Positions 1 to 64,000 of a DNA stretch of 64,000 nt are shown piece by piece. Numbering within the stretch: the stretch's first letter is position 1; each line of letters starts with the position of its first letter. Below the pieces are notes generated by a model, which was given only the letters and a program-made list of their open reading frames with translations, was not told the DNA's origin and ran no database searches. Origin of the DNA: Hyphomicrobiales bacterium. GTDB lineage: Bacteria; Pseudomonadota; Alphaproteobacteria; Rhizobiales; Beijerinckiaceae. The position numbers and the translations under genes were made by a program. The stretch lies in the NCBI GenBank assembly GCA_027483895.1, contig JAIXTP010000013.1:62001-126000 (forward strand). Direction: 5' to 3'.

Positions 1-5
1 CGTCG

Positions 6-776
6 TCATGTCATCAGCCATCCGCCGGCGACGTCGATCACCTGCGCGGTGACGAAGGACGCGGCGTCCGAAGTGAGGAAAAGGCAGGTCTCGGCCACGT
101 CTTCCGCGGTACCGAAGCGGCGCAGCGGCGTGATCGCCTTGACCGCGTCGTTCGCGGCGCTCGCGGTGCCGCGCATCAGCGGCGTGTCGATCCGACCCGG
201 CGCGACGGCGTTCACCGTGATGCCGAAAGGACCGAGTTCGCCCGCGAGATGCTTGGTGAAGCCGATGAGCCCGGCCTTCGTCGCGGCATAGTGGACGCCG
301 ACGATGTCGCAGAAGGTCTTGCCCGCGACGGACGAGGTGCTGACGATCCGGCCGCGGCCGAGTTCGCGCATGCCGGGCACGACGGCCCGGGTGCAGTTGA
401 AGGCGCCCGTCAGATTGACGTCGAGCACCCGCTGCCATTCCGAGGGGGACATCTCCCACATCGGAGCGCGTTTTCCGTCGCTGCCGGATTTCGGCGAGAT
501 GCCGGCATTGTTGATCAGCACGTCGATGGGCCCGAGGGTCGCCGCGGCCTTTTCGCAGGCCGCCGCGACCGAGGCGTAGTCGGCCACGTCCGCGGCGAGG
601 CCGAGGGCCTTCCGGCCCTTGGCCGCGGCTTCCGCCGCCGCCGCTTCCGCCAGCGCGGGGTCGTGGTCGAGATAGACCACGGCGGCCCCGGCCGCCCCGT
701 GGGCGTCGGCGATGGCGCGGCCTATGCCGCGCCCCGACCCTGTGACGAGCGCGACGCGCCCGGTATGCGTGCTCAT
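6..776 (-). CDS. SDR family NAD(P)-dependent oxidoreductase
   Basis: This is a classical short-chain dehydrogenase of 256 residues, predicted to be a cytosolic NAD(P)-dependent alcohol/ketone oxidoreductase. The cofactor motif TGSGRGIG lies near residue 12, the NNAG motif is present, and the catalytic Tyr/Lys appear as YAATK after a serine-rich strand (STSSVAG). The C-terminal VIDVAGGWL is typical of the FabG-like branch. I chose the ATG at 776 because the SDR fold begins there and it overlaps the stop of the upstream quinone oxidoreductase gene (ATGA), which implies translational coupling. The in-frame extension upstream is the shadow of that gene. The substrate cannot be read from the sequence. 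Confidence 0.92.
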   Translation of the reverse strand: MSTHTGRVALVTGSGRGIGRAIADAHGAAGAAVVYLDHDPALAEAAAAEAAAKGRKALGLAADVADYASVAAACEKAAATLGPIDVLINNAGISPKSGSDGKRAPMWEMSPSEWQRVLDVNLTGAFNCTRAVVPGMRELGRGRIVSTSSVAGKTFCDIVGVHYAATKAGLIGFTKHLAGELGPFGITVNAVAPGRIDTPLMRGTASAANDAVKAITPLRRFGTAEDVAETCLFLTSDAASFVTAQVIDVAGGWLMT

Positions 777-1777
777 TTGCGGACCTCGAGCATGATCTTG
801 CCGACATGCGCGCTCGATTCCATCAGGGCATGCGCCTCGCGGGCCTGCTCCAGCGGAAAGATCTTGTGGATGAACGGGCGGATCGCGCCGGAATCGTAGA
901 GCGGCCACACGTCCGTGCGCAGCTTGTCGGCGATCGCCTTCTTCAGCTCGACCGAGCGCGGCCGCAGCGTGGAGCCGGTGATCGTCAGGCGGCGCAGCAT
1001 CAGCTGCACGAAGTCGAAATTCTCGACCTTGCTCGGCTGCAGGAAGGCGATCTGGACGAGACGGCCCTCGAAGGCGAGCGAGAGCAGGTTCTTCTGGATG
1101 TAGGGGCCGCCCACCATGTCGAGAATCACGTCGACGCCCTTGCCGTCGGTGAGCTCCTTCACCCGGGCCTGCCAATCCTCGGCGCGATAGTCGATCGCGA
1201 CGTCGGCGCCCATCTTGCGGCAGAACCCGCATTTTTCGGCCGAGCCGGCGGTCGCGTAGACCGTGGCGCCGAAATGCTTGGCGAGCTGGATGGCCGTGTA
1301 GCCGATGCCGCTCGACCCGCCGTGGATCAGGATCGTCTCGCCCTTCTTCAGCCGGCCGCGGGTGAAGACGTTGTCATAGACGGTGAAGACGTTCTCCGGC
1401 AGGCCGCCGGCTTCCAGAAGCGACAGGCCCTTCGGAATCGGCAGGCAGAGCGGGGCTTCGGCGATGCAATATTCCGCATAGCCGCCGCTGATCACGAGGG
1501 CGCAGACCTCGTCGCCGATCTTCAGGCCGGAGACGCCTTCGCCCAGCGCGACGATGCGGCCGGAAATCTCGAGGCCGGGAATGTCGGTGGCTCCCGGAGG
1601 CGGGGGGTAGCCGCCCGCGCGCTGCAGGCAATCGGGGCGATTCACGCCCGCGGCGGCGACTTCGACCAGAACCTGGCCGGCGCCGGGGACGGGCACCGGA
1701 CCGGTCTCGACTTCGACGACCTCGGGGCCGCCGGCGGCGGCGAAACGAATGCGGCGCATGGACGTGGGCAGACTCAT
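773..1777 (-). CDS. NAD(P)H quinone oxidoreductase, PIG3/zeta-crystallin type
   Basis: This 334-residue protein belongs to the zinc-independent quinone oxidoreductase branch of the medium-chain dehydrogenase superfamily. The N-terminal GroES-like half carries the RPDCLQR and GLEISG segments, and the Rossmann half carries HGGSSGIG followed by YATAGS. It would reduce quinones or enones with NADPH in the cytosol. The ATG at 1777 is preceded by a GAGGAA ribosome site, so the longer reading that starts further upstream is unlikely. Its stop overlaps the following SDR start. The pair is transcribed divergently from the transporter operon at 1982, with a shared 204-base control region. Confidence 0.92.
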   Translation of the reverse strand: MSLPTSMRRIRFAAAGGPEVVEVETGPVPVPGAGQVLVEVAAAGVNRPDCLQRAGGYPPPPGATDIPGLEISGRIVALGEGVSGLKIGDEVCALVISGGYAEYCIAEAPLCLPIPKGLSLLEAGGLPENVFTVYDNVFTRGRLKKGETILIHGGSSGIGYTAIQLAKHFGATVYATAGSAEKCGFCRKMGADVAIDYRAEDWQARVKELTDGKGVDVILDMVGGPYIQKNLLSLAFEGRLVQIAFLQPSKVENFDFVQLMLRRLTITGSTLRPRSVELKKAIADKLRTDVWPLYDSGAIRPFIHKIFPLEQAREAHALMESSAHVGKIMLEVRK

Positions 1778-1886
1778 CGGAAAGCGTTCCTCGGTGTTTT
1801 TCGAACTGCGGTCGAGGTGGTCGTGACTCGGTGTGAGCAAGTCAAGCCGTCTTACGACAAGCAACTTGTCAGGCAACTAGGTCATA

Positions 1887-1906
1887 TGCAACATGATCGG
1901 GTTGCA
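1887..1906. promoter_or_regulatory. Inverted repeat, candidate operator between divergent operons
   Basis: TGCAAC and GTTGCA form a perfect 6-base inverted repeat with an 8-base spacer, in the 204-base gap between the divergent quinone-oxidoreductase and transporter operons. Two further GCAAC half-sites lie just upstream (1861 and 1873). The placement suits a regulator binding both promoters. No regulator gene lies beside it in the window, so the protein that would bind is unknown. Confidence 0.35.
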
Positions 1907-1981
1907 AGGGGGCCTCGTCGCACCCTGCGGCATCTTTGAACCCAAAGCCCTCGGTCAAGGGGGCCCTCAGGGAGGTTCCTG

Positions 1982-3193
1982 ATGAAACTTCTGTTGAAGG
2001 CGGCGCTTGCCGCCGGTCTGGCCGTTTCCGCGACGGCCGCTACCGCGCAGGTCAAGATCGGCGCGCTCTATCCGTTCTCCGGCGGTCTCGCGCTGCTCGG
2101 CGATGAAAGCTTCCGCGGCCTCGAGCTGGCCGTCGAGGAACGCAATGCCGCGGGCGGCATCAACGGCAAGAAGATCGAGATGGTGAAGGGCGACGCCGTC
2201 GACCCGAACCAGGCGGTCGGCGAAGCCCGTCGCCTGACCTCGGTCGAGAAGGTGCAGGCCGTGTTCGGCACCTATTCCTCCTCGCTCTCGCTCGCCGCGA
2301 CGCAGGTCACCGAACTCGCCGGCGTTCCCTATTTCGAACTCGGCGCGATCTCCGATCCGATCACCGAGCGCGGCTTCAAGAACCTGTTCCGCTCGAACCC
2401 GACCGCCCGCGACTTCGCGGCGTCCATGGTCGATTCGATCGGCGAGGCGATCGCTCCGGCTCTCGGCGTCTCCGACCCGAAGACCCTGAAGGTCGCGATC
2501 ATCCATGAGGACTCGCTCTACGGCCAGACGGTCGCCGGCTACCAGACGGCGCGGGCCAAGGAGAAGGGCATCAACGTCGTCGAGACGCTTCCCTATTCGG
2601 CGAAGTCGGTCGACCTGACGCCGGTCATCCTGCGTCTGAAGTCGGCCGGTGCCGACGTCGTGCTGCAGACCTCCTACCAGAACGACACGGTGCTGTTCTT
2701 CCGCCAGGCGAAGGAACAGGGCTTCAAGCCGAAGGCCGTGATGGGCGCCGGCGGCGGCTACTCGCTCCGCGAGACGGCGCAGGCGGTCGGCTACGAGAAC
2801 ATCGAAGGCGCGCTCAACGTCGACTTCACCCAGTACAAGACGAATGCGGCCGCCGCCCCCGGCATCGCCGACTTCGTCGCGAAGTACAAGGCGAAGTACG
2901 GCACGGATCCGCGCTCGGGCCACAGCCTCGCGAACTATGTCGGCGCGAAGATCTTCTTCGACGCCTTCGCCTCCTCGAAGGACATGACGGCCGCTTCGAT
3001 CCGCGAGTCGGTCATGAAGATCGACCTGCCGCAGGGCTCGACCGCCTCCGGCTGGGGCGCGAAGTTCAACGAAGCGGGCCAGAACACCCGCGTGAAGCCG
3101 TTCGTCATGCAGTGGCAGGGCGGCGAACTCGTGACCGTCTTCCCGGCCGCCGCGGCCGTCACGAAGATGAAGACCGGCCTCGGCCAGAACTGA
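1982..3193 (+). CDS. Branched-chain amino acid-type ABC transporter substrate-binding protein
   Basis: This is a periplasmic type-I solute-binding protein (LivK/Peripla_BP_6 family), 403 residues. A Sec signal peptide covers about residues 1-22 (basic MKLLLK start, hydrophobic core, ATAQ cleavage region), followed by the family-typical VKIGALYPFSGG. The start has a strong GGGAGG ribosome site. It delivers ligand to the permeases and ATPases encoded immediately downstream. Proteins of this family bind amino acids but also aromatic acids, amides and polyols, so the ligand is open. The neighbouring oxidoreductases suggest a catabolic substrate rather than leucine. Confidence 0.93.
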   Translation: MKLLLKAALAAGLAVSATAATAQVKIGALYPFSGGLALLGDESFRGLELAVEERNAAGGINGKKIEMVKGDAVDPNQAVGEARRLTSVEKVQAVFGTYSSSLSLAATQVTELAGVPYFELGAISDPITERGFKNLFRSNPTARDFAASMVDSIGEAIAPALGVSDPKTLKVAIIHEDSLYGQTVAGYQTARAKEKGINVVETLPYSAKSVDLTPVILRLKSAGADVVLQTSYQNDTVLFFRQAKEQGFKPKAVMGAGGGYSLRETAQAVGYENIEGALNVDFTQYKTNAAAAPGIADFVAKYKAKYGTDPRSGHSLANYVGAKIFFDAFASSKDMTAASIRESVMKIDLPQGSTASGWGAKFNEAGQNTRVKPFVMQWQGGELVTVFPAAAAVTKMKTGLGQN

Positions 3194-3206
3194 TCTCCCG
3201 TCTGCC

Positions 3207-3236
3207 GGCCCGTCGCGGATCGCTCCGCGACGGGCC
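3207..3236 (+). terminator. Strong hairpin after the binding-protein gene
   Basis: A perfect 13-base-pair GC-rich stem (GGCCCGTCGCGGA with its complement) closes a 4-base loop 13 bases after the stop codon. There is no T-run, so it is better read as an mRNA-stabilising or attenuating element that leaves more binding-protein message than permease message. The second importer in this window has a hairpin at the equivalent place. Confidence 0.6.
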
Positions 3237-3308
3237 CCTTCAACACGTCGTCCCACGACGGCCCAGCGGCCGCCGCGCGACGACTCTCGCCCCGAGGAAC
3301 TGCGCTCG

Positions 3309-4181
3309 ATGGACGTCCTGATCCAACTCCTCATCAACGGCATCATGCTCGGCAGCATGTACGCCATCATCAGCGTGGGTCTCACGCTCATCTTCGGCGT
3401 GGTCCGCGTCGTGAACTTCGCCCACGGCGAATTCCTGATGGTCGGCATGTATGCCGTCTATCTGCTGTTCGCGAAGCTGGGCGTCCACCCGTATGTCGCG
3501 GCGGTTCCCGTCGTGATCCTGCTCTTCCTGCTCGGCGTGCTCATCCAGCGCTTCATCATCCAGCCGCTGCTCGACGCCGACGAACACATCCAGATCTTCG
3601 CGACGGTGGGTCTCTCCACCGCGCTGGTGAACCTCGCGCTGATGGTCTTCGGCGCCGACCTCTATTCGGTGAGCGCTCCCGACCTGCGCCAGTCGCTCCG
3701 CCTCGGCCCCTATACGGTGCTTGTGGGACAGGTCGTGATGTTGGCCGCCTCGCTGGCGCTCGTCATCGGCCTTCATGCCTTCATGCAGACGACGGCGCTC
3801 GGCCGCGCGATCCGCGCCACGGCGCAGAACCGCACCGCCGCCCTTCTGATGGGCGTGCGCGTCGACCGCATCTACATCATCTCCTTCGGTCTCGGCGCCG
3901 CCTGCGTGGGCCTTGCGGCCGCGCTCGTCTCCCCGCTGTTCCCGGCCACCCCCACCGTCGGAACCTATTTCGTGCTGACGGCCTTCGTGGTCGTCGTGCT
4001 CGGCGGCATGCGCAGCATGTACGGCGCGTTCCTCGGCGCGATGATCATCGGCCTCGTGGACAGCCTGTCGGCCTACTACATCGCGCCCGACCTCAAGGAG
4101 GTCGTCTATTTTGCGATCTTCATCCTCATCCTGATCTTCAAACCTACCGGCCTCTTCGGCTTCGGCCGCGGGACGGAGTGA
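3309..4181 (+). CDS. Branched-chain-type ABC transporter permease, LivH family
   Basis: This 290-residue inner-membrane permease has the LivH-family opening LINGIMLGSMYAIISVG, the VNFAHGEFLMVG segment and a late VLGGMRSMYGAFLGA loop that contacts the ATPase. There are about eight hydrophobic segments. It would form the translocation pore with the permease half of the next protein. It sits third in the operon layout after the binding protein and the hairpin, 4 bases before the next gene. Confidence 0.93.
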   Translation: MDVLIQLLINGIMLGSMYAIISVGLTLIFGVVRVVNFAHGEFLMVGMYAVYLLFAKLGVHPYVAAVPVVILLFLLGVLIQRFIIQPLLDADEHIQIFATVGLSTALVNLALMVFGADLYSVSAPDLRQSLRLGPYTVLVGQVVMLAASLALVIGLHAFMQTTALGRAIRATAQNRTAALLMGVRVDRIYIISFGLGAACVGLAAALVSPLFPATPTVGTYFVLTAFVVVVLGGMRSMYGAFLGAMIIGLVDSLSAYYIAPDLKEVVYFAIFILILIFKPTGLFGFGRGTE

Positions 4182-4185
4182 CCCC

Positions 4186-6018
4186 ATGACCCAACAGTCC
4201 GCTGCGGCTTCGTCCGCCACCTCCGGATCGGGGCTGCTCTTGCAGCTCACGAATCCGAAAGTCTACGTCTCGCTGCTGGCGCTCTCGCTGGTGCTGGTGA
4301 TCCCGCTCGTTTCGGGATCGCCCTTCCTGATCCACGTCTTCGTGACGATCTGCGTGTTCGCGGCGCTTTCGACCGCGTGGAACATCGTGGGCGGCTATGC
4401 CGGCCAGCTCTCGCTCGGCCACATGATGTTCTACGGCATCGGCGCCTATACGACGGCGCTGCTGATCCAGCATTTCGGCCTGACGCCGTGGATCGGCATG
4501 TGGATCGGTGCGGTGATCGCCGCGGTCGTCGCCGCGCTGATCGGCTATCCCTGCTTCCGCCTGCGCGGTCCGTTCTTCTCGCTGTCGACCATCGCCTTCC
4601 TCGAAGTGATCCGCCTTCTGGCGATCCATTTCGTCGGCTTCACCGGTGGTTCGGCGGGCCTCATCGTCCCGCTGAAGCTCGGCTGGGCGTGGATGGTGTT
4701 CTCCGACAAGACGAACTACCTCTACATCGCCTTCGGCCTGCTGCTCCTGACGATCGGCGTGTCGCTCGCGATCCGCACTTCGCGTCTCGGCTATTATCTG
4801 ACCGCGGTGCGCGAACGCGAGGATGCGGCGCTGGCCGCCGGCATCAGCAATTCCGACGTGAAGCTCAAGGCCGTCATCGTCTCGGCGATGCTGACGGCGC
4901 TGATCGGCGCGTTCCACGCGATGTATCTGACCTTCCTCGAGCCCGCGACGATGTTCTCGCTCGGAACCTCGATCGAGGTCGCGATGTTCTCGCTGATCGG
5001 CGGTCTCGGCACCGTGGCGGGCCCGCTGCTCGGCACCGTGCTCGTCGTCCCGCTGGCGGAACTCGCCCGCGGCTGGCTCGGCGCGCAGGCGAACGGCCTT
5101 CACGGCTTCGTCTACGGCACCGTGCTCGTGCTCATCACGCTGACTCTGCCCGCCGGTCTCGTCGGCACCTTCGGCCCGACCGTCTCGCGCTGGATCGACC
5201 GCCTCCCCGGCGGCGGCCGTCGCCCGGCCGAGCGCATCGCCCCCGCGCTGCGCAAGCTCGAAGGCGCGAAGGGCGAGCCGATCCTCACGACCAAGAACCT
5301 CGTGATGCAGTTCGGCGGCCTCACCGCCACCGACAACGTCTCGATCACGCTCAAGCGCGGCGAGATCCTCGGCATCATCGGGCCGAACGGCGCGGGCAAG
5401 ACCACGCTGTTCAACCAGATGTCGGGCTTCCTGATCCCGACCTCGGGCACCGTGGCCGTGGCGGGACCGAACGGCGCGATGGTGACGCCCGCATCGCCCG
5501 ACGGCTTCGCCCGTCTCGGCGTGGGCCGCACCTTCCAGATCGTGCAGCCGTTCGGTCGTCTCTCGGTGATCGAGAACATCATGATCGGCGCCTTCCTGCG
5601 GCATCCGAACGTCCAGGACGCCCGTGCGGTCGCGCTCCGCGTCGCCGCGACGGTGGGTCTGCTCGACCAGAAGGACGTCGAGGCGCGCAACCTGCCGATC
5701 GGTGCGCTCAAGCGCCTCGAAGTCGCCCGCACGCTGGCGAGCGAGCCGGACATCCTCCTCCTCGACGAGGTGATGGCCGGTCAGAACCAGTCCGACACGA
5801 TGCGCATGGTCGAGCTGATCCGTTCGATCCGCGACACCGGCGTCACCGTGATCGCCATCGAACACAACATGCAGGCGATCATGAGCCTGTCGGACCGGAT
5901 CGTCGTGATCGACAACGGTCGCATGATCGCCGAGGGCGACCCCCGCGAGGTGGTCAAGGACCGCAAGGTGATCGAAGCCTATCTCGGAGAGGATTTCGTC
6001 GATGCTCAGGGTTTCTGA
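4186..6018 (+). CDS. Fused LivM-type permease and LivG-type ATPase
   Basis: This single 610-residue protein joins two transporter subunits that are usually separate. Residues about 20-335 are a LivM-like permease (AWNIVGGYAGQLSLGH, later LIGGLGTVAGPLLG). After a Pro/Arg-rich linker near 335-360, residues about 360-605 are a LivG-like nucleotide-binding domain with Walker A GPNGAGKTT near residue 400, a signature region LPIGALKRLEVAR instead of LSGGQ, and Walker B ILLLDEVMAG. The signature variant is known in LivG-type proteins. No stop or frameshift lies in the linker, so the fusion is continuous in this sequence. The 3' end overlaps the livF-like gene by 17 bases. Confidence 0.93.
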   Translation: MTQQSAAASSATSGSGLLLQLTNPKVYVSLLALSLVLVIPLVSGSPFLIHVFVTICVFAALSTAWNIVGGYAGQLSLGHMMFYGIGAYTTALLIQHFGLTPWIGMWIGAVIAAVVAALIGYPCFRLRGPFFSLSTIAFLEVIRLLAIHFVGFTGGSAGLIVPLKLGWAWMVFSDKTNYLYIAFGLLLLTIGVSLAIRTSRLGYYLTAVREREDAALAAGISNSDVKLKAVIVSAMLTALIGAFHAMYLTFLEPATMFSLGTSIEVAMFSLIGGLGTVAGPLLGTVLVVPLAELARGWLGAQANGLHGFVYGTVLVLITLTLPAGLVGTFGPTVSRWIDRLPGGGRRPAERIAPALRKLEGAKGEPILTTKNLVMQFGGLTATDNVSITLKRGEILGIIGPNGAGKTTLFNQMSGFLIPTSGTVAVAGPNGAMVTPASPDGFARLGVGRTFQIVQPFGRLSVIENIMIGAFLRHPNVQDARAVALRVAATVGLLDQKDVEARNLPIGALKRLEVARTLASEPDILLLDEVMAGQNQSDTMRMVELIRSIRDTGVTVIAIEHNMQAIMSLSDRIVVIDNGRMIAEGDPREVVKDRKVIEAYLGEDFVDAQGF

Positions 6019-6706
6019 CGTCACGGCCGGCTATGGCCGGACCGTCATTCTTCAGGACGTCTCGCTCACCGTCGGCACCGGCGAGATCGTCACGATCATC
6101 GGCTCGAACGGCGCGGGCAAGTCGACCCTGCTGCGCACCATCTCCGGCATCGTGAAGCCGTCGAAGGGCAAGATCGAGTTCGACGGCAAGGACATCACCG
6201 GCGCCGTGCCCGCGGACATCGTGGGTGCGGGCCTGATCCAGGTGCCCGAAGCGCGCCAGCTCTTCCCGGTCATGACCGTTCTCGACAACGTCCTGATGGG
6301 CGCCTACCACGGCAATGTCCGCGAAGGCGTGTCGCAGCGGCTCGAAGAGGTGCTCGACATCTTCCCGCGCGTCCGCGAGCGCTCCCAGCAGCTCGCCGGT
6401 TCGCTCTCGGGCGGCGAGCAGCAGATGGTGGCGATCGCGCGCGGCCTGATGGCCAAGCCGAAGCTGCTGATGCTCGACGAGCCGTCGCTCGGTCTCGCCC
6501 CGATCATCGTCGGCCAGATGTTCGACGTGGTCGAACGCATCCGGCAGATGGGCACCACGGTCCTCCTCGTCGAGCAGAAGGCCTTCCACGCGCTCAAGAT
6601 CGCGGAACGGGCCTATGTGATCGAGAACGGCCGCATCGCGCGGGAGAACACGGGCGTCGGCATGCTCGCCGATCCGCACGTGAAGACCGCCTATCTCGGG
6701 ATCTGA
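6002..6706 (+). CDS. Branched-chain-type ABC transporter ATPase, LivF family
   Basis: This 234-residue second ATPase completes the importer. Walker A is GSNGAGKST, the signature is LSGGEQQM, and Walker B is LLMLDEPSLGLAP followed by the H-loop region LLVEQKAFHAL. It lacks the C-terminal extension of LivG and has the LivF-typical VPEARQLFPVMTVLDN segment. The start lies inside the end of the fused permease-ATPase gene, which implies coupled translation. The stop is followed after three bases by the next start, so the transporter and the oxidoreductases very probably share one transcript. Confidence 0.94.
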   Translation: MLRVSDVTAGYGRTVILQDVSLTVGTGEIVTIIGSNGAGKSTLLRTISGIVKPSKGKIEFDGKDITGAVPADIVGAGLIQVPEARQLFPVMTVLDNVLMGAYHGNVREGVSQRLEEVLDIFPRVRERSQQLAGSLSGGEQQMVAIARGLMAKPKLLMLDEPSLGLAPIIVGQMFDVVERIRQMGTTVLLVEQKAFHALKIAERAYVIENGRIARENTGVGMLADPHVKTAYLGI

Positions 6707-6709
6707 GCC

Positions 6710-7504
6710 ATGGCGGAGATCACGGGACGGACCCGCGTCTGGGCGATCCTCGCGGATCCCATCACGCAGGTGAAGACGCCGCAGATGATCAATGCGGTCA
6801 TCGCCGAGCGCGGCGTCGACGGCGTGATGATCCCGATGCACGTCGCACCGGAAAACCTCGCGGCCATGGTCGCGGGGATCCGGGGCATGAAGAACTGCGG
6901 CGGCATCATCATCACCGTTCCGCACAAGTCCGCCATCGTGGATCTGCTCGACGAGGTGAGCCCGACGGCCCGCCTCATCGGCGCGGTGAACACGGTCCGC
7001 CGCGAGGCGGACGGGCGGCTTGTGGGCGAGATGCTCGACGGCATCGGCTTCGTCACCGGGCTGAAGAAGAACGGCATCGATCCGAAGGGCCGGTCGGCCT
7101 ATCTCGCGGGTGCGGGCGGGGCCGCGAACGCCATCGCCTTCGCGCTCGCGGATGCGGGCGTCACGCGCCTGACGATCGCGAACCGGACGCGGGCCAAGGC
7201 GGAGGACCTCGCCTCCCGCATCGCGGTCGCGCATCCGGCGCTGCGCGTGGACATCGGCACGCCGGACGCTTCGGGGCACGACCTCGTCGTCAACGGCACG
7301 TCGCTCGGCCTGCGCGCGGGCGATCCGTTGCCGCTCGATGCGGGCTCGCTCTCGTCCGATCAGATCGTCGCCGAGATCATCATGGATCCGGAAGAAACGG
7401 CGATCATGGCCGCGGCGCGGGCCAAGGGCTGCCGGGTTCATCCCGGCCGGCCGATGCTGCTCGCACAGCGCGAACTGATGGCCGACTTCACGGGAATCCG
7501 CTGA
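6710..7504 (+). CDS. Shikimate dehydrogenase-like oxidoreductase (AroE family, altered substrate site)
   Basis: This 264-residue protein has the AroE fold: an N-terminal substrate domain and a C-terminal NADP-binding domain (AGAGGAANAIAFAL near residue 130, then a TIANRT strand). The catalytic lysine (K73 in TVPHK), N94 and D110 (DGIGF) are kept. The two serines that hold the shikimate carboxylate (usual PIxHSLSP) are replaced: residues 17-24 read PITQVKTP. It therefore may act on another hydroxy acid or a quinate-like compound, not shikimate. Context (ABC importer upstream, SDR overlapping by one base downstream) supports a catabolic role. It should not be named aroE. Confidence 0.85.
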   Translation: MAEITGRTRVWAILADPITQVKTPQMINAVIAERGVDGVMIPMHVAPENLAAMVAGIRGMKNCGGIIITVPHKSAIVDLLDEVSPTARLIGAVNTVRREADGRLVGEMLDGIGFVTGLKKNGIDPKGRSAYLAGAGGAANAIAFALADAGVTRLTIANRTRAKAEDLASRIAVAHPALRVDIGTPDASGHDLVVNGTSLGLRAGDPLPLDAGSLSSDQIVAEIIMDPEETAIMAAARAKGCRVHPGRPMLLAQRELMADFTGIR

Positions 7505-8262
7505 TGGCCTCCTCGGACGATCTCTCCGGCAAGCGCGCGCTCGTCACGGGCGGCTGCGCGGGCATCGGGCTCGCGATCGTCCGGGCCTATCGCGCGGCGG
7601 GCGCACGCGTCGCCGTGCTCGACCGTCAGGCCGCGTCCGACGCGTTCCGCGCCGAATTGCCGGACGTGCCGGTCTTCGCCTGCGACGTCGCGGATCCGGA
7701 CGACGTCCGCAAGGGTTTCGACGGCGCCGCGGACGCGCTCGGCGGGCTGGATGCGGTCGTCGCCAATGCGGGCATCTCCCAGAACTGCCCGACGCTGGAT
7801 CTCGATTTCGCGGGCTGGCGGAAGGTGATGTCCGTCAATCTCGACGGCGTCTTCCTGACGGCGCATGAGGCGGGCCGCCGGATGGCCGCTTCGGGCGGCG
7901 GCAGCATCCTGCTGATGGCGTCGATGTACGGCGTCGTCGCGGCGCCCGAACGCCTCGGCTACTGCGTGTCGAAGAGCGGCACGGTGATGATGGCCAAGGC
8001 GCTCGCCGTCGAATGGGCGAAGCTCGGCATCCGCGTCAACGCGCTTGCGCCCGGCTATGTCCGGACGCCCTTCGTGGACGATCTCGTCGCCCGCGGCAGG
8101 CTCGATCCTGTCAAACTCGAGGCGCGGACGCCCATCGGCCGGATGATCGATCCGACCGAGATCGCCGACGCCGCCCGCTTCCTCGTCTCCGACGCCGCCC
8201 GCGCCGTCACCGGACAGGTGTTCGGCGTCGACGGCGGCTGGACCGCAAACGGCTACCTCTGA
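7504..8262 (+). CDS. SDR family NAD(P)-dependent oxidoreductase
   Basis: This is a classical SDR of 252 residues. The cofactor motif is TGGCAGIG near residue 16, NAG is near residue 90, the catalytic serine lies in LLMASMYG, and Tyr/Lys are in YCVSKSG. It ends in the FabG-like VFGVDGGW. The start codon overlaps the stop of the AroE-like gene by one base (TGATG), implying coupled translation. It would oxidise or reduce a hydroxyl in the same pathway as the AroE-like protein. The substrate is unknown. Confidence 0.92.
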   Translation: MASSDDLSGKRALVTGGCAGIGLAIVRAYRAAGARVAVLDRQAASDAFRAELPDVPVFACDVADPDDVRKGFDGAADALGGLDAVVANAGISQNCPTLDLDFAGWRKVMSVNLDGVFLTAHEAGRRMAASGGGSILLMASMYGVVAAPERLGYCVSKSGTVMMAKALAVEWAKLGIRVNALAPGYVRTPFVDDLVARGRLDPVKLEARTPIGRMIDPTEIADAARFLVSDAARAVTGQVFGVDGGWTANGYL

Positions 8263-8273
8263 GGTCAAAGACC

Positions 8274-10475
8274 GTGCCGAAACTCGTACCTCTCGCTCCC
8301 TCGGCTCCCTGGGTGGAGCTCAGGACCACGGCCGCCGATTGGAAGAAGGCCGACCCGAAACTGCTCGGCGCCATGCTGACGCAGCTGCATCTCGTCCGGG
8401 CTTTCGAAGAGAAAGTGCTGGAACTCGCGGGCGAGGGGCTCGTCCACGGTCCCGCGCATTCCTCGATCGGGCAGGAGGGCGGGGCGGTCGGCTCGATCAT
8501 CGGGCTGCGGGGGAGCGATCAGGTGAACGGGTCGCATCGCGGCCATCACCAATTCCTGGCGAAGGCCTTTTCTTACGTTGCGCCGAAGCTGACGCCGGTC
8601 GAGGACTTCTCCGATCCGTTGAACGACGTGCTCTACCGGACGCTGGCCGAGATCCTCGGCCTCGAGCCCGGCTACGGCCACGGGCGCGGCGGCTCGATGC
8701 ATCTGCGCTGGGCGGAAGCCGGCGGCCTCGGCACCAACGCCATCGTGGGCGGCGGCGTGCCGCTCGCCGCGGGCGCTGCCATGGCCCATCTGCGGGCCGG
8801 CACGGGCGACGTCGCGATCACCTATTTCGGCGACGGCGCGGTGAATATCGGCGCCACGCTCGAAACGATGAACCTCGCGGCGGCCTGGTCGCTGCCGGTC
8901 ATGTTCTTCATCGAGAACAACGGCTATGCGGTCGCCACCCGCGTCGACGAGGCGACGAAGGAGACGCGGCTTTCCGGGCGCGGCCCCGGCTTCGGCATTC
9001 CGTCCTGGAAGGTCGACGGCATGGATCCGCTCGCCGTTCATCTGGCGACGACGGAAGCCGTCAAGCTGATGCGCTCGGGCGGCGGGCCGACCGTGATCGA
9101 GGCCGACGTCTATCGCTTCTTCCACCAGAACGGCCCGTTCCCCGGCTCCGCCTTCGGCTATCGCGACAAGCAGGAAGAGGCCGAGTGGCGCGCGCGTGAC
9201 CCCTTGGAGCGTACGGCGGCCGAAATGATCGCCCGCGGGCTGATCGAGACGCGGCAGGTGGACGAACTGCGCCGGCGCTGCCTCGATGCCATGGCCCGAC
9301 ACACCGAGCGGCTCGTGGAGCCGGACGGCAACCGCCGCCGCATCCGCGCCGACATGTGGCCGGACAAGGCCTTCGTCGATGTCGGCATCCGGGGCGAACT
9401 GCCCTCGCACGAAGGCAAACGGATCTGCGAGGCGGAGACGCATGGCGGCGCGCTGCGCGAGACGAAATTCGTCGACGCCATCGCCGACGTGCTGCATCGC
9501 CGCTTCGAGACGGATGCGTCGCTGCTGCTGTTCGGCGAGGACGTCCATCGCCTGAAGGGCGGCACCAACGGCGCGACGCGCGGCCTCGCGGCGGCCTTCC
9601 CCGGCCGGGTGATCGGCACGCCGATCAGCGAGGCGGCCTTCACGGGCGTCGCCTGCGGCCTCGCGATGGACGGCCGTTATCGGCCGATCGTGGAATTCAT
9701 GTATCCGGACTTCATGTGGGTCGCGGCCGATGCGGTGTTCAACCAGATCGGCAAGGCGCGGCACATGTTCGGCGGCGAGACCGGCGTTCCGCTGATCCTG
9801 CGCACCAAGATCGCGATGGGCACCGGCTACGGCTCCCAGCATTCGCTCGATCCGGCGGGCATCTTCTCGACGGCGCCGGGCTGGCGCATCGTCGCCCCGT
9901 CCTCGGCCTTCGACTATGTGGGCTTGATGAACGCGGCGCTCGCGGGGACCGATCCGGTGCTCGTGATCGAGCATGTCGATCTCTACCAGCGCAGCGACGC
10001 GGTGCCCGAGGATCTCGACTACGTGATCCCGCTCGGCAAGGCGAAGGTGGTGCGCCCCGGCTCGGCGATGACGGTGCTGACCTATTCCGCGATGGTCCAT
10101 CGTACGCTCGAGGCCGTCGAGGCGCTCGGCGTCGATGCCGAGGTGATCGACCTGCGCACGCTCGATTTCGCGTCCTTCGATTGGGACACGGTGGGCGAAA
10201 GCATCCGCCGCACGAACAACGTCCTGATCGTGGAGCAGGGTGCGGAAGGCACGTCCTATGGCGGGCGCCTCGCGGACGAACTCCAGCGGCGCCTGCTCGA
10301 CTGGCTCGATCAGCCGATCCAGCGGGTCCATGGCCGGAAAGCCTCTCCGACCATCTCCAAGGTCCTCGAACGCGCCGCCTTCGCCGGAACCGCCGAGGTC
10401 GCGCACGGCCTCGCGACGGTGATGGCCGGCAAGGGATCGCCCCTCGATCCGTCTCTCGTGGAAGCGGTGGCCTGA
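8274..10475 (+). CDS. Single-chain thiamine-diphosphate E1 dehydrogenase (alpha and beta domains fused)
   Basis: This protein of about 733 residues fuses both halves of a 2-oxo acid or acetoin dehydrogenase E1. Residues about 30-370 form the alpha part, with GRGGSMHL and the thiamine-binding GDGA...NN block near 186-216. From about residue 397 the beta part begins (transketolase pyrimidine domain with LLLFGEDVHRLKGG, later the C-terminal domain with LIVEQGAEG). I chose the GTG at 8274 because it follows a GAGG site and the preceding gene stops at 8262; the longer open frame upstream is a shadow of the SDR. No E2 or E3 gene lies nearby, so its acyl acceptor must come from elsewhere or the chemistry differs. 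Confidence 0.88.
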   Translation: MPKLVPLAPSAPWVELRTTAADWKKADPKLLGAMLTQLHLVRAFEEKVLELAGEGLVHGPAHSSIGQEGGAVGSIIGLRGSDQVNGSHRGHHQFLAKAFSYVAPKLTPVEDFSDPLNDVLYRTLAEILGLEPGYGHGRGGSMHLRWAEAGGLGTNAIVGGGVPLAAGAAMAHLRAGTGDVAITYFGDGAVNIGATLETMNLAAAWSLPVMFFIENNGYAVATRVDEATKETRLSGRGPGFGIPSWKVDGMDPLAVHLATTEAVKLMRSGGGPTVIEADVYRFFHQNGPFPGSAFGYRDKQEEAEWRARDPLERTAAEMIARGLIETRQVDELRRRCLDAMARHTERLVEPDGNRRRIRADMWPDKAFVDVGIRGELPSHEGKRICEAETHGGALRETKFVDAIADVLHRRFETDASLLLFGEDVHRLKGGTNGATRGLAAAFPGRVIGTPISEAAFTGVACGLAMDGRYRPIVEFMYPDFMWVAADAVFNQIGKARHMFGGETGVPLILRTKIAMGTGYGSQHSLDPAGIFSTAPGWRIVAPSSAFDYVGLMNAALAGTDPVLVIEHVDLYQRSDAVPEDLDYVIPLGKAKVVRPGSAMTVLTYSAMVHRTLEAVEALGVDAEVIDLRTLDFASFDWDTVGESIRRTNNVLIVEQGAEGTSYGGRLADELQRRLLDWLDQPIQRVHGRKASPTISKVLERAAFAGTAEVAHGLATVMAGKGSPLDPSLVEAVA

Positions 10476-11867
10476 ATGTCCTCGGAACTCCTTTCCAAGC
10501 TCCTCGACCTGCTCGGCCCGAACGGGCTCGTGACGGAAGCCTCCGATCTCGAAGGCTATTCGATCGATTGGCGGCATCTGTTTCCCGGCAAGCCGCTTGC
10601 GGTGGTCCGCCCGGCGAACACGGCCGAGGTCGCGGGCGTCGTGAAGCTCTGCCGCGCTTACGGCACCGCCGTGGTGCCGCAGGGCGGCAATACCGGCATG
10701 GCGGGCGGCGCGGTGCCGGATGCGAGCGGGACGCAGGTCGTCCTCTCGCTGTCGCGCATGACGGCGCTGCGGGAGGTCGATCCCGTCGGCATGACGCTCG
10801 AAGCGGAAGCAGGCTGCGTGCTGAAGACCGCGCAGGACGCGGCGGCCGCGGTCGGCCGGCTGCTCCCCATCAGCCTCGCCGCCGAAGGCTCGGCCACCGT
10901 CGGCGGCGTCATCGCGACCAATGCCGGCGGCGTGAACGTGCTGCGCTACGGCATGGTGCGGGCGCTCGTGCTGGGGCTCGAAGTGGTTCTGCCGGACGGC
11001 AGCATCGCGGACGGGCTGCGCCGCCTGCGAAAGGACAATGCGGGCTACGACTGGAAGCAGCTCTTCATCGGCAGCGAGGGAACGCTCGGCATCGTGACCG
11101 CGGCGGTGCTGCGGCTCCTGCCGCAGCCGAAATCCTCCGTCACGGCGCTGATGTCGGTGCCCGATCCGAAGGCCGCGCTCGATCTGCTCGCCTGCGCGCA
11201 GGACGAACTCGGCGACACGATCTCTGCCTTCGAACTGATGGCGGGATCGTCGTTGAAGCTGGTGGAGAAGCATTTCGGCCTGCGCCGGCCTATCGCCGAC
11301 GGCGACTGGTTCGTGCTGATCGAGGCGGCGTCCTCGCTTTCGGGTCTTCGCGAAGCGGCCGAAGCGGCGCTCGGCAACGCGCTCGAACAAGGCTTCGCCC
11401 TCGACGGCACGGTCGCGGAGTCCGGCCGGCAGGCCGCCGATCTGTGGCAGCTGCGCGAGCGCATCACCGAGTCCGAAGCCAAGGAAGGCAAGAGCGTGAA
11501 GCACGACGTGTCCGTGCCGATCCCGCTCATCCCGCAGTTCCTGGTCGAGGCGGGCATCGCGCTCGAGCGCGACGCGCCGGGCACGCGCGTGAACTGCTTC
11601 GGCCATCTCGGCGACGGCAATCTTCACTACAACGTGCTGATCGACGGACATGCGTCCGACGAGATCAACCGCATCGTCCACGACGTGGTGGACCGGTTCG
11701 GCGGAAGCATCTCAGCCGAACACGGCATCGGCCAGTACCGCGTCGCCGAATTGGAAAAGCGGCGTTCGGCCCCCGAACTGGCCATCGCCCGTCGCATCAA
11801 GACCGCACTCGACCCCGAGGACCTCCTGAATCCGGGCAAGGTCCTCTCCCGCGCCGAGCGCGCCTGA
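10476..11867 (+). CDS. FAD-linked oxidase, D-2-hydroxyacid dehydrogenase (GlcD/DLD) family
   Basis: This 463-residue flavoprotein has an N-terminal FAD_binding_4 domain (VPQGGNTGMAGGAVPD near residue 68; AAEGSATVGG) and a C-terminal FAD-oxidase domain with HLGDGNLHYNV and the closing PEDLLNPGKVL typical of D-lactate, glycolate and D-2-hydroxyglutarate dehydrogenases. It would oxidise a D-2-hydroxy acid to the 2-oxo acid, which could feed the E1 encoded just upstream. The ATG directly follows the E1 stop codon with no gap. Confidence 0.9.
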   Translation: MSSELLSKLLDLLGPNGLVTEASDLEGYSIDWRHLFPGKPLAVVRPANTAEVAGVVKLCRAYGTAVVPQGGNTGMAGGAVPDASGTQVVLSLSRMTALREVDPVGMTLEAEAGCVLKTAQDAAAAVGRLLPISLAAEGSATVGGVIATNAGGVNVLRYGMVRALVLGLEVVLPDGSIADGLRRLRKDNAGYDWKQLFIGSEGTLGIVTAAVLRLLPQPKSSVTALMSVPDPKAALDLLACAQDELGDTISAFELMAGSSLKLVEKHFGLRRPIADGDWFVLIEAASSLSGLREAAEAALGNALEQGFALDGTVAESGRQAADLWQLRERITESEAKEGKSVKHDVSVPIPLIPQFLVEAGIALERDAPGTRVNCFGHLGDGNLHYNVLIDGHASDEINRIVHDVVDRFGGSISAEHGIGQYRVAELEKRRSAPELAIARRIKTALDPEDLLNPGKVLSRAERA

Positions 11868-11887
11868 CAAGGAGCGGAAGGTTCGTC

Positions 11888-13504
11888 ATGGAAACCTTCG
11901 ATTACGTGATCGTCGGCGGCGGAACCGCAGGATGCGTCCTCGCGGACCGCCTGACCGAGAACGGCCGCCACACGGTGCTGGTGCTGGAAGCGGGCGGGAA
12001 GGACGACGGGTTCTGGATCCGCATCCCCGCGGGCTTCAGCAAGCTCCTGACGGGCGCGCGCTACAATTGGCGCTTCGAGACCGAGCCGGAGGACAACACC
12101 TTGATGCGGCGCATCGTGGTGCCGCGCGGCAAGGGCCTCGGCGGATCGAGCCTCATCAACGGCATGATCTTCGTGCGCGGACAGGCGCAGGATTTCGACG
12201 CTTGGGCCCAGTCCGGCGCGATCGGCTGGAGCCATGCCGACGTGCTGCCCTATTTCAAGAAGCTCGAAACCTTCGAGGACGGCGAAAGCGAAACGCGCGG
12301 CGGCTCCGGCCCCATGCATGTGGAGCGCGTGAAGCTGAAGGCGGAACTCGCGGAAGCCTTCATTTCCGCGGGCGAGCAGGCGGGCTTCCCGCGCAATCCC
12401 GACTACAATGCCGGGTCGCAGGACGGCTTCGGCTATTATCAGGTCACGCAGAAGGGCGGTCGGCGCTGGAGCGCCGCAGACGCCTATCTGCGGCGGGCCG
12501 AGACGCGGCCGAACCTCTCGATCCGGACGGGAGCGCATGTCACCGGTCTCCGGCTCGAAGGCCGCAAGGTCACGGGCGTCGACTACCGGGTCGGCAAGCA
12601 GGCGATGTCGGTTGAGGTGCGCGGCGAGGTCGTGATGGCCGCGGGGGCGGTGCAGACCCCGCAGCTTCTCGAATTGTCGGGCATCGGCGACCCCGAACAC
12701 CTCAAGTCCGTCGGCATCGAGGTGCGGCACGCGCTGCCGGGCGTCGGCAACAATTATCGCGACCATTTCTGCACGCGCATGAACTGGCGCGTGAAGCAAC
12801 CGATCACGCTCAACGAGCAGGCGCGCGGACTGCCGCTCGTCGCGTCCGTGCTGCAGTATTTCGCGACGCGCACCGGCATCCTGACGCTCGGGACCGGTCT
12901 GGCGCATGCCTTCGTGAAGACCCGGCCGGAACTCGAAACGCCGGACGTGCAGTTCTTCTTCATGCATGCGAGCTACGCCAATGCGGCGGACCGTGCGCTC
13001 GACAAGCAGCCGGGCATGACCATCGGCGTCACGCAGCTCCGGCCGGACTCGGTCGGCAGCATCCACGTGAAGTCCGCCGACCCCTACGCCATGCCGTCCA
13101 TCCGGCCGAACTTCCTCTCCGCGCGGGGGGATGCCGAGACGCTGATCGAAGGCATGAAGACGGCTCGCCGCGTCATCGACCAGCCCGCGATGGACCCCTA
13201 TCGCGCCTATGAGATGAGCCCCGGCCCGACCGTCGTGACCGACGAGGACTGGCTGCATTTCGCCAAGTCCAACGGCCAGACGATCTATCACCCGATCGGC
13301 ACCTGCGCGATGGGCATCGGCCCGCGCGCCGTCGTCGACCCGACGCTGAAGGCGCACGGGCTCGAAGGGCTGCGCATCGTCGACGCCTCGGTGATGCCGC
13401 TGATGGTTTCGGCGAATACCGAAGCCGCGGTTCTGATGGTCGCCGAGAAGGGCGCCGATCTCATTCTGCGCGACGCGCGGGGCGGGGCCTCCCGCGCCGC
13501 CTGA
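11888..13504 (+). CDS. GMC family FAD-dependent alcohol oxidoreductase
   Basis: This 538-residue protein belongs to the glucose-methanol-choline oxidoreductase family. It opens with the dinucleotide motif VIVGGGTAGCVLA, followed by GKGLGGSSLINGM (GMC signature 1), AAGAVQTPQLLELSGIG (signature 2), and the C-terminal catalytic histidine and asparagine in YHPIGTCAMG and SANTEAA. It resembles choline dehydrogenase and alkanol dehydrogenases. The ATG at 11888 is where the FAD motif begins and follows a purine-rich GGAGCGGAAGG; the open frame continuing upstream is a shadow. Last gene of the first catabolic operon, 20 bases after its neighbour. It likely oxidises a primary alcohol to an aldehyde. 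Confidence 0.92.
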   Translation: METFDYVIVGGGTAGCVLADRLTENGRHTVLVLEAGGKDDGFWIRIPAGFSKLLTGARYNWRFETEPEDNTLMRRIVVPRGKGLGGSSLINGMIFVRGQAQDFDAWAQSGAIGWSHADVLPYFKKLETFEDGESETRGGSGPMHVERVKLKAELAEAFISAGEQAGFPRNPDYNAGSQDGFGYYQVTQKGGRRWSAADAYLRRAETRPNLSIRTGAHVTGLRLEGRKVTGVDYRVGKQAMSVEVRGEVVMAAGAVQTPQLLELSGIGDPEHLKSVGIEVRHALPGVGNNYRDHFCTRMNWRVKQPITLNEQARGLPLVASVLQYFATRTGILTLGTGLAHAFVKTRPELETPDVQFFFMHASYANAADRALDKQPGMTIGVTQLRPDSVGSIHVKSADPYAMPSIRPNFLSARGDAETLIEGMKTARRVIDQPAMDPYRAYEMSPGPTVVTDEDWLHFAKSNGQTIYHPIGTCAMGIGPRAVVDPTLKAHGLEGLRIVDASVMPLMVSANTEAAVLMVAEKGADLILRDARGGASRAA

Positions 13505-13590
13505 GGCGCGACGATAATCCGCTTGCGCTGAGACGCGCCGCCGGTCTTTCATTCCGACTGCGGCCCTCGTTGCCGCGCGGGCGGAGCGCG

Positions 13591-13932
13591 ATGAGAACGG
13601 CTTTGATCACGGCGGGCCTTCTGGCCTGCCTCGGAGGGGCTTCCGCCCAGTCGATCCAGGAAACGGAGCCGTTCGCGACCTGCGAGTCGACGCGCTCCTT
13701 CCCCTCGTCGCGGACGGAGATGCAGTGCCGCATGGTCCGCCTCGACGCGGACCGCTGCCGCCAGTTCAGGCGCGTCAATTACATCGGCTGGCCCTATGAG
13801 GGCGATGCGCTGCGCAAGATGCAGGCGACCGGGGAGAAAAGCCTCGATGCCTTCGACCGGAAATGGCTGGCGGCCCATCTCGGCCGCAAGAAGGCCTGCG
13901 AAAAGCTTCTGATCCGCGTCGACGACGACTGA
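13591..13932 (+). CDS. Small exported cysteine-containing protein of unknown function
   Basis: This is a 113-residue protein with a clear Sec signal peptide (MRTALITAG then a hydrophobic core ending GGASAQ), giving a mature periplasmic protein of about 93 residues. The mature part contains four cysteines, enough for two disulfides, and an acidic tail IRVDDD. I chose the ATG at 13591, after a GGAG site, because the signal peptide starts there. I do not recognise the family. It is followed by a membrane protein gene on the same strand. Confidence 0.65.
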   Translation: MRTALITAGLLACLGGASAQSIQETEPFATCESTRSFPSSRTEMQCRMVRLDADRCRQFRRVNYIGWPYEGDALRKMQATGEKSLDAFDRKWLAAHLGRKKACEKLLIRVDDD

Positions 13933-13987
13933 CCGCGCGCAAACCGGCGCTGCGCCCCGTGCGTTCCTTCCGAAGCGGAGGCGCGGG

Positions 13988-14506
13988 ATGGATCCGGTTT
14001 TCACGATCGTGGAAGGGGCGCTGGGGCTCGGCCGCGAGGCGCGCGACCTCGAAACGTTGCAGATGGTCCTTCGGGCCGGGGCCGTCTACGTGCTCGTCGT
14101 CCTGATGGTCCGTGTTTCGAAGAAGCGTTTTCTCGGGCAGGCAACGGCCTTCGACATGCTGCTCGTCATCATGCTCGGCTCGATCGCGAGCCGGGCCGTG
14201 ACGGGAAACGCCCCGTTCGGGCCCGCACTGGCCGCGGTCGCGACGCTTCTGGCGCTGCATTGGATCTTTTCCTTCGTCGCGATGCGCTTTCACGCCTTCG
14301 GAAGCCTCATCAAGGGCGAGCCGCGGACGATCATCCGAGACGGCCGGGTGGACGAGGGGGCCTTGCGTCGCGAACATATGAGCTTGCGGGATCTCGAAGA
14401 GGATCTGCGGGCCGAAGGGCTCGTTTCCCCCGAAACGGTCGCCGAGGCGCGGCTCGAGCGCAACGGGCGGCTTACCGTGGTCGGAAAGCCGGACATCACG
14501 ACCTGA
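13988..14506 (+). CDS. YetF/DUF421-family membrane protein
   Basis: This 172-residue protein matches the DUF421/YetF pattern: two to three N-terminal transmembrane segments (residues about 25-90), the conserved KRFLGQATAFDMLLVIMLGSIASRAV block, and a C-terminal soluble domain with IKGEPRTIIRDGRV and the MSLRDLEEDLR helix. It is anchored in the inner membrane with the soluble domain cytosolic in known relatives. A GGAGG site precedes the ATG. The biochemical function of the family is unsettled. Confidence 0.85.
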   Translation: MDPVFTIVEGALGLGREARDLETLQMVLRAGAVYVLVVLMVRVSKKRFLGQATAFDMLLVIMLGSIASRAVTGNAPFGPALAAVATLLALHWIFSFVAMRFHAFGSLIKGEPRTIIRDGRVDEGALRREHMSLRDLEEDLRAEGLVSPETVAEARLERNGRLTVVGKPDITT

Positions 14507-14568
14507 AGCTGTGCTGCGGCTGCGGGTGTCACTAAGATCGGGGCATCCGAATCGGAGCCCCCCCGCCG

Positions 14569-15159
14569 ATGAGCGAAGCCGTTCACGAAATCTCCCATGA
14601 AGCGACCCATGCCGCCGCGCACGGATCGCGATCCTTCGACCGCAAGGTCGGGCTTCTGATCTCCGTTCTCGCGCTGTTTCTCGCGATCGCGGAAATGCAG
14701 GGCAAATCGGCCCAGACCTCCGCCCTGGCGCTCAACATCGAAGCCGCCAATCTGTGGAATTTCTTTCAGGCCAAGACCGTCCGGCAGACGGTGCTGCGCA
14801 CGGCCGCGGAAGAGATGTCGCTCCGTCCGGAGATCCCGGGGCGGCAGGCCCAGATCGACGCTTGGAAGGGCACCATCGAGCGCTGGGAGACCGAGCCTTC
14901 CACGGGCGAGGGGCGGCGCGAGCTGATCGCTCGGGCCAAGGATACCGAGCGCAGGCGCGATCTCGCCTTCGGCTCGCATCACGCCTACGAGATAGCCTCG
15001 CTCGTCCTGCAGCTCGGCATCGTCCTCGCATCCGTGACCCTGATCTCGGGGATTCTCGGCTTCGTCTATGCCTCGGGCGCCTTGGGCGTCGTCGGTCTCG
15101 GCATCCTCGCGGGGCTGCAGATCGCACCGGAGCGGATCGTCGCCCTCATTCCGCATTGA
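14569..15159 (+). CDS. DUF4337-like membrane protein
   Basis: This 196-residue protein has a His-rich N-terminus, a first membrane segment (about residues 28-43), an amphipathic central region with the ANLWNFFQAKTVRQT stretch typical of DUF4337 proteins, and two closely spaced C-terminal membrane segments (about residues 140-190). The family is widespread in proteobacteria and has no established function. It stands alone between the YetF-like gene and a long amidase gene. Confidence 0.75.
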   Translation: MSEAVHEISHEATHAAAHGSRSFDRKVGLLISVLALFLAIAEMQGKSAQTSALALNIEAANLWNFFQAKTVRQTVLRTAAEEMSLRPEIPGRQAQIDAWKGTIERWETEPSTGEGRRELIARAKDTERRRDLAFGSHHAYEIASLVLQLGIVLASVTLISGILGFVYASGALGVVGLGILAGLQIAPERIVALIPH

Positions 15160-15361
15160 AGTTCCGGAATGCTCGTGACGGGTCGTCGCATCCGTTCCGT
15201 GCCGGAATGATCGGAACGGGCGCGTCCGGATCCTTTTGCCTGCGTTTAAGGCATCGGTACCGGCGCGATCTGCATGGCTCGAAGCGTTGACACCGGGCCT
15301 GCGGCAAGGTCGGTTGAACGACCGAAATCCAGTCACGGATTCCAATCGGAGCAGCACGAGA

Positions 15362-17710
15362 ATGAGCGAAGCGCCTGCCGGAGAGCAACGACCCTTCCGG
15401 GTCGAAGAGGCCACGATCGACGAACTTCATGCGGCCATCCGCGACGGGCGTACCACCTGCGTCGACGTCGTCCGCCAGTACATCGCCCGCGTACGCGCCT
15501 ATAACGGCGTCGCGTCGATGCTGGTCACGGAAGACGGTGCGGCCGTCGCGCCCGCGACCGGGACGGTGAGGGGCGGGGCGCCGCTCGAATTTCCTACCGA
15601 GACCGTGCCGGTCTCGAAGATCCTGCCCGACTTCGACCGTTATCGCGGCCCGCCGCTCGAATACGGCCGCATGGAGCCCACCGCTTCGGACCCGTCGGTC
15701 CGGCAGCAATACGGCATGATCGTCGGCATGCCCGACGCGCCGGGCGTGAACTCGCTCTCCACGATCAACATCCGCGGCGAACGTTCCGTCGTGTGCCGCG
15801 GCGAATACGACCGGCATCCGGACGACGGCCCGCTTCCCCCCGATGCGCCCGTCGTCTGCGAGATCTTCCGTCGGAACCCGGACGCGCTCGAACAAGCCGC
15901 GATGCTGGACGCGACCTACGGCCGGAACCCGCCTTTGGACGAGATGCCGCTGTACGGCGTCGTATTTTCGTTCAAGGACGCGTTCGACTGCAAGGACATG
16001 CGCTCGACCGGCGGCGCCGATGCGGCTTTCGACATGGACGCGCCCGCGCGCGACCACATCCTCGTGGAGCAGCTGCGCAAGAAGGGCGCGATCATCTTCG
16101 CCAAGGCGGTGATGACCGAATACAACGGCCGCGCCGGCGACCCCGGCGGTCCGCATGCCCCGGACAAGATCCTGCCCTCCGTGCTCGGCTATCAGCGCAG
16201 CACCTGGGGCGGAAATCCCTCGAACGCCTACGACACGACGCGCTCGGCCTCGCTCGGCTCGAGCTCCGGCTCCGCGCTCTCGGTCAGCATGAACATGTGC
16301 ATGGCGAGCCTCGGCGAGGAGACGCGCGCCTCGTGCCGCGGGCCTTCCAACCACAGCGCCGTCGCGCTGATCTTGCCGCACAAGGCGCTGCTGGGCTTCG
16401 ACGGCGGCGCCATCGGGGCCGACATCCATGTCGACCGCACCGGCATCCATGCGCGCCGGATCGGCGACGCGGCGAAGATCCTCGACGCGCTGAAGGATCC
16501 CGAGGAAGGCTATTACGACCCGCGCGATCCCTTCACGACCGTGCCGCGCTCGTCCGTTCTTGACGCCTACGGACCGCATGCGCGCGAGACCGGCGCGCCG
16601 GGCTCGCTGGCGGGGATGCGGCTCGGCGTGATCCGCGAGTCGATGGTCTATCCGGAAGGCTCGAAGACCGAAGAGCCGATCGTCACGGCGGCCGCGGCGG
16701 AGATCAAATCCGTTCTGGCCGGCCGGCTCGGCGCCACGCTCGTCGAATCCTCCGATCCGCTGTGGAAGCGGGACCGCGACGTCGAAGCCATGACCGTCGA
16801 CTTCCGCGTAGCGCTGGCGCGACTGGTGCCCGTGCTGATGCCGGAACTTCTGTTCCGTCTCGGGCCGGACGGCACGCCCGTGTTCAAGGATTTCGAGGCG
16901 GCGATCGAGCCGACCGAGTTCATGCCGGGCAAGGTCTTCGGCAAGGGCCGGATGACGCCGATCGACTACATGGTCGCGATGGCCGACGGCGACATTCCCT
17001 CGCCGTCCAATCTCGACATCGCCACCATCCAGAACCAGGCGGTGTCGCCCGCCTTCCGGTTCCACATTCCGCAATATCTGCAGCGGCGGGCGAAGGACTG
17101 GGAGAAGCTCGGCTTCAAGGAGACGCTCGTCGACTTCCCCTCGTTGAATGCCCGCTCGAAATTCTGGGGCGACGACCAGCGCGCCGCTTTCCGGAATTGG
17201 GAAGAGGTCCGCGACATGCGCAATCCGCTCGGCGAGCGGCAGGGCGTGACGGAGCGGATCATGCTGCGCGAGCTGCTGCGTCGCGTGGACATGATGGTGA
17301 TCTACGAGAACAAGCTCGACTGTTTCGTGCGTCTGCACACGCCGTTCCCGCCCGGCAAGATCGGCGGCGCCGGACAGCCGAGCGTCCGCGCGCCGGGCAT
17401 GGCCAAGGACCAGAATCTACGGCCGGAAAGCTTCATGGGTCCGAATGCGGGCCTCACGGAGGTTCTCGTGCCCGCCGGTTACGTCCGGACCGTCTATGAC
17501 CCGGTGTTCACGCTTTCGGACGACGGGATGCGCTACACGGAAGCACTGTCGGACGTGCCGACCGTGCTGCCCGAGCCGGGCCTGCCCTTCTCGCTCGTCT
17601 TCCGCTGCGAGCCGGGCAAGGAGGACGTGATCCTCAAGGTCGCCTCGGCCTACGAGGCCGCGTCCCGCAGGCGGGTGCCGCCGCCGCGCTTCGGGCCGTT
17701 GCAGGGCTGA
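15362..17710 (+). CDS. Unusually long amidase-signature enzyme
   Basis: This protein of about 782 residues is far longer than the usual 450-550 for the family. The amidase triad can be traced: K205 in FSFKD, cis-serine S300/S301 in LGSSSGS, and nucleophile S324 in TRASCRG; the 23-24 residue gap between the serines is canonical. The normal GGSIR around the nucleophile is replaced by RASCR. About 140 extra residues sit between the N-terminal helix region and the first catalytic block, and about 330 follow the second. I chose the ATG at 15362 because the amidase-like helix EATIDELHAAI follows it. It stands alone and is followed by a terminator. Substrate unknown. Confidence 0.8.
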   Translation: MSEAPAGEQRPFRVEEATIDELHAAIRDGRTTCVDVVRQYIARVRAYNGVASMLVTEDGAAVAPATGTVRGGAPLEFPTETVPVSKILPDFDRYRGPPLEYGRMEPTASDPSVRQQYGMIVGMPDAPGVNSLSTINIRGERSVVCRGEYDRHPDDGPLPPDAPVVCEIFRRNPDALEQAAMLDATYGRNPPLDEMPLYGVVFSFKDAFDCKDMRSTGGADAAFDMDAPARDHILVEQLRKKGAIIFAKAVMTEYNGRAGDPGGPHAPDKILPSVLGYQRSTWGGNPSNAYDTTRSASLGSSSGSALSVSMNMCMASLGEETRASCRGPSNHSAVALILPHKALLGFDGGAIGADIHVDRTGIHARRIGDAAKILDALKDPEEGYYDPRDPFTTVPRSSVLDAYGPHARETGAPGSLAGMRLGVIRESMVYPEGSKTEEPIVTAAAAEIKSVLAGRLGATLVESSDPLWKRDRDVEAMTVDFRVALARLVPVLMPELLFRLGPDGTPVFKDFEAAIEPTEFMPGKVFGKGRMTPIDYMVAMADGDIPSPSNLDIATIQNQAVSPAFRFHIPQYLQRRAKDWEKLGFKETLVDFPSLNARSKFWGDDQRAAFRNWEEVRDMRNPLGERQGVTERIMLRELLRRVDMMVIYENKLDCFVRLHTPFPPGKIGGAGQPSVRAPGMAKDQNLRPESFMGPNAGLTEVLVPAGYVRTVYDPVFTLSDDGMRYTEALSDVPTVLPEPGLPFSLVFRCEPGKEDVILKVASAYEAASRRRVPPPRFGPLQG

Positions 17711-17717
17711 ACATGAA

Positions 17718-17743
17718 AAAGGGCGGCCCCGAGGGCCGCCCTT
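17718..17743 (-). terminator. Bidirectional rho-independent terminator between amidase gene and mucR
   Basis: A 9-base-pair GC stem (17723-17731 with 17735-17743) closes a 3-base loop. Read on the minus strand it is followed by five T residues, a good terminator for mucR. Read on the plus strand it ends the amidase message, with a weaker TTCGTGTTT tail. Confidence 0.85.
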
Positions 17744-17770
17744 CGTGTTTCGGCGTCTTCTCGGAAACGC

Positions 17771-18235
17771 TCAGCCCTTGGCGGCGCGCTTGGCCGGCGC
17801 GCGGCGCGCCTTCGCACTCGTGTCCGCCACGACGGGCTTCCGGCCGAGGCCGCTGGCCCGCGCGAGTTCGGAGCGCTTCGCGGAGTAGCCGGGAGCCACC
17901 ATCGGGTAGCTGTCGGGCAGACCCCATTTGGCGCGGTACTCTTCGGGCGTCATGCCGTAGGCAGTGCGAAGATGACGCTTGAGCGACGTCAGTTTGCGGC
18001 CGTCTTCGAGGCAGATGATGTAGTCGTTCGTGACCGATTTCTTGACGGGAACGGCCGGCGTCTTCTCGACCGGAGCCGTTTCGGTGACGCCGTTGGCGGA
18101 TTTGGCGAGAGCCGCATGGACGTTGCGGATGACGTTCGCGATCTCGCTCGCGTCGATCTGGTTCTTGCTGACATAAGCGACGACGATATCCGCCGTCAGT
18201 TCGATCATATCGGTCTTCTGAATTTGTTCCGTCAT
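17771..18235 (-). CDS. mucR: MucR/Ros-family transcriptional regulator
   Basis: This 154-residue DNA-binding regulator carries the Ros/MucR core: residues 72-105 read YIICLEDG, SLKRHLRTAYG, MTPEEYRAKWGL, followed by PMVAPGYS and a basic tail (RRAPAKRAAK) that may aid DNA binding. The zinc-finger ligands of Ros (C-x2-C, H, H) are reduced here to C75, D78 and H88; the last histidine position reads A92-Y93. Such non-zinc variants are known in the family. MucR proteins act as global H-NS-like silencers at AT-rich targets in Hyphomicrobiales. It is monocistronic, with its own terminator and an AT-rich upstream region. Confidence 0.93.
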   Translation of the reverse strand: MTEQIQKTDMIELTADIVVAYVSKNQIDASEIANVIRNVHAALAKSANGVTETAPVEKTPAVPVKKSVTNDYIICLEDGRKLTSLKRHLRTAYGMTPEEYRAKWGLPDSYPMVAPGYSAKRSELARASGLGRKPVVADTSAKARRAPAKRAAKG

Positions 18236-18654
18236 GGCCTTCTCCGAAATTACCTTACGTAATGTAAGTCCGTTTCAATGCGTCTTCAATACGCCTTTTT
18301 CTTTAACGGCGCGTGAAAAGTGGATGAATGATGCACGTCTGAAAACCCTTGTCGAGTTGTTGTAGAGCGATAGGGAAACGAAATCGTGAATTCCGCTCCG
18401 GAAGTGCGCCGTGTCGACGCGCGGAAGATGAGCGATGACGCAGGCAGTCATCCAAGGTTGCATGATTTCCGGGCGCTCCCCGCAATACGGCGCTCGGCGC
18501 CGCGACTTCGCGCCCGTTCTGCTTTCGTCTCGACGCCTTTTCGGCTTCGCGTCTCGACGGGATCGCCGGACGGCCATGCGGAAACGGCTCTTGCGAAACG
18601 GGCGGCGACGGGTTCCGATCCGACGGAACAAGAAAAAGGCCCGGAGGAAACGAA
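18236..18654. other. 419-base region without a credible gene, containing the mucR promoter
   Basis: The part nearest mucR is AT-rich and contains a palindrome (listed separately). The rest holds several overlapping open frames on both strands that are Arg-rich and lack ribosome sites or recognisable motifs; I do not call them. Promoter elements for the gene starting at 18655 probably lie here, but I could not identify a convincing pair. Confidence 0.6.
18254..18268. promoter_or_regulatory. Palindrome in the mucR promoter, candidate autoregulatory site
   Basis: CTTAC-GTAAT-GTAAG is a 5-base inverted repeat with a 5-base spacer, 19 bases upstream of the mucR start in a locally AT-rich stretch. 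MucR proteins commonly repress their own gene by binding AT-rich sites with T-A steps, so this is a plausible operator or part of one. It has not been tested against other sites. Confidence 0.4.
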
Positions 18655-19179
18655 TTGGCCCGACTTCCTTATGCGGATCCGGAGGTTCCGGATCGCCGTG
18701 CGCTCGCGGATCGGATCCGGGCGGAGCGGGGGGACGTTCTTCACCTCTACCGCATGCTCCTGCACAGTTCGCCTATCGCGGAAGGCTGGCTGAACTATCT
18801 GACCGCCGTTCGTCAGAAGTGTTCGCTGCCGGGCGCGCTGCGGGAACTGGTGATCATGCTCGTCGCGCATCTCAACGGCGCGCCCTACGAGGCCGAGCAG
18901 CATGCGCCGATCGCGCTCAAGGAAGGCGTCACGCGCGCCCAGCTCGACGCTCTGGCCGATTGGGAAGCGTCCGACCTGTTTCCGCCGCGCGAGCGCGCCG
19001 TGCTCGCCTATACGCAGGCCATGACGCGGGACATCCACGTGCCCGACGCGATCTTCACCGAGGTCCGCAAGCATTTCGGCGAGACCGAACTCGTCGAACT
19101 CACGGCGACCATCGCGGCCTACAACATGGTCTCGCGCTTTCTCGAAGCGCTTCAGATCCATTCCGACGATCGTCCGTGA
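18655..19179 (+). CDS. Carboxymuconolactone decarboxylase-like protein
   Basis: This all-helical protein of about 174 residues belongs to the CMD/AhpD superfamily, with R-ELVIMLVAHLNGAPYEAEQH in the core. The CxxC peroxidase motif of AhpD is absent (the positions read A and E), so it is closer to decarboxylase-like or uncharacterised CMD proteins that keep only the histidine. The start is TTG at 18655: it follows GGAGGAA with a good spacing, and MARLPY is the usual opening of this family. Its stop overlaps the GTG start of the next gene (GTGA). Confidence 0.85.
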   Translation: MARLPYADPEVPDRRALADRIRAERGDVLHLYRMLLHSSPIAEGWLNYLTAVRQKCSLPGALRELVIMLVAHLNGAPYEAEQHAPIALKEGVTRAQLDALADWEASDLFPPRERAVLAYTQAMTRDIHVPDAIFTEVRKHFGETELVELTATIAAYNMVSRFLEALQIHSDDRP

Positions 19180-19997
19180 CAGGGGCCATCGATCCGTTCT
19201 TCGCAGCCCTGATCGTCCGGATGGCGAGCGCGATGGCGCTCGTCGTGGCGGCTTCGCTGTTCGTCGAACGGAGCGGACCTTTCCTCGGGGCGATGGTCGC
19301 GACGCTGCCGCTCTCGGCAGGGCCGTCCTACGTCTTCATCGCGATGGACCACGATGCGGCCTTCGTCGCGCAATCGGCACTCTCGACCCTCAACACGAAT
19401 GTCGGGACCGGCGCATTCGCCGCCGTCTACGCCCTGCTCGCCGCGCGGGTGGGCCTCGCGGGCGCGTTGGCGGGCGCCTATGCCGCCTGGGGCTCGATCG
19501 TCCTGCTGCTCGTGGGCGGAGGAGCCGGTCCTGCGACGGCCGTCGCGGCCAATGTCCTCGTCTATTGGGTCGGAATCCGCGCCACGCGTCTGGAACGCGG
19601 TGCGCCTCGACCGGCCCGGAGGCCGCGGCGTTGGTGGGAGATCCCGATCCGGGCCGTCGGCGTGATGGTCCTCGTGGCCGTCGTTGTCGTCGTCGGGCAC
19701 CGGCTCGGTCCCGAGGCCGCGGGGGTCGCGGCGGCTTTCCCCATCATCATGACGAGCCTGATCCTGATCCTGCACACCAGCGTCGGCGGCGCGGCCTCCG
19801 CCGCGACGCTGGCGCATGCCTTGCCCGGCATGGTCGGTTTCGGCTTCGCCGCCTTGGCGCTTCACCTCACGGCGCAGCCGCTCGGCAGCGCGATCGCGCT
19901 CTGCATCGCTCTCGGCGTCTGTCTGGCCTGGAACGGGATGCTGGTTTCGGCGGTGCGGCGCAGGGTGCGGACGACCGATCAGGCCGGCGCCGTCTGA
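19176..19997 (+). CDS. Polytopic membrane protein of unknown function
   Basis: This 273-residue, highly hydrophobic protein has about eight or nine membrane segments and a short basic loop in the middle (ERGAPRPARRPRRWW). I do not recognise the family; the arrangement suggests a small transporter or a membrane-component protein. The GTG start overlaps the previous stop (GTGA), so it is translationally coupled to the CMD-like gene and may act with it. The last 19 bases overlap the end of the convergent GntR gene. Confidence 0.75.
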   Translation: MTGAIDPFFAALIVRMASAMALVVAASLFVERSGPFLGAMVATLPLSAGPSYVFIAMDHDAAFVAQSALSTLNTNVGTGAFAAVYALLAARVGLAGALAGAYAAWGSIVLLLVGGGAGPATAVAANVLVYWVGIRATRLERGAPRPARRPRRWWEIPIRAVGVMVLVAVVVVVGHRLGPEAAGVAAAFPIIMTSLILILHTSVGGAASAATLAHALPGMVGFGFAALALHLTAQPLGSAIALCIALGVCLAWNGMLVSAVRRRVRTTDQAGAV

Positions 19998-20689
19998 CCG
20001 GACTGGGCGCTTTTGGCCCGCAGCGAGCGGACCATCGCGAGCTTCACCCCTGCGACATGTTCGCGCATGATGTTTTCGGCTCTGACCGGGTCCCGGGCCA
20101 TGATGGCCTCGTAGATCCGGTGATGTTCCTCGTGTCGGCGTTCCAATTCCCGGATCTCGAGCGTCACGATGATGCGGTTCGAGACCCTCGGCTTCTCATA
20201 GGAGATCCGGATCATCTCGGCGAGCATCCGGTTGCGGGCCGCTTCCAGCACCGTGTCGTGGATCACGACGTTCACGTCGCGGAACTGCACCATGAAGTCG
20301 GGGCCCAGAAGTGCGGCCTCCGCGAGCGCCTTGTCGCCCTTCGCCAAGGCCGCTTCGAGTGCCGTTTCCTGATCCCTGGTCAGGCCCCGCTCGGCCGCGA
20401 AACGGGCGGCCAGACCTTCGAGCGCGCCTCGGATTTCATAGGCGTCGATCATTTCGGGAATGGGAAAGTCGCGGACCATGTAGCCGCGGTTCGGGGCGTA
20501 ATCGACGAGGCCCGCGGCGGCCAGCGAATGCAGTGCGGCGCGGACGGGCGTCCGCGACACGCCGAGATGCTCGCTGAGGCGCACTTCCTGCAGGCGCTCG
20601 CCGGGGCCGAGCGCGCCGGACAGGATGTTTTCACGCAGCCAGTCGGTGACCGAAAGAGAACGCGTCACGCTCTGTTTCGACGTTTCCAT
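19979..20689 (-). CDS. GntR-family (FCD) transcriptional regulator
   Basis: This 236-residue regulator has an N-terminal winged helix (residues about 12-75; HLGVSRTPVRAALHSLAAAGLV is the recognition region) and a C-terminal all-helical FCD ligand-binding domain with the metal/ligand pattern (EIRGALEGLAARFAA, FHDTV-like VIHDTV, HHRIYEAI). Such proteins usually repress a neighbouring catabolic operon until its substrate or product binds. It is divergent from the hydrolase operon at 20898. I chose the ATG at 20689, where the winged-helix domain begins; the upstream frame runs through the promoter region and is not coding. Confidence 0.92.
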   Translation of the reverse strand: METSKQSVTRSLSVTDWLRENILSGALGPGERLQEVRLSEHLGVSRTPVRAALHSLAAAGLVDYAPNRGYMVRDFPIPEMIDAYEIRGALEGLAARFAAERGLTRDQETALEAALAKGDKALAEAALLGPDFMVQFRDVNVVIHDTVLEAARNRMLAEMIRISYEKPRVSNRIIVTLEIRELERRHEEHHRIYEAIMARDPVRAENIMREHVAGVKLAMVRSLRAKSAQSGQTAPA

Positions 20690-20737
20690 GCCTGCATCGC
20701 CTCGAGCGCGCCCAATCCGGTCCAGCCTGTGCCGTTT

Positions 20738-20796
20738 TGTATACAGCCGCACGACGGACGGCGTCGATATCTCGTTCTTGTCGTTGAATGTATACA
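20738..20796. promoter_or_regulatory. Two TGTATACA palindromes, candidate GntR/FCD operators
   Basis: TGTATACA occurs at 20738-20745 and again at 20789-20796, 51 bases centre to centre (close to five helical turns). Both fit the T-x-GTATAC-x-A type of site bound by FCD-branch GntR regulators. They lie between the GntR gene and the divergent hydrolase operon. A TTGACA hexamer at 20804-20809 beside the second copy is a likely -35 element for the rightward operon, so occupancy would block it. Confidence 0.65.
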
Positions 20797-20897
20797 AAAC
20801 AGGTTGACACGCAATCATCTGTATCCAAGCATGACGATATATCTGAAGCCCGCGCAGCTCTTCGGTCGAAAGGAGCGCGCGACCGGGAGCTGTTGAG

Positions 20898-22130
20898 ATG
20901 GTCGATATCGGCGACGGCGCGATCGAGAAGATCACGGAAAACCGCAACGCTCATTACCAGCCCTACGGCTGGCACCATTGGCCGGAGAGCCCGTGGTTCG
21001 CGTATCAGTTCCGGCGCGGGCTGGGCGAGACTCAGGAAGGCGGCGGCTCCGTCTCCGAGGTCTTCATGGCCGCCTCGAAGATCATCCCCGGCGACGAGGA
21101 GAGCTGGCACAAGGAGTGGCAGGCGATCGGCGATTTCAACTGGAATCGCGGCGTCGACGAGGAGAAGGCGGGCCATATCCGGACCGCAATGAACTGCTAT
21201 CTCCGTGCGGCCGACTATTACCGTCAGGCCGAATTCTTCCTGCAGCCCGACGATCCGCGTCGGCTTCCCACCTTCGAGAAGATGGAAGCCTGCTCGAAGA
21301 AGTTCCTGTCCTATCTCAACCCGCCCGGCTTCGCTGTCGACATTCCCTATGAGGACGGCAAGCCGATCTGCGGCTATTTCGTCCGCGCGCCCTTCCCGGG
21401 CAAGAAGCTCCCCGTGCTGATCTGCATGGGCGGCCTCGACTCGATCAAGGACGAGATGTGGTTCATGCAGGCGCACGGCGCCCTGCAGCGCGGCATCTCG
21501 GTGCTGATGATCGACGGCCCCGGCCAGGGCGGCACGCTGCGCCGCCACAAGGTCTACACCCGTCACGACTCCGAAGTGCCGATCGGCAAGGTGATCGACT
21601 GGCTGGAGACGCGCGACGACGTCGACACCAAGCGCATCGCGCTCTGCGGCTCCAGCTTCGGCGGCTATTACGCTGCGCGTGCGGGCTGCTACGAGCCCCG
21701 TCTGGCCGCGGTCATCTCGCACGGCGCGATCTGGGACGTGTCGGAACTCTGGGCGGGCAAGCCCGACGATTTCGGCCTCGCGATGCATATCCGTTTCGTC
21801 TTCGGCGCGAAGACGATGGCGGAGGCCTCCGAGATGATGAAGCCCTTCACGCTCGAAGGGCATCTCAAGAACATGAAGTGCCCCTACCTGATCCTGCACG
21901 GCGGCTACGACGTGCTGACCATGTCGGCGGCGACGAAGACCTATGAGAGCGCCAAGGCGAACGGGGTGGACGTGACGCTCCGCTTCATCACGCCGGAAGA
22001 AACCGGCGCGGAGCATTGCCAGCACGACAATCCGACCATCGGTCAGGAAATGCTCGCCGATTGGCTCGCGGACAAGTTCGGGATCGACCAGCGCGAGCTG
22101 CTCAAGACCGGCTGGAACCCGCTGATCTGA
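20898..22130 (+). CDS. Alpha/beta hydrolase, FrsA / 2,6-dihydroxypseudooxynicotine hydrolase-like
   Basis: This 410-residue cytosolic hydrolase has a long helical N-terminal region (about 1-140) before an alpha/beta-hydrolase core. The nucleophile elbow is GSSFGG with S253, followed by D338 in HGGYDV and H373 in GAEHC, a complete triad. The MIDGPGQGG segment and overall plan resemble the C-C bond hydrolase of nicotine degradation (2,6-dihydroxypseudooxynicotine hydrolase) and FrsA-like proteins. First gene of the operon behind the GntR operators, preceded by GGGAGC. The substrate is inferred only from resemblance; an esterase role is also possible. Confidence 0.85.
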   Translation: MVDIGDGAIEKITENRNAHYQPYGWHHWPESPWFAYQFRRGLGETQEGGGSVSEVFMAASKIIPGDEESWHKEWQAIGDFNWNRGVDEEKAGHIRTAMNCYLRAADYYRQAEFFLQPDDPRRLPTFEKMEACSKKFLSYLNPPGFAVDIPYEDGKPICGYFVRAPFPGKKLPVLICMGGLDSIKDEMWFMQAHGALQRGISVLMIDGPGQGGTLRRHKVYTRHDSEVPIGKVIDWLETRDDVDTKRIALCGSSFGGYYAARAGCYEPRLAAVISHGAIWDVSELWAGKPDDFGLAMHIRFVFGAKTMAEASEMMKPFTLEGHLKNMKCPYLILHGGYDVLTMSAATKTYESAKANGVDVTLRFITPEETGAEHCQHDNPTIGQEMLADWLADKFGIDQRELLKTGWNPLI

Positions 22131-22138
22131 ATCGCGCG

Positions 22139-22816
22139 ATGAACAGGGCGAAGACGAAACTCGCGGAAGGCGGTGCGCTGCTGTCGGTCAATCCCGGCGG
22201 CACGGCCCTTCCCGTCGTCGACGCGGCCGCCAAGGCGGGCGCGGACGTCCTGTTCATCGATTGCGAGCGCTCGGCGGTCTCGGTCGAGGGCGCCTATGCG
22301 ATGGCGCGCGCGGCGCGGGCGGCGGGGCTCGTCTCCGTGCTGCGCAGCCATTCCCGCGAGACGGCGGATCTCGTGCGTTACTTCGACTGCGGCGTGGACG
22401 GCATCGTTCTGCCGCAGGTGGAGACGGCGAAGCAGGCGGCCGATCTCGTCGCCGTGGCGCGCTATGCGACGCGCGGCCGCGAGGCCGAGCTGCTGCTGAT
22501 CCCGCAGATCGAGACGGTCGCCGCGGTCGAGGCGCTCGACGAGATCCTCGCCGTGCCCGGCGTCGATCTCTTCCTGATCGGCCCCAACGATCTCGCCCAT
22601 TCGATGGGCTTTCTCGGCGATACCTCGCGTCCGGAACTGATCCGGACGGTGGACGACGTCGCCGCGCGGATCCGCGCAGCGGGTCTCCGTTTCGGCCTCC
22701 CCGTCAATGCCGCGAATATCGGGGCTTGGACGGGGAAGGGCGCACAGTTCCTCTTCACGACGCTCGAACAGTTGCTCGGTCTCGGGGTCGCCACGCTCAA
22801 AAAGGGCAGCGCATGA
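22139..22816 (+). CDS. HpcH/HpaI family aldolase
   Basis: This 225-residue TIM-barrel protein matches class II pyruvate-type aldolases (HpcH/HpaI). The metal and substrate residues appear in FIDCERSAVS, VDGIVLPQVET, LIPQIETVAAV and DLFLIGPNDLAHSMG. Relatives cleave 4-hydroxy-2-oxo acids to pyruvate and an aldehyde at the end of ring-degradation pathways. I chose the ATG at 22139, where the barrel begins, eight bases after the previous stop; the longer frame upstream overlaps the hydrolase gene. It supports a catabolic pathway that ends in a hydroxy-oxo acid or a related malate-type ester. Confidence 0.88.
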   Translation: MNRAKTKLAEGGALLSVNPGGTALPVVDAAAKAGADVLFIDCERSAVSVEGAYAMARAARAAGLVSVLRSHSRETADLVRYFDCGVDGIVLPQVETAKQAADLVAVARYATRGREAELLLIPQIETVAAVEALDEILAVPGVDLFLIGPNDLAHSMGFLGDTSRPELIRTVDDVAARIRAAGLRFGLPVNAANIGAWTGKGAQFLFTTLEQLLGLGVATLKKGSA

Positions 22817-23277
22817 CGACCGTCCGGACCAAGCCGATCATCCGCGTCGCGCTCGAAGGGCATTGCCCGACGATGTCGCTGACGGAGGTGAAGGTGCGCG
22901 GTCACTCCTTCGTGATCGACGAACCGCCCTATCGCCACGGGACCGATGTCGGCCCCACGCCGCTCGAAACCATGCTGGGGGCGCTCGTCGCCTGCACCAA
23001 CGTGATCACGCGGCGCGTCGCGCATGAACGCGGCATCCCGCTGACGATCGCCAAGATCGAACTCGTCGGGCATCTCGATCACCGCGGCATCGACGACGAA
23101 GTCGAAGTTCTGGTTCCCTTTCCCCGCATCGAACTGGGCGTGAAGGTCCGCACGCAGGCGTCCGAAGCGGAAATCGAGGACATGCGGGCTGAAATCGCCC
23201 GACGCTGCCCTATGTCCGTCATATTGAGGCAGGCGGGCAGCCGCATCGAAGAAACCTGGACCGTAGAACGTTCATGA
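22813..23277 (+). CDS. OsmC-like protein
   Basis: This 154-residue protein has the OsmC/Ohr fold with both active-site cysteines: the first in LVACTNVITRR and the second in RRCPMSVILR. Family members reduce organic hydroperoxides in the cytosol, though YhfA-like members have unknown roles. The ATG overlaps the stop of the aldolase gene (ATGA). Its place inside a catabolic operon suggests protection against a reactive intermediate or a thiol-dependent catalytic step. Confidence 0.88.
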   Translation: MTTVRTKPIIRVALEGHCPTMSLTEVKVRGHSFVIDEPPYRHGTDVGPTPLETMLGALVACTNVITRRVAHERGIPLTIAKIELVGHLDHRGIDDEVEVLVPFPRIELGVKVRTQASEAEIEDMRAEIARRCPMSVILRQAGSRIEETWTVERS

Positions 23278-23284
23278 GGTCGCC

Positions 23285-24160
23285 ATGCCGATGATCCCGC
23301 GCGAGCGCATGCCCTTCAGCGCCATCGTCGACCGTCCGCCGCTGAAGCTGGACGGTCGCGTGATCGTCTGGACCATCGTCAACCTCGAGGTGTGGGACAT
23401 CTCGCGGCCGATGGCCCGTCAGGTCATTCCCGCCCCGACCGGGCAGGTGCTGCTGCCCGACGTCCCTAATTGGGGCTGGCACGAATACGGCATGCGCGTG
23501 GGCGTTTGGAGGTTCTTCGACCTCTACAAGCGTCTCGGCATCAAGCCGACGCTTTCGGCCAATGCGCGCATCTGCGTCGATTACGAGCGCGTCGCCCGAG
23601 AGGCGCTCGATGCCGGCTGGGAATTCATGGGCCATGCCTACGAGCAGATGCCGATCCACAAGGTCGAGGATCAGCGCGGCATGATCTTCAAGGCCATGGA
23701 CACGATGGAGAAGTTCACCGGCACGCGTCCGGTGGGCTGGCTCGGGCCGGGCCTGACGCAGACCTACGAGACGCCCGAGATCCTCGTCGAGGCGGGCGTC
23801 AAATACACCGGCGACTGGGTGTATGACGACGAGCCGACCGTGATCAACACGGACAACGGCAAGCTGGTCACTCTGCCCTATTCGGTAGAACTCAACGACA
23901 TTCCGATGATGATCGTGAAACATCACGAGTCGGATTACTGGCTCAAGCGGATCAAGGACTGGTTCGACCGCCTCTATGCAGAGGGCGCCGAACGGCCGAA
24001 GATCATGCCCATCGCCATCCACCCCTATGTCTCGGGCCAGCCGGACCGCATCGGCTATCTCGAGCAGGTCTACGAATACGTGAACCGGTTCGACGGCGTG
24101 GTGCACATGAACGGCGCCGAGATCCTCGACTGGTACACCGCGCAGAGGCCCGTGAAGTGA
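23285..24160 (+). CDS. Polysaccharide deacetylase-family protein (PuuE-like)
   Basis: This 291-residue protein has the NodB-homology barrel in the form seen in PuuE-type allantoinases and other cytosolic amide-ring hydrolases: VNLEVWD near residue 32, WEFMGHAYEQMPIH near 110 (metal histidines), GWLGPGLTQTYETPEIL, a TGDWVYDDEP strand, and IAIHPYVSGQPDR near the end. There is no signal peptide, so it is not likely to act on cell-wall sugar. Location just before the second importer operon, with stop and start overlapping (GTGA), points to a cytosolic amide or imide hydrolysis step. Confidence 0.85.
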   Translation: MPMIPRERMPFSAIVDRPPLKLDGRVIVWTIVNLEVWDISRPMARQVIPAPTGQVLLPDVPNWGWHEYGMRVGVWRFFDLYKRLGIKPTLSANARICVDYERVAREALDAGWEFMGHAYEQMPIHKVEDQRGMIFKAMDTMEKFTGTRPVGWLGPGLTQTYETPEILVEAGVKYTGDWVYDDEPTVINTDNGKLVTLPYSVELNDIPMMIVKHHESDYWLKRIKDWFDRLYAEGAERPKIMPIAIHPYVSGQPDRIGYLEQVYEYVNRFDGVVHMNGAEILDWYTAQRPVK

Positions 24161-25008
24161 ACCTCTTCCAAGTCCTCAACGGCGTCACCTTCGCCGCCCT
24201 GTTGTTCATCGTGGCGAGCGGGTTCACGCTCATCTTCGGTCTGCTCCGGATCGTGAACCTCGCCCACGGCGCGCTTTATCTTCTGGGCGGCTATTTCGGC
24301 TATTCGATCGCCTCGTGGAGCGGCAGCTTCGCGATCGGCATCGCTGGCGCGATGGCGGGCATCGCGATCTTCGGGCTTTTGCTCGAAGGCGGCCTGCTCC
24401 GCTTCGTGCGCGGCCATGAACTGCGGCAGGTGCTGCTGACGGTGGGCGTCGCCTTCGTCATCAACGACATGGCGCTGGTGGTCTGGGGCGGCGACAGCTT
24501 CACGGTTCCGATCCCCGACTTCCTGATGGGCGCCGTGCAGATCGGCCCGGTCTTCTATCCCAAATACCGCGTTTTCGTGTTCGGCGCGGGCGTGCTCGTG
24601 TTCGTCCTGCTGTGGCTCCTGATGAACAAGACGCGGCTCGGCGTGATGATCCGCGCGGGCGTGGACGATGCCGAAATGGTCGAGGCCTGCGGCATCAACA
24701 TCCGCAAGATCTATCTCTGGACCTTCCTGCTCGGGGCGGCGCTGGCCGGTCTCGGCGGCGTGATCGGCGGAGCGTTCCTGTCGCTCTACCCCAGCGCCGA
24801 CGCGGAAATCCTCGTGTTCAGCCTCGCGGTCGTGATCATCGGCGGCCGCGGCAGCCTGCCCGGCGCGGCGATCGGCGCGCTTCTGGTCGGCCTGCTGAAC
24901 AGCATCGGTCAGGTGATGTTCCCCGAACTCGCCTATTTCGTCATCTTCGGCCCGATGGCGGCGCTGCTCGCGTTCCGTCCGCTGGGCCTGTTCGGAAAGA
25001 CGGCCTGA
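24157..25008 (+). CDS. Branched-chain-type ABC transporter permease, LivH family
   Basis: This 283-residue permease has the LivH pattern: NGVTFAALLFIVASGFTLIFGLLRIVNLAHGALYLLG at the start, and a cytosolic loop IIGGRGSLPGAAIGALLVG near the end. About eight membrane segments. The GTG start overlaps the deacetylase stop, so expression is coupled to the catabolic genes upstream. It pairs with the LivM-like protein encoded one base after its stop codon. Confidence 0.93.
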   Translation: MNLFQVLNGVTFAALLFIVASGFTLIFGLLRIVNLAHGALYLLGGYFGYSIASWSGSFAIGIAGAMAGIAIFGLLLEGGLLRFVRGHELRQVLLTVGVAFVINDMALVVWGGDSFTVPIPDFLMGAVQIGPVFYPKYRVFVFGAGVLVFVLLWLLMNKTRLGVMIRAGVDDAEMVEACGINIRKIYLWTFLLGAALAGLGGVIGGAFLSLYPSADAEILVFSLAVVIIGGRGSLPGAAIGALLVGLLNSIGQVMFPELAYFVIFGPMAALLAFRPLGLFGKTA

Positions 25009-25009
25009 G

Positions 25010-25969
25010 ATGAGCACGCTTCTCTCGTCCGCAGCCCGCACCGCCTCGCCGCGTTCGGCCTTGGGGCTGCTCGTCGCGATCATCGCGGTCATGGCGCTCA
25101 TGCCGACCTTCCTGCCGACCTATCACGTGAGCGTCCTCACGCAGATCCTGATCTTCGGCGTGTTCGCGATGTCGATCGACATTCTCGCGGGCTATGCGGG
25201 GCGGACCTCGCTGGGCCATGGCGCGATCTTCGGCACGGCCACCTACGTCGTGCTCTACACGGTCACGCAATACGGCTTGCCGCTTTGGGCCGCGATCATC
25301 ATTTCGGTGCTCGCCGCGACGGTGCTGGCCGCGATCTTCGCGGCTCTCGCGATCCGGACCACGGGCGTCTACTTCCTGCTGCTCACCCTCGCGCTCGGCA
25401 TGATCGTGTGGGGCATCTGCCTGCGCTGGAGCGTGGTGACGGGCGGCGAGAACGGCATCCGCGGCGACATCCGGCCCGTCGAGATCGGCGACGCGCTGAG
25501 CTTCTACTACGTCACGCTGGTCTGCACCGTGGTGCTGACCTTCGCGATGTGGCGGTTCATCCGGTCGCCCTTCGGGCTGACGCTGAGCGGCATCCGCGAC
25601 AGCGCGGGCCGCATGCGCAGCCTCGGCTACGACGTTTCGCTGCACCTCTTCCTCGGCTTCGTGATGTCCGGTTTCTTCGCCGGACTCGCGGGCGCGCTCT
25701 ATGCCCTGTTCAACAACTTCGTCAGCCCCTCGACGGTCGCGCTCACGCAGTCGGTGACGGGTCTGCTGATGGCCATCGTCGGCGGCGTGGGCACGCTGTT
25801 CGGCGCTCTGATCGGCTCCTTCGTGATGATCACGCTGGAGAATTTCGTCAGCTACTACACCCAGCGCTGGCCGACCGTGCTCGGCCTCGTCTTCATCTTT
25901 ACGATGATCTTCGCGCCGGCGGGCGTGCTCGGAACGATCCGGGCGCTCCGCAGCCGTCGCCGGGGATGA
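25010..25969 (+). CDS. Branched-chain-type ABC transporter permease, LivM family
   Basis: This 319-residue permease has the LivM core AMSIDILAGYAGRTSLGHGAIFG near residue 55, a middle block with SLGYDVSLHLFLGFVMSGFFAGLAGALYA, and the GGVGTLFGALIGS coupling loop. Unlike the first importer, this permease is not fused to an ATPase. It ends 34 bases before the binding-protein gene. Confidence 0.93.
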   Translation: MSTLLSSAARTASPRSALGLLVAIIAVMALMPTFLPTYHVSVLTQILIFGVFAMSIDILAGYAGRTSLGHGAIFGTATYVVLYTVTQYGLPLWAAIIISVLAATVLAAIFAALAIRTTGVYFLLLTLALGMIVWGICLRWSVVTGGENGIRGDIRPVEIGDALSFYYVTLVCTVVLTFAMWRFIRSPFGLTLSGIRDSAGRMRSLGYDVSLHLFLGFVMSGFFAGLAGALYALFNNFVSPSTVALTQSVTGLLMAIVGGVGTLFGALIGSFVMITLENFVSYYTQRWPTVLGLVFIFTMIFAPAGVLGTIRALRSRRRG

Positions 25970-26003
25970 ATATCTGTCACGCGAACCTCGGAGGGATACG
26001 AGT

Positions 26004-27263
26004 ATGGATCGCAGGACGTTTCTGAAGACCACCGCCGCGGCGGTGGGGGGCGCAGGTCTCGGCCTCGCCCCGATGCGCAGCGCCTTCGCACAGACCGCGC
26101 CGATCAAGATCGGCCTTCTGGCGCCGCTGACGGGCGTGATCGCCGCCGGCGGCAAGGAAGTCGTCGAAGGCTTCCAGATGTACTGGCAGGAAGTGAACGG
26201 CGAGATCGCCGGCCGCAAGGTCGAAGTGATCGTCGAAGACGACGCTTCGAACCCCGACACGGCTCTGCAGAAGGCGCGCCGCCTCGTCGAGCAGTCGAAG
26301 GTCGACTTCCTCGTCGGCAACATCCTGGCCAATACCGGCCTGGCCGTCGCCAACTACGTGAAGGGGACGGGCACGCCCTACTTCATCCCGGTCATCGCAG
26401 CCGACGACCTCACCCAGCGCCAGCGCATCCCGCACGTCATCCGCATCGCGGGCTACAGCGCCAGCCAGAACAGCCGTCCCTTCGCGGATTGGGCGTTCAA
26501 GCAGGGCTACCGCAAGGTCGCGACGATCTCGCAGGACTACACCTTCGGCCATGAGCAGTGCGGCGGCTTCGCCCAGACCTTCACGGAGCTGGGCGGCACG
26601 ATCGTGCAGCAGTTCTGGCACCCGCTGAACACGTCCGACTTCAGCCCCTATCTCGGCCAGCTGGCCGGCCTCGGGGTCGACGCCGTGTTCGCGATGGAGA
26701 CGGGCGCCGACGCGACCCGCTTCGCCAAGCAGTTCGCCAGCTTCGGCCTGAAGGGCAAGCTGCCGATCCTCGCCGCCCAGAACATGACCGACCAGTCGGT
26801 GATCCGGACCCTCGGACCGGAAGCCGAGGGCCTCGTCTCCGCCGCGCATTTCTGCGAAGGCGCGCAGGAGCCGGCGACCGTCAAGTTCGTGAACGATTAC
26901 GAGAAGAAGTTCGGCATCCTGCCGTCCATCTACGGCTTCTCGCATTACTCGGGCGCGATGTGGCTCGCCGAGTCGATCAAGAAGATCGGCGGCAAGATCG
27001 AGGACCGCGACCTGTTCCTCAAGACGGTGCGCGAACTCGAACTGACCGGCTCGCCGCTCGGCAAGGCCGTGAAGCTCGATCAGTACGGCAACCCGATCTA
27101 CGACATCTACATCCGCAAGGTGGAGAAGCGCGCGGACGGCAAGCTCTGGAACGTGCCGGTCACGACCTATCCGGGCGTGTCGCAGTTCTGGAAGTACGAC
27201 CCCGAGACGTACATGAAGCAGCCCGCCTACTCGCGCGACTTCCAGGGCATCAAGAAGGGCTGA
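26004..27263 (+). CDS. Branched-chain-type ABC transporter substrate-binding protein, Tat-type signal
   Basis: This 419-residue periplasmic binding protein begins with a twin-arginine signal (RRTFLK, then a hydrophobic stretch ending AFAQ at about residue 30), so it is probably exported folded. The mature part opens IKIGLLAPLTGV and follows the type-I binding-protein plan. A GGAGGG site precedes the ATG. Relatives bind amino acids, amides, urea or aromatic acids. Placing the binding protein between permeases and ATPases, followed by a hairpin, differs from the first importer in this window. Confidence 0.93.
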   Translation: MDRRTFLKTTAAAVGGAGLGLAPMRSAFAQTAPIKIGLLAPLTGVIAAGGKEVVEGFQMYWQEVNGEIAGRKVEVIVEDDASNPDTALQKARRLVEQSKVDFLVGNILANTGLAVANYVKGTGTPYFIPVIAADDLTQRQRIPHVIRIAGYSASQNSRPFADWAFKQGYRKVATISQDYTFGHEQCGGFAQTFTELGGTIVQQFWHPLNTSDFSPYLGQLAGLGVDAVFAMETGADATRFAKQFASFGLKGKLPILAAQNMTDQSVIRTLGPEAEGLVSAAHFCEGAQEPATVKFVNDYEKKFGILPSIYGFSHYSGAMWLAESIKKIGGKIEDRDLFLKTVRELELTGSPLGKAVKLDQYGNPIYDIYIRKVEKRADGKLWNVPVTTYPGVSQFWKYDPETYMKQPAYSRDFQGIKKG

Positions 27264-27295
27264 CCCTTCCGATCCCCGGATCGCCTCATAACGAC

Positions 27296-27321
27296 GCCCT
27301 CTCCCGTACGCGGGGGAGGGC
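27296..27321 (+). terminator. Hairpin between binding-protein and ATPase genes
   Basis: A 10-base-pair stem (27296-27305 with 27312-27321, one G-U pair) closes a 6-base loop, 32 bases after the stop codon. It has no T-run. Like the hairpin at 3207 it probably protects or partly terminates the message so that the binding protein outnumbers the ATPases. Confidence 0.55.
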
Positions 27322-27365
27322 TTCTCCCGGCCCTTGCGGCCGCCGACAACTTCCAGGCAGCTTTC

Positions 27366-28121
27366 GTGTCAGAACCGATCCTCAGACTCGAGTCCGTCGC
27401 CGTGGCCTTCGGCGCTCTGCGCGCGGTCGACGGCGTGACCACCACGGTCTCCCGCGGCGAGCGTCGCGCGCTGATCGGCCCGAACGGTGCCGGCAAGACG
27501 ACGCTCTTCAACGCGATCACCGGAATGCACCCGCCGACCGAAGGGCGCGTGGTGTTCGCCGGTGAGGACGTGACGCGGATGCCGCCCGAAAAGCGGGCCG
27601 CGCGCGGCATGGCCCGCACCTTCCAGATCACCAATCTCTTCAACCAGCTGACGGTCGAAGAGAACATGCTGCTCGCGCTGCGCGGTCTTTCCCCGCGCAA
27701 GTTCTCGATGTTCGGCAATCGCGATCTCGATGCGGAGGAGCGGGAGCGTTCCGACCGTGCGCTCGATCGCGTCCGCCTCGGCGCCAGGCGCGATACCGCC
27801 GTGCGCGAACTGTCCTACGGCGAGCAGCGCCAGCTCGAACTCGCGCTCTCGCTCGTGATGAAGCCGAGCCTTCTGCTTCTCGACGAGCCCGCGGCCGGCC
27901 TTTCGCCGACCGAGCGCACGATCGTGGTCGAAATCATCCGCGAACTGCCGCGCGATCTCACGCTGGTGCTCATCGAGCACGACATGGATCTCGTGCTCGG
28001 TCTCGTCGACAACGTCACCTGCCTGCATGAAGGCCGTATTCTGGTCGAGGCTCCGCCCGCGGAGATCGCCGGGAACAAGGCCGTGCAGGAGGTCTATCTG
28101 GGCAAGCCGCGCCATGCTTGA
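27366..28121 (+). CDS. Branched-chain-type ABC transporter ATPase, LivG family
   Basis: This 251-residue ATPase has Walker A GPNGAGKTT, signature LSYGEQRQLELA, Walker B LLLLDEPAAGLSP and the H-loop LIEHDMDLVL. The VARTFQITNLFNQLTVEEN segment identifies the LivG branch. It starts at a GTG. The last eight bases overlap the start of the livF-like gene. Confidence 0.94.
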   Translation: MSEPILRLESVAVAFGALRAVDGVTTTVSRGERRALIGPNGAGKTTLFNAITGMHPPTEGRVVFAGEDVTRMPPEKRAARGMARTFQITNLFNQLTVEENMLLALRGLSPRKFSMFGNRDLDAEERERSDRALDRVRLGARRDTAVRELSYGEQRQLELALSLVMKPSLLLLDEPAAGLSPTERTIVVEIIRELPRDLTLVLIEHDMDLVLGLVDNVTCLHEGRILVEAPPAEIAGNKAVQEVYLGKPRHA

Positions 28122-28824
28122 GGTCCGCGATCTCCATTCCTATTACGGCGACGCCCACGTCCTGCACGGCACCTCGCTCGAGGTCAGCCCGGGCGAGATC
28201 GTCGCTCTGCTCGGCCGCAACGGCATGGGCAAGACCACCCTCATACGCTCCATCATGGGCCTGACGCCGCCGACGGTGCGTTCGGGCGAGGTGAAGTGGA
28301 AGGGCGAGACCATCACCGGCCTGAAGCCGCACGAGATCGCTTCCAAGAAGATCGCGATCGTGCCGCAGGGCCGCCGTCTCTTCTCTTCGCTGACGGTCAC
28401 GGAGCATCTCACGATGCTCAAGAGCCCGCGCGTGAAGGAAGGCTGGACGATCGAGCGCGTGTTCGACGCGTTCAAGCGTCTGGGCGAGCGGCGCAACCAC
28501 CGCGGCAACCAGCTTTCTGGCGGCGAGCGCGGCATGCTGGCCGTCGCCCGCGCGCTGATGCAGGACCCGGAACTGATCCTGATGGACGAGCCCTCCGAAG
28601 GTCTCGCGCCCGTGATGGTGCAGAGGCTCGAAGAGGTCATCATCGATCTCGGCAAGACGGGGCTCGGCATTCTTCTGGTCGAACAGAACCTCTATTCGGC
28701 GCTCGATGCCGCGAGCCGCGTCTACATCATGGAGACGGGCAAGGTGGTGCATTCCGGCACCACGGCTGCGCTGAAGGCCGACATGAGCACGGTCGAGCGC
28801 TGGCTCGGGGTGCACGGCGGATGA
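28114..28824 (+). CDS. Branched-chain-type ABC transporter ATPase, LivF family
   Basis: This 236-residue ATPase has Walker A GRNGMGKTT, signature LSGGERGML, Walker B LILMDEPSEGLAP and LLVEQNLYSAL. The IVPQGRRLFSSLTVTEHL segment is LivF-like. I chose the ATG at 28114 where the ATPase domain begins; the upstream extension lies in the livG-like gene. Its stop overlaps the small AtzG-like gene (ATGA). Confidence 0.93.
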   Translation: MLEVRDLHSYYGDAHVLHGTSLEVSPGEIVALLGRNGMGKTTLIRSIMGLTPPTVRSGEVKWKGETITGLKPHEIASKKIAIVPQGRRLFSSLTVTEHLTMLKSPRVKEGWTIERVFDAFKRLGERRNHRGNQLSGGERGMLAVARALMQDPELILMDEPSEGLAPVMVQRLEEVIIDLGKTGLGILLVEQNLYSALDAASRVYIMETGKVVHSGTTAALKADMSTVERWLGVHGG

Positions 28825-29030
28825 GCGAGGGGCCGGCGTCCCTGCTTGCCGGCACGGCGGGCGATCTCAACGCCGTACCGCCCACGGCCGAACGGACCGA
28901 GCGCTTCGTCGAGATCGTCGCGGCGATGAATGCGACCATCAGGAAAGAGGCCGACCGCCTTCTGACGCTGGATTCGGATCCGCGGAGCCTCGAAGCGCTC
29001 TTCGCGCGGTCGGGGGACGTATCCCGATGA
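28821..29030 (+). CDS. AtzG-like (DUF4089) small amidase partner
   Basis: This 69-residue protein has two predicted helices (FVEIVAAMNATIRKEADRLL and a second around LEALFAR) and lies directly before an amidase gene with overlapping stop and start. Size, helix pattern and position match AtzG, the GatC-like partner that stabilises the AtzE hydrolase of the cyanuric-acid pathway. The sequence identity to AtzG is not something I can measure here, so the call rests on position and size. It is probably a subunit required for the next enzyme. Confidence 0.7.
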   Translation: MSEGPASLLAGTAGDLNAVPPTAERTERFVEIVAAMNATIRKEADRLLTLDSDPRSLEALFARSGDVSR

Positions 29031-30409
29031 GCGATGCGACCTTCGGCATGGGCCTCGTCGAGCTTTCGGCCGCCCTGCGCGACGGCTCCGTCACGGCCGA
29101 GCGGGCGACCGAAGAGGCTCTGGCGCGACTGGACACTCAGGGCCGCCGATTCAACGCCGTCATGTCCCTGCGCCGCGATGCGGCACTGGAACAGGCGCGG
29201 GCCGCCGACCTGGCGCGACGCGACGGACGGACGCTCGGCGCGCTCCACGGCGTGCCGCTGGCGCACAAGGATCTCTTCTACCGGAAGGGCGAGGTCTCGA
29301 CCGGCGGAAGCCTGATCCGCAAGGAGTTCAGGGCCGAAAGCACGGCGACCGTCCTGTCCCGCCTCGATGCGGCGGGCGCGGTCGATTGCGGGCGTCTGCA
29401 TCTCGCCGAATTCGCGCTCTCGCCGACGGGCTTCAACGGCCATTACGGCCACGGCCTCAATCCGTGGGATCCCGCGCGCTGCTCGGGCGGCTCGTCCAGC
29501 GGGTCCGGGGCCGTCGTCGCGGCCGGGATCGTCACCGGCGCGCTCGGCACCGATACCGGCGGTTCCATCCGCCACCCCGCCGCGATGTGCGGCGTGGTCG
29601 GGCTCAAGCCAACTTGGGGCCGGATCCCGGGCGAGGGCGTGATGCCGCTCTCCCATTCGCTCGACTGCGTGGGCCCGATGGCCCGGACGGCGCGGGACGC
29701 GGCGCTGCTCTTCGATGCGATCGCGGGCGACGGCGCGCGCGGCTTCGCCGCCTGCGACGGTGCGGTGTCGGGCCTCTCCGTCGCTGCAGTCGGCGGCTAT
29801 TATGCCGAAGCCGCGTCCGCGGAGGTCGCCGCCGCGCTGGCGGAAGTCCGCCGGGTCTTCGCGGATCTCGGCATGAGCGTCCGCGAGACGACCGTGCGCG
29901 ACATGGATTTCGCGAATGCCGGCGCGCATCTCGTGATGACGGTCGAGGCCGCGACGCTGCATCGGCGGTGGCTGGCCGAGCGGCCGCAGGATTATGCGGA
30001 TCAGGTCCGGGCGCGGATCGAGCCCGGCCTGTTCTATCCCGCCACGCGCTATGTCGAGGCGCTGGCGCTGCGCGGCCCGGCGACGGAGGCCTTCCTGAAC
30101 GAGGCTTTCGCGGGCGCGGACATCGCTCTTCTGCCAACTCTGCCCTTCGCGGCGCCGACGATCGCCGAGACGACGGAAGGCTCGCCCAAGGACGTGGCCG
30201 CCAAGATCGCTTCCGTCACGCGCTACACCCGCGCCGTGAACTATCTGGGCCTCCCCGCGATCGCGGTGCCCTGCGGGTTCGATGCGCACGGGATGCCGCT
30301 GTCGATGCAGCTGATCGGCCGCCCCCATGCCGAGGCGACGCTTCTGAAGATCGCCGACGCCTTCCAGCGCGTGACCCGGCACCACGAGAAGAGGCCGCCC
30401 GCCCTCTGA
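29027..30409 (+). CDS. AtzE-like amidase
   Basis: This 460-residue amidase-signature hydrolase has the complete triad: K81 in LAHKD, cis-serine near S157 in GGSSSGSG, and nucleophile S180 in DTGGSIRHPA. Length and the GatA-like plan fit AtzE (1-carboxybiuret hydrolase) and related small-amide hydrolases. It overlaps the AtzG-like gene by four bases, so the two are produced together. It likely hydrolyses an amide released from the compound brought in by the transporter encoded upstream. A hairpin overlaps its stop codon. Confidence 0.9.
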   Translation: MSDATFGMGLVELSAALRDGSVTAERATEEALARLDTQGRRFNAVMSLRRDAALEQARAADLARRDGRTLGALHGVPLAHKDLFYRKGEVSTGGSLIRKEFRAESTATVLSRLDAAGAVDCGRLHLAEFALSPTGFNGHYGHGLNPWDPARCSGGSSSGSGAVVAAGIVTGALGTDTGGSIRHPAAMCGVVGLKPTWGRIPGEGVMPLSHSLDCVGPMARTARDAALLFDAIAGDGARGFAACDGAVSGLSVAAVGGYYAEAASAEVAAALAEVRRVFADLGMSVRETTVRDMDFANAGAHLVMTVEAATLHRRWLAERPQDYADQVRARIEPGLFYPATRYVEALALRGPATEAFLNEAFAGADIALLPTLPFAAPTIAETTEGSPKDVAAKIASVTRYTRAVNYLGLPAIAVPCGFDAHGMPLSMQLIGRPHAEATLLKIADAFQRVTRHHEKRPPAL

Positions 30410-30418
30410 GGCGGGCGG
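30395..30418. terminator. Hairpin between convergent operons, overlapping the amidase stop
   Basis: A 9-base-pair stem (CCGCCCGCC with its complement at 30410-30418) encloses a 6-base loop that contains the TGA of the amidase gene. It lies between the ends of two convergent operons and could stop transcription from both sides, though neither side has a T-run. Confidence 0.55.
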
Positions 30419-30424
30419 GTCATG

Positions 30425-31411
30425 TCACTCCACCACGACCTTGGCGATGCGGGCCACCTCGGCCCATTTCTTCACCTCGTTCGCCTGATAGGCCGCGAAG
30501 GCCGCAGAGTCGCGCACATTGAGCGCGATGCCCTGCTTGATGATCGCGTCCTTCACCGCAGGCTTTGCGAGTGCGGCGATGATCTCTGCGGTGAGCCGCT
30601 CGCGCGCGGCGGCCGGAATTCCCGCGGGAGCGAAGAGCGCCAGCCAGGAATCGCCCTCCGCATCCGGAACGCCGGTTTCGCGGAGCATCGGCACCCCGGG
30701 GAGCAGATCCGACCGGTTGCCGGAGGCGAGCGCCAAGGCCTTCATCAGGTCGCCCTGGATCTGCCCGAGGACGGAGGGCAGTGTGGCGAAGGAGCAGTCG
30801 ATGCGGCCCGCGGCGATCTCCTGCGCGAGCGGCGCGGCGCCGCGGAAGGGGACATGCACCATGTCCGTCCCGGTGCGCACCTTGAACAGCTCCATCGTGA
30901 GATGGGAGCCCGAACCGGGGCCGGTCGAGCCGTAATTCAGCTTGCCGGGTTCGGCCTTCGCGCGGCGGACGAGATCCTCGACCGAGACGGCGAAGTCGTT
31001 GCGCACCACGAGCACGTGCTGGAGATCCGCGATGCCCGCCAGCGGCACGAAATCCTTGATCGGATCATAGCCGCCGCCGTCCTTCAGCAGCGAGATGTTG
31101 GTCGCGTGCGTCTGGTTGTTGCCGAGCACGATCAGATGACCGTCGGCCTCGCCCTTCGCCACCCGGCGCGAACCGATGGAGCCGGAGGCGCCCGGCACGT
31201 TCTCCACGATCACCGTCTGGCCGAGCGGACCCGCGATCTCCTGCGCCACGATGCGGGCCGCGGCATCCGTCGGTCCGCCCGCCGGATAGGGCACGACCAT
31301 GGTGATCGTGCGGCTCGGCGACCAGGTCGCGGCCGAAGCGGAGCGGATGAGTGCGGGAGCGGCGACGGTGCCGGCAAGAGCGCCGAGCAGGCGGCGGCGG
31401 GTCAGGATCAT
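30425..31411 (-). CDS. Bug-type (TctC) tripartite tricarboxylate receptor protein
   Basis: This 328-residue periplasmic receptor belongs to the Bordetella uptake gene family. A Tat-like signal (TRRRLLGALAG, ending RSASA) precedes the typical ITMVVPYPAGGPTDAAAR, VENVPGASGSIG and HVPFRGAAPLAQE motifs. I chose the ATG at 31411, where the signal begins; a GTG five codons earlier is possible. No TctA or TctB membrane gene lies in this window, so it is an orphan receptor. It may feed an unlinked transporter or act as a sensor. It is last in line after the molybdenum-hydroxylase genes on the same strand. Confidence 0.9.
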   Translation of the reverse strand: MILTRRRLLGALAGTVAAPALIRSASAATWSPSRTITMVVPYPAGGPTDAAARIVAQEIAGPLGQTVIVENVPGASGSIGSRRVAKGEADGHLIVLGNNQTHATNISLLKDGGGYDPIKDFVPLAGIADLQHVLVVRNDFAVSVEDLVRRAKAEPGKLNYGSTGPGSGSHLTMELFKVRTGTDMVHVPFRGAAPLAQEIAAGRIDCSFATLPSVLGQIQGDLMKALALASGNRSDLLPGVPMLRETGVPDAEGDSWLALFAPAGIPAAARERLTAEIIAALAKPAVKDAIIKQGIALNVRDSAAFAAYQANEVKKWAEVARIAKVVVE

Positions 31412-31505
31412 CGAAGAATTCCCCACGGCACGGCGCGCCGGAGGGCGGTCGCGCGGACGCCCTCACTTCAGCGGTGCCGGTCCTGAAAATCAAGGTCGCT
31501 CCGAA

Positions 31506-31529
31506 GGCGGCCCGGGGGACCGGGCCGCC
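31506..31529 (-). terminator. Hairpin after the molybdenum-hydroxylase large-subunit gene
   Basis: A perfect 10-base-pair stem (GGCGGCCCGG with 31520-31529) closes a 4-base loop just 6 bases past the stop codon of the large-subunit gene (minus strand). It could end the cox-like message or lower expression of the Bug gene behind it. Confidence 0.6.
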
Positions 31530-31535
31530 CGGAGT

Positions 31536-33872
31536 TCACTCCGCGGCTTCGGCCGGGCGACCGGCGTCGATCATCTCCACGATGTCCTGCGGGGAGATCG
31601 GATGCTTGGTGATGCGCACGCCGAAGGGCGACAGCGCGTCTTCCACCGCCGAGATGACGGCCGCTGTCGCGGGGATCGTGCCGCCTTCGCCCGCACCCTT
31701 CACGCCCAACGGATTGCGCGGGGAGGGCGACTCCATGTGCACGATCTCGATGCGGGGCATCTCGGTCGCCAGCGGCAGGAGATATTCGCCGTAGTTCGTG
31801 GTCAGCGGCTGCCCGCTCTCGTCATAGATCATGCGTTCGAAGAGAGCGTTGCCGATGCCGTGCACCACGCCGCCGCGGATCTGGCCGTCGACGAGCATCG
31901 GGTTGATCAGCCGGCCGCAATCATGCGCCACCACGTAGCGCAGGATCTTCACGGCGCCGGTCTCGATGTCGACCTCGACCTCGCAGAGGTTCGAGCCGTT
32001 CGCGAAGGTGAGTTCCCGCGCTTCGTAATAGGAGGTCGCGGCGAGGCCGGGCTCGATGCCCTTCATCATCGGGGTGCCGAACAGGCCGTTGAGCTTCAGC
32101 GCGATGTCGCCGAGCGCGATCTTGCGGTCGGTTCCCGCCACGCGGACGAAGCCCGCCTCGAGCTCCATATCGGCTTCGGCCGCTTCGAGAAGCTGCGCGC
32201 CGACCTTGATCGCCTTGGTGCGGACCTCGGACGCGGCCATGTGGACGGAGGACCCGCCCACCACCGCCACGCGGCTCGCCACCGTGCCGATGCCCAGCGG
32301 GAAAGCCGCCGTGTCGGCCGCCTCCACCGTCACGTCCTCGATGCGGACGCCGAGAAGATCGGCGCAGATCTGGGCGAAGACCGTCTTGTGGCCCTGGCCC
32401 TGCGCTGCGGCGCCGGTCTGCAGATGGATCTTGCCGTCTGGCTGCACGCGGACCGTCGCGCCTTCGAAGGGCGCGAGGCCGGTATCCTCGACATAGCTGC
32501 CGATGCCGAGACCGAGATAGCGGCCTTCGGCGCGTGCGGCGGCCTGTCGGGCACGGAAATCGGCGCCGTAATGCTCGAAGGCCATGTCGAGGCAGCGGCC
32601 GTAGTCGCCGCTGTCATAGGCCACGGCGGAGCCGTCGCGCGCCTTCATGCCCGTGGTGTAGGGCATCTGCTCGGTCTTCACGAAGCTGCGGCGGCGCACT
32701 TCGGCCGGATCCATGTTCAGGTTCCGGGCGACGAGGTCGGCCGCGCGTTCGAGGATGAAGCAGGTATTGGGGCGGGCCGCGCCGCGCACCGGCGTGTTCG
32801 GCACCATGTTCGTGAAGATCGAATGGATCGTGACGTCCACGCAGTCGAGCGCATAGGGGCCGGGGAAGGACGCCATGCCCGTCGCGGGCAGCACGATGCC
32901 GTAAGGGATATAGGCGCCGTTGTCGTGCAGGCCGGTGCCGCGGAAGCCGAGCATGCGGCCGTCCGCATCAGCGGCCACCTCGTATTCCCAGATCTGGTCG
33001 CGCTGCTGGGTGGTGGCGACGAAATGCTCGCGCCGGTCCTCGATCCATTTCAGCGGCTGCTTCAGATGAAGCGCGGCCAGAGCGAGCGCGTATTCCTCGG
33101 CATAGACGACGGCCTTGGGGCCGAAGCCGCCGCCCACGTCGGGGGCGACCACGCGGACGCCGTTCTCTTCGAGGCCCAGATATTCGGCGAGATACCGCCG
33201 GACCATGTAGGGAACCTGCGTCGAGCTCCACATCTCGAAGCGGCCGCCCATCGGGTCGGGACGGACCACGACGCCGCGGCATTCCATGGAGTGGCAGCCG
33301 CCGCGGTGCAGTTCGAGACGCTCGCGGAAGACGTGCGGCGCCTTCGCGAAGATCCCGGCCGCATCGCCGAAGCCGCCCTTGAGCGTGGCGATCAGATTGT
33401 CCGGCGAATCCTCGTGCGCGAGGGGCGCTCCGGGCTGCAGGGCCCGGTCGAGATCGACGGAGGCGGGCAGGGGGTCGAAATCGACCATCACCATCGCCGC
33501 CGCATCCTCGGCCTGCGCGCGCGTCTCTGCCGCCACGACCGCGATCGTGTCGCCGACGAAATGCACGGAGCTGCGTGCCAGCGGATACTGGGTCTTCGCC
33601 TGTTTGATGATCGGCGCCGGGACCGGAAGGATCATCGGCTTCGCCGCGGCCTCGCCGAGATCCTCCGCCGTCAGAACGGCGTGGACGCCCGGCATTCCGC
33701 GCGCGGCCTCCGCATCGATCGAGACGATGCGGGCATGCGCGTGCGGGCTGCGCACGAAGGCGACATGCAGCATGCCGGGGATCGCGATGTCGTCGACGTA
33801 AGTGCCGCGACCGGTGATCAGCTTGGGATCTTCGAGTCGGCGGACCGAGGCTCCGAAATAACGCACGCCCAT
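31536..33872 (-). CDS. Molybdopterin-binding large subunit of a xanthine-dehydrogenase-family hydroxylase (CoxL-like)
   Basis: This 778-residue catalytic subunit binds molybdenum-molybdopterin cytosine dinucleotide in relatives. It opens with FGASVRRLEDPKLITGRG, has TPVRGAARPN near residue 358 and the catalytic glutamate in GVKGAGEGG near residue 725. True CO dehydrogenases carry AYRCSFR at the central loop; here the loop reads VRGAARP, with no cysteine, so CO oxidation is unlikely and hydroxylation of an aldehyde or N-heteroaromatic is more likely. I chose the ATG at 33872 after AGGAG. With the two genes upstream it makes a complete three-subunit enzyme. Confidence 0.92.
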   Translation of the reverse strand: MGVRYFGASVRRLEDPKLITGRGTYVDDIAIPGMLHVAFVRSPHAHARIVSIDAEAARGMPGVHAVLTAEDLGEAAAKPMILPVPAPIIKQAKTQYPLARSSVHFVGDTIAVVAAETRAQAEDAAAMVMVDFDPLPASVDLDRALQPGAPLAHEDSPDNLIATLKGGFGDAAGIFAKAPHVFRERLELHRGGCHSMECRGVVVRPDPMGGRFEMWSSTQVPYMVRRYLAEYLGLEENGVRVVAPDVGGGFGPKAVVYAEEYALALAALHLKQPLKWIEDRREHFVATTQQRDQIWEYEVAADADGRMLGFRGTGLHDNGAYIPYGIVLPATGMASFPGPYALDCVDVTIHSIFTNMVPNTPVRGAARPNTCFILERAADLVARNLNMDPAEVRRRSFVKTEQMPYTTGMKARDGSAVAYDSGDYGRCLDMAFEHYGADFRARQAAARAEGRYLGLGIGSYVEDTGLAPFEGATVRVQPDGKIHLQTGAAAQGQGHKTVFAQICADLLGVRIEDVTVEAADTAAFPLGIGTVASRVAVVGGSSVHMAASEVRTKAIKVGAQLLEAAEADMELEAGFVRVAGTDRKIALGDIALKLNGLFGTPMMKGIEPGLAATSYYEARELTFANGSNLCEVEVDIETGAVKILRYVVAHDCGRLINPMLVDGQIRGGVVHGIGNALFERMIYDESGQPLTTNYGEYLLPLATEMPRIEIVHMESPSPRNPLGVKGAGEGGTIPATAAVISAVEDALSPFGVRITKHPISPQDIVEMIDAGRPAEAAE

Positions 33873-33883
33873 GGTCGTTCTCC

Positions 33884-34378
33884 TCAAGCGCCCTGACGCA
33901 TCGTGGCGGCCGCCGACAGCGCGGCGTCCACGATGGTCTCGTAACCGGTGCAGCGGCAGATATTGCCCGAGATCGCGTCACGGATGCCCGCTTCGTCGAT
34001 CGAGGGGTTCTCTTCGATCACGGCCGCCAGCGTCGTCAGCATTCCCGGGGTGCAGAAGCCGCATTGCAGCCCGTGCTTCTCGTGGAAGGCTTCCTGGATC
34101 GGATGCAGCGTCCCGTCGGGCTCGGCGAGGCCTTCGACGGTGCGGATCACCATGCCTTCGGCCTGCACGGCCAGCATCAGGCAGGAGCGGACCGGCACGC
34201 CGTCGGCGATGACGGTGCAGGAGCCGCAGACGCCGTGCTCGCAGGCGAGATGGGTCCCCGTGAGCCGCAGATCCTCGCGCAGGAAGTCGCCCAGATGCTT
34301 GCGGGTCGACACCTCGCGCTCGACCGTGCGGCCGTTCACCACGAGGCGGATCCGCCTTTTTTCCTCGATCCCGTCCAT
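33884..34378 (-). CDS. [2Fe-2S] small subunit of the molybdenum hydroxylase (CoxS-like)
   Basis: This 164-residue electron-transfer subunit holds two iron-sulfur clusters. The first uses C46, C51, C54 and C66 (CEHGVCGSC plus a distal C); the second uses C106, C109, C141 and C143 (CGFC and CRC). Spacing is standard for the family. It passes electrons from the molybdenum site to the FAD subunit. It ends 11 bases before the large-subunit start, so the subunits are expressed together. Confidence 0.95.
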   Translation of the reverse strand: MDGIEEKRRIRLVVNGRTVEREVSTRKHLGDFLREDLRLTGTHLACEHGVCGSCTVIADGVPVRSCLMLAVQAEGMVIRTVEGLAEPDGTLHPIQEAFHEKHGLQCGFCTPGMLTTLAAVIEENPSIDEAGIRDAISGNICRCTGYETIVDAALSAAATMRQGA

Positions 34379-34433
34379 GTCGTTCTCTCCCCCTCGGACC
34401 GCGCGGGTCCGGGTCCTGATCCTGTTGTCGCGG

Positions 34434-35297
34434 TCAGCCCTTCGCGCGGGCGGCGGCCGAGGTCAGCGCACGGCGCGTCAGCGTCGCGGCCAGCTTGCGG
34501 CGGTAGTCGCCGCTGATCTGCGCATCGCTCATGCATTCGATCGCCTTGGCGCAAGCCGCGGCCTCGGCGAGAGTGGCGGCGTCCGGCGTGCGGCCGACGA
34601 GAAGCGCCTCGGCTTCGCGCAGGCGGACCGGCATCACGTCGACGCCTGCGAGCGAGATCGCGGCGCGCGCGATCTTTCCCGAAGCGTCGAGCTGAAGCAG
34701 GGCGCCCGCGCAGACGATGGCGTAATCGCCGTGGCGCCGCGCGAATTCCTCGAAGCCGTAGCCGTGCGGGCCGTCCCAGGTCTTCAGCGTCACGGCCAGC
34801 AAGGCTTCATCGGGCTCGAGCGCGGGCGTCATGTAGCCCAGCACCCAATCATGGATCGACACGTCGCGGTCGCCGCGCGGGCCCGAGACGTGCAGCACCG
34901 CATCATAGAGAGCGGCGACGCAGGGCTGTTCCGACGACGGATCGAGATGGCAGAGGCTGCCCCCGAAGGTGCCGCGGCTGCGCGTCTGCACGTGCCCGAC
35001 CCATTGAAGGGCCTCGACGAAGACCGGCGCGTGGCGCGCCGTCAACGGATCGCGTTCGACCGCGCGCTGGCGCGTCATGGCGCCGATGCGCAGGCCGTCC
35101 GCGGTCTTCTCGATGCCGGAGAGACCGTCCACGCGATTGATGTCGATCACGTGGTCGGGCATCGCGTAGCGCATGTTCAGCATGGGCATCAGCGACTGGC
35201 CGCCCGCGAGGATGCGCAGGTTCTCGAGCGAGCCGAGCAGACCCTTGAGTTCCGCCACGGAGCGCGGGTCGTGATAGGCGAAGGGCGGAGCCTTCAT
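34434..35297 (-). CDS. FAD-binding medium subunit of the molybdenum hydroxylase (CoxM-like)
   Basis: This 287-residue flavoprotein subunit shows the FAD motif ILAGGQSLMPMLNMR near residue 30 and TRSRGTFGGSLCHLDPSSE near residue 110, both typical of CoxM/CutM. It accepts electrons from the iron-sulfur subunit. Four bases separate it from the coxG-like gene and 55 bases from the small subunit. Confidence 0.94.
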   Translation of the reverse strand: MKAPPFAYHDPRSVAELKGLLGSLENLRILAGGQSLMPMLNMRYAMPDHVIDINRVDGLSGIEKTADGLRIGAMTRQRAVERDPLTARHAPVFVEALQWVGHVQTRSRGTFGGSLCHLDPSSEQPCVAALYDAVLHVSGPRGDRDVSIHDWVLGYMTPALEPDEALLAVTLKTWDGPHGYGFEEFARRHGDYAIVCAGALLQLDASGKIARAAISLAGVDVMPVRLREAEALLVGRTPDAATLAEAAACAKAIECMSDAQISGDYRRKLAATLTRRALTSAAARAKG

Positions 35298-35301
35298 CGG
35301 T

Positions 35302-35874
35302 TCACCTCGTCTCTTCGTCGTTGCCGCCGCTGCGGCTGAATTTCGATTTGATCACGCCGCCGATCAGTTTCATCGCGGAAAGTTCGCGCGCGGCGGCGGG
35401 GGCCGCTTCGCCCTCGCCGTTCTCCGCCGCGATCTCGGCGCGCAGATTGGCCGCGAACTGATCGACGATCTGCGTCGCGATGTCTTTGATGAGCCCGGTC
35501 GCACGGCCGTATTGCGCGACGGCGCCGACGAGCTGGATCTCCGTCGCGACGTTCACGCGCGTGCCGCCATCTTCCTCGACGAGCGCGAAATCCGCGGTCG
35601 CGGAGGCGCTGCCGCGACCCTTCTGGTCGGCGCCCTTGGCCACCACGCGGGCGGTGCGCGCCGCCTCGTCGATGCCCGTGATGCTCGCTTCGCCCGCAAA
35701 GGCGAGCTGGACGGGGCCGACCTTCACGGTCGCTTTGCCCTTGTAGCGGTTGTCGCCGAGATCCTCGGTGAGCGAAGCGCCGGGAACGCAGGGCGCGATG
35801 CGCGGCACGTCGAGCAGCAACGGCCATGCGCGGTCGGGCGGGACGGGAACGGTGAAGCTGACGTCGATCTTCAT
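35302..35874 (-). CDS. CoxG-like SRPBCC protein
   Basis: This 190-residue protein has the CoxG/carbon-monoxide-dehydrogenase-subunit-G fold: MKIDVSFTVPVPPDRAWPLLLDVPRIAPCVPGA opening, then GPVQLAFAGEASITGIDE. The C-terminus extends into an amphipathic region that may attach to the membrane. CoxG recruits the hydroxylase to the inner face of the membrane in carboxydotrophs. Here it is the first structural gene after the GntR regulator. Confidence 0.9.
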   Translation of the reverse strand: MKIDVSFTVPVPPDRAWPLLLDVPRIAPCVPGASLTEDLGDNRYKGKATVKVGPVQLAFAGEASITGIDEAARTARVVAKGADQKGRGSASATADFALVEEDGGTRVNVATEIQLVGAVAQYGRATGLIKDIATQIVDQFAANLRAEIAAENGEGEAAPAAARELSAMKLIGGVIKSKFSRSGGNDEETR

Positions 35875-35901
35875 GGGGCTCTCGAACGGAACGGTGGAAG
35901 A

Positions 35902-36561
35902 CTAGGGCACCACGGACGTGCTGGAGAGGGCCTTCATGACCCTTTTCTCCGCACGCTCGACATGGCGGGCGAGAAGGCGGCCGGCGGCGCGGCCGTCACG
36001 GGCCTGCAGCGCGTCCACGATGGCGGCATGTTCGGCGACGAGCGCGTCGGTGTTGCGGTCGGTCTCGCCGCGCAGGCCGGTGAGAACGAGCCGGTCGAAC
36101 TGGTCGTTCAGATTCTTGGCGACGTCGCCCATCCGCTTGTTGGGGCAGAGATCCAGCACCGCCGTGTGGAAGGCGTGGTTGTAGGCGACGAACCCGGCTT
36201 CCCCGCCCCATGCGTCGCAGGACCGGAACCGGTCCAGATCCGCGAGGGCTGCCTCCGACGCCCGGGCGGCCGTCAGCTCCGCGCAGGCGGGTTCCAGCAT
36301 CGAACGGAAGGCGAAAAGCTCGGCCGCGTCCGCGATCGAGACCGGGGCGACCCGATAGCCCTTGCGCGGTTCGACCAGGACGAGCCCCTCGGCGGCCAGG
36401 CGGGAAAGGGCGTCCCGGATCGGGCTCTTGCTCACGCCGAAACGTTCCGCGAGCACCCCTTCATAGAGCGTCGCGCCCGGAGGCAGCGCGCAGGAGAGGA
36501 TCTCGCGACGCAGCATGTCGTGGATCGTTTCGCGCCGGAGTTTCGGGTCTATTTCGAGCAA
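35902..36561 (-). CDS. GntR-family (FCD) transcriptional regulator of the hydroxylase operon
   Basis: This FCD-branch GntR regulator has its winged helix at about residues 5-70 (ERFGVSKSPIRDALSRLAAEGLV) and the FCD domain after it (FRSMLEPACAELTAA, YNHAFHTAVL). I chose the TTG at 36561 because it follows CGGAGAAA and the helix-turn-helix begins soon after; an ATG at 36642 without a ribosome site would add 27 atypical residues. It is first in the cox-like operon and divergent from the hydrolase-fold gene at 36716. An AGATATCT palindrome at 36663-36670 in the shared gap is a possible operator. Confidence 0.88.
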   Translation of the reverse strand: MLEIDPKLRRETIHDMLRREILSCALPPGATLYEGVLAERFGVSKSPIRDALSRLAAEGLVLVEPRKGYRVAPVSIADAAELFAFRSMLEPACAELTAARASEAALADLDRFRSCDAWGGEAGFVAYNHAFHTAVLDLCPNKRMGDVAKNLNDQFDRLVLTGLRGETDRNTDALVAEHAAIVDALQARDGRAAGRLLARHVERAEKRVMKALSSTSVVP

Positions 36562-36715
36562 GCTGATATTTCTCCGATGCGGAATCGATACCGCCGTGAA
36601 AAAGGCTTCGCAAGGAAAAACAGGAAAAATCCTCACCTGCATTGACCATCGAAACCGTCGACAGATATCTTAGCCGCAAGCGTCAGAAACGCAGAAGAAT
36701 CGGAGGAGTCCCCCT

Positions 36716-37483
36716 ATGCAGCACGTTCTCTCGACCGGCGCGGTCGTCACCGGAGCCCGGACGGGGCAGGGGCCCGATCTTCTGATCCTGCACTCGCTAT
36801 TGACCGATGCGGGCGCGTTCGACGCCGTGCTGCCCGAACTCGCGCGCGACTACACGGTGACGATCGTCAACCTGCCGGGCTTCCGCGGCTCGACGCCGAT
36901 CCCGGCCTCGATGGACGCCTATGTGGCGTGGATCGAGGAGGCGGCGACCGCGTTCGGCATCAAGGGCTCGGCCCTCGTGCTCGGCAACGGCTTCGGCGGC
37001 ACTCTGGCGGTGGCCTATGCGCTGGACCGCCCGGCGCGCGTGTCGAAGCTGGTGGTCTGCGATGCGGCGGCGGGCTTCCCCGAGCAGGGCAAGCAGGCCT
37101 TCCGCGTGATGGCGGAGAAGGTGAAGGCGGGCGGGCTCGGCTCGGTGGCGGAGATCGCGGCCAACCGCGTGTTCCACGCCGCCTATATCGAGAAGAATCC
37201 CGGCGTCATCGAAGAGCGGCGCAAGGCGCTGATGGCCATTCACCCGGACTCGTTCCAAGCCGCCTGCAGCATGCTGATCGATTGCGATCTCGTGCCGCGG
37301 CTGAAGACGATCGCGGTGCCCGCGATAGTGATCTGCGGCGAGCTCGATCAGGCGACGCCGCCCGCGCTCGGGCGCGTCATCGCGGCCGAAATCCCCGGCG
37401 CGCGCTATATCGAGCTTCCCGCCACGGGCCATTGCCCGCCGCTCGAGAACCCGGCGGCCTTCCTCGACGCCTTCCGGTCCTGA
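36716..37483 (+). CDS. Alpha/beta-hydrolase-fold protein lacking the nucleophilic serine
   Basis: This 255-residue protein follows the PcaD-like (3-oxoadipate enol-lactonase) plan. The usual G-x-S-x-G elbow reads GNGFGG, so the nucleophile position (residue 92) is glycine, while D211 (GELDQATPP) and H239 (GHCPPLE) are kept. Either it has lost hydrolysis and acts as a lyase, dioxygenase-like or binding protein, or a nearby residue substitutes. It is divergent from the GntR/cox-like operon and may belong to the same pathway. A ribosome site AGGAG precedes the ATG. Confidence 0.85.
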   Translation: MQHVLSTGAVVTGARTGQGPDLLILHSLLTDAGAFDAVLPELARDYTVTIVNLPGFRGSTPIPASMDAYVAWIEEAATAFGIKGSALVLGNGFGGTLAVAYALDRPARVSKLVVCDAAAGFPEQGKQAFRVMAEKVKAGGLGSVAEIAANRVFHAAYIEKNPGVIEERRKALMAIHPDSFQAACSMLIDCDLVPRLKTIAVPAIVICGELDQATPPALGRVIAAEIPGARYIELPATGHCPPLENPAAFLDAFRS

Positions 37484-37493
37484 TCGGGCCTCG

Positions 37494-37515
37494 GGCCGCG
37501 GCCTTCACCGCGGCC
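37494..37515 (+). terminator. Hairpin after the hydrolase-fold gene
   Basis: An 8-base-pair stem (GGCCGCGG with CCGCGGCC) closes a 6-base loop about 11 bases after the stop codon. It has no T-run and only moderate support as a terminator. Confidence 0.45.
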
Positions 37516-37603
37516 TCGTCCCCGGCTGACGCATTCGCGCCGGGGAGCAGGGATGGTGGAATTCCGATGTGAATTCCGTTCACGCGGGAATGCGGAGGCG
37601 CGA

Positions 37604-37777
37604 TCAGAACAGCGCCTCTCCCGCGACGAGCGCCATGATCAGGAAGATCAGGAACAGCGCCAGCGCGATGAAGAAAAGGATCTTCGCGATCCGTCCGGTC
37701 GTCGCGGACAGACCGGTGAAGCCGAGCGCGCCGGCGACGATCGAAATCACGAAAAAGATGAGGGCCCATCTCAGCAT
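37604..37777 (-). CDS. DUF1328/YtjA-family small membrane protein
   Basis: This 57-residue protein starts [16 protein letters not shown] and ends ALVAGEALF, with two membrane helices (about residues 4-22 and 33-52) joined by a short basic loop (TGRIAKI). Sequence and size match the DUF1328 family, usually annotated as stress-associated small membrane proteins. A GGGAGAA site precedes the ATG. It is shorter than typical gene-finder cut-offs and is easily missed. It lies downstream of the ABC exporter gene on the same strand. Confidence 0.88.
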
Positions 37778-37838
37778 GTCGGTTCTCCCGCCTCGCCCGA
37801 AAGGACAATGTGCGGCCGTTTCGGATGGTTCCTGAGCT

Positions 37839-39683
37839 TCAAGGTCTCCTGAAGAGCCTCTTCCAGCCGGCGTCCCTGCTTCCGTGCCGGCGGACGGGGC
37901 CGAACATCTTCGATCCCGTGCTCGTCTTCACGAGGCGGATCGTCCGGGTGTGGAAGGTCTCCAAGCCCGACCGATGCGCGATGGACAGGACCGTCGCCGC
38001 GTTCAGGTCCTCGTCGAAGAGCTTGAGCATCGCGGTCTGATTGTCGTCGTCGAGTGCCGAGGTCGCCTCGTCCATGAAGACCCAGTCGGGGCGATGCAGC
38101 AGGAGGCGGGCGAAGGCGATCCGCTGCTGTTGGCCCAGCGACAGCGACTTGTCCCAACGCTCGTCGCGATCGAGGGATTCCATGAATTCTCCGAGCCCCA
38201 CGCGGCCGAGGGCCGCTTCGACCGCCTCCGGCGGAAAGGCGTCGGGCGCAGCGGGGTAGCAGATCGCCGCGCGCAGGCTCCCCAAAGGCAGATAGGGCCG
38301 CTGCGGCATGAACATCTGCCGGTCCGCCGGGGGCAGAAGGACGCGCCCGGATCCCCAGGGCCAAAGGCCCGCGACGACGCGGAAGATGGTGCTTTTCCCC
38401 GAGCCCGACGGCCCTTCGAGCAGAACCCGTTCGCCCGTCCGGATCTCGGCATTCGCTTCCTCGACGACGATGCTGCCGTCGATCAGCGCGATCGCGACAT
38501 GCTCGAAGGCGAGAAGCCCCTCGGGATGCGGTTCCAGCGCGATGCGGTCCGCGGTCGTGTCCTCGTCGACGGCGGCCAAGGCGTCGCGGAACATCGAGAC
38601 GCGGTAGACGGCCGAGCGCCAGTCGGCGATGCGGGGAAAATTGTCGACGAACCAGCGCAGCGAGGTCTGCACCTGGTGGAAGGCGCCGACCACCATCATC
38701 AATTCGCCGAAGCTCATGCTGCCCAAGAAGAAGGCCGGAGCCGCGGCGATGATCGGCACCACCATCGCGACCCAGCCGTAGCCCGACGTGATCCATGTGA
38801 GCTGCGAGAGCGCCGCCGACACCTTGCGGGTCGCGCGCAGCACCGTTTCCAGCACGAGATCGAGGCTGCGTCGCTCGTCGGGTTCGCCGCCGTAGAGCGC
38901 GACGCCTTCCGCATTCTCGTTGACCCGCACCAGCGCGAAGCGGAGATCGGCCTCGCGGGCATAACGCGCAGTATTCAGCGGAATGAGCCTTCGCCCCACG
39001 AGCCAAGTGAGACCGGAGCCGATCCCCGCATAGCCGATCGCGATCCAGACCATATAGGCGGGGATCACCACGCCCGCCCCGAACACGCGGAATCTCAGAT
39101 CGGGCGACAGCTGCCATAACACCGCGACGAAGGTGAGCAGCAGCATCGCCGATTGCAGGATGCCGACGCTGAGCTCCGTCGTGAGTTCGGAGCAAAGCCG
39201 CGTGTCCTCCTGCATCCGCTGATCCGGCGCCGAACCCTGCTCGCCCATGAAGGGCAGGCGGTAGGCCCGCCCCGGCGAAAGCCATCGGTCCATCAGGGCG
39301 CGGCTCAGGCCCGCCCGGAACCGGATCTTGAAGAGCTCCTGAAACCAGGTCTGGGCGACGACCGCGACCAGGAGAAGCCCGACGATCACGAAGAACAGGC
39401 CGAACAGCGGAAGGAAGCGGGCGAGATCGCGGGCCTCAAGGGAGTCGAAGAAGGCGCCGTTCCACGTGTTCAGCGCCACCTGCCCGGCCATGTTGAGCAC
39501 GAGCACCGCGACGATGCCGAAGGCGAGCATCAGCAGTTTGCGCCGGTCGGGACCCGTTGCGGCGTCCGCGAGCAAGGCGCGCACGTCGCGGATGAACGAC
39601 GGCGCGGGCAGGGCGGCGCCGTGGTCCGCGGCGCCGGACGGCGGGCGCTCCGCTAGCTTCCCCTCATCGACCCTGTCGTCCAC
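37839..39683 (-). CDS. ABC transporter, fused membrane and ATPase domains, SbmA/BacA-YddA type
   Basis: This protein of about 614 residues has an SbmA/BacA-like membrane domain (residues about 50-330, with [20 protein letters not shown] and [11 protein letters not shown]) followed by an ATPase domain: Walker [10 protein letters not shown], a signature reading [13 protein letters not shown], and Walker [13 protein letters not shown]. It would export or import peptides or vitamins across the inner membrane. The start is uncertain: I take GTG at 39683 after GAGG; TTG at 39713 or 39818 are alternatives. The gene is divergent from ccoN. Confidence 0.85.
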
Positions 39684-39780
39684 TCCGGCCTCGCGATCGC
39701 GTCCGATGCTCAACGCCGGAGCGCACGCTTCGGTTGTCGGAACGGAAAAGACGAGAAACCGACCGAAAAGACGCTCTTCC

Positions 39781-39794
39781 TTGACTCTGATCAA
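39781..39794 (+). promoter_or_regulatory. FNR/FixK-type box upstream of ccoN
   Basis: TTGAC-TCTG-ATCAA matches the FNR/FixK consensus TTGAT-N4-ATCAA at nine of ten positions. It lies 132 bases before the ccoN start in the gap between the ABC exporter and the cbb3 genes. In relatives FnrL or FixK binds such sites to induce cbb3 oxidase when oxygen falls. Confidence 0.85.
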
Positions 39795-39879
39795 CGTCCG
39801 CGCCGGCCCGATACGCAATGTCCCCTACGGGAATCGACCGGAGTTCGGTCGAGACCTTTCGTCGGTATTTTCGGCCCGA

Positions 39880-39900
39880 GCGCGGGCTCGAATCCCGCGC
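39880..39900 (+). other. Hairpin in the ccoN leader
   Basis: A perfect 7-base-pair stem (GCGCGGG with CCCGCGC) closes a 7-base loop CTCGAAT. It lies in the probable 5' untranslated leader, 26 bases before the ccoN start codon. It may affect message stability or translation. Only the structure is seen; a function is inferred. Confidence 0.5.
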
Positions 39901-39926
39901 AACGGGACATAACTCGGAGAGGCGAC

Positions 39927-41585
39927 ATGGCGAACGCTGCCGGCGTCGGCAAGACGCTCACATTCGGAGAAGGAGGCACCGCGGCCGCATTGGCCGCGCT
40001 CGCCGTTCTCTCCATCATCATCACGGCGAACGCCTGGACGCCCGAATACGGGTTCCACGCCTTCCTCTTCTTCCTCGGCAGCATCGCGGGCGTCTTCGCG
40101 ATCTTCAGCCGGTATCATGCGCGTCCGGCTGCGCCCGTCGCGCAGGAGATCGACGGCAAGCCGAACTACAACATGGGGCCGGTGAAGTTCGCCACGATCG
40201 CCGCCATGGTGTGGGGCATCGCGGGCTTCCTGATCGGTGTCGTCATCGCCGCGCAGTTGACCTGGCCCGCGCTGAACTTCGATCTGCAATGGATCAATTT
40301 CGGCCGGATGCGTCCGCTGCACACGTCCGCGGTGATCTTCGCCTTCGGCGGCAACGTGCTTCTCGCTACGTCCTTCTACGTCGTGCAGCGCACCTGCCAC
40401 GCGCGCCTCGCGGGCTCGATCGCGCCGTGGTTCGTGATCCTCGGCTACAACTTCTTCATCGTCATCGCGGGCACGGGCTATCTGCTCGGCATCACGCAGG
40501 GCAAGGAATACGCAGAGCCCGAATGGTATGCCGACCTCTGGCTGACCGTGGTGTGGGTCGTCTATCTGCTCGTCTTCCTCACGACGCTGTGGAAGCGCAG
40601 GGAACCCCACATCTACGTGGCGAACTGGTTCTACCTCGCCTTCATCGTCACGATCGCGATGCTGCATCTGGGCAACAACGCGACGATCCCGGTCTCGATC
40701 TACTCGCCCAAGTCCTACATCGTGTGGTCGGGCGTGCAGGACGCGATGGTGCAGTGGTGGTACGGCCACAACGCGGTGGGCTTCTTCCTGACCGCGGGCT
40801 TCCTGGCCATCATGTACTACTTCGTGCCCAAACGGGCCGATCGTCCGGTCTATTCGTACCGGCTGTCGATCGTGCACTTCTGGGCGCTGATCTTCCTCTA
40901 CATCTGGGCCGGTCCGCACCACCTGCACTACACGGCGCTGCCCGACTGGGCGCAGACGCTGGGCATGGTCTTCTCGATCATCCTGTGGATGCCGTCCTGG
41001 GGCGGCATGATCAACGGCCTGATGACGCTCGAAGGCGCGTGGGACAAGCTCCGCACCGACCCCGTGCTGCGCATGATGGTCGTGTCGGTCGCCTTCTACG
41101 GCATGTCGACCTTCGAAGGTCCGCTGATGTCGATCAAGGCGGTGAACTCGCTCAGCCACTACACGGACTGGACGATCGGCCACGTGCATTCCGGTGCGCT
41201 CGGCTGGGTCGGCTACGTCTCCTTCGGGGCGATCTACTGCCTAGTGCCGTGGCTGTGGAACCGCTCGCGGCTCTACTCGCTCAAGCTCGTCAACTGGCAC
41301 TTCTGGATCTCGACCATCGGCATCGTCCTGTACATCTCGGCGATGTGGGTCGCGGGCATCATGCAGGGCCTCATGTGGCGTGCCTACACCGCGCTCGGCT
41401 TCCTCGAATACTCGTTCATCGAGACGACCGAAGCCATGCACGGCTACTACGCCATCCGTACGCTCGGCGGACTGCTGTTCCTGACCGGCGCTCTGATCAT
41501 GGCCTACAACCTCTGGATGACGATCCGTTCGTCGGAGCTCGCCGAGAGCGCCGCCGCTCGTCCCCAGATGGTTCCGGCCGAATAA
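39927..41585 (+). CDS. ccoN: cbb3-type cytochrome c oxidase subunit I
   Basis: This 552-residue catalytic subunit spans the inner membrane about twelve times and reduces oxygen at a haem b3-CuB centre. Histidine-rich sites are visible: [39 protein letters not shown] and [12 protein letters not shown]. It lacks the TyrXXXHis arrangement of aa3 oxidases, as expected for the C-family. GGAGAGG precedes the ATG. First gene of the ccoNOQP operon under the FNR-type box. Confidence 0.97.
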
Positions 41586-41600
41586 GGGGGGAGTTCTCCG

Positions 41601-42335
41601 ATGTCCGCATGGGCCAAGCACCAGGTCTTCGAGAAGAACTCGTTGATCCTTCTTGTCGGCATTCTCCTCGTGGTCGCCATCGGCGGCCTCGTCGAGATCG
41701 TCCCGCTCTTCTACCTGAAGAGCACCATCGAGAAGGTGGAGGGCGTCCGGCCCTACACCCCTCTCGAGATGGCGGGACGCAACATCTACGTCCGCGAGGG
41801 CTGCTACAATTGCCACTCGCAGATGGTCCGTCCGCTGCGTGACGAGGTCGAGCGCTACGGCCACTACTCGCTGGCGGCCGAGAGCATGTACGACCGCCCG
41901 TTCCAGTGGGGTTCGAAGCGCACGGGCCCGGATCTCGCCCGCGTCGGCGGCAAGTATTCGGACGAATGGCAGCGCGCCCATCTCGTGAACCCGCGCTCGG
42001 TGGTGCCCGGCTCGATCATGCCCGGCTATCCGTTCCTCGCGGAGCGCGAGCTGGACGTGAAGCACATCGCGCAGGACCTGAAGGTGCAGGCGCTTCTCGG
42101 CGTTCCCTACAGCGACGAGATGATCGCCAAGGTCGAGACCGACATCGTCGCGCAGGCGACGGTGGACGATCCCGGCGCGGCCGAGCTGGTCAAGCGCTAT
42201 CCGAAGGCGATCGCTCGCGACTTCGACGGCAACCCCGCCCGGGTCACCGAGATGGATGCGCTCATCGCCTATCTGCAGATGCTCGGCACGCTTGTCGACT
42301 TCAAGACGTACGACCGCAAGGCCAACGTCCGGTAA
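41601..42335 (+). CDS. ccoO: cbb3-type oxidase mono-haem subunit II
   Basis: This 244-residue subunit has one N-terminal membrane anchor (about residues 13-37) and a periplasmic cytochrome c domain with a single CxxCH (C68, C71, H72) and the distal ligand methionine region [10 protein letters not shown]. It passes electrons to CcoN. It starts 16 bases after ccoN with a GGGGGGAG site. Confidence 0.96.
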
Positions 42336-42347
42336 CGGAGCTCCCCC

Positions 42348-42500
42348 ATGTCGACCTACGAAACGCTTGCGTCCTTCGCGCAGACCTGGGGCCTGATCGG
42401 CTTCGTGACCCTGTTCGGCACGGTGCTGGTCTATGCCCTGAAACCTTCGAACCGGGACCGCTTCGAACAAGCCGCCCGCGTGCCTCTGGAAAGGGACTGA
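42348..42500 (+). CDS. ccoQ: cbb3-type oxidase small subunit CcoQ/FixQ
   Basis: This 50-residue single-helix protein (MSTYETLASFAQTWGLIG, helix to about residue 30, then KPSNRDRFEQAARVPLERD) is the small stabilising subunit. The position between ccoO and ccoP and the KPxNRxRFEQAA-like tail identify it. It is shorter than usual gene-finder limits. Its TGA lies three bases before the ccoP start. Confidence 0.93.
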   Translation: MSTYETLASFAQTWGLIGFVTLFGTVLVYALKPSNRDRFEQAARVPLERD

Positions 42501-42503
42501 TCC

Positions 42504-43379
42504 ATGGCCGCCGAACACGACACCGTCGACAAGGTGACCGGAAAGAGCACGACCGGTCACGTCTGGGACGGCATCAAGGAACTGAACAATCCGCTGCCCG
42601 CCTGGTGGCTGTATCTGTTCTACATCACGATCGTCTGGGGCATCGGCTACGTGATCGCCTATCCGGCGATCCCGCTCGCCACGACCTTCACCAAGGGTCT
42701 TCTCGGTTACGCCTCGCGCGACGTGATCGAGCAGGACATGGAAGGCCTCAAAGCGATCCGCGGCGAGAGCATGATCCAGCTCGCCTCCGCGGAGCCCGCC
42801 AAGATCGTCGCCGATCCGAAGCTGCTCGGCGTCGCCCGCGCGCTCGGCAAGGCGGCCTTCGGCACCAATTGCGCTCCTTGCCACGGCCAGGGCGCGCAGG
42901 GTGCGCGGTCCTACCCGAACCTGAACGACGACAACTGGCTGTGGGGCGGCACGCTCGCCGACATCAAGCAGACCATCACGCACGGCATCCGGAACGAGAA
43001 CGCCGAGTCCCGGCAGGGCAACATGCCCGCCTTCGGGCGCGACGGACTCCTCCCGAAGGCCGACATCCCGCATGTCGCCGCTTACGTGCAGAAGCTCGCG
43101 GGCCGCAAGGTCGACGGCAATTTCGATCTGAAGAAGGGCGAGAAGCTGTTCGCCGAGAACTGCGCGGCCTGTCACGGCGACGCGGGCAAGGGCATGATCG
43201 AGGTCGGCGCCCCCAACCTCGCCGCCGACATCTGGCTCTACGGCGGCGATCACGCGACCATCGTCGAGACGCTTACCAACGGCCGCGGCGGCGTGATGCC
43301 CGGCTGGAGCGGTCGCCTCGACGCCGCGACGATCAACGCGCTGACCGTCTACGTGCATACGCTCGGCGGCGGCCGCTGA
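42504..43379 (+). CDS. ccoP: cbb3-type oxidase di-haem subunit III
   Basis: This 291-residue subunit has a membrane anchor (residues about 34-53, after ELNNPLPAWW) and two cytochrome c domains, each with CxxCH (C123-C126-H127 and C220-C223-H224). It takes electrons from the bc1 complex or soluble cytochrome c. It is last of the four structural genes and is followed by a hairpin. Confidence 0.97.
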   Translation: MAAEHDTVDKVTGKSTTGHVWDGIKELNNPLPAWWLYLFYITIVWGIGYVIAYPAIPLATTFTKGLLGYASRDVIEQDMEGLKAIRGESMIQLASAEPAKIVADPKLLGVARALGKAAFGTNCAPCHGQGAQGARSYPNLNDDNWLWGGTLADIKQTITHGIRNENAESRQGNMPAFGRDGLLPKADIPHVAAYVQKLAGRKVDGNFDLKKGEKLFAENCAACHGDAGKGMIEVGAPNLAADIWLYGGDHATIVETLTNGRGGVMPGWSGRLDAATINALTVYVHTLGGGR

Positions 43380-43394
43380 GCCCGAAGAACCGTC

Positions 43395-43418
43395 GCCCCG
43401 CGGTTTCGGCCGCGGGGC
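43395..43418 (+). terminator. Hairpin between ccoP and ccoG
   Basis: A 9-base-pair GC stem (43395-43403 with 43410-43418) closes a 6-base loop, followed by GGTTTCC. It separates the structural genes from the maturation genes and may partly terminate the message so that fewer assembly proteins are made. Confidence 0.6.
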
Positions 43419-43467
43419 GGTTTCCAAGAGAGCAATCCCCCGTTCCCCCGAAAGGGCAAGCTCCGTC

Positions 43468-44931
43468 ATGAGTGCTGCAGAACGACTCGAAGAGCCCGAA
43501 GACGAAGTCCCGCTCTATGCGAAGCGGCGCGAGGTGTACCCTCAGGCCGTCTCGGGCGTGTTCCGCTCCATCAAATGGACGGTGCTCTGCGTCACGCTCG
43601 GCATCTATTACTTCCTGCCTTTCGTGCGCTGGTATCGCGGCCCGAACGCGCCCGATCAGGCGGTGTTGATCGATTTTCCCGCGCGCCGCTTCTACTTCTT
43701 CTTCATCGAGATCTGGCCGCAGGAATTCTATTACCTGACGGGCCTGCTCGTGCTGGCCGCGCTGACGCTGTTCCTGATGAACGCGCTCGCGGGCCGGGTC
43801 TGGTGCGGCTATCTCTGCCCGCAGACCGTCTGGACGGATCTGTTCTATGCCGTCGAGCGGATGATCGAGGGCGATCGCCGCGAGCGGATGAAGAAATCCC
43901 GCGAGCCGTGGGATCTCGAACGCATCGCCGAGAAGGTCCTCAAGCATTCCGTCTGGCTGATGATCGCCTGGTGGACCGGCGGCGCCTGGGTGCTCTACTT
44001 CTCCGACGCTCCGACGCTGGTGCGCGATCTCGCCACCTTCCAGGCGCCCGTCGTCGCCTATGTCTGGATCGGCATCCTGACCTTCACCACCTATACGCTC
44101 GCGGGCTTCATGCGCGAGCAGGTGTGCCTCTATATGTGTCCGTGGCCGCGCATTCAGGCGGCGCTGACGGACGAGCACGCGCTCAACGTCATGTACCGCT
44201 ACGACCGCGGCGAACCGCGGATGTCGGTGAAGAAGGCGGAGCAGGCGAGGTCTTCGGGCGAGATCGTCGGCGATTGCGTCGACTGCAATCAGTGCGTCAA
44301 TGTCTGCCCCACGGGCGTCGACATCCGCCACGGCGCGCAATTGGGCTGCATCCAATGCGGCCTCTGCATCGACGCCTGCGACAACGTGATGGCGAAGGTC
44401 GGCCGGCCGACGGGCCTGATCGGCTACGACACCGACGCCAATGCCAAGCGGCGCGAGGAACGGCAGGAGCCCGTCTACCGCATCGTGCGGCCGCGCACCG
44501 TGCTCTATGCGGCGCTCATCGTCGGGATCGGCGCCTTGATGCTCGTGAGCCTTCTCGGCCGCGCGAGCCTCGGCGTGAGCGCCCTGCACGACCGCAATCC
44601 GCTGTTCGTGAAGCTCGCGGACGGCTCGCTTCGGAACGCGTATACGGTGCGGCTGATCAACAAGACGCTGGAAGAGCGCGTCTATCGGCTCGAGCTCGTC
44701 GGCCTGCCGCAGGGCACGCATATCGAGGCGGTCGGAACGACCGTTTCGGGCGAACGCAGCGTGCTGGCCGAAGTCGGCCCGGACCGGACGCGCGAATTGC
44801 GCGTGCTCGTCACCGTACCGAAGGGCATCACCGAACCTTCGGTGCCGCTGTCCTTCCGACTGACCGACATCGCCACGGGCGCGCAGGCGACCGTCGAGGA
44901 CTTCTTCAAGGGACCCGGGAGCGGACAATGA
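43468..44931 (+). CDS. ccoG: cbb3 oxidase assembly ferredoxin-like protein CcoG
   Basis: This 487-residue inner-membrane protein has several N-terminal membrane segments, the conserved WCGYLCPQTVW and CLYMCPWPRIQ sites, and two ferredoxin-type clusters: CVDCNQCVNVCP and CIQCGLCIDAC. It ends in a periplasmic immunoglobulin-like domain. In relatives CcoG (RdxA/FixG) supplies reductant for copper insertion into CcoN. Its stop overlaps ccoH (ATGA). Confidence 0.95.
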   Translation: MSAAERLEEPEDEVPLYAKRREVYPQAVSGVFRSIKWTVLCVTLGIYYFLPFVRWYRGPNAPDQAVLIDFPARRFYFFFIEIWPQEFYYLTGLLVLAALTLFLMNALAGRVWCGYLCPQTVWTDLFYAVERMIEGDRRERMKKSREPWDLERIAEKVLKHSVWLMIAWWTGGAWVLYFSDAPTLVRDLATFQAPVVAYVWIGILTFTTYTLAGFMREQVCLYMCPWPRIQAALTDEHALNVMYRYDRGEPRMSVKKAEQARSSGEIVGDCVDCNQCVNVCPTGVDIRHGAQLGCIQCGLCIDACDNVMAKVGRPTGLIGYDTDANAKRREERQEPVYRIVRPRTVLYAALIVGIGALMLVSLLGRASLGVSALHDRNPLFVKLADGSLRNAYTVRLINKTLEERVYRLELVGLPQGTHIEAVGTTVSGERSVLAEVGPDRTRELRVLVTVPKGITEPSVPLSFRLTDIATGAQATVEDFFKGPGSGQ

Positions 44932-45434
44932 GTTCGACCGACATGAACGAAGCGGGCGGGCGTCCGCTGACCGGCCGCAAGGTCCTGGCCATGCTCGTCG
45001 CCTTTTTCGGCGTCGTGTTCACCGTGAACTTCGTGATGCTGAGGCTCGCGACGGGGACCTTCGGCGGCGTCGAGACCGACAGCGCCTATAGGGAAGGCCT
45101 CGCCTTCAACGGGCAATTGGCCGCGGCGCGGGCGCAGGACGAGCGGGGCTGGAAGGTCGACGCAGCGCTGAGCCGCGGCGCCGACGGCGTGCTCGTGCGG
45201 ATCGACGTGAAGGACAAAGCGGGACTCGGCGTGACGGGGCTCGACGGCAATGTCGTGCTGGCCCGCCCGGCCGACCGCCGCGAGGATCGCAGCGCCGCCC
45301 TGTTGAGGGACCCCGACGGCCGCTATCAGGCCGTGCTGAAGGATCTCGACCCGGGGGCGTGGGATCTCGTGATCCGGTTCGACCGTTCCGGCGAGCGCCT
45401 GTTCCTTTCCAAGAGCCGCGTCATTCTCAACTGA
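44928..45434 (+). CDS. ccoH: cbb3 oxidase assembly protein CcoH/FixH
   Basis: This 168-residue protein has a short cytosolic N-terminus, one membrane helix (residues about 17-38) and a periplasmic FixH domain with AYREGLAFN and a late PGAWDLVIRFD segment. The role is assembly of the cbb3 oxidase. I chose the ATG at 44928, which overlaps the ccoG stop. Confidence 0.93.
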   Translation: MSSTDMNEAGGRPLTGRKVLAMLVAFFGVVFTVNFVMLRLATGTFGGVETDSAYREGLAFNGQLAAARAQDERGWKVDAALSRGADGVLVRIDVKDKAGLGVTGLDGNVVLARPADRREDRSAALLRDPDGRYQAVLKDLDPGAWDLVIRFDRSGERLFLSKSRVILN

Positions 45435-45452
45435 CACCTGAAAGGGTCGCAC

Positions 45453-47705
45453 GTGTCCCCCGCGATCGACCTCTCGGCCTTCGTCGAGACCGCCCCCTCC
45501 GGCGAGCATCGCCTCGATCTCGCCGTCGAGGGCATCACCTGCGCCGCCTGCATCGGCGACATCGAGCGCGGTCTCGCGCCGTTGCCGGGCCTCGCCTCGG
45601 CGCGCGTGAACTACACGCATCATCGGCTGACGCTGATCTGGGGCGAGGACGGGTTCGATCCCTCGGCCGCCGTCGCCCGGCTCGCACGGCTGGGCTACAA
45701 GGCGCATCCCTTCCGCCCGTCGCGGCAGGAAGAGATCGAGGCGGCGGAGTCCCGCGATCTGCTGCGCCGGCTGGCCGTGGCGGGCTTCGCGGCCATGAAC
45801 ATCATGCTGCTGTCGGTCTCGGTCTGGTCCGGCAACGTCACGGATATCGGCGACGAGACGCGCGATCTCTTCCACTGGCTGTCGGCGCTGATCGCGCTGC
45901 CGTCGGCGGCCTATGCGGGCCGGCCGTTCTTCGCGAACGCGCTGCGCGCGCTGCGGAACCGGTCGATGACGATGGACGTGCCGATCTCGCTCGGCGTCAC
46001 CCTCGCGCTCGGTCTTTCGCTCTATGAGACGATCCACTCGGCGCATCACGCCTATTTCGACTCGGCGGTGATGCTGCTGTTCTTCCTGCTGCTCGGGCGG
46101 GTGCTCGACCAGTCGATGCGGCGGCGCACGCGTGCGGTCGCGGACAATCTGATGGCCATGCGCGGCGAGACGGCGGTGCTGCTCGGCCCCGAGGGCGCGC
46201 GCGAAGTGCCCGTCCGGGCCGTCCGCCCCGGCGACGACGTTCTCGTGCGTCCCGGCGACCGCGTGGCGGTGGACGGCGTCGTGATCGAAGGCACGTCGGA
46301 GATCGATGCGAGCCTCGTCACCGGCGAGACCGCGCGCGAGCCCGTCCGGGCGGGGGCGCAGGTCTATGCGGGGACGCTCAACGTCTCCGGCGCCCTGACC
46401 GTTCGGGCGACCGCGCCCGCCGACTCCTCGCTGATCGCCGAGGTGAACCGTCTCGTCGCCGATGCGGCCGAGGCGCGCTCCCGCTATCTGCGGCTCGCCG
46501 ATCGCGCGGCACGGATCTACTCGCCCGTCGTCCACGTCACCGCTCTGCTCACCTGCATCGGCTGGCTCGTCGCCGGAGCGACGCTGCATGACGCGCTGGT
46601 GATCGCGATCGCGGTGCTCATCATCACCTGCCCCTGCGCGCTGGCGCTCGCCGTTCCTGCGACGCAGGTCGTCGCGGCGGGATCGCTGTTCAAGGCGGGC
46701 GTGCTTCTGCAGTCCCCGGAAGCCGTCGAGCGTATCGCCGCCTGCGACATGGTCGTGTTCGACAAGACCGGCACGCTCACGCTGCCCGAACCGCGGATCG
46801 CGGATCGCGAGCGGCACGACCCGGAACTGCTCGGCGTCGCCGCACGGCTGGCGCTGTCGAGCCGCCACCCGCTGGCCGTGGCGCTGGCCGCGGAGGCGCG
46901 CGGCGCCGTGCCTTATGCCGGCGTCGAGGAGCGGGCGGGGGAGGGGGTCGTCGCGACGATCGACGGCGTCGAGGCGCGCCTCGGCAGCCCGGTCTTCTGC
47001 AGCCTCGAGGACGAAGCGGCCGAAATCCTCGCGGCGGATCCGGAAGCCACCGCCATCGCCTTCCGCATGGGCGATCGCGGCGAAGTCTTCGCGCTGCGCC
47101 AGGCGCTCCGCCCCGACGCCCGCGAGGTCGTCGAAACGCTCCGCAAGGCCGGGTTCCGGATGATGATCCTGTCGGGCGACCGCGAGGGGCCGGTCGCCGC
47201 CGCGGCGGCCGCCTCAGGCATTGCCGAATGGCGCGCCCGCTGCAAGCCCGCCGACAAGATCGCCGTGCTCGAAGCGCTCAAGGCCGAGGGCCGCAAGGTG
47301 CTGATGGCGGGCGACGGCCTCAATGATGCGCCGGCGCTCGCCGCGGCCTGGGCCTCGATCTCGCCCGTGACGGCCGCGCATGTGGCGCAGGCCTCGGCCG
47401 ATGCGCTCTTCATGGGGGAGAGGCTCGCCCCGGTGGCCGCGGCGGCCTCCATCGCGCGGCGGGCGCTGTCGATCATGCGCCAGAATCTCGGGATCGCCGT
47501 GGTCTACAACATGATCGCCGTTCCGCTGGCGATGGCGGGCCATGTGACGCCGCTCATCGCGGCCGCGGCGATGTCGGGGTCTTCGGTGATCGTGACGCTG
47601 AATGCGCTGCGGGCGCGACCGGATCGTTCCGCCTCGCCCGCGCGTTCTACGGCGGAAACGGCGCGGGCCTCGGCGCCCGCGGTTCAGGCGAGGCTCGGAG
47701 CATGA
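45453..47705 (+). CDS. ccoI: Copper-exporting P1B-type ATPase for cbb3 oxidase
   Basis: This 750-residue heavy-metal ATPase has an N-terminal metal-binding domain (GITCAAC, C30 and C33), the transmembrane copper motif CPC (C393, C395), the phosphorylation site DKTGT (D437), TGET in the actuator domain and GDGLNDAP near the hinge. CcoI/FixI delivers copper to the periplasmic side for CcoN. It starts with GTG at 45453 and its end overlaps ccoS. Confidence 0.96.
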   Translation: MSPAIDLSAFVETAPSGEHRLDLAVEGITCAACIGDIERGLAPLPGLASARVNYTHHRLTLIWGEDGFDPSAAVARLARLGYKAHPFRPSRQEEIEAAESRDLLRRLAVAGFAAMNIMLLSVSVWSGNVTDIGDETRDLFHWLSALIALPSAAYAGRPFFANALRALRNRSMTMDVPISLGVTLALGLSLYETIHSAHHAYFDSAVMLLFFLLLGRVLDQSMRRRTRAVADNLMAMRGETAVLLGPEGAREVPVRAVRPGDDVLVRPGDRVAVDGVVIEGTSEIDASLVTGETAREPVRAGAQVYAGTLNVSGALTVRATAPADSSLIAEVNRLVADAAEARSRYLRLADRAARIYSPVVHVTALLTCIGWLVAGATLHDALVIAIAVLIITCPCALALAVPATQVVAAGSLFKAGVLLQSPEAVERIAACDMVVFDKTGTLTLPEPRIADRERHDPELLGVAARLALSSRHPLAVALAAEARGAVPYAGVEERAGEGVVATIDGVEARLGSPVFCSLEDEAAEILAADPEATAIAFRMGDRGEVFALRQALRPDAREVVETLRKAGFRMMILSGDREGPVAAAAAASGIAEWRARCKPADKIAVLEALKAEGRKVLMAGDGLNDAPALAAAWASISPVTAAHVAQASADALFMGERLAPVAAAASIARRALSIMRQNLGIAVVYNMIAVPLAMAGHVTPLIAAAAMSGSSVIVTLNALRARPDRSASPARSTAETARASAPAVQARLGA

Positions 47706-47872
47706 CGGTTCTTCTGTATCTGGTGCCGATCGCGCTCGGCCTCGGTCTTCTCGGTCTCGCGGCCTTCCTCTGGTCGCTCAGGAGCGGCCAATACGAGGAT
47801 CTCGACGGGGCGGCCGTCCGCATTCTCGACGACAGCGACGTGGAGCCGCACGATCCCGCGCCGAGGGCCTGA
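47702..47872 (+). CDS. ccoS: cbb3 oxidase maturation protein CcoS
   Basis: This 56-residue protein has one membrane helix (MTVLLYLVPIALGLGLLGLAAFLWSL region) and the CcoS hallmark SLRSGQYEDLDGAA. CcoS is needed for haem and copper insertion in relatives. The ATG overlaps the ccoI stop (ATGA). It is too short for many gene finders. Confidence 0.95.
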   Translation: MTVLLYLVPIALGLGLLGLAAFLWSLRSGQYEDLDGAAVRILDDSDVEPHDPAPRA

Positions 47873-47953
47873 CCGTCCGATGCGGTAAGGGGGGCTTAAC
47901 CACGTTCCCCGGCAAAGCTTTCTCCGGCGCTACCCGCAATTTACCATAACGGA

Positions 47954-48634
47954 ATGACGCCCCAGGACATGCGCGCCGGTTCGGAACGGGGATTCCGAGC
48001 CCCTCCTCCGAGGGGGCCGGACCTGCACGGCTCGATCCTGCGTGCGCGGATCGAGGACGCGGAGCGTTCGCGCGTCATCGCCGAACTGCGCGGGGCGGAA
48101 ATCGCGCGGCTTCAGATGCTCCACGAGCTGCTCAAGCCGGTCTTCGCCGAACTGCCTCCGGATGCCGACCTCTTCGATCAGGGCATCGTCCCCGGCGATC
48201 GCCCGCGGCTCTATGTGGACATGGTCTCCTTCGTGGAGATGGGCCGCGACCGGAAGGTCTACCGCTTCATTCAGGACACGCGGCGCGGGCGGATGCTCGT
48301 CGGCGAGACCGAGGGCGTCAATCTGATGGCGCTGACGGTCACCGAATATCTCGCCCGTCGCATCGTCGAGCGCGAAAAGGCCGTGGGCGACGAGATCGTC
48401 CGCGTGGCGGGACCGCGGCGCGCCTCCGAGCGGCCGGCGCCGCAGACGCATGAGACGAAGGATGCCTTCCACGATGAACCCGCGGCTTCGCCCGCGGCGG
48501 GAGCCGCGCCCGCGCCGGCGGATCAGGCCATCGCCTTCATGAGCGGGATCGTGGCCGGTGCCGGCAGCGTCTTCCTCTATGCGTGGTGGGTGTCCGGCAA
48601 GCTCGGGCCCGTGTTGCGCTCCTTCGGCAACTGA
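47954..48634 (+). CDS. Conserved hypothetical protein with a C-terminal membrane helix
   Basis: This 226-residue protein has a predicted soluble domain (about residues 28-145), with DMVSFVEMGRDRKVYRFIQDTRRG in the middle, then a disordered Ala/Pro-rich linker (about 150-195) and one C-terminal membrane helix (about 197-215). I do not recognise the function. It lies 80 bases after ccoS and ends three bases before the convergent metallophosphoesterase stop. An ATG five codons in is an alternative start. Confidence 0.72.
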   Translation: MTPQDMRAGSERGFRAPPPRGPDLHGSILRARIEDAERSRVIAELRGAEIARLQMLHELLKPVFAELPPDADLFDQGIVPGDRPRLYVDMVSFVEMGRDRKVYRFIQDTRRGRMLVGETEGVNLMALTVTEYLARRIVEREKAVGDEIVRVAGPRRASERPAPQTHETKDAFHDEPAASPAAGAAPAPADQAIAFMSGIVAGAGSVFLYAWWVSGKLGPVLRSFGN

Positions 48635-48637
48635 GCG

Positions 48638-49522
48638 TCAGAGCGGGATCGGACCGATCTCGCCGATCGTGCCGTCCGGCCCGAGGCCGCGCGTCAGCCC
48701 CGAAATCTCGATTCCGGTCTCGGTCATGTCGATCGAGAAGAGATGGTAGCCCGCGCGGTGGGTCAGCGTGCCGCCGCAGGCGGAGGCCGAGGGCGCGCCG
48801 ACGACCGGAATGCGACGGCCGCCGGGGCCGTTCACATGGGTCGCGGAGATCGTGTGATTGTGGCCGTGGAGCAGCAGCTCCGCGCCGGTCTCGGCGAGGA
48901 TGTCTTCGAGAGCCGCGGCATCGGTCAGTCCCCGGCCGGTCTTGGCGCCGCTGCGATGCGGGGGATGGTGGATCAGAATCACCCGGGCGAGGCCCTGCCC
49001 GCCGAGGAAGCGCAGGACGTCCCGGAGCTTCGCGCGCTGCTCCCGGCCGAGCGTGCCGGAGGCGAGGAAGGGCGCGGTGGGAACCCCCGACGACAGGCCG
49101 ACCAGCGCGACGGGACCGACCATCCGCACGAAGGGAAAACCCTCGAAACGACCGTTTTCGGACGTCATCCAAGGCGAGAGGAAGCGTTCGATGTCGGCGA
49201 GCGCGGTCTTCACATAGGCGTCGTGATTGCCCGGCACGAAGCTCGCCCGATCCGGCGTGCCCAGCCTTTCCATGAAGCGCCGCGCTTCCGGAAATTCCGC
49301 ATGCAGGCCGATATTCACGAGGTCGCCGGTGCAGGCGACGTGATCGGGAGCCTGCGCCAGCATGTCCTCCACGATCATGTCGAGGATGGCCATGTCATGC
49401 GTGCGGTTCCGCCCGCGGCGCCAATTGGCGTAGCCCGTCAGGCGCTTGCCCGTCAGTTCGCGGAGGCGGATCTGGGGGAGCGGGCCGAGATGGGGATCGG
49501 AGATATGAGCGAGCCTGAACAT
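48638..49522 (-). CDS. Metallophosphoesterase
   Basis: This 294-residue enzyme has the full calcineurin-like metal set: D-x-H in SDPHLG, GD in TGDLVN, GNHD, LIHHPPH and HGHNH. Members hydrolyse phosphoesters such as cyclic nucleotides; UDP-sugar and lipid A intermediates are other possibilities. I chose the ATG at 49522, after GGTGGAG, because the first motif follows within ten residues; the longer frame upstream lacks support. It is convergent with the hypothetical gene before it. Confidence 0.9.
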   Translation of the reverse strand: MFRLAHISDPHLGPLPQIRLRELTGKRLTGYANWRRGRNRTHDMAILDMIVEDMLAQAPDHVACTGDLVNIGLHAEFPEARRFMERLGTPDRASFVPGNHDAYVKTALADIERFLSPWMTSENGRFEGFPFVRMVGPVALVGLSSGVPTAPFLASGTLGREQRAKLRDVLRFLGGQGLARVILIHHPPHRSGAKTGRGLTDAAALEDILAETGAELLLHGHNHTISATHVNGPGGRRIPVVGAPSASACGGTLTHRAGYHLFSIDMTETGIEISGLTRGLGPDGTIGEIGPIPL

Positions 49523-49826
49523 CGCTCCACCTCTCGCCTCGCCTCCGTCCGGCGTCAAGCGTCCCGGAGCATCCTTCGAGACGGGATGAGGGGCGCTTTT
49601 CTCCGTGATGGTATCGGGCGCCGCCCGGGACGGCGCGGCGCGACCGAGCATGGACGATGCGGTCGACGCATGTTAGACGCGAACCCGCGTCGGGCTTCGC
49701 CCGGCTTCGAGGAGATCAGGCGTCCGATGCTGCTGCGACGACGAGACGGAACGGTCCGCATCTGACCGCCGCGCCTTTCGGGGCGCCGACCGCCCAAGCG
49801 CCGCTCGTCGGCCGAAAGCTTTCCTC
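49523..49826. other. 304-base gap between divergent genes, no feature identified
   Basis: This gap must contain the promoters of the metallophosphoesterase (minus strand) and the acetyltransferase (plus strand). I see no clear promoter pair, inverted repeat, RNA gene or further coding region in it. Confidence 0.55.
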
Positions 49827-50333
49827 ATGACCGATCTTCCTCTCGTCATCCGGCCCGAACTTCCGGCCGACACCGCCGCGGTGGACAAGCTCCACGAACG
49901 CGCCTTCGGCCCCGGCCGCTTCGCACGCACGGCCTATCGCCTGCGCGAGGGCGTGCCGGCCGCGCCCGGCCTGTCCTTCACCGCGCTGGTCGGCACGCTC
50001 ATCGTCGGCTCGATCCGGCTGAGCCCCATTCTCGCGGGCGGGCGTCCGGCGCTGCTGCTCGGCCCGCTCACCGTCGACCCGGCCTTCATGAGCCGCGGGA
50101 TCGGCATGCGGCTGCTCGAACGCTCCATCTCCTCGGCGAAGGAGCAGGGGCATACGCTGATCTTCCTCGTGGGTGACGAGCCCTATTATGCCCGCGTCGG
50201 CTTCAAGAGAGTGCAGGACGGCCGCTTCTCGCTGCCGGGACCGGTGGATCCCGCACGGTTCCTGATGCTCGACCTCATGGGCGATCTGCCCGCCGAGGCA
50301 GGCGGCATGCTCAGCCCCGCGCCCGCCGTCTGA
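49827..50333 (+). CDS. GNAT-family N-acetyltransferase (YhbS-like)
   Basis: This 168-residue protein has the GNAT fold. The acetyl-CoA loop is seen in MSRGIGMRLLERSI (R/Q-x-x-G-x-G/A) near residue 92 and a late VGDEPYYARVGFKR segment. It resembles YhbS-type acetyltransferases of unknown substrate. It stands alone, and its last 23 bases overlap the end of the convergent membrane-protein gene. Confidence 0.88.
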   Translation: MTDLPLVIRPELPADTAAVDKLHERAFGPGRFARTAYRLREGVPAAPGLSFTALVGTLIVGSIRLSPILAGGRPALLLGPLTVDPAFMSRGIGMRLLERSISSAKEQGHTLIFLVGDEPYYARVGFKRVQDGRFSLPGPVDPARFLMLDLMGDLPAEAGGMLSPAPAV

Positions 50334-52395
50334 AGCCCGCTTCGCCGAGCCAGGCGAGAAGCAGGCTCGCCATCAGCAAGGCGAGCCCCGTGACGCCGAG
50401 AAAGACCGACCAGACGCCCACGCCGCGCACGGCATAGGATTCGTTGTCGCGCAGACCGATATGGTCCGTGCCGCCGTAACGCACGGTGTTGCGCAGCGTG
50501 AGGATGGTCGGGATCCGGGGTGCCTCTTCCGCGCTGCGTGCGATCCGGCGGACGGAACCTCCGGTCGCTTCCGCCAGCGGCGCGAGAAGATCGGTCGTGG
50601 AGACGACCTCGCGATATTCGCGCGGGTTGGTCGGCCCGATCCCGGCGAATGCGGTGAGCTCTCCGTCGCGGATGCGGTGGAGGCCCGTCTCGTCCGTCTC
50701 GATCTCCGCCCGCCAGAGCCCCGGCCCGGCGGCCGCGAGGTCAGCCGCGCGCTCGCGGCCGGACGGCATGGTGACGGTGACCGGCTTCGCACCGTCCGCC
50801 ATGGTCTGCCGCTCGATCACGAGGCGGCCGCCGACGGCCTTGGCCCGAAGCGCCTCCTCTTCGAGATCCGGCTCCTTCATCAGCCAATGGCCGGTGCGCC
50901 GAAGCAGATCGAGATGGGGGCCGCCGCCGCGATATTCGCGCGCCCAAAGCCAGACATGGTCGGACAGCAGCAAGGCCACGCGCCCTTTGCCCTCGCGTGA
51001 GAGCACGAGCAGCGGCTTGTTCTCCGCGCCCGAGAGAACGGGCATGCCCGCCTTCACCGTGGCGGGGATCTGACGCATCCATTCGCCCCATTGCGGCGGA
51101 TCGCTCTCGCTGCCGGGAAGCCCGCGGGTGACGGGATGCCGCCGTCCCAAGTCGGTCAGACGCGTGAGGAACGGGTCTTCGACCACGGTTCCGTCGGGCT
51201 CGGCCGGCAGCACGGCGGCGAGCGGCGTGCCCGCGAGGCCCGTGCGGTTCCTGAATTCCGGTCCGGCCGCCACGAGCACGGCGCCGCCCTCGCGCAGATA
51301 GCGCACGATGTTCGTGAAATAGACCGAGGGCAGGATCGACTGGTTCGCGTAGCGATCGAAGATGATCAGGTCGAAATCCTTGATCTTCGTCTCGAACAGC
51401 TCGCGCGTCGGGAATGCGATCAGCGAGAGTTCGTTGATCGGCGTTCCGTCCTGCTTCTCCGGCGGGCGCAGAATGGTGAAATGGACGAGATCGACCGCCG
51501 CGTCCGATTTCAGCATGTTGCGCCAGGCGCGCTCGCCCGAATGCGGGCGGCCCGAGACCAGCAGCACCTTCAGCTTGTCGCGCACGCCTTCGATGGTGAC
51601 GACGGCCTTGTTGTTCACCTCGGTGAGTTCGCCCGCCGCCGCATCAACGGCCAGTTCGACGACGTTCGGGCCGCCGTGCTCGACGGGCACCGGGATCCGG
51701 ACGGTCTCGCCCGGGCGCACGCGCCGCTCGGCGATGGGCCGGCCGTCGAGCGCGGCGGTCAGGCGGACGGGGCTGCCGTCGCCGCCCGTTTCCCGCACGC
51801 GCAGCCTCACCGCCTGCTCCTTGCCGACGATGCCGAAGCGCGGCGCGTCGACGAGTTCGATCCGGCGGTCGCGTTCGTTCGGCAGGCCGGTGATGAGCGC
51901 GTGGACGGGCGCCCGGAAGCCGAGCGCCGCGGCCGAGCCGGGGATGTCGTGGACCTGACCGTCGGTGATCATCAATGCGCCGGCGATCCGCTCGGGAGGA
52001 ACGTCCGAAAGCCCGCGTTCGAGAGCTGCGAAGAGTGTCGTGCCCTCGTCTCCCGCATCGCTCGCCTCGATGATCCGGAGTTCGAGCGAAGGGATGGAGG
52101 CGATCCGGCGTTCGATCTCCGCCCGGACGGTCTGCGTCTTCGCTTCGCGATCCGCGAGCTTCTGCGAGCCGGAACGGTCGACGACGAGCGCGACGACATC
52201 CTTCAGCCGGTCGCGCTCCTCGTTGACGAAGGAGGGGTTCGCCAAGGCCGCGAGCAGCGCGACGAAGGCCGCTGCGCGCAGAACCGCCCCGCGGCGGCGG
52301 GCGAGAAAGGCGAAGACGAGAGCGAGGATGCAGACCGCCGCGACGGCGATCAGGACGGACCAGGGAACGAGCGGCGTCCAATCGAGCTTCGGCAC
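50311..52395 (-). CDS. Membrane protein with glutamine-amidotransferase-like/VWA domains
   Basis: This 694-residue protein has two N-terminal membrane helices (residues about 11-60), a VWA-like segment (VVALVVDRSGSQKLADRE), a class I glutamine-amidotransferase-like domain (LLVSGRPHSGERAWRNML, DLIIFDRY, GGAVLVAAGPE) and a C-terminal helix before GFRRRARG. It is the last gene of the MoxR/DUF58/DUF4159 set, three bases after its neighbour. The set is conserved in alphaproteobacteria and is thought to act in envelope assembly or stress; the exact role is unknown. Confidence 0.85.
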   Translation of the reverse strand: MPKLDWTPLVPWSVLIAVAAVCILALVFAFLARRRGAVLRAAAFVALLAALANPSFVNEERDRLKDVVALVVDRSGSQKLADREAKTQTVRAEIERRIASIPSLELRIIEASDAGDEGTTLFAALERGLSDVPPERIAGALMITDGQVHDIPGSAAALGFRAPVHALITGLPNERDRRIELVDAPRFGIVGKEQAVRLRVRETGGDGSPVRLTAALDGRPIAERRVRPGETVRIPVPVEHGGPNVVELAVDAAAGELTEVNNKAVVTIEGVRDKLKVLLVSGRPHSGERAWRNMLKSDAAVDLVHFTILRPPEKQDGTPINELSLIAFPTRELFETKIKDFDLIIFDRYANQSILPSVYFTNIVRYLREGGAVLVAAGPEFRNRTGLAGTPLAAVLPAEPDGTVVEDPFLTRLTDLGRRHPVTRGLPGSESDPPQWGEWMRQIPATVKAGMPVLSGAENKPLLVLSREGKGRVALLLSDHVWLWAREYRGGGPHLDLLRRTGHWLMKEPDLEEEALRAKAVGGRLVIERQTMADGAKPVTVTMPSGRERAADLAAAGPGLWRAEIETDETGLHRIRDGELTAFAGIGPTNPREYREVVSTTDLLAPLAEATGGSVRRIARSAEEAPRIPTILTLRNTVRYGGTDHIGLRDNESYAVRGVGVWSVFLGVTGLALLMASLLLAWLGEAGFRRRARG

Positions 52396-52398
52396 GGC

Positions 52399-55188
52399 CT
52401 ATTGCCCCAACCGTTCGAGGAGGGCGGGGACGTGCACCTGATCGGCCTTGTAATTGCCGGTCAGCGCATACATCGCGATGTTCACGCCGGCGCGCAGGGA
52501 CATTTCCCGCTGCCGCTGCATCTGCTGCACGACGGGATTGAGGGGTTCGCCCCGCGTTCCGATCGCCCAGGCGGAAGCCCAATCGTTGGAGGTGATGATG
52601 ATCGGCGAAACGCCGTCGCCCGCGCGGGCGGGCCGCTCGGCATCGGGGCCCTCGCCGCGGGGCAGCGCCTCGATATAGGTCTTCCCCTCCGCGAAGCGGC
52701 CGGGGAAGGTCTCGATCAGATAGAAGGCCTTGGTGACGACGTGGTCCGGCGGGACGGGTTCGAGATCCGGCACCGCCATGCCCGCGAGAATGCGCCTGAG
52801 CAGGCGGGTTTCGGGCGTGATCGATCCCCCGCCGAGCGCCGTGCCGGCATCGCGCGTGTCGAAGATCACCGTGCCGCCGTTCTTCATGAAGGCGTCGACG
52901 GCCCGGACGGCCGCGACCCCGGGCGGCTCGCGACCCGCCACCATGGGCCAATAGATGATCGGATAAAGCGCCAGATCGTCCCGCGCGGGATCGACCCCCG
53001 CCGGCTCGCCGGGTTCGAGCGACGTGCGTGCGGCGAGATAGGCATTGAGTCCTGCGAGCCCCGCGCGGCTCGTCTCGTCGACGGCGGCGTCACCCGTCAG
53101 GACATAGGCGAAGCGCGTGGCGGAGGCCGCGTCGCGCTCCTTAAGCCCGATCGGCGGGCGATCTTCCCGCGGCTGCGACTGCGCCGAGGCCGGGAGGACG
53201 TAAAGCCCGGCGGCGAAAAGGACGATCAGCACGGCCGCCGCTTTTGCACGAAGCGGCATCCGGAGCCCGCCTGCCAGCGCCGCGGCGATCAGCGTATCGA
53301 GCGCGAAGAGCACGGCTGCGGCGGTCAGCAGCCACGGCCGGAGATCCACCGGCGGGTCCTGCTTCAAAGGCTCGATGCGTGCGCCGAGCGGCGCGAAATC
53401 GAGCCGCCGAAGCACCGCGTCGGGCGCGAGAACGTTCACGGCCGTCGGCGCGTCGCGGTCGCCGTACCAGCCCGGCGGGTGATCGCGGGAGGCGACGAGC
53501 GCCGGACCGGGCGCGATCGGCCGCGCCGTCGGGGGCGGCAGTCCCGGTGAGCCGTAACCGTCGAGCGTGAGGAAGGGGGCCGTCGTGCGCCCCCCGGCCG
53601 CGGGATCCGGAGCTTGCGTCGCGGCGGAGCCCGCGAGCGCGACGATGCGCTTGAGCATGTCCACGAAGAGGCCCGACAGCGGCAGGTTCGACCAGCTCGT
53701 ATCGGCGGTGACGTGAACGAGGATCACGAGACCCGCGCCGCGCTTCTCGGCGGTCACGATCGGCGTTCCGTCCGCCAGCGAGGCCCAGGTCTTGCGGGCG
53801 AGATCGGGCTCCGGCTCGGCTAGAAGCTGCCGGCCGACGGCCACGTCCTTGGGCCGATCGATTCCGTGGAACGGGCTCGTCTCGTCGAAGGGGCCCAAGG
53901 CCCGTGGCGTTTCCCAAGCGAGCGCGCCGCCGAGCGACCGGCCGCCGCGGCGGAGCTTCACGGGGACGAGATCGTCGCCGCCCGCGGCAAGGCGCGGGCC
54001 CGCGAAGCGCAGCAGCACGCCGCCTTCGTTCACGAAGCCTTCGACGCGCCGCCGCATGTCGTCGGGCAGAGCGCCGACATCGGCGAGCACCAGAACCGTG
54101 GCCTTTTCGTCGAGAAGGCCGCCGATCGACTCGATCGTCCCCTCGCGGGGGACGCGGACCTCGGCGAAGGGTTCGAGCGCACGCCGGACGTAATAGACGG
54201 GCGAAAGAAGCGGCTGCGACACGTCCGTCGTCACGCCCGAGACGATGCCGACGCGGCGCCGACGATGCGTCTCGTCGAGCAGGGCCGTCGCCCCGGCGGA
54301 GCGGAGGCCGAGCACGTCGAAGCGGGCGATCTCGTTACGTAGTTCGAGGGGGAGCGCGACATTCACGCGGCCTTCCGCGCCCGAAAGCACGAAGTCCGTC
54401 TCCGCGAGCAGCCGGCCCTTGAAGTCGAGCGCCCGCAGGCGTCCGGCGGACGAACCCTCGCCCGTCCGTATCAGGCGGACGGCGACGCCGGCCGTGCCGT
54501 TCTCGACCCCCGCGAGCGCCAGAACCGGCTCGGAATCGGTGATCACCGCGGCCGTGCGCCGGCCGAGAGCCGTCCGCAGCACCTCCGGAACGGCTTCCTC
54601 TCCGACGCTCGTCGCATCCGACACCCAGACGAGATCGGCGGTTTCGTTCTTGGCGAGGAAGTCGGCCGCCGCCGTCAGGGCGGGCAGGCGCGCCGGGGTG
54701 TGGGGCACGGGCGCGAGAGCGCGCAGGCGGTCGAGGGCCGTGCCCGCATCCGTCGGCACGGCCGCGGGCGTCCGATCTCCCGTCGCGAGCAGAACGACGG
54801 GCCGGGCTGCGGTGCCCGCCTCGCGCAGCAACCGTTCCAGAACCGCACGGCGGTCTTCCCAGTCGGGGGCCGAAGCCCAGCCGTTGTCGACCAGAAGCAC
54901 GAGGGGCGTACGGCCGGCCGCGGCATCGACCCGGCGCGGATTCCAGACCGGTCCTGCCGCCGCGAGGATCACGCAGGCCGCGATCAGGACGCGCAGCAGC
55001 AAAAGCCACCACGGGGTCCGTGCGGGCTTCTCCTGCTCGGGCAGCAGGTCGAGGATCAGGCGCAAGGGCGGGAAGGGGATCACGCGCGGACGCGGCGGGG
55101 TGACGCGCAGCAGCCACCATAATGCGGGCAGCGCCGCGATCGCGGCGAGAACGAGGGGCGAGGCGAAGGCCAGCGGCAAGCCGAACAT
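52399..55188 (-). CDS. BatA/DUF4159 membrane protein
   Basis: This 929-residue protein starts with an Aerotolerance BatA-type region (LALLWWLLRVTPPRPRVI-like, then FPPLRLILDLLPEQEK), carries a VWA-like segment with an imperfect metal motif (VLLVDNGWAS), two membrane helices near residues 620-680, and the C-terminal DUF4159 domain (FAYVLTGDAAVDE, IIYWPMVAGREPP, FMKNGGTVIFDTRDAG). I chose the ATG at 55188 (a GTG lies one codon before); it overlaps the stop of the DUF58 gene. Confidence 0.88.
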   Translation of the reverse strand: MFGLPLAFASPLVLAAIAALPALWWLLRVTPPRPRVIPFPPLRLILDLLPEQEKPARTPWWLLLLRVLIAACVILAAAGPVWNPRRVDAAAGRTPLVLLVDNGWASAPDWEDRRAVLERLLREAGTAARPVVLLATGDRTPAAVPTDAGTALDRLRALAPVPHTPARLPALTAAADFLAKNETADLVWVSDATSVGEEAVPEVLRTALGRRTAAVITDSEPVLALAGVENGTAGVAVRLIRTGEGSSAGRLRALDFKGRLLAETDFVLSGAEGRVNVALPLELRNEIARFDVLGLRSAGATALLDETHRRRRVGIVSGVTTDVSQPLLSPVYYVRRALEPFAEVRVPREGTIESIGGLLDEKATVLVLADVGALPDDMRRRVEGFVNEGGVLLRFAGPRLAAGGDDLVPVKLRRGGRSLGGALAWETPRALGPFDETSPFHGIDRPKDVAVGRQLLAEPEPDLARKTWASLADGTPIVTAEKRGAGLVILVHVTADTSWSNLPLSGLFVDMLKRIVALAGSAATQAPDPAAGGRTTAPFLTLDGYGSPGLPPPTARPIAPGPALVASRDHPPGWYGDRDAPTAVNVLAPDAVLRRLDFAPLGARIEPLKQDPPVDLRPWLLTAAAVLFALDTLIAAALAGGLRMPLRAKAAAVLIVLFAAGLYVLPASAQSQPREDRPPIGLKERDAASATRFAYVLTGDAAVDETSRAGLAGLNAYLAARTSLEPGEPAGVDPARDDLALYPIIYWPMVAGREPPGVAAVRAVDAFMKNGGTVIFDTRDAGTALGGGSITPETRLLRRILAGMAVPDLEPVPPDHVVTKAFYLIETFPGRFAEGKTYIEALPRGEGPDAERPARAGDGVSPIIITSNDWASAWAIGTRGEPLNPVVQQMQRQREMSLRAGVNIAMYALTGNYKADQVHVPALLERLGQ

Positions 55189-56110
55189 CACGCCGGCCCT
55201 CCGCGGGCGCGGGCGACGCGGGATGCCAAGGCGAGCAGCGCCTCGGAGGCCGGCCTATCCGTCCTGTGCACGAGAAGCGACCAGCCGCGCCGTCTGCAGG
55301 CGTCCGCCAATGCCGCGCCGTGGGCCTCCATCCGCATGCGATAGGCGGCGCGGAACGCGCCCGCATCGCCGACCTCCATCCGGGCCGAACCTTCGGTGCC
55401 CAGCAATTCCGCCTGTCCCTCGAAGGGGAAGGTCTCTTCCACCGGGTCCACGATGCGCACGAGATGCCCGCGCGCGCCTCGGGCGGCGAGGCCCTCGACG
55501 GCGGCGGCGATCTCGGCGGCGGGGCTGAGACCGTCGGTCAGCAGCACCGCTTCCGATAGGGCGGGGAGGGGGAGGGCCTCCGGGAGTTCGGCTGCGGCCC
55601 CGGCCGCGTCCATGGCCAGGGCTTCGGCCAGCCGTTCGACGACGGTGCGCGAGGCCATTGTCGGACCCGACCCGAGCAGCCCGACGCGTTCGCCGCCGCG
55701 CACGAGCAGATCGGCGAGGGCGAGCCCGAGCACGACCGCGCGGTCGAGCTTGGGTGCCGCCGCGAGCGAGGAGGCGAAGGCCATCGAGGGCGAGCGGTCG
55801 ATCCAGATCCGGATGCTGTGCGCCGCCTCCCATTCGCGCTCGCGCACGAAGAGATGTTCGTCGCGGCCCGAGCGCCGCCAGTCGATCCGGTGCGCGGGTT
55901 CGCCGGGCATGAAGGGGCGGAACTGCCAGAAGCTTTCGCCCGCGCCGGGGCGTCGTCGGCCGTGGATGCCGTGCGCCACCGCGGTCGCGATCCGGCGGGC
56001 TTCCATGGCGAGGCGGGGAAGGCGGCGTGCGAGATCGAGGGCTCCGCTCGTGCGCTCGGGCCCGATGCGTCGTTCCGTGTCGTCGAGGACGCGGACGCGC
56101 GGGACGGCCA

Positions 56111-56111
<1 letters not shown>
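55188..56111 (-). CDS. DUF58 domain protein
   Basis: This 307-residue protein has the DUF58 hallmark FRPFMPGEPAHRIDWRRSGR near residue 65, followed by a VWA metal site DRSPSM. DUF58 proteins act with MoxR ATPases. Its start overlaps the MoxR stop by one base and its stop overlaps the next start, so the four-gene set is tightly coupled. Confidence 0.93.
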
Positions 56112-57127
<1,016 letters not shown>

Positions 57128-57245
57128 CGGGTCACCATCGGCTCCGGCCCTCGTCGGAGGGCCCCGTCGCTGATCATCGGCCGCAAGGGCGTCATCGACA
57201 AGGTTCGGAGCGGGCCGGGGCGAAAGAAAGGCGAGGTCCGCGCGC

Positions 57246-57518
57246 TCAATCCGCGCTGGGAAGCCGCCGCATGGTGAACTCGATCCGTCCGTCGTCGAGT
57301 TCGCGCCACCATTCGATTTCGGTCATGTAGGCCGCCTTCGGGAAGCGATGGAGCATTTCCCGGGCCTTTTCGCGGGCTTCATCGCGCGGAAGCGTGAACG
57401 TGTCGCGACGCCATTGATCGGCCGCGGCATGATCCTGCGTGCGACCGCGCGCCGCGCGATCGCGACGTTCCGCAAGCCTCCGGGCGACGTCGCCGGGACG
57501 GGACAGGGTCGAACTCAT
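57246..57518 (-). CDS. Small hypothetical protein
   Basis: This 90-residue protein is rich in Arg, with a central AREKAREMLHRFPKAAYMTEIEWWREL stretch that reads as a helix-strand pair. I do not recognise the family. Its position between cca and moxR on the same strand is consistent with a small conserved protein in this operon neighbourhood. Confidence 0.6.
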   Translation of the reverse strand: MSSTLSRPGDVARRLAERRDRAARGRTQDHAAADQWRRDTFTLPRDEAREKAREMLHRFPKAAYMTEIEWWRELDDGRIEFTMRRLPSAD

Positions 57519-57581
57519 CAGGGCCGAGATCCGCTATGGATGCCTGTGGAAAGGTTACCCGTGCGGCCGGAAAGAGTCGAA

Positions 57582-58805
57582 TCAGGCCAGAAGCTTGGCC
57601 GCCGCCCTTCGTGCGATGTCGGAGATCGCCGCGGCGTCCCCGGGGAAGTCGCGCGCGATCCATTCGGCCTCGGCCTCGGCGATCGCGCGGCCCATCAGCG
57701 GCCCTGCGGCAAGCCCCAGCGCGAGCATGACGGCACCCGAGAACGGCGACGTCGCCGGCGCGCTCGCGATCAGCGCCTCGGCATCCTGCGGCGCCTCCGT
57801 CTCACGCCGACGCGCGGCGCCGACGAGGGTTGCCGCGAAGGCGGCCTCGCGCCCGTGTCGATAGGCGACGCCCCGCAGCGCGCGCCCCGAAGCGCCGCCT
57901 TCGATCTCGGCCGCGGCCCGGGCCGTGGCTTCCAGACGCGCGGTCTCCTCGTTGGACAGCCGCAGCCGGTCGCGGAGGGCGTCGGCCTCGCCCGGCGCCG
58001 GTGCGAGCAGCGCGAAAAGACGAGTCCCGGCATCCGCTTGCGGCGAGATGCGGAGAAGGGCCGCGAGGTCGGACACCGCGCAGGGGCGCCCGACGACGAG
58101 CGCCAGAAGGCCCGCTTCGTCCATCTCGGAGAGCGTTTCGGCGGCCCGCCGCGTCATCAAGAGCTTCAGCAACTCCGCCCGCACGCGCTCGCGCGAGAGC
58201 TGATCCAGCCCGCCGCGTTCGCGGACGCAAGCGGCGAAGCCCTCGGGGTCGAGCGATCCTTCCGCATATTCGGAATGGAAGCGGAAGAAACGCAGGATGC
58301 GGAGATAATCCTCGCGGATCCGTTGCACGGGATCGCCGATGAAGCGGAGGCGGCGGGCCGCGAGATCCGGCAATCCGCCGACGAAATCGTGGATACGGCC
58401 GTCGGCATCCGCATAAAGCGCGTTGATGGTGAAGTCCCGCCGCCGCGCGTCATGCGAAAAGTCGCGGCCGAAACGGACCACGGCCCGGCGCCCGTCCGTC
58501 TCGATGTCCTCGCGCAGCGTCGTGATCTCGAAGGGCCGGCCGTCTGCGACGATGGTGACGGTGCCGTGCTCGATGCCGGTCGGCACCGCCTTGAGCCCCG
58601 CATCGCGCGCCCGTTCGAGAACGGTCTCGGGCAGCGCGGTGGTGGCGATGTCGATGTCGCTCGCGGCCCGGCCGAGAAGGGCGTTGCGCACGCTGCCGCC
58701 GACCAGCATCGCGCGGTCCCCGTCGCGCTCGACCGCGGCGAGCACGCGCCGAAGCGCGGCGTCGCGCCCGAGCGCGTCCGGCAGGCGGTCCGGGATCCCG
58801 GTCAC
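57582..58805 (-). CDS. cca: CCA tRNA nucleotidyltransferase
   Basis: This 407-residue class II nucleotidyltransferase adds or repairs the 3' CCA of tRNAs. The catalytic motif is LVGGSVRNALLGR followed by DIDIAT; the DHAR-type RRDFTINALY and LRILRFFRFHSEYA blocks follow. I chose the GTG at 58805 because it overlaps the stop of the DUF6111 gene (GTGA) and the catalytic domain begins soon after; the earlier frame is a shadow. Confidence 0.93.
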   Translation of the reverse strand: MTGIPDRLPDALGRDAALRRVLAAVERDGDRAMLVGGSVRNALLGRAASDIDIATTALPETVLERARDAGLKAVPTGIEHGTVTIVADGRPFEITTLREDIETDGRRAVVRFGRDFSHDARRRDFTINALYADADGRIHDFVGGLPDLAARRLRFIGDPVQRIREDYLRILRFFRFHSEYAEGSLDPEGFAACVRERGGLDQLSRERVRAELLKLLMTRRAAETLSEMDEAGLLALVVGRPCAVSDLAALLRISPQADAGTRLFALLAPAPGEADALRDRLRLSNEETARLEATARAAAEIEGGASGRALRGVAYRHGREAAFAATLVGAARRRETEAPQDAEALIASAPATSPFSGAVMLALGLAAGPLMGRAIAEAEAEWIARDFPGDAAAISDIARRAAAKLLA

Positions 58806-59059
58806 TTGAAGCCCCCCGGCACCAGTTTGCCGTTTTCGGTATGAGCGGGGACATAGGATCCGCTTTCCCGCTCGGCGGTGAACCCCGTCCAGGCCAGCGC
58901 GGCGGCCACGAGCAGCAGCCCGATGAGTGTGAGGATCGCGCCTCGACCGTCCCAATGCGCGAGATCGTGCGGTGCCTTGCGCCGGAAGATCAGCCAGAGC
59001 GCGAAGGCCGCGAAGGGCAGCAGGAACAGGGCGATCTCTTCGATCAGGGAGCGGATCAT
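58802..59059 (-). CDS. DUF6111-like small membrane protein
   Basis: This 85-residue protein has two membrane helices (residues about 5-24 and 40-58) and a short periplasmic tail (ESGSYVPAHTENGKLVPGGFK). It matches small DUF6111 proteins found beside cca and a Nudix gene in Hyphomicrobiales. The ATG at 59059 overlaps the Nudix stop (ATGA). Confidence 0.8.
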   Translation of the reverse strand: MIRSLIEEIALFLLPFAAFALWLIFRRKAPHDLAHWDGRGAILTLIGLLLVAAALAWTGFTAERESGSYVPAHTENGKLVPGGFK

Positions 59060-59733
59060 CGCAGATAGAGCTTCTCGTAGAGGTTCCGCAGGATGCCCGC
59101 GGTGACCCCCCAGATATAATGTTCGCCGAAGGGCATCGCGAGATAATGCCGCGTCATGCCCTGCCATTCCCGCGAATGGCGCTGGTGGTTCTCCGGATCC
59201 ATCAGGAAGCCGAGCGGCACCTCGAAGGCGATGTCGACTTCGGCCGGGTCGATGGCCAGGTCGAAGCCGGGCGTCACCATCCCCAGAACGGGTAGGATGC
59301 GGAAGCCGGTCGAGGACAGATAGGGATCGAGATAGCCGAGCGGACGGACGAAACGGCGCGACAGCCCGATCTCCTCCTCCGCCTCCCGCAGGGCGGTCGC
59401 CACCGCGTCCGTATCGGACGGGTCGATCTTGCCGCCGGGAAAGGCGATCTGCCCCGAATGGTCGCGCAACTGGGCCGAACGCCGGGTCAAGAGCACCGTT
59501 GCGCCTTCGTGCCTGTCGACCACGGGAACCAGCACCGCGGCGCGCCGATGGCGCCGGCCGTCCGTCGGGGCGAGCATCGGCGCATGGTCGTGGTCGCCGT
59601 GTTCGGGAAACCGGTCCGGCTCGAACACGTCGACGGGCGCTTCTGTGCTCAGGGTTCCGAGCGCGCGGGCGACGAGTTCGTCCGCGAACAGGATCCGCGA
59701 TCGCGCCGGGGAGGGCGTTTCAGAGATCTGCAA
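59056..59733 (-). CDS. Nudix hydrolase, CoA pyrophosphatase type
   Basis: This 225-residue hydrolase has the UPF0035/NudL-type motif LLTRRSAQLRDHSGQIAFPGG followed by a Nudix box (LREAEEEIGL). The substrate is probably CoA or a derivative, split to 4'-phosphopantetheine and 3',5'-ADP. The start overlaps the DUF1285 stop by 14 bases, continuing the coupled operon. Confidence 0.92.
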   Translation of the reverse strand: MQISETPSPARSRILFADELVARALGTLSTEAPVDVFEPDRFPEHGDHDHAPMLAPTDGRRHRRAAVLVPVVDRHEGATVLLTRRSAQLRDHSGQIAFPGGKIDPSDTDAVATALREAEEEIGLSRRFVRPLGYLDPYLSSTGFRILPVLGMVTPGFDLAIDPAEVDIAFEVPLGFLMDPENHQRHSREWQGMTRHYLAMPFGEHYIWGVTAGILRNLYEKLYLR

Positions 59734-60307
59734 GATCCGCCGCCTCGATCATCGGAAAGAACGCCCCGCCGGAGGCCACGCCGAACATGAGCTTTCCCCC
59801 GGTTTCCCGTTCTTCGCCCAGCGCGACGAGATCATAGAAGACGGGCCGCGTCACGCGTGCCCAGAGATCGCCACGCACCCGCAGATAGGGCCTGAGGCCG
59901 CCGGTCGCCTCCTTCTCGAAACGCATGGGATGATCGGCGTCGACACTCACGCGGTCGTCCACATTGGTGCGGAATTCGAGAGTCCTTTCCGCGCCTTCCC
60001 CCTGCACGTTCATCTCGACCGCGAGGAAGGGCGCGTCTTCCACGGTGATGCCGACCCGCTCGACCGGGGTGACCAGCACGTAACGGTCGGGGTCCTTGCG
60101 CAGGATCGTCGAGAACAGGCGCACGAGGGCCGGCCGACCGATCGGAGTTCCCGCGTAGAACCACGTCCCGTCCGCCGCGATGCGCATGTCGATGTCCCCG
60201 CAGAAAGGCGGGTTCCACAGATGCACGGGCGGCGGGCCCTTCCCGCCCGCCGCGCCGGCCGAGGCGGTCAGCGCGTCGAGGGATGGCGCGGGAGAGTCGG
60301 AGTTCAT
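59720..60307 (-). CDS. DUF1285 protein
   Basis: This 195-residue protein matches DUF1285: PPVHLWNPPFCGDIDMRIAADGTWFY, then GTPIGRPALVRLFSTILRKD and a late LWARVTRPVFYDLV. Function is unknown. It begins the operon DUF1285-Nudix-DUF6111-cca that runs leftwards towards the MoxR set, and is divergent from the gene at 60528. Confidence 0.93.
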   Translation of the reverse strand: MNSDSPAPSLDALTASAGAAGGKGPPPVHLWNPPFCGDIDMRIAADGTWFYAGTPIGRPALVRLFSTILRKDPDRYVLVTPVERVGITVEDAPFLAVEMNVQGEGAERTLEFRTNVDDRVSVDADHPMRFEKEATGGLRPYLRVRGDLWARVTRPVFYDLVALGEERETGGKLMFGVASGGAFFPMIEAADLADL

Positions 60308-60463
60308 GGAGAAAGGATAGCCGGTTGCGGACGCGGAGGCGAACGGCGGTGTGAAATGAGAGGGGGTCGGACGCCCCGTTTCACGGCTTTCAGCCGCTCG
60401 GTAAAAAATGTCATAACTACTTAATAAATTTATGCTTTATGGTTTTGAAAGGGGCACTTTTCC

Positions 60464-60492
60464 TTGTCTCGGAGGGGGAGAAATGCTAGTAT
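60464..60492 (+). promoter_or_regulatory. Sigma-70-like promoter in an AT-rich gap
   Basis: TTGTCT (60464-60469) and TAGTAT (60487-60492) are separated by 17 bases, 35 bases upstream of the start of the following gene. The gap 60308-60527 is much richer in A+T than the rest of the window, especially 60400-60460. Confidence 0.5.
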
Positions 60493-60527
60493 TTTCAGAG
60501 TGATTTTCCGTCAGAAAGGCATTTGTT

Positions 60528-61160
60528 TTGACCGCTCAGATTCCCGAAATTCTTCTGCACCGCGGCAAGCGCCTTCGCCTCATGGGACGGCCCCTCGAGG
60601 GCTATCTGCGGCGGCTGCGGCGGGGCCGGAGGCCGGTATTCGCCGCCTCGAGCACCGCGCTTTGGAGGGGTTATGTCGGCACTTGGGAAATACGCGACGG
60701 GATGCTGACGCTCGTCGACTTGGTCGGAAGCCTCGTTCAGGGCGAGACCATCGTGCAGGCGGATCTCCGGACGGCCTTTCCATGGGCCGGGGAGGCGATT
60801 CCGGCGACGTGGGTCACGGACGCGTTCCGCTGCGTGGAAGGGCGTCTCGTGAGCTATGTGCATGCCGGGTTCGGAAGCTCCTATGAGCGGGACCGGATGT
60901 TCGAATTCGAAAGGGGGCGGCTCGTGAGCGAGGTCGTGACGCTGAACCCGCCCGAACCCCTCATGTACCGGATCCGCGATGACGGCGGCCGCGTCTTCCT
61001 TGGCGGAGACGCGGAGACCGACGATCCGCTGAATGGCGAGCCTTTCGAGCGCGTCTACGATCTCGTCTGGTCGAAGCGGCCGGACGACGCATTCGGCGAC
61101 GACGACGAGAACGAAGAGAGGGTCGATATTGCAGCGTTCATCGCCTTCGGCCCGACATGA
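60528..61160 (+). CDS. Uncharacterised protein with an ALWRGYVGTWEI motif
   Basis: This 210-residue protein opens IPEILLHRGKRLRLMGRPLEGYLRRL and contains ALWRGYVGTWEIRDGML near residue 44. From memory, that wording is typical of a widespread but uncharacterised family; I cannot verify it here. There is no signal or membrane segment. The start is TTG at 60528 after AAGG; an upstream ATG in the same frame is closed by a stop. The AT-rich upstream region and isolated position hint at acquisition by transfer. Confidence 0.75.
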   Translation: MTAQIPEILLHRGKRLRLMGRPLEGYLRRLRRGRRPVFAASSTALWRGYVGTWEIRDGMLTLVDLVGSLVQGETIVQADLRTAFPWAGEAIPATWVTDAFRCVEGRLVSYVHAGFGSSYERDRMFEFERGRLVSEVVTLNPPEPLMYRIRDDGGRVFLGGDAETDDPLNGEPFERVYDLVWSKRPDDAFGDDDENEERVDIAAFIAFGPT

Positions 61161-61195
61161 GGCGGAAAACGCTCGAACCCCGGTGAGCTTCGCTC

Positions 61196-62089
61196 TTACG
61201 GCCAGCGTACGGTCGGCGGCATGCTCGACAGGATGCTTTCCACATTGCCGCCGGTTTTCAGGCCGAAGATCGTGCCGCGATCGTAGAGGAGATTGTACTC
61301 GACGTACCGGCCGCGGCGGATCTGCTGCTCCTCGCGGTCGGCCTCGGTCCATGGCGTCGACATGTTCCGCCGGACGATCTCCGGATAGATGCCGCGGAAC
61401 GCTTCGCCGACGGCGCGGGTGAAGGCAAAGTCGGCCTCCCAATCGCCGCTGTCCTGATAGTCGTAGAAGATCCCGCCGATGCCGCGCGGCTCGTTGCGGT
61501 GCTTGAGGAAGAAGTACTCGTCACACCACGCCTTGTACTTCTCATAGGGCGCGATGGCCGCATGGGCGTCGCAGGGCGCGCGCATCGCGGCGTGGAAGTC
61601 GACCGAGTCGCGGTCGTCCTGCGTACGGCGCCGGTTCAGCACAGGCGTGAGGTCCGCCCCGCCCCCGAACCAGGCCTTGGTCGTGACGACGAAGCGCGTG
61701 TTCATGTGGACCGTAGGCACGTGGGGGTTCCACGGATGAGCGATCAGCGACACGCCGGTCGCGAAGAAGCGCGGGTCCTCGGCGGAGCCGGGGATCTGGC
61801 CGCGGAACTCCGGCGCGAACTCGCCGAAGACGGCGGAGACGTGCACGCCCACCTTCTCGAAGACGCGGCCGTGCATCAGGGCCATGGTGCCGCCGCCGCC
61901 GGGCGCGCCCGAATGGTCGGTCCGTTGCCACGGCTTGCGGACGAAGCGCCCGGCGCCCGGGGCCTCCGGAAAGAACGGCCCCTCGGCCTCGTCCTCGAGA
62001 CGTTCGAATTCGCGGCAGATGGAGTCGCGCAGCTCCGCGAACCAGGCGGATGCGCGCTGCTTGCGATCTTCGAGCATGGAGTCGGTCAC
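61196..62089 (-). CDS. hemF: Oxygen-dependent coproporphyrinogen III oxidase
   Basis: This 297-residue enzyme converts coproporphyrinogen III to protoporphyrinogen IX with oxygen in haem synthesis. Conserved blocks are seen: [62 protein letters not shown] and [15 protein letters not shown] chose the GTG at 62089, which overlaps the trmL stop (GTGA). Confidence 0.96.
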
Positions 62090-62565
62090 GAGAATTCTCC
62101 GGACGCGGAGGGCGGAAAGCCGTCCGTTTGGCGCAGAGCCTCGCCCAGAATCAGCGAAGCCGCCACTGCGACGTTCAGGGAACGCAGTCCCGGGCGCATC
62201 GGAACGGCGATCCGGGCGTCGGCCGCGTCGTGCACGGCGTCGGGAACGCCCGCCGACTCGCGGCCCATCAGGATCACGTCGTCGATCGAGAAGGCGAAGG
62301 CGGGATAGGGAAGGGAGCCGCGGGTGGTCGCGAGCACGAGTCGAAGGCCCGCGTCCTTCCGCCACGCGTCGAAACGCGCCCAAGAGACGTGCCGGACGAT
62401 CTCCACGGCATCGAGATAGTCCATTCCGGCGCGGCGGAAGGCGCGGTCGGACACGGGGAATCCGGCCGGTTCGATGATGTGCGCCTCCACGCCCAGACAG
62501 GCGCAGGTCCGTAGGATGGTCCCCGCGTTCTGCGGGATGTCGGGTTGATAGAGCGCGATCCGCAT
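62086..62565 (-). CDS. trmL: tRNA (cytidine(34)-2'-O)-methyltransferase
   Basis: This 159-residue SPOUT methyltransferase methylates the wobble ribose of some leucine tRNAs. It starts [17 protein letters not shown] and carries the SAM-knot motifs MGRESAGVP and [16 protein letters not shown] chose the ATG at 62565 where the domain begins; the longer frame is not needed. Translation is coupled to hemF. Confidence 0.94.
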
Positions 62566-62800
62566 CGAAGTCCCTTGTTCCCGAACGCGTGGAAAAGGCG
62601 GGCGGAACGGGGCCCTATCCGCATTCCGAACTATGGACAAGGCCGCAAGCCCGTGCGAAACAGCCGCCGCGCGGCGACTCCCGGTCGCATTGTGCGCCCC
62701 GTCTGCGTGGCGTTCATAGCGATCCGCGAGCGACGCATCCGTTCAAAAACTCCGCCCGGCGCGCAGCGGCGTCCGGGCGCAGGACGCGAGGATCACGGAC

Positions 62801-63325
62801 GTGGCGACAACGGCTGCCGAACCCACACGGCGGGACTTCCTCTTCATCGCGACCGGCGCCGTCGGCGCCGTCGGCATCGCCTCGGCCGTGTGGCCGTTCG
62901 TAAGCCAGATGGCCCCCGACGCGGCCACCGTGGCCGCGGGCGCCCCGGTCGACGTCGATCTGACCCCGGTCGCCGAAGGTCAGATCCTGAAGCTCTTCTG
63001 GCGCGGCAAGCTCATCTTCGTGCGCCATCGCTCGGCGCAGGAGATCAAGGACGCGCAGTCGGTCGACGTCGCGTCGCTCCGCGATCCGGAGGCCGACGCC
63101 AAGCGCGTCAAGGCCGGCAAGGATCAGTGGCTGGTCGTCTACGGCAACTGCACCCATCTGGGCTGCGTGCCGCTCGGCAACGAGGGCGCCTACAAGGGCT
63201 GGTTCTGCCCGTGCCACGGCTCGGTGTTCGACACGTCGGGCCGCATCCGTCAGGGGCCCGCGCCGACGAACCTGCCGCTGCCGCCCTACGAATTCGTCTC
63301 CGACACCAAGATCCGGATCGGCTGA
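62801..63325 (+). CDS. petA: Rieske iron-sulfur subunit of the bc1 complex
   Basis: This 174-residue protein has a Tat-type N-terminus (TRRDFLF) that stays as its membrane anchor (residues about 14-36), followed by a Rieske domain with ligands C117, H119, C136 and H139 (CTHLGC and CPCHGS) and the structural disulfide C122-C138. It transfers electrons from ubiquinol to cytochrome c1. The start is GTG at 62801 after GAGGATC. petB follows, so this is the fbc/pet operon. Confidence 0.96.
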
Positions 63326-63369
63326 GGCGAGAGCCTCGTCGAGCGTTCAGGACACCGCGGAACCATACC

Positions 63370-64000
63370 ATGGCCGGACATTCCACCTACGTTCCCAAGA
63401 CCGCCGTCGGGCGCTGGTTCGAAAGCCGGCTGCCGATTGTCGGGTTGATCCACTCCTCGTTCGTCGTGTTCCCGAACCCGCGGAACCTGAACTATCTGTG
63501 GACCTTCGGCGGCATCCTCGCCTTCATGCTCGTCGCGCAGATCGTGACCGGCATCACGCTGGCGATGCACTACACGCCTCATGCGACCATGGCCTTCGGC
63601 TCCGTCGAGCACATCATGCGCGACGTGAACTACGGCTGGCTGATCCGCTATCTGCATGCGAACGGCGCTTCGATGTTCTTCGTCGCCGTCTACGTGCACA
63701 TCTTCCGCGGCATGTATTACGGCTCCTACAAGGCGCCGCGCGAGATCCTCTGGATCCTCGGCGTCATCATCTTCCTGCTGATGATGGCGACGGCGTTCAT
63801 GGGCTACGTGCTGCCCTGGGGTCAGATGTCCTACTGGGGCGCCACCGTCATCACGAACCTCTTCTCGGCCTTCCCGGTCGTGGGCGAGACCATCGTGACC
63901 TTCCTGTGGGGCGGCTACTCGGTCGACAACCCGACGCTGAACCGCTTCTTCTCGCTGCATTACCTGCTGCCCTTCATGATCGCGGGCGTCGTCGTCCTGC
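63370..64000 (+). CDS. petB: Cytochrome b subunit of the bc1 complex (5' part)
   Basis: The first 210 codons are present; the gene runs off the window. Membrane segments and haem ligands are visible: [29 protein letters not shown] and [15 protein letters not shown] (the His pairs), the quinol-site region [17 protein letters not shown] and [14 protein letters not shown] choice is clear: ATG at 63370. Confidence 0.96.

Follow-up and report, generated by a model that had tools for sequence, protein, structure and literature searches.

What does an alpha/beta-hydrolase-fold protein do when a glycine occupies its nucleophile position and the catalytic Asp and His are still in place? The question is raised by a gene in the window, by which we mean the whole 64,000-nucleotide stretch analysed, from contig JAIXTP010000013.1 of a Hyphomicrobiales bacterium. 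An earlier note on this DNA had read the elbow of the protein as G-N-G-F-G with D211 and H239 retained. The translated open reading frame at 36716..37483 (+) bears this out: residues 89-95 are L-G-N-G-F-G-G, residue 211 is Asp and residue 239 is His. In the list below, Gly rows are the family members in our alignment, and Ser rows are the outgroup sequences with Ser at the nucleophile position.

36716..37483, + strand: Gly-elbow alpha/beta-hydrolase-fold protein (ABH), ATG start, 255 residues, from the open reading frame, Pfam and an AlphaFold2 model
36791..36802, + strand: oxyanion-loop motif H26-S27-L28-L29; Leu29 in 28/28 Gly rows, Gly or Ala in 66/69 Ser rows
36983..36997, + strand: nucleophile elbow G90-N91-G92-F93-G94, with Gly at nucleophile position 92; G90, N91, G92 and G94 invariant in 28/28
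37217..37219, + strand: R168 in a cap-region helix; Arg in 27/28 Gly rows, mostly Trp, Val, Ile or Tyr in Ser rows
37346..37348, + strand: D211, the catalytic-Asp position, invariant in the family alignment
37430..37432, + strand: H239, the catalytic-His position, invariant in the family alignment

Fold and family of the glycine-elbow protein

In relatives with a G-x-S-x-G-G elbow, as in PcaD (2xua) and an esterase (4uhh), the residue aligned with G92 is the Ser. ABH belongs to the alpha/beta-hydrolase fold superfamily, as judged from Pfam matches above the gathering score, the model and PDB matches. PF00561 (Abhydrolase_1) scores 73.8 bits against a cut-off of 25.8 and PF12697 (Abhydrolase_6) 72.7 against 26.3, and 28/28 members match both at E values up to 0.001. 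The AlphaFold2 model, built with 11 sequences, has a mean pLDDT of 93.1 and a pTM of 0.92. Among the VIA matches listed, the enol-lactonase 2xua is the closest (Z 35.1, rmsd 1.7, 250 residues aligned), tied with the hydrolase 3om8 (Z 34.6) and followed by the esterase 4uhe (Z 33.0).

The best NCBIfam matches are PcaD models, both below cut-off: the bifunctional PcaDC at 148.4 bits against 390, and PcaD at 139.5 against 255.85. ABH also stays below the NCBIfam equivalog cut-offs of MenH (SHCHC synthase; 58.6 against 208.55 bits) and of the BphD or meta-cleavage C-C hydrolases (20.0 against 462.15 bits), and below the Pfam gathering score of Ndr (21.4 against 23.3 bits). The Ndr profile matches 17 of the 28 members at E values up to 0.001, with a best value of 1e-11, and some members may pass. 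In an excerpt of PMC7022630 on NDRG3, however, all triad residues are replaced by non-reactive ones, whereas D211 and H239 are kept in 28/28 of our rows. Public plasmid records annotate Gly-elbow genes as 'alpha/beta hydrolase', yet every member read lacks the defining residue of serine hydrolysis.

Conservation of the glycine and changes around it

A contig scan of GTDB genomes gave 11 loci, ten of which (L001-L010, 42-79% identity) are members and all read G-N-G-F-G; the eleventh (L011, Nocardia, 26%, partial, G-Y-S-A-G-G) was dropped as a non-member. In protein and profile searches, members were found in 5/60 relatives, 10/397 genomes of the order, 7/385 of the class and 6/398 of the phylum, where each sample includes the genome of the window, some genomes recur across samples, and elbows among the 60 relatives were read for the 30 fetched loci only. 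In the class of G1036, the single genome with a member among 321 is G1036 itself. Members score at least 244 bits and the best outsider 162 bits, and a weak match at 144 bits (L122) carries Ser. The profile searches were seeded by Gly-family sequences, and intermediate Ser forms may be under-sampled.

With repeats removed (L012-L014 are duplicates of the window, L001 and L002, and L120 is one of L001), the family comprises 28 rows, or 25 at 90% identity, with pairwise identities of 0.31-0.99 and a median of 0.40. G90, N91, G92, G94, R151, D211, T214 and H239 are invariant in all of them. Among the outgroup sequences, which fill 70 rows of the 98-row alignment, 69 have Ser at the nucleophile position and one (L085) has Ala. 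The glycine is kept in two other genomes of the window's genus, and the three plasmid-borne members examined (L123-L125) also carry G-N-G together with Asp and His. In a tree inferred under LG+G4 by a quick method with no bootstrap, from which the elbow and oxyanion-loop columns were excluded, the Gly rows form one side of a branch with an SH-aLRT of 98, and a single change of the Gly label suffices. Most simply, the Ser nucleophile would have been lost once, in one clade of PcaD-like proteins.

The earlier note had doubted simple decay and proposed glycine conservation in orthologues as the check. Ser orthologues were sought and none was found, and 28/28 family rows carry Gly. The elbow codons of seven members differ synonymously only, and no stops occur within the listed matches. 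Pairwise dN/dS (Nei-Gojobori) among seven members is 0.20-0.46, which indicates purifying selection on the gene. Local mutation, sequencing error or gene decay is ruled out for practical purposes by the shared glycine, which includes the two same-genus genomes, by the open frames and by dN/dS, and the doubt about decay was well placed. Judged from these sequences, the best explanation is that the Gly-elbow clade stayed functional after the loss of Ser.

The further claim that the change is restricted to the nucleophile does not hold, since L29, F35, L53, P54, N91, F121, A148, R168 and F180 differ as well. Together with G92, these positions are fixed or nearly fixed in the 28 Gly rows; most of the 69 Ser rows differ there, with Gly or Ala for L29, Trp for F35, Arg for P54, Leu or Val for N91 and Tyr for F180. 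Because they shifted jointly between Gly and Ser rows, the surroundings of the active site were remodelled as a whole. The specific polar conserved positions of the Gly rows are N91 and R168. Among the conserved positions (entropy <0.6), those peculiar to the Gly rows include no Ser, Cys, Asp, Glu, Tyr or Lys that might serve as a replacement nucleophile, and a relocated nucleophile was rejected on this ground.

The remodelling bears on whether ABH could be a general-base hydrolase. In such an enzyme, the elbow Gly would leave room for a water that is activated by H239-D211 and attacks an enol-lactone, an ester or a C-C bond, so that the ancestral hydrolysis proceeds without an acyl-enzyme. 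The closest kin by fold and profile are hydrolases (PcaD 2xua and esterase 4uhh), and the C-C hydrolases MhpC and BphD, which take a gem-diol route, tolerate the loss of Ser. However, the change of the nucleophile is accompanied by others in the oxyanion loop, in the P54 loop and in the cap, which is more than the loss of one nucleophile would require, and we regard hydrolysis of this kind as unlikely.

The invariant His and Asp bear on a second possibility, a pseudoenzyme that binds a ligand or a partner, for example as a sensor or chaperone for the GntR regulator or the Cox proteins described below, with its pocket kept and no chemistry. A close precedent for the elbow is human DPP10, which has GKGYGG, retains His and Asp and, according to an excerpt of PMC4350108, is inactive. 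The portion of PMC7022630 consulted names further alpha/beta-hydrolase folds that are not enzymes, namely neuroligins, gliotactin and NDRG3. An abandoned active site, however, would not need to keep Asp and His down to 0.31 identity, and 28/28 rows keep both; many of the invariant columns lie in active-site loops. Moreover, the gene sits in enzyme-plus-transporter modules, in which the aldehyde dehydrogenases (ALDHs) retain catalytic motifs. A pseudoenzyme seems improbable to us.

Gene neighbourhood and regulator

The gene next to ABH in the window, transcribed divergently, encodes a GntR/FCD regulator, and CoxG, CoxM, CoxS and CoxL follow it in this order.

36663..36672, + strand: candidate GntR operator AGATATCTTA between GntR and ABH; 7/10 to TGATATATCA, shuffle P 0.17, weak alone
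35902..36642, - strand: GntR/FCD regulator, divergent from ABH; protein cluster in 19/29 ABH loci
35302..35874, - strand: CoxG-like (SRPBCC) protein; Pfam COXG 65.0 against 22.2 bits
34434..35297, - strand: CoxM-like FAD subunit of a molybdenum hydroxylase; all matches below curated cut-offs
33884..34378, - strand: presumably a CoxS-like [2Fe-2S] subunit, named from gene order
31536..33887, - strand: CoxL-like molybdenum subunit, without the form-I CO dehydrogenase (CODH) motif AYxCSFR

AYxCSFR is the active-site motif of form-I CO dehydrogenase. It is absent in 12/12 proteins of the CoxL cluster (one cut at 516 residues, one a duplicate of L001), and a form-I CODH was rejected for CoxL on this ground, though the nearest solved structure is CODH 8uem. 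The solved kin that follow 8uem are quinoline 2-oxidoreductase and 6-hydroxypseudooxynicotine dehydrogenase. The NCBIfam matches of CoxL, all below cut-off, are CODH_aero_grp5 first and then glyceraldehyde dehydrogenase.

The quinoline and pseudooxynicotine enzymes among these kin count in favour of a cofactor-free oxygenase of the HOD type. Here His-Asp would deprotonate a hydroxylated (hetero)aromatic and O2 would add at the oxyanion hole, with CoxLMS acting before it as an N-heteroaromatic hydroxylase and an AtzE-like protein after it as an amidase. An excerpt of PMC10548524 describes the nucleophile as dispensable, and naturally Ala in some such enzymes. D116, 24 residues past the elbow, is Asp in 26/28 Gly rows, and the HOD Asp lies 25 past the Ser (S101, D126) in the same excerpt. 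However, D116 is also frequent in the Ser rows (34/69), and the invariant acid is D211 at the usual position. ALDH replaces CoxLMS in 7/29 loci and is unneeded by such a pathway, and the AtzE-like gene of the window belongs to another gene run. An oxygenase of this type is, in our judgement, very unlikely.

Neighbourhoods were compared over 29 loci, namely 28 plus the window, with L120 repeating L001. Genes came from a simple caller of our own and were clustered, and many neighbour names (Liv, SDR, part of MFS) are presumptive. The GntR cluster is found in 19 loci, CoxL in 12, Liv permeases in 10, and ALDH and MFS in 7 each. Any Cox subunit or an ALDH of this cluster occurs in 23/29; in L003 and L007-L009 the sole Cox gene is CoxG at the locus end, where the locus is cut. 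The remaining six (L004, L006, L010, L110, L111, L113) have no Cox or clustered ALDH within the flank, some contigs ending early.

At nominal 1.5 kb flanks, Cox/ALDH genes lie near 13/20 Gly loci and 10/71 controls (Fisher P 2e-5), and the clustered GntR near 12/20 and 1/71 (P 5e-9). Control L085 has Ala rather than Ser, and L017, a repeat of L059 that was excluded from the 98-row alignment, is counted among the 71; without it, Cox/ALDH lies near 9/70 controls. With one duplicate control and two loci of the same genus taken out, P is 7e-5 for Cox/ALDH and 1e-7 for GntR. Identity to the L105 ALDH is 72-93% for the other six ALDHs at Gly loci, as against 35-42% for eight at control loci. The Cys and Glu motifs are retained in 10/10 ALDHs checked.

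Cox genes are combined with Liv genes in the window, L109 and L112 and with MFS in L103, and ALDH is combined with MFS in L105-L108 and L119 and with Liv in L117. The occurrence of all four oxidase/transporter pairings suggests a common role for CoxLMS and ALDH. In Methylobacterium radiotolerans pMRAD01, the genes are MRAD2831_RS61285 (ABH), RS61290 (GntR), RS61295 (ALDH) and RS61300 (MFS). The smallest unit observed, ALDH-GntR-ABH, lies on a plasmid of Sinorhizobium sp. B11 between sugar-transport gene runs.

The context differs in L113-L116, with HyuAB-like genes, SDRs and an aminotransferase, and CoxL lies nearby in L114-L116 without directly adjoining ABH. These four loci form a Gly-elbow subclade with G-N-G-A-G, and their HyuAB-like genes match caprolactamase models below cut-off. 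A DHDPS-family gene adjoins ABH in L001 and L002. Near Gly-ABH we also notice genes whose products we take to be isopenicillin-N-synthase-like 2-oxoglutarate oxygenases (L103 10047-11135, L010 6903-7976, L116 17182-18237); those of L103 and L116 have no NCBIfam match.

In L006, an iron-dependent alcohol dehydrogenase (Fe-ADH) gene adjoins ABH; its product matches maleylacetate reductases at E 1e-69, and its best NCBIfam match, below cut-off, is 4-hydroxybutyrate dehydrogenase. A maleylacetoacetate isomerase gene is found in L117 and L111 (scores 217 and 275 against a cut-off of 171), adjacent to ABH in L117 and one gene off on the opposite strand in L111. The best solved kin of the ALDH include gamma-hydroxymuconic semialdehyde dehydrogenase. 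Taken together, they fit lower (hetero)aromatic acid catabolism, without naming a substrate. They also fit ring-cleavage intermediates, which counts for the general-base hydrolase considered above.

Palindromes like TGATATATCA occur in many GntR intergenic stretches, and 14 of the 21 scored had a shuffle P <0.05, with 300 shuffles each, near-copies included and the consensus derived from the same stretches. The value was not <0.05 for the window, L001, L003, L009, L104, L108 and L119. In the hold-out L123-L125, of which L123 and L125 are close kin, the consensus was fixed beforehand and each stretch matched it at 9/10. We infer that the GntR/FCD regulator controls the ABH module.

Elsewhere in the window, 20898-22130 (+) encodes a second, unrelated alpha/beta hydrolase, whose solved kin are 3fnb acylaminoacyl peptidase (E 1e-27) and 2jbw 2,6-dihydroxy-pseudo-oxynicotine hydrolase (E 1e-24). 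It heads a gene run to 30409 with genes for an HpcH aldolase, OsmC, a PuuE-like protein, an AtzE-like amidase and, as we assume, a Liv transporter. Before the amidase gene, a 69-residue open reading frame (28821-29030, +) has no Pfam match; we presume that it is possibly an AtzG-like small subunit. This run is divergent from another gene (19979-20947, -), which we take to be GntR-like, and this weakens the idea that the Liv-AtzE run shares the regulon of ABH. Between the two, TGTATACA palindromes at 20738-20745 and 20789-20796 are possibly operators, which weakens this idea further; the GATATNTY sites at 20766 and 20836 could have arisen by chance, as the whole window has 5 against 3.8 expected. 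Another region, 39927-47705 (+), is presumably a cbb3 oxidase cluster (CcoN, CcoO, CcoP, CcoG, FixH, copper ATPase).

Proposed function and comparison with known systems

On the basis of these observations, ABH is likely to be an active enzyme of some non-covalent kind. The covalent nucleophile is gone while the His-Asp pair is invariant, which points to general-base, non-covalent catalysis. Owing to the swap of ALDH and CoxLMS, an aldehyde-linked step is the most economical assumption, and our best guess is a C-C lyase or decarboxylase. The earlier note had suggested a possible lyase, binding or cofactor-free oxygenase-like role; the gene neighbourhood favours an enzyme linked to aldehyde oxidation. 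Our working choice, held with somewhat less than even confidence, is a non-covalent His-Asp general-base C-C lyase or decarboxylase that acts on an organic acid and is paired with aldehyde oxidation.

In such a lyase or decarboxylase, no acyl-enzyme would be formed. The organic-acid substrate would be gripped by the cap arginines R151 and R168, and H239, polarised by D211, would act as the general base. What was once the oxyanion hole, with its backbone amides after G92 and in the HSLL loop, may stabilise an enolate or oxyanion during a C-C cleavage of the retro-aldol or decarboxylation type. The carbonyl product or its partner would be oxidised by the neighbour, CoxLMS here and an aldehyde dehydrogenase in other genomes, and the GntR/FCD regulator would govern the module. 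The Cox enzyme is a putative aldehyde oxidase, and the catalysis, base role, reaction type and substrate class of ABH are predicted ones.

Several points count against the lyase reading. As inactive DPP10 shows by keeping His and Asp, a retained dyad is no proof of catalysis. The context of L113-L116, the 6/29 loci without Cox/ALDH and the 10/71 controls with them speak in the same direction, and what CoxL matches best, both in solved structures and in NCBIfam, are CO dehydrogenases rather than aldehyde oxidases. The aldehyde could also come from another enzyme, such as the DHDPS-family protein of L001 and L002 or the HpcH-like aldolase of the window's upstream run.

A broader proposal, which we consider less likely than not, is that the clade abandoned covalent catalysis and serves a two-step lyase/decarboxylase module in which the aldehyde oxidase can be either CoxLMS or ALDH and a single GntR regulates both steps. 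If true, the module would be an undescribed organic-acid catabolic route, mostly of Alphaproteobacteria. The linked GntR, oxidase and transporter genes provide a route to the substrate, and they might assign a function to a CoxLMS group whose best family match is CO dehydrogenase.

With PcaD 3-oxoadipate enol-lactonase (TIGR02427; 2xua), ABH shares the whole-length fold, the Asp and His positions and R151-x-F153. It differs in having Gly for Ser, so that G-x-S-x-G is absent, and in the changed L29, P54, N91 and R168; no protocatechuate-pathway genes were recognised among the neighbours examined, by inspection rather than by profile. The Thermogutta terrifontis esterase (4uhc/4uhh) is the best PDB match of ABH by sequence and by family profile among the matches listed, but it is a Ser esterase with 27-28% identity.

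HOD and AqdC use a His-Asp dyad as general base and can dispense with the nucleophile, as an excerpt of PMC10548524 describes. Compared by this description, HOD has its Asp elsewhere (D126) and Ser or Ala rather than Gly; its absence among the best 50 PDB matches of ABH is uninformative either way. The same excerpt describes MKS1 methylketone synthase, which decarboxylates beta-keto acids without a canonical triad. MKS1 shares with ABH the alpha/beta-hydrolase fold lacking that triad and is non-hydrolytic, but it is a plant enzyme that keeps His with a Thr partner. DPP10/DPPY, in the part of PMC4350108 available, shares the G-x-G-x-G-G elbow and the kept His and Asp. It is, however, an inactive human membrane protein of the S9B peptidase kind with GKGYGG and not GNG, and the DPP10-like class is further marked by catalytic inactivity and a narrowed access channel.

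Alpha/beta-hydrolase-fold proteins without the nucleophile are already known, and a Gly-elbow clade with His and Asp provides a natural test of this scaffold without its nucleophile. In the literature searched, mainly by titles and abstract openings, we found no account of such a clade. What appears to be new against the known systems is a bacterial clade with an invariant G-N-G and intact Asp and His, located in aldehyde-oxidase modules.
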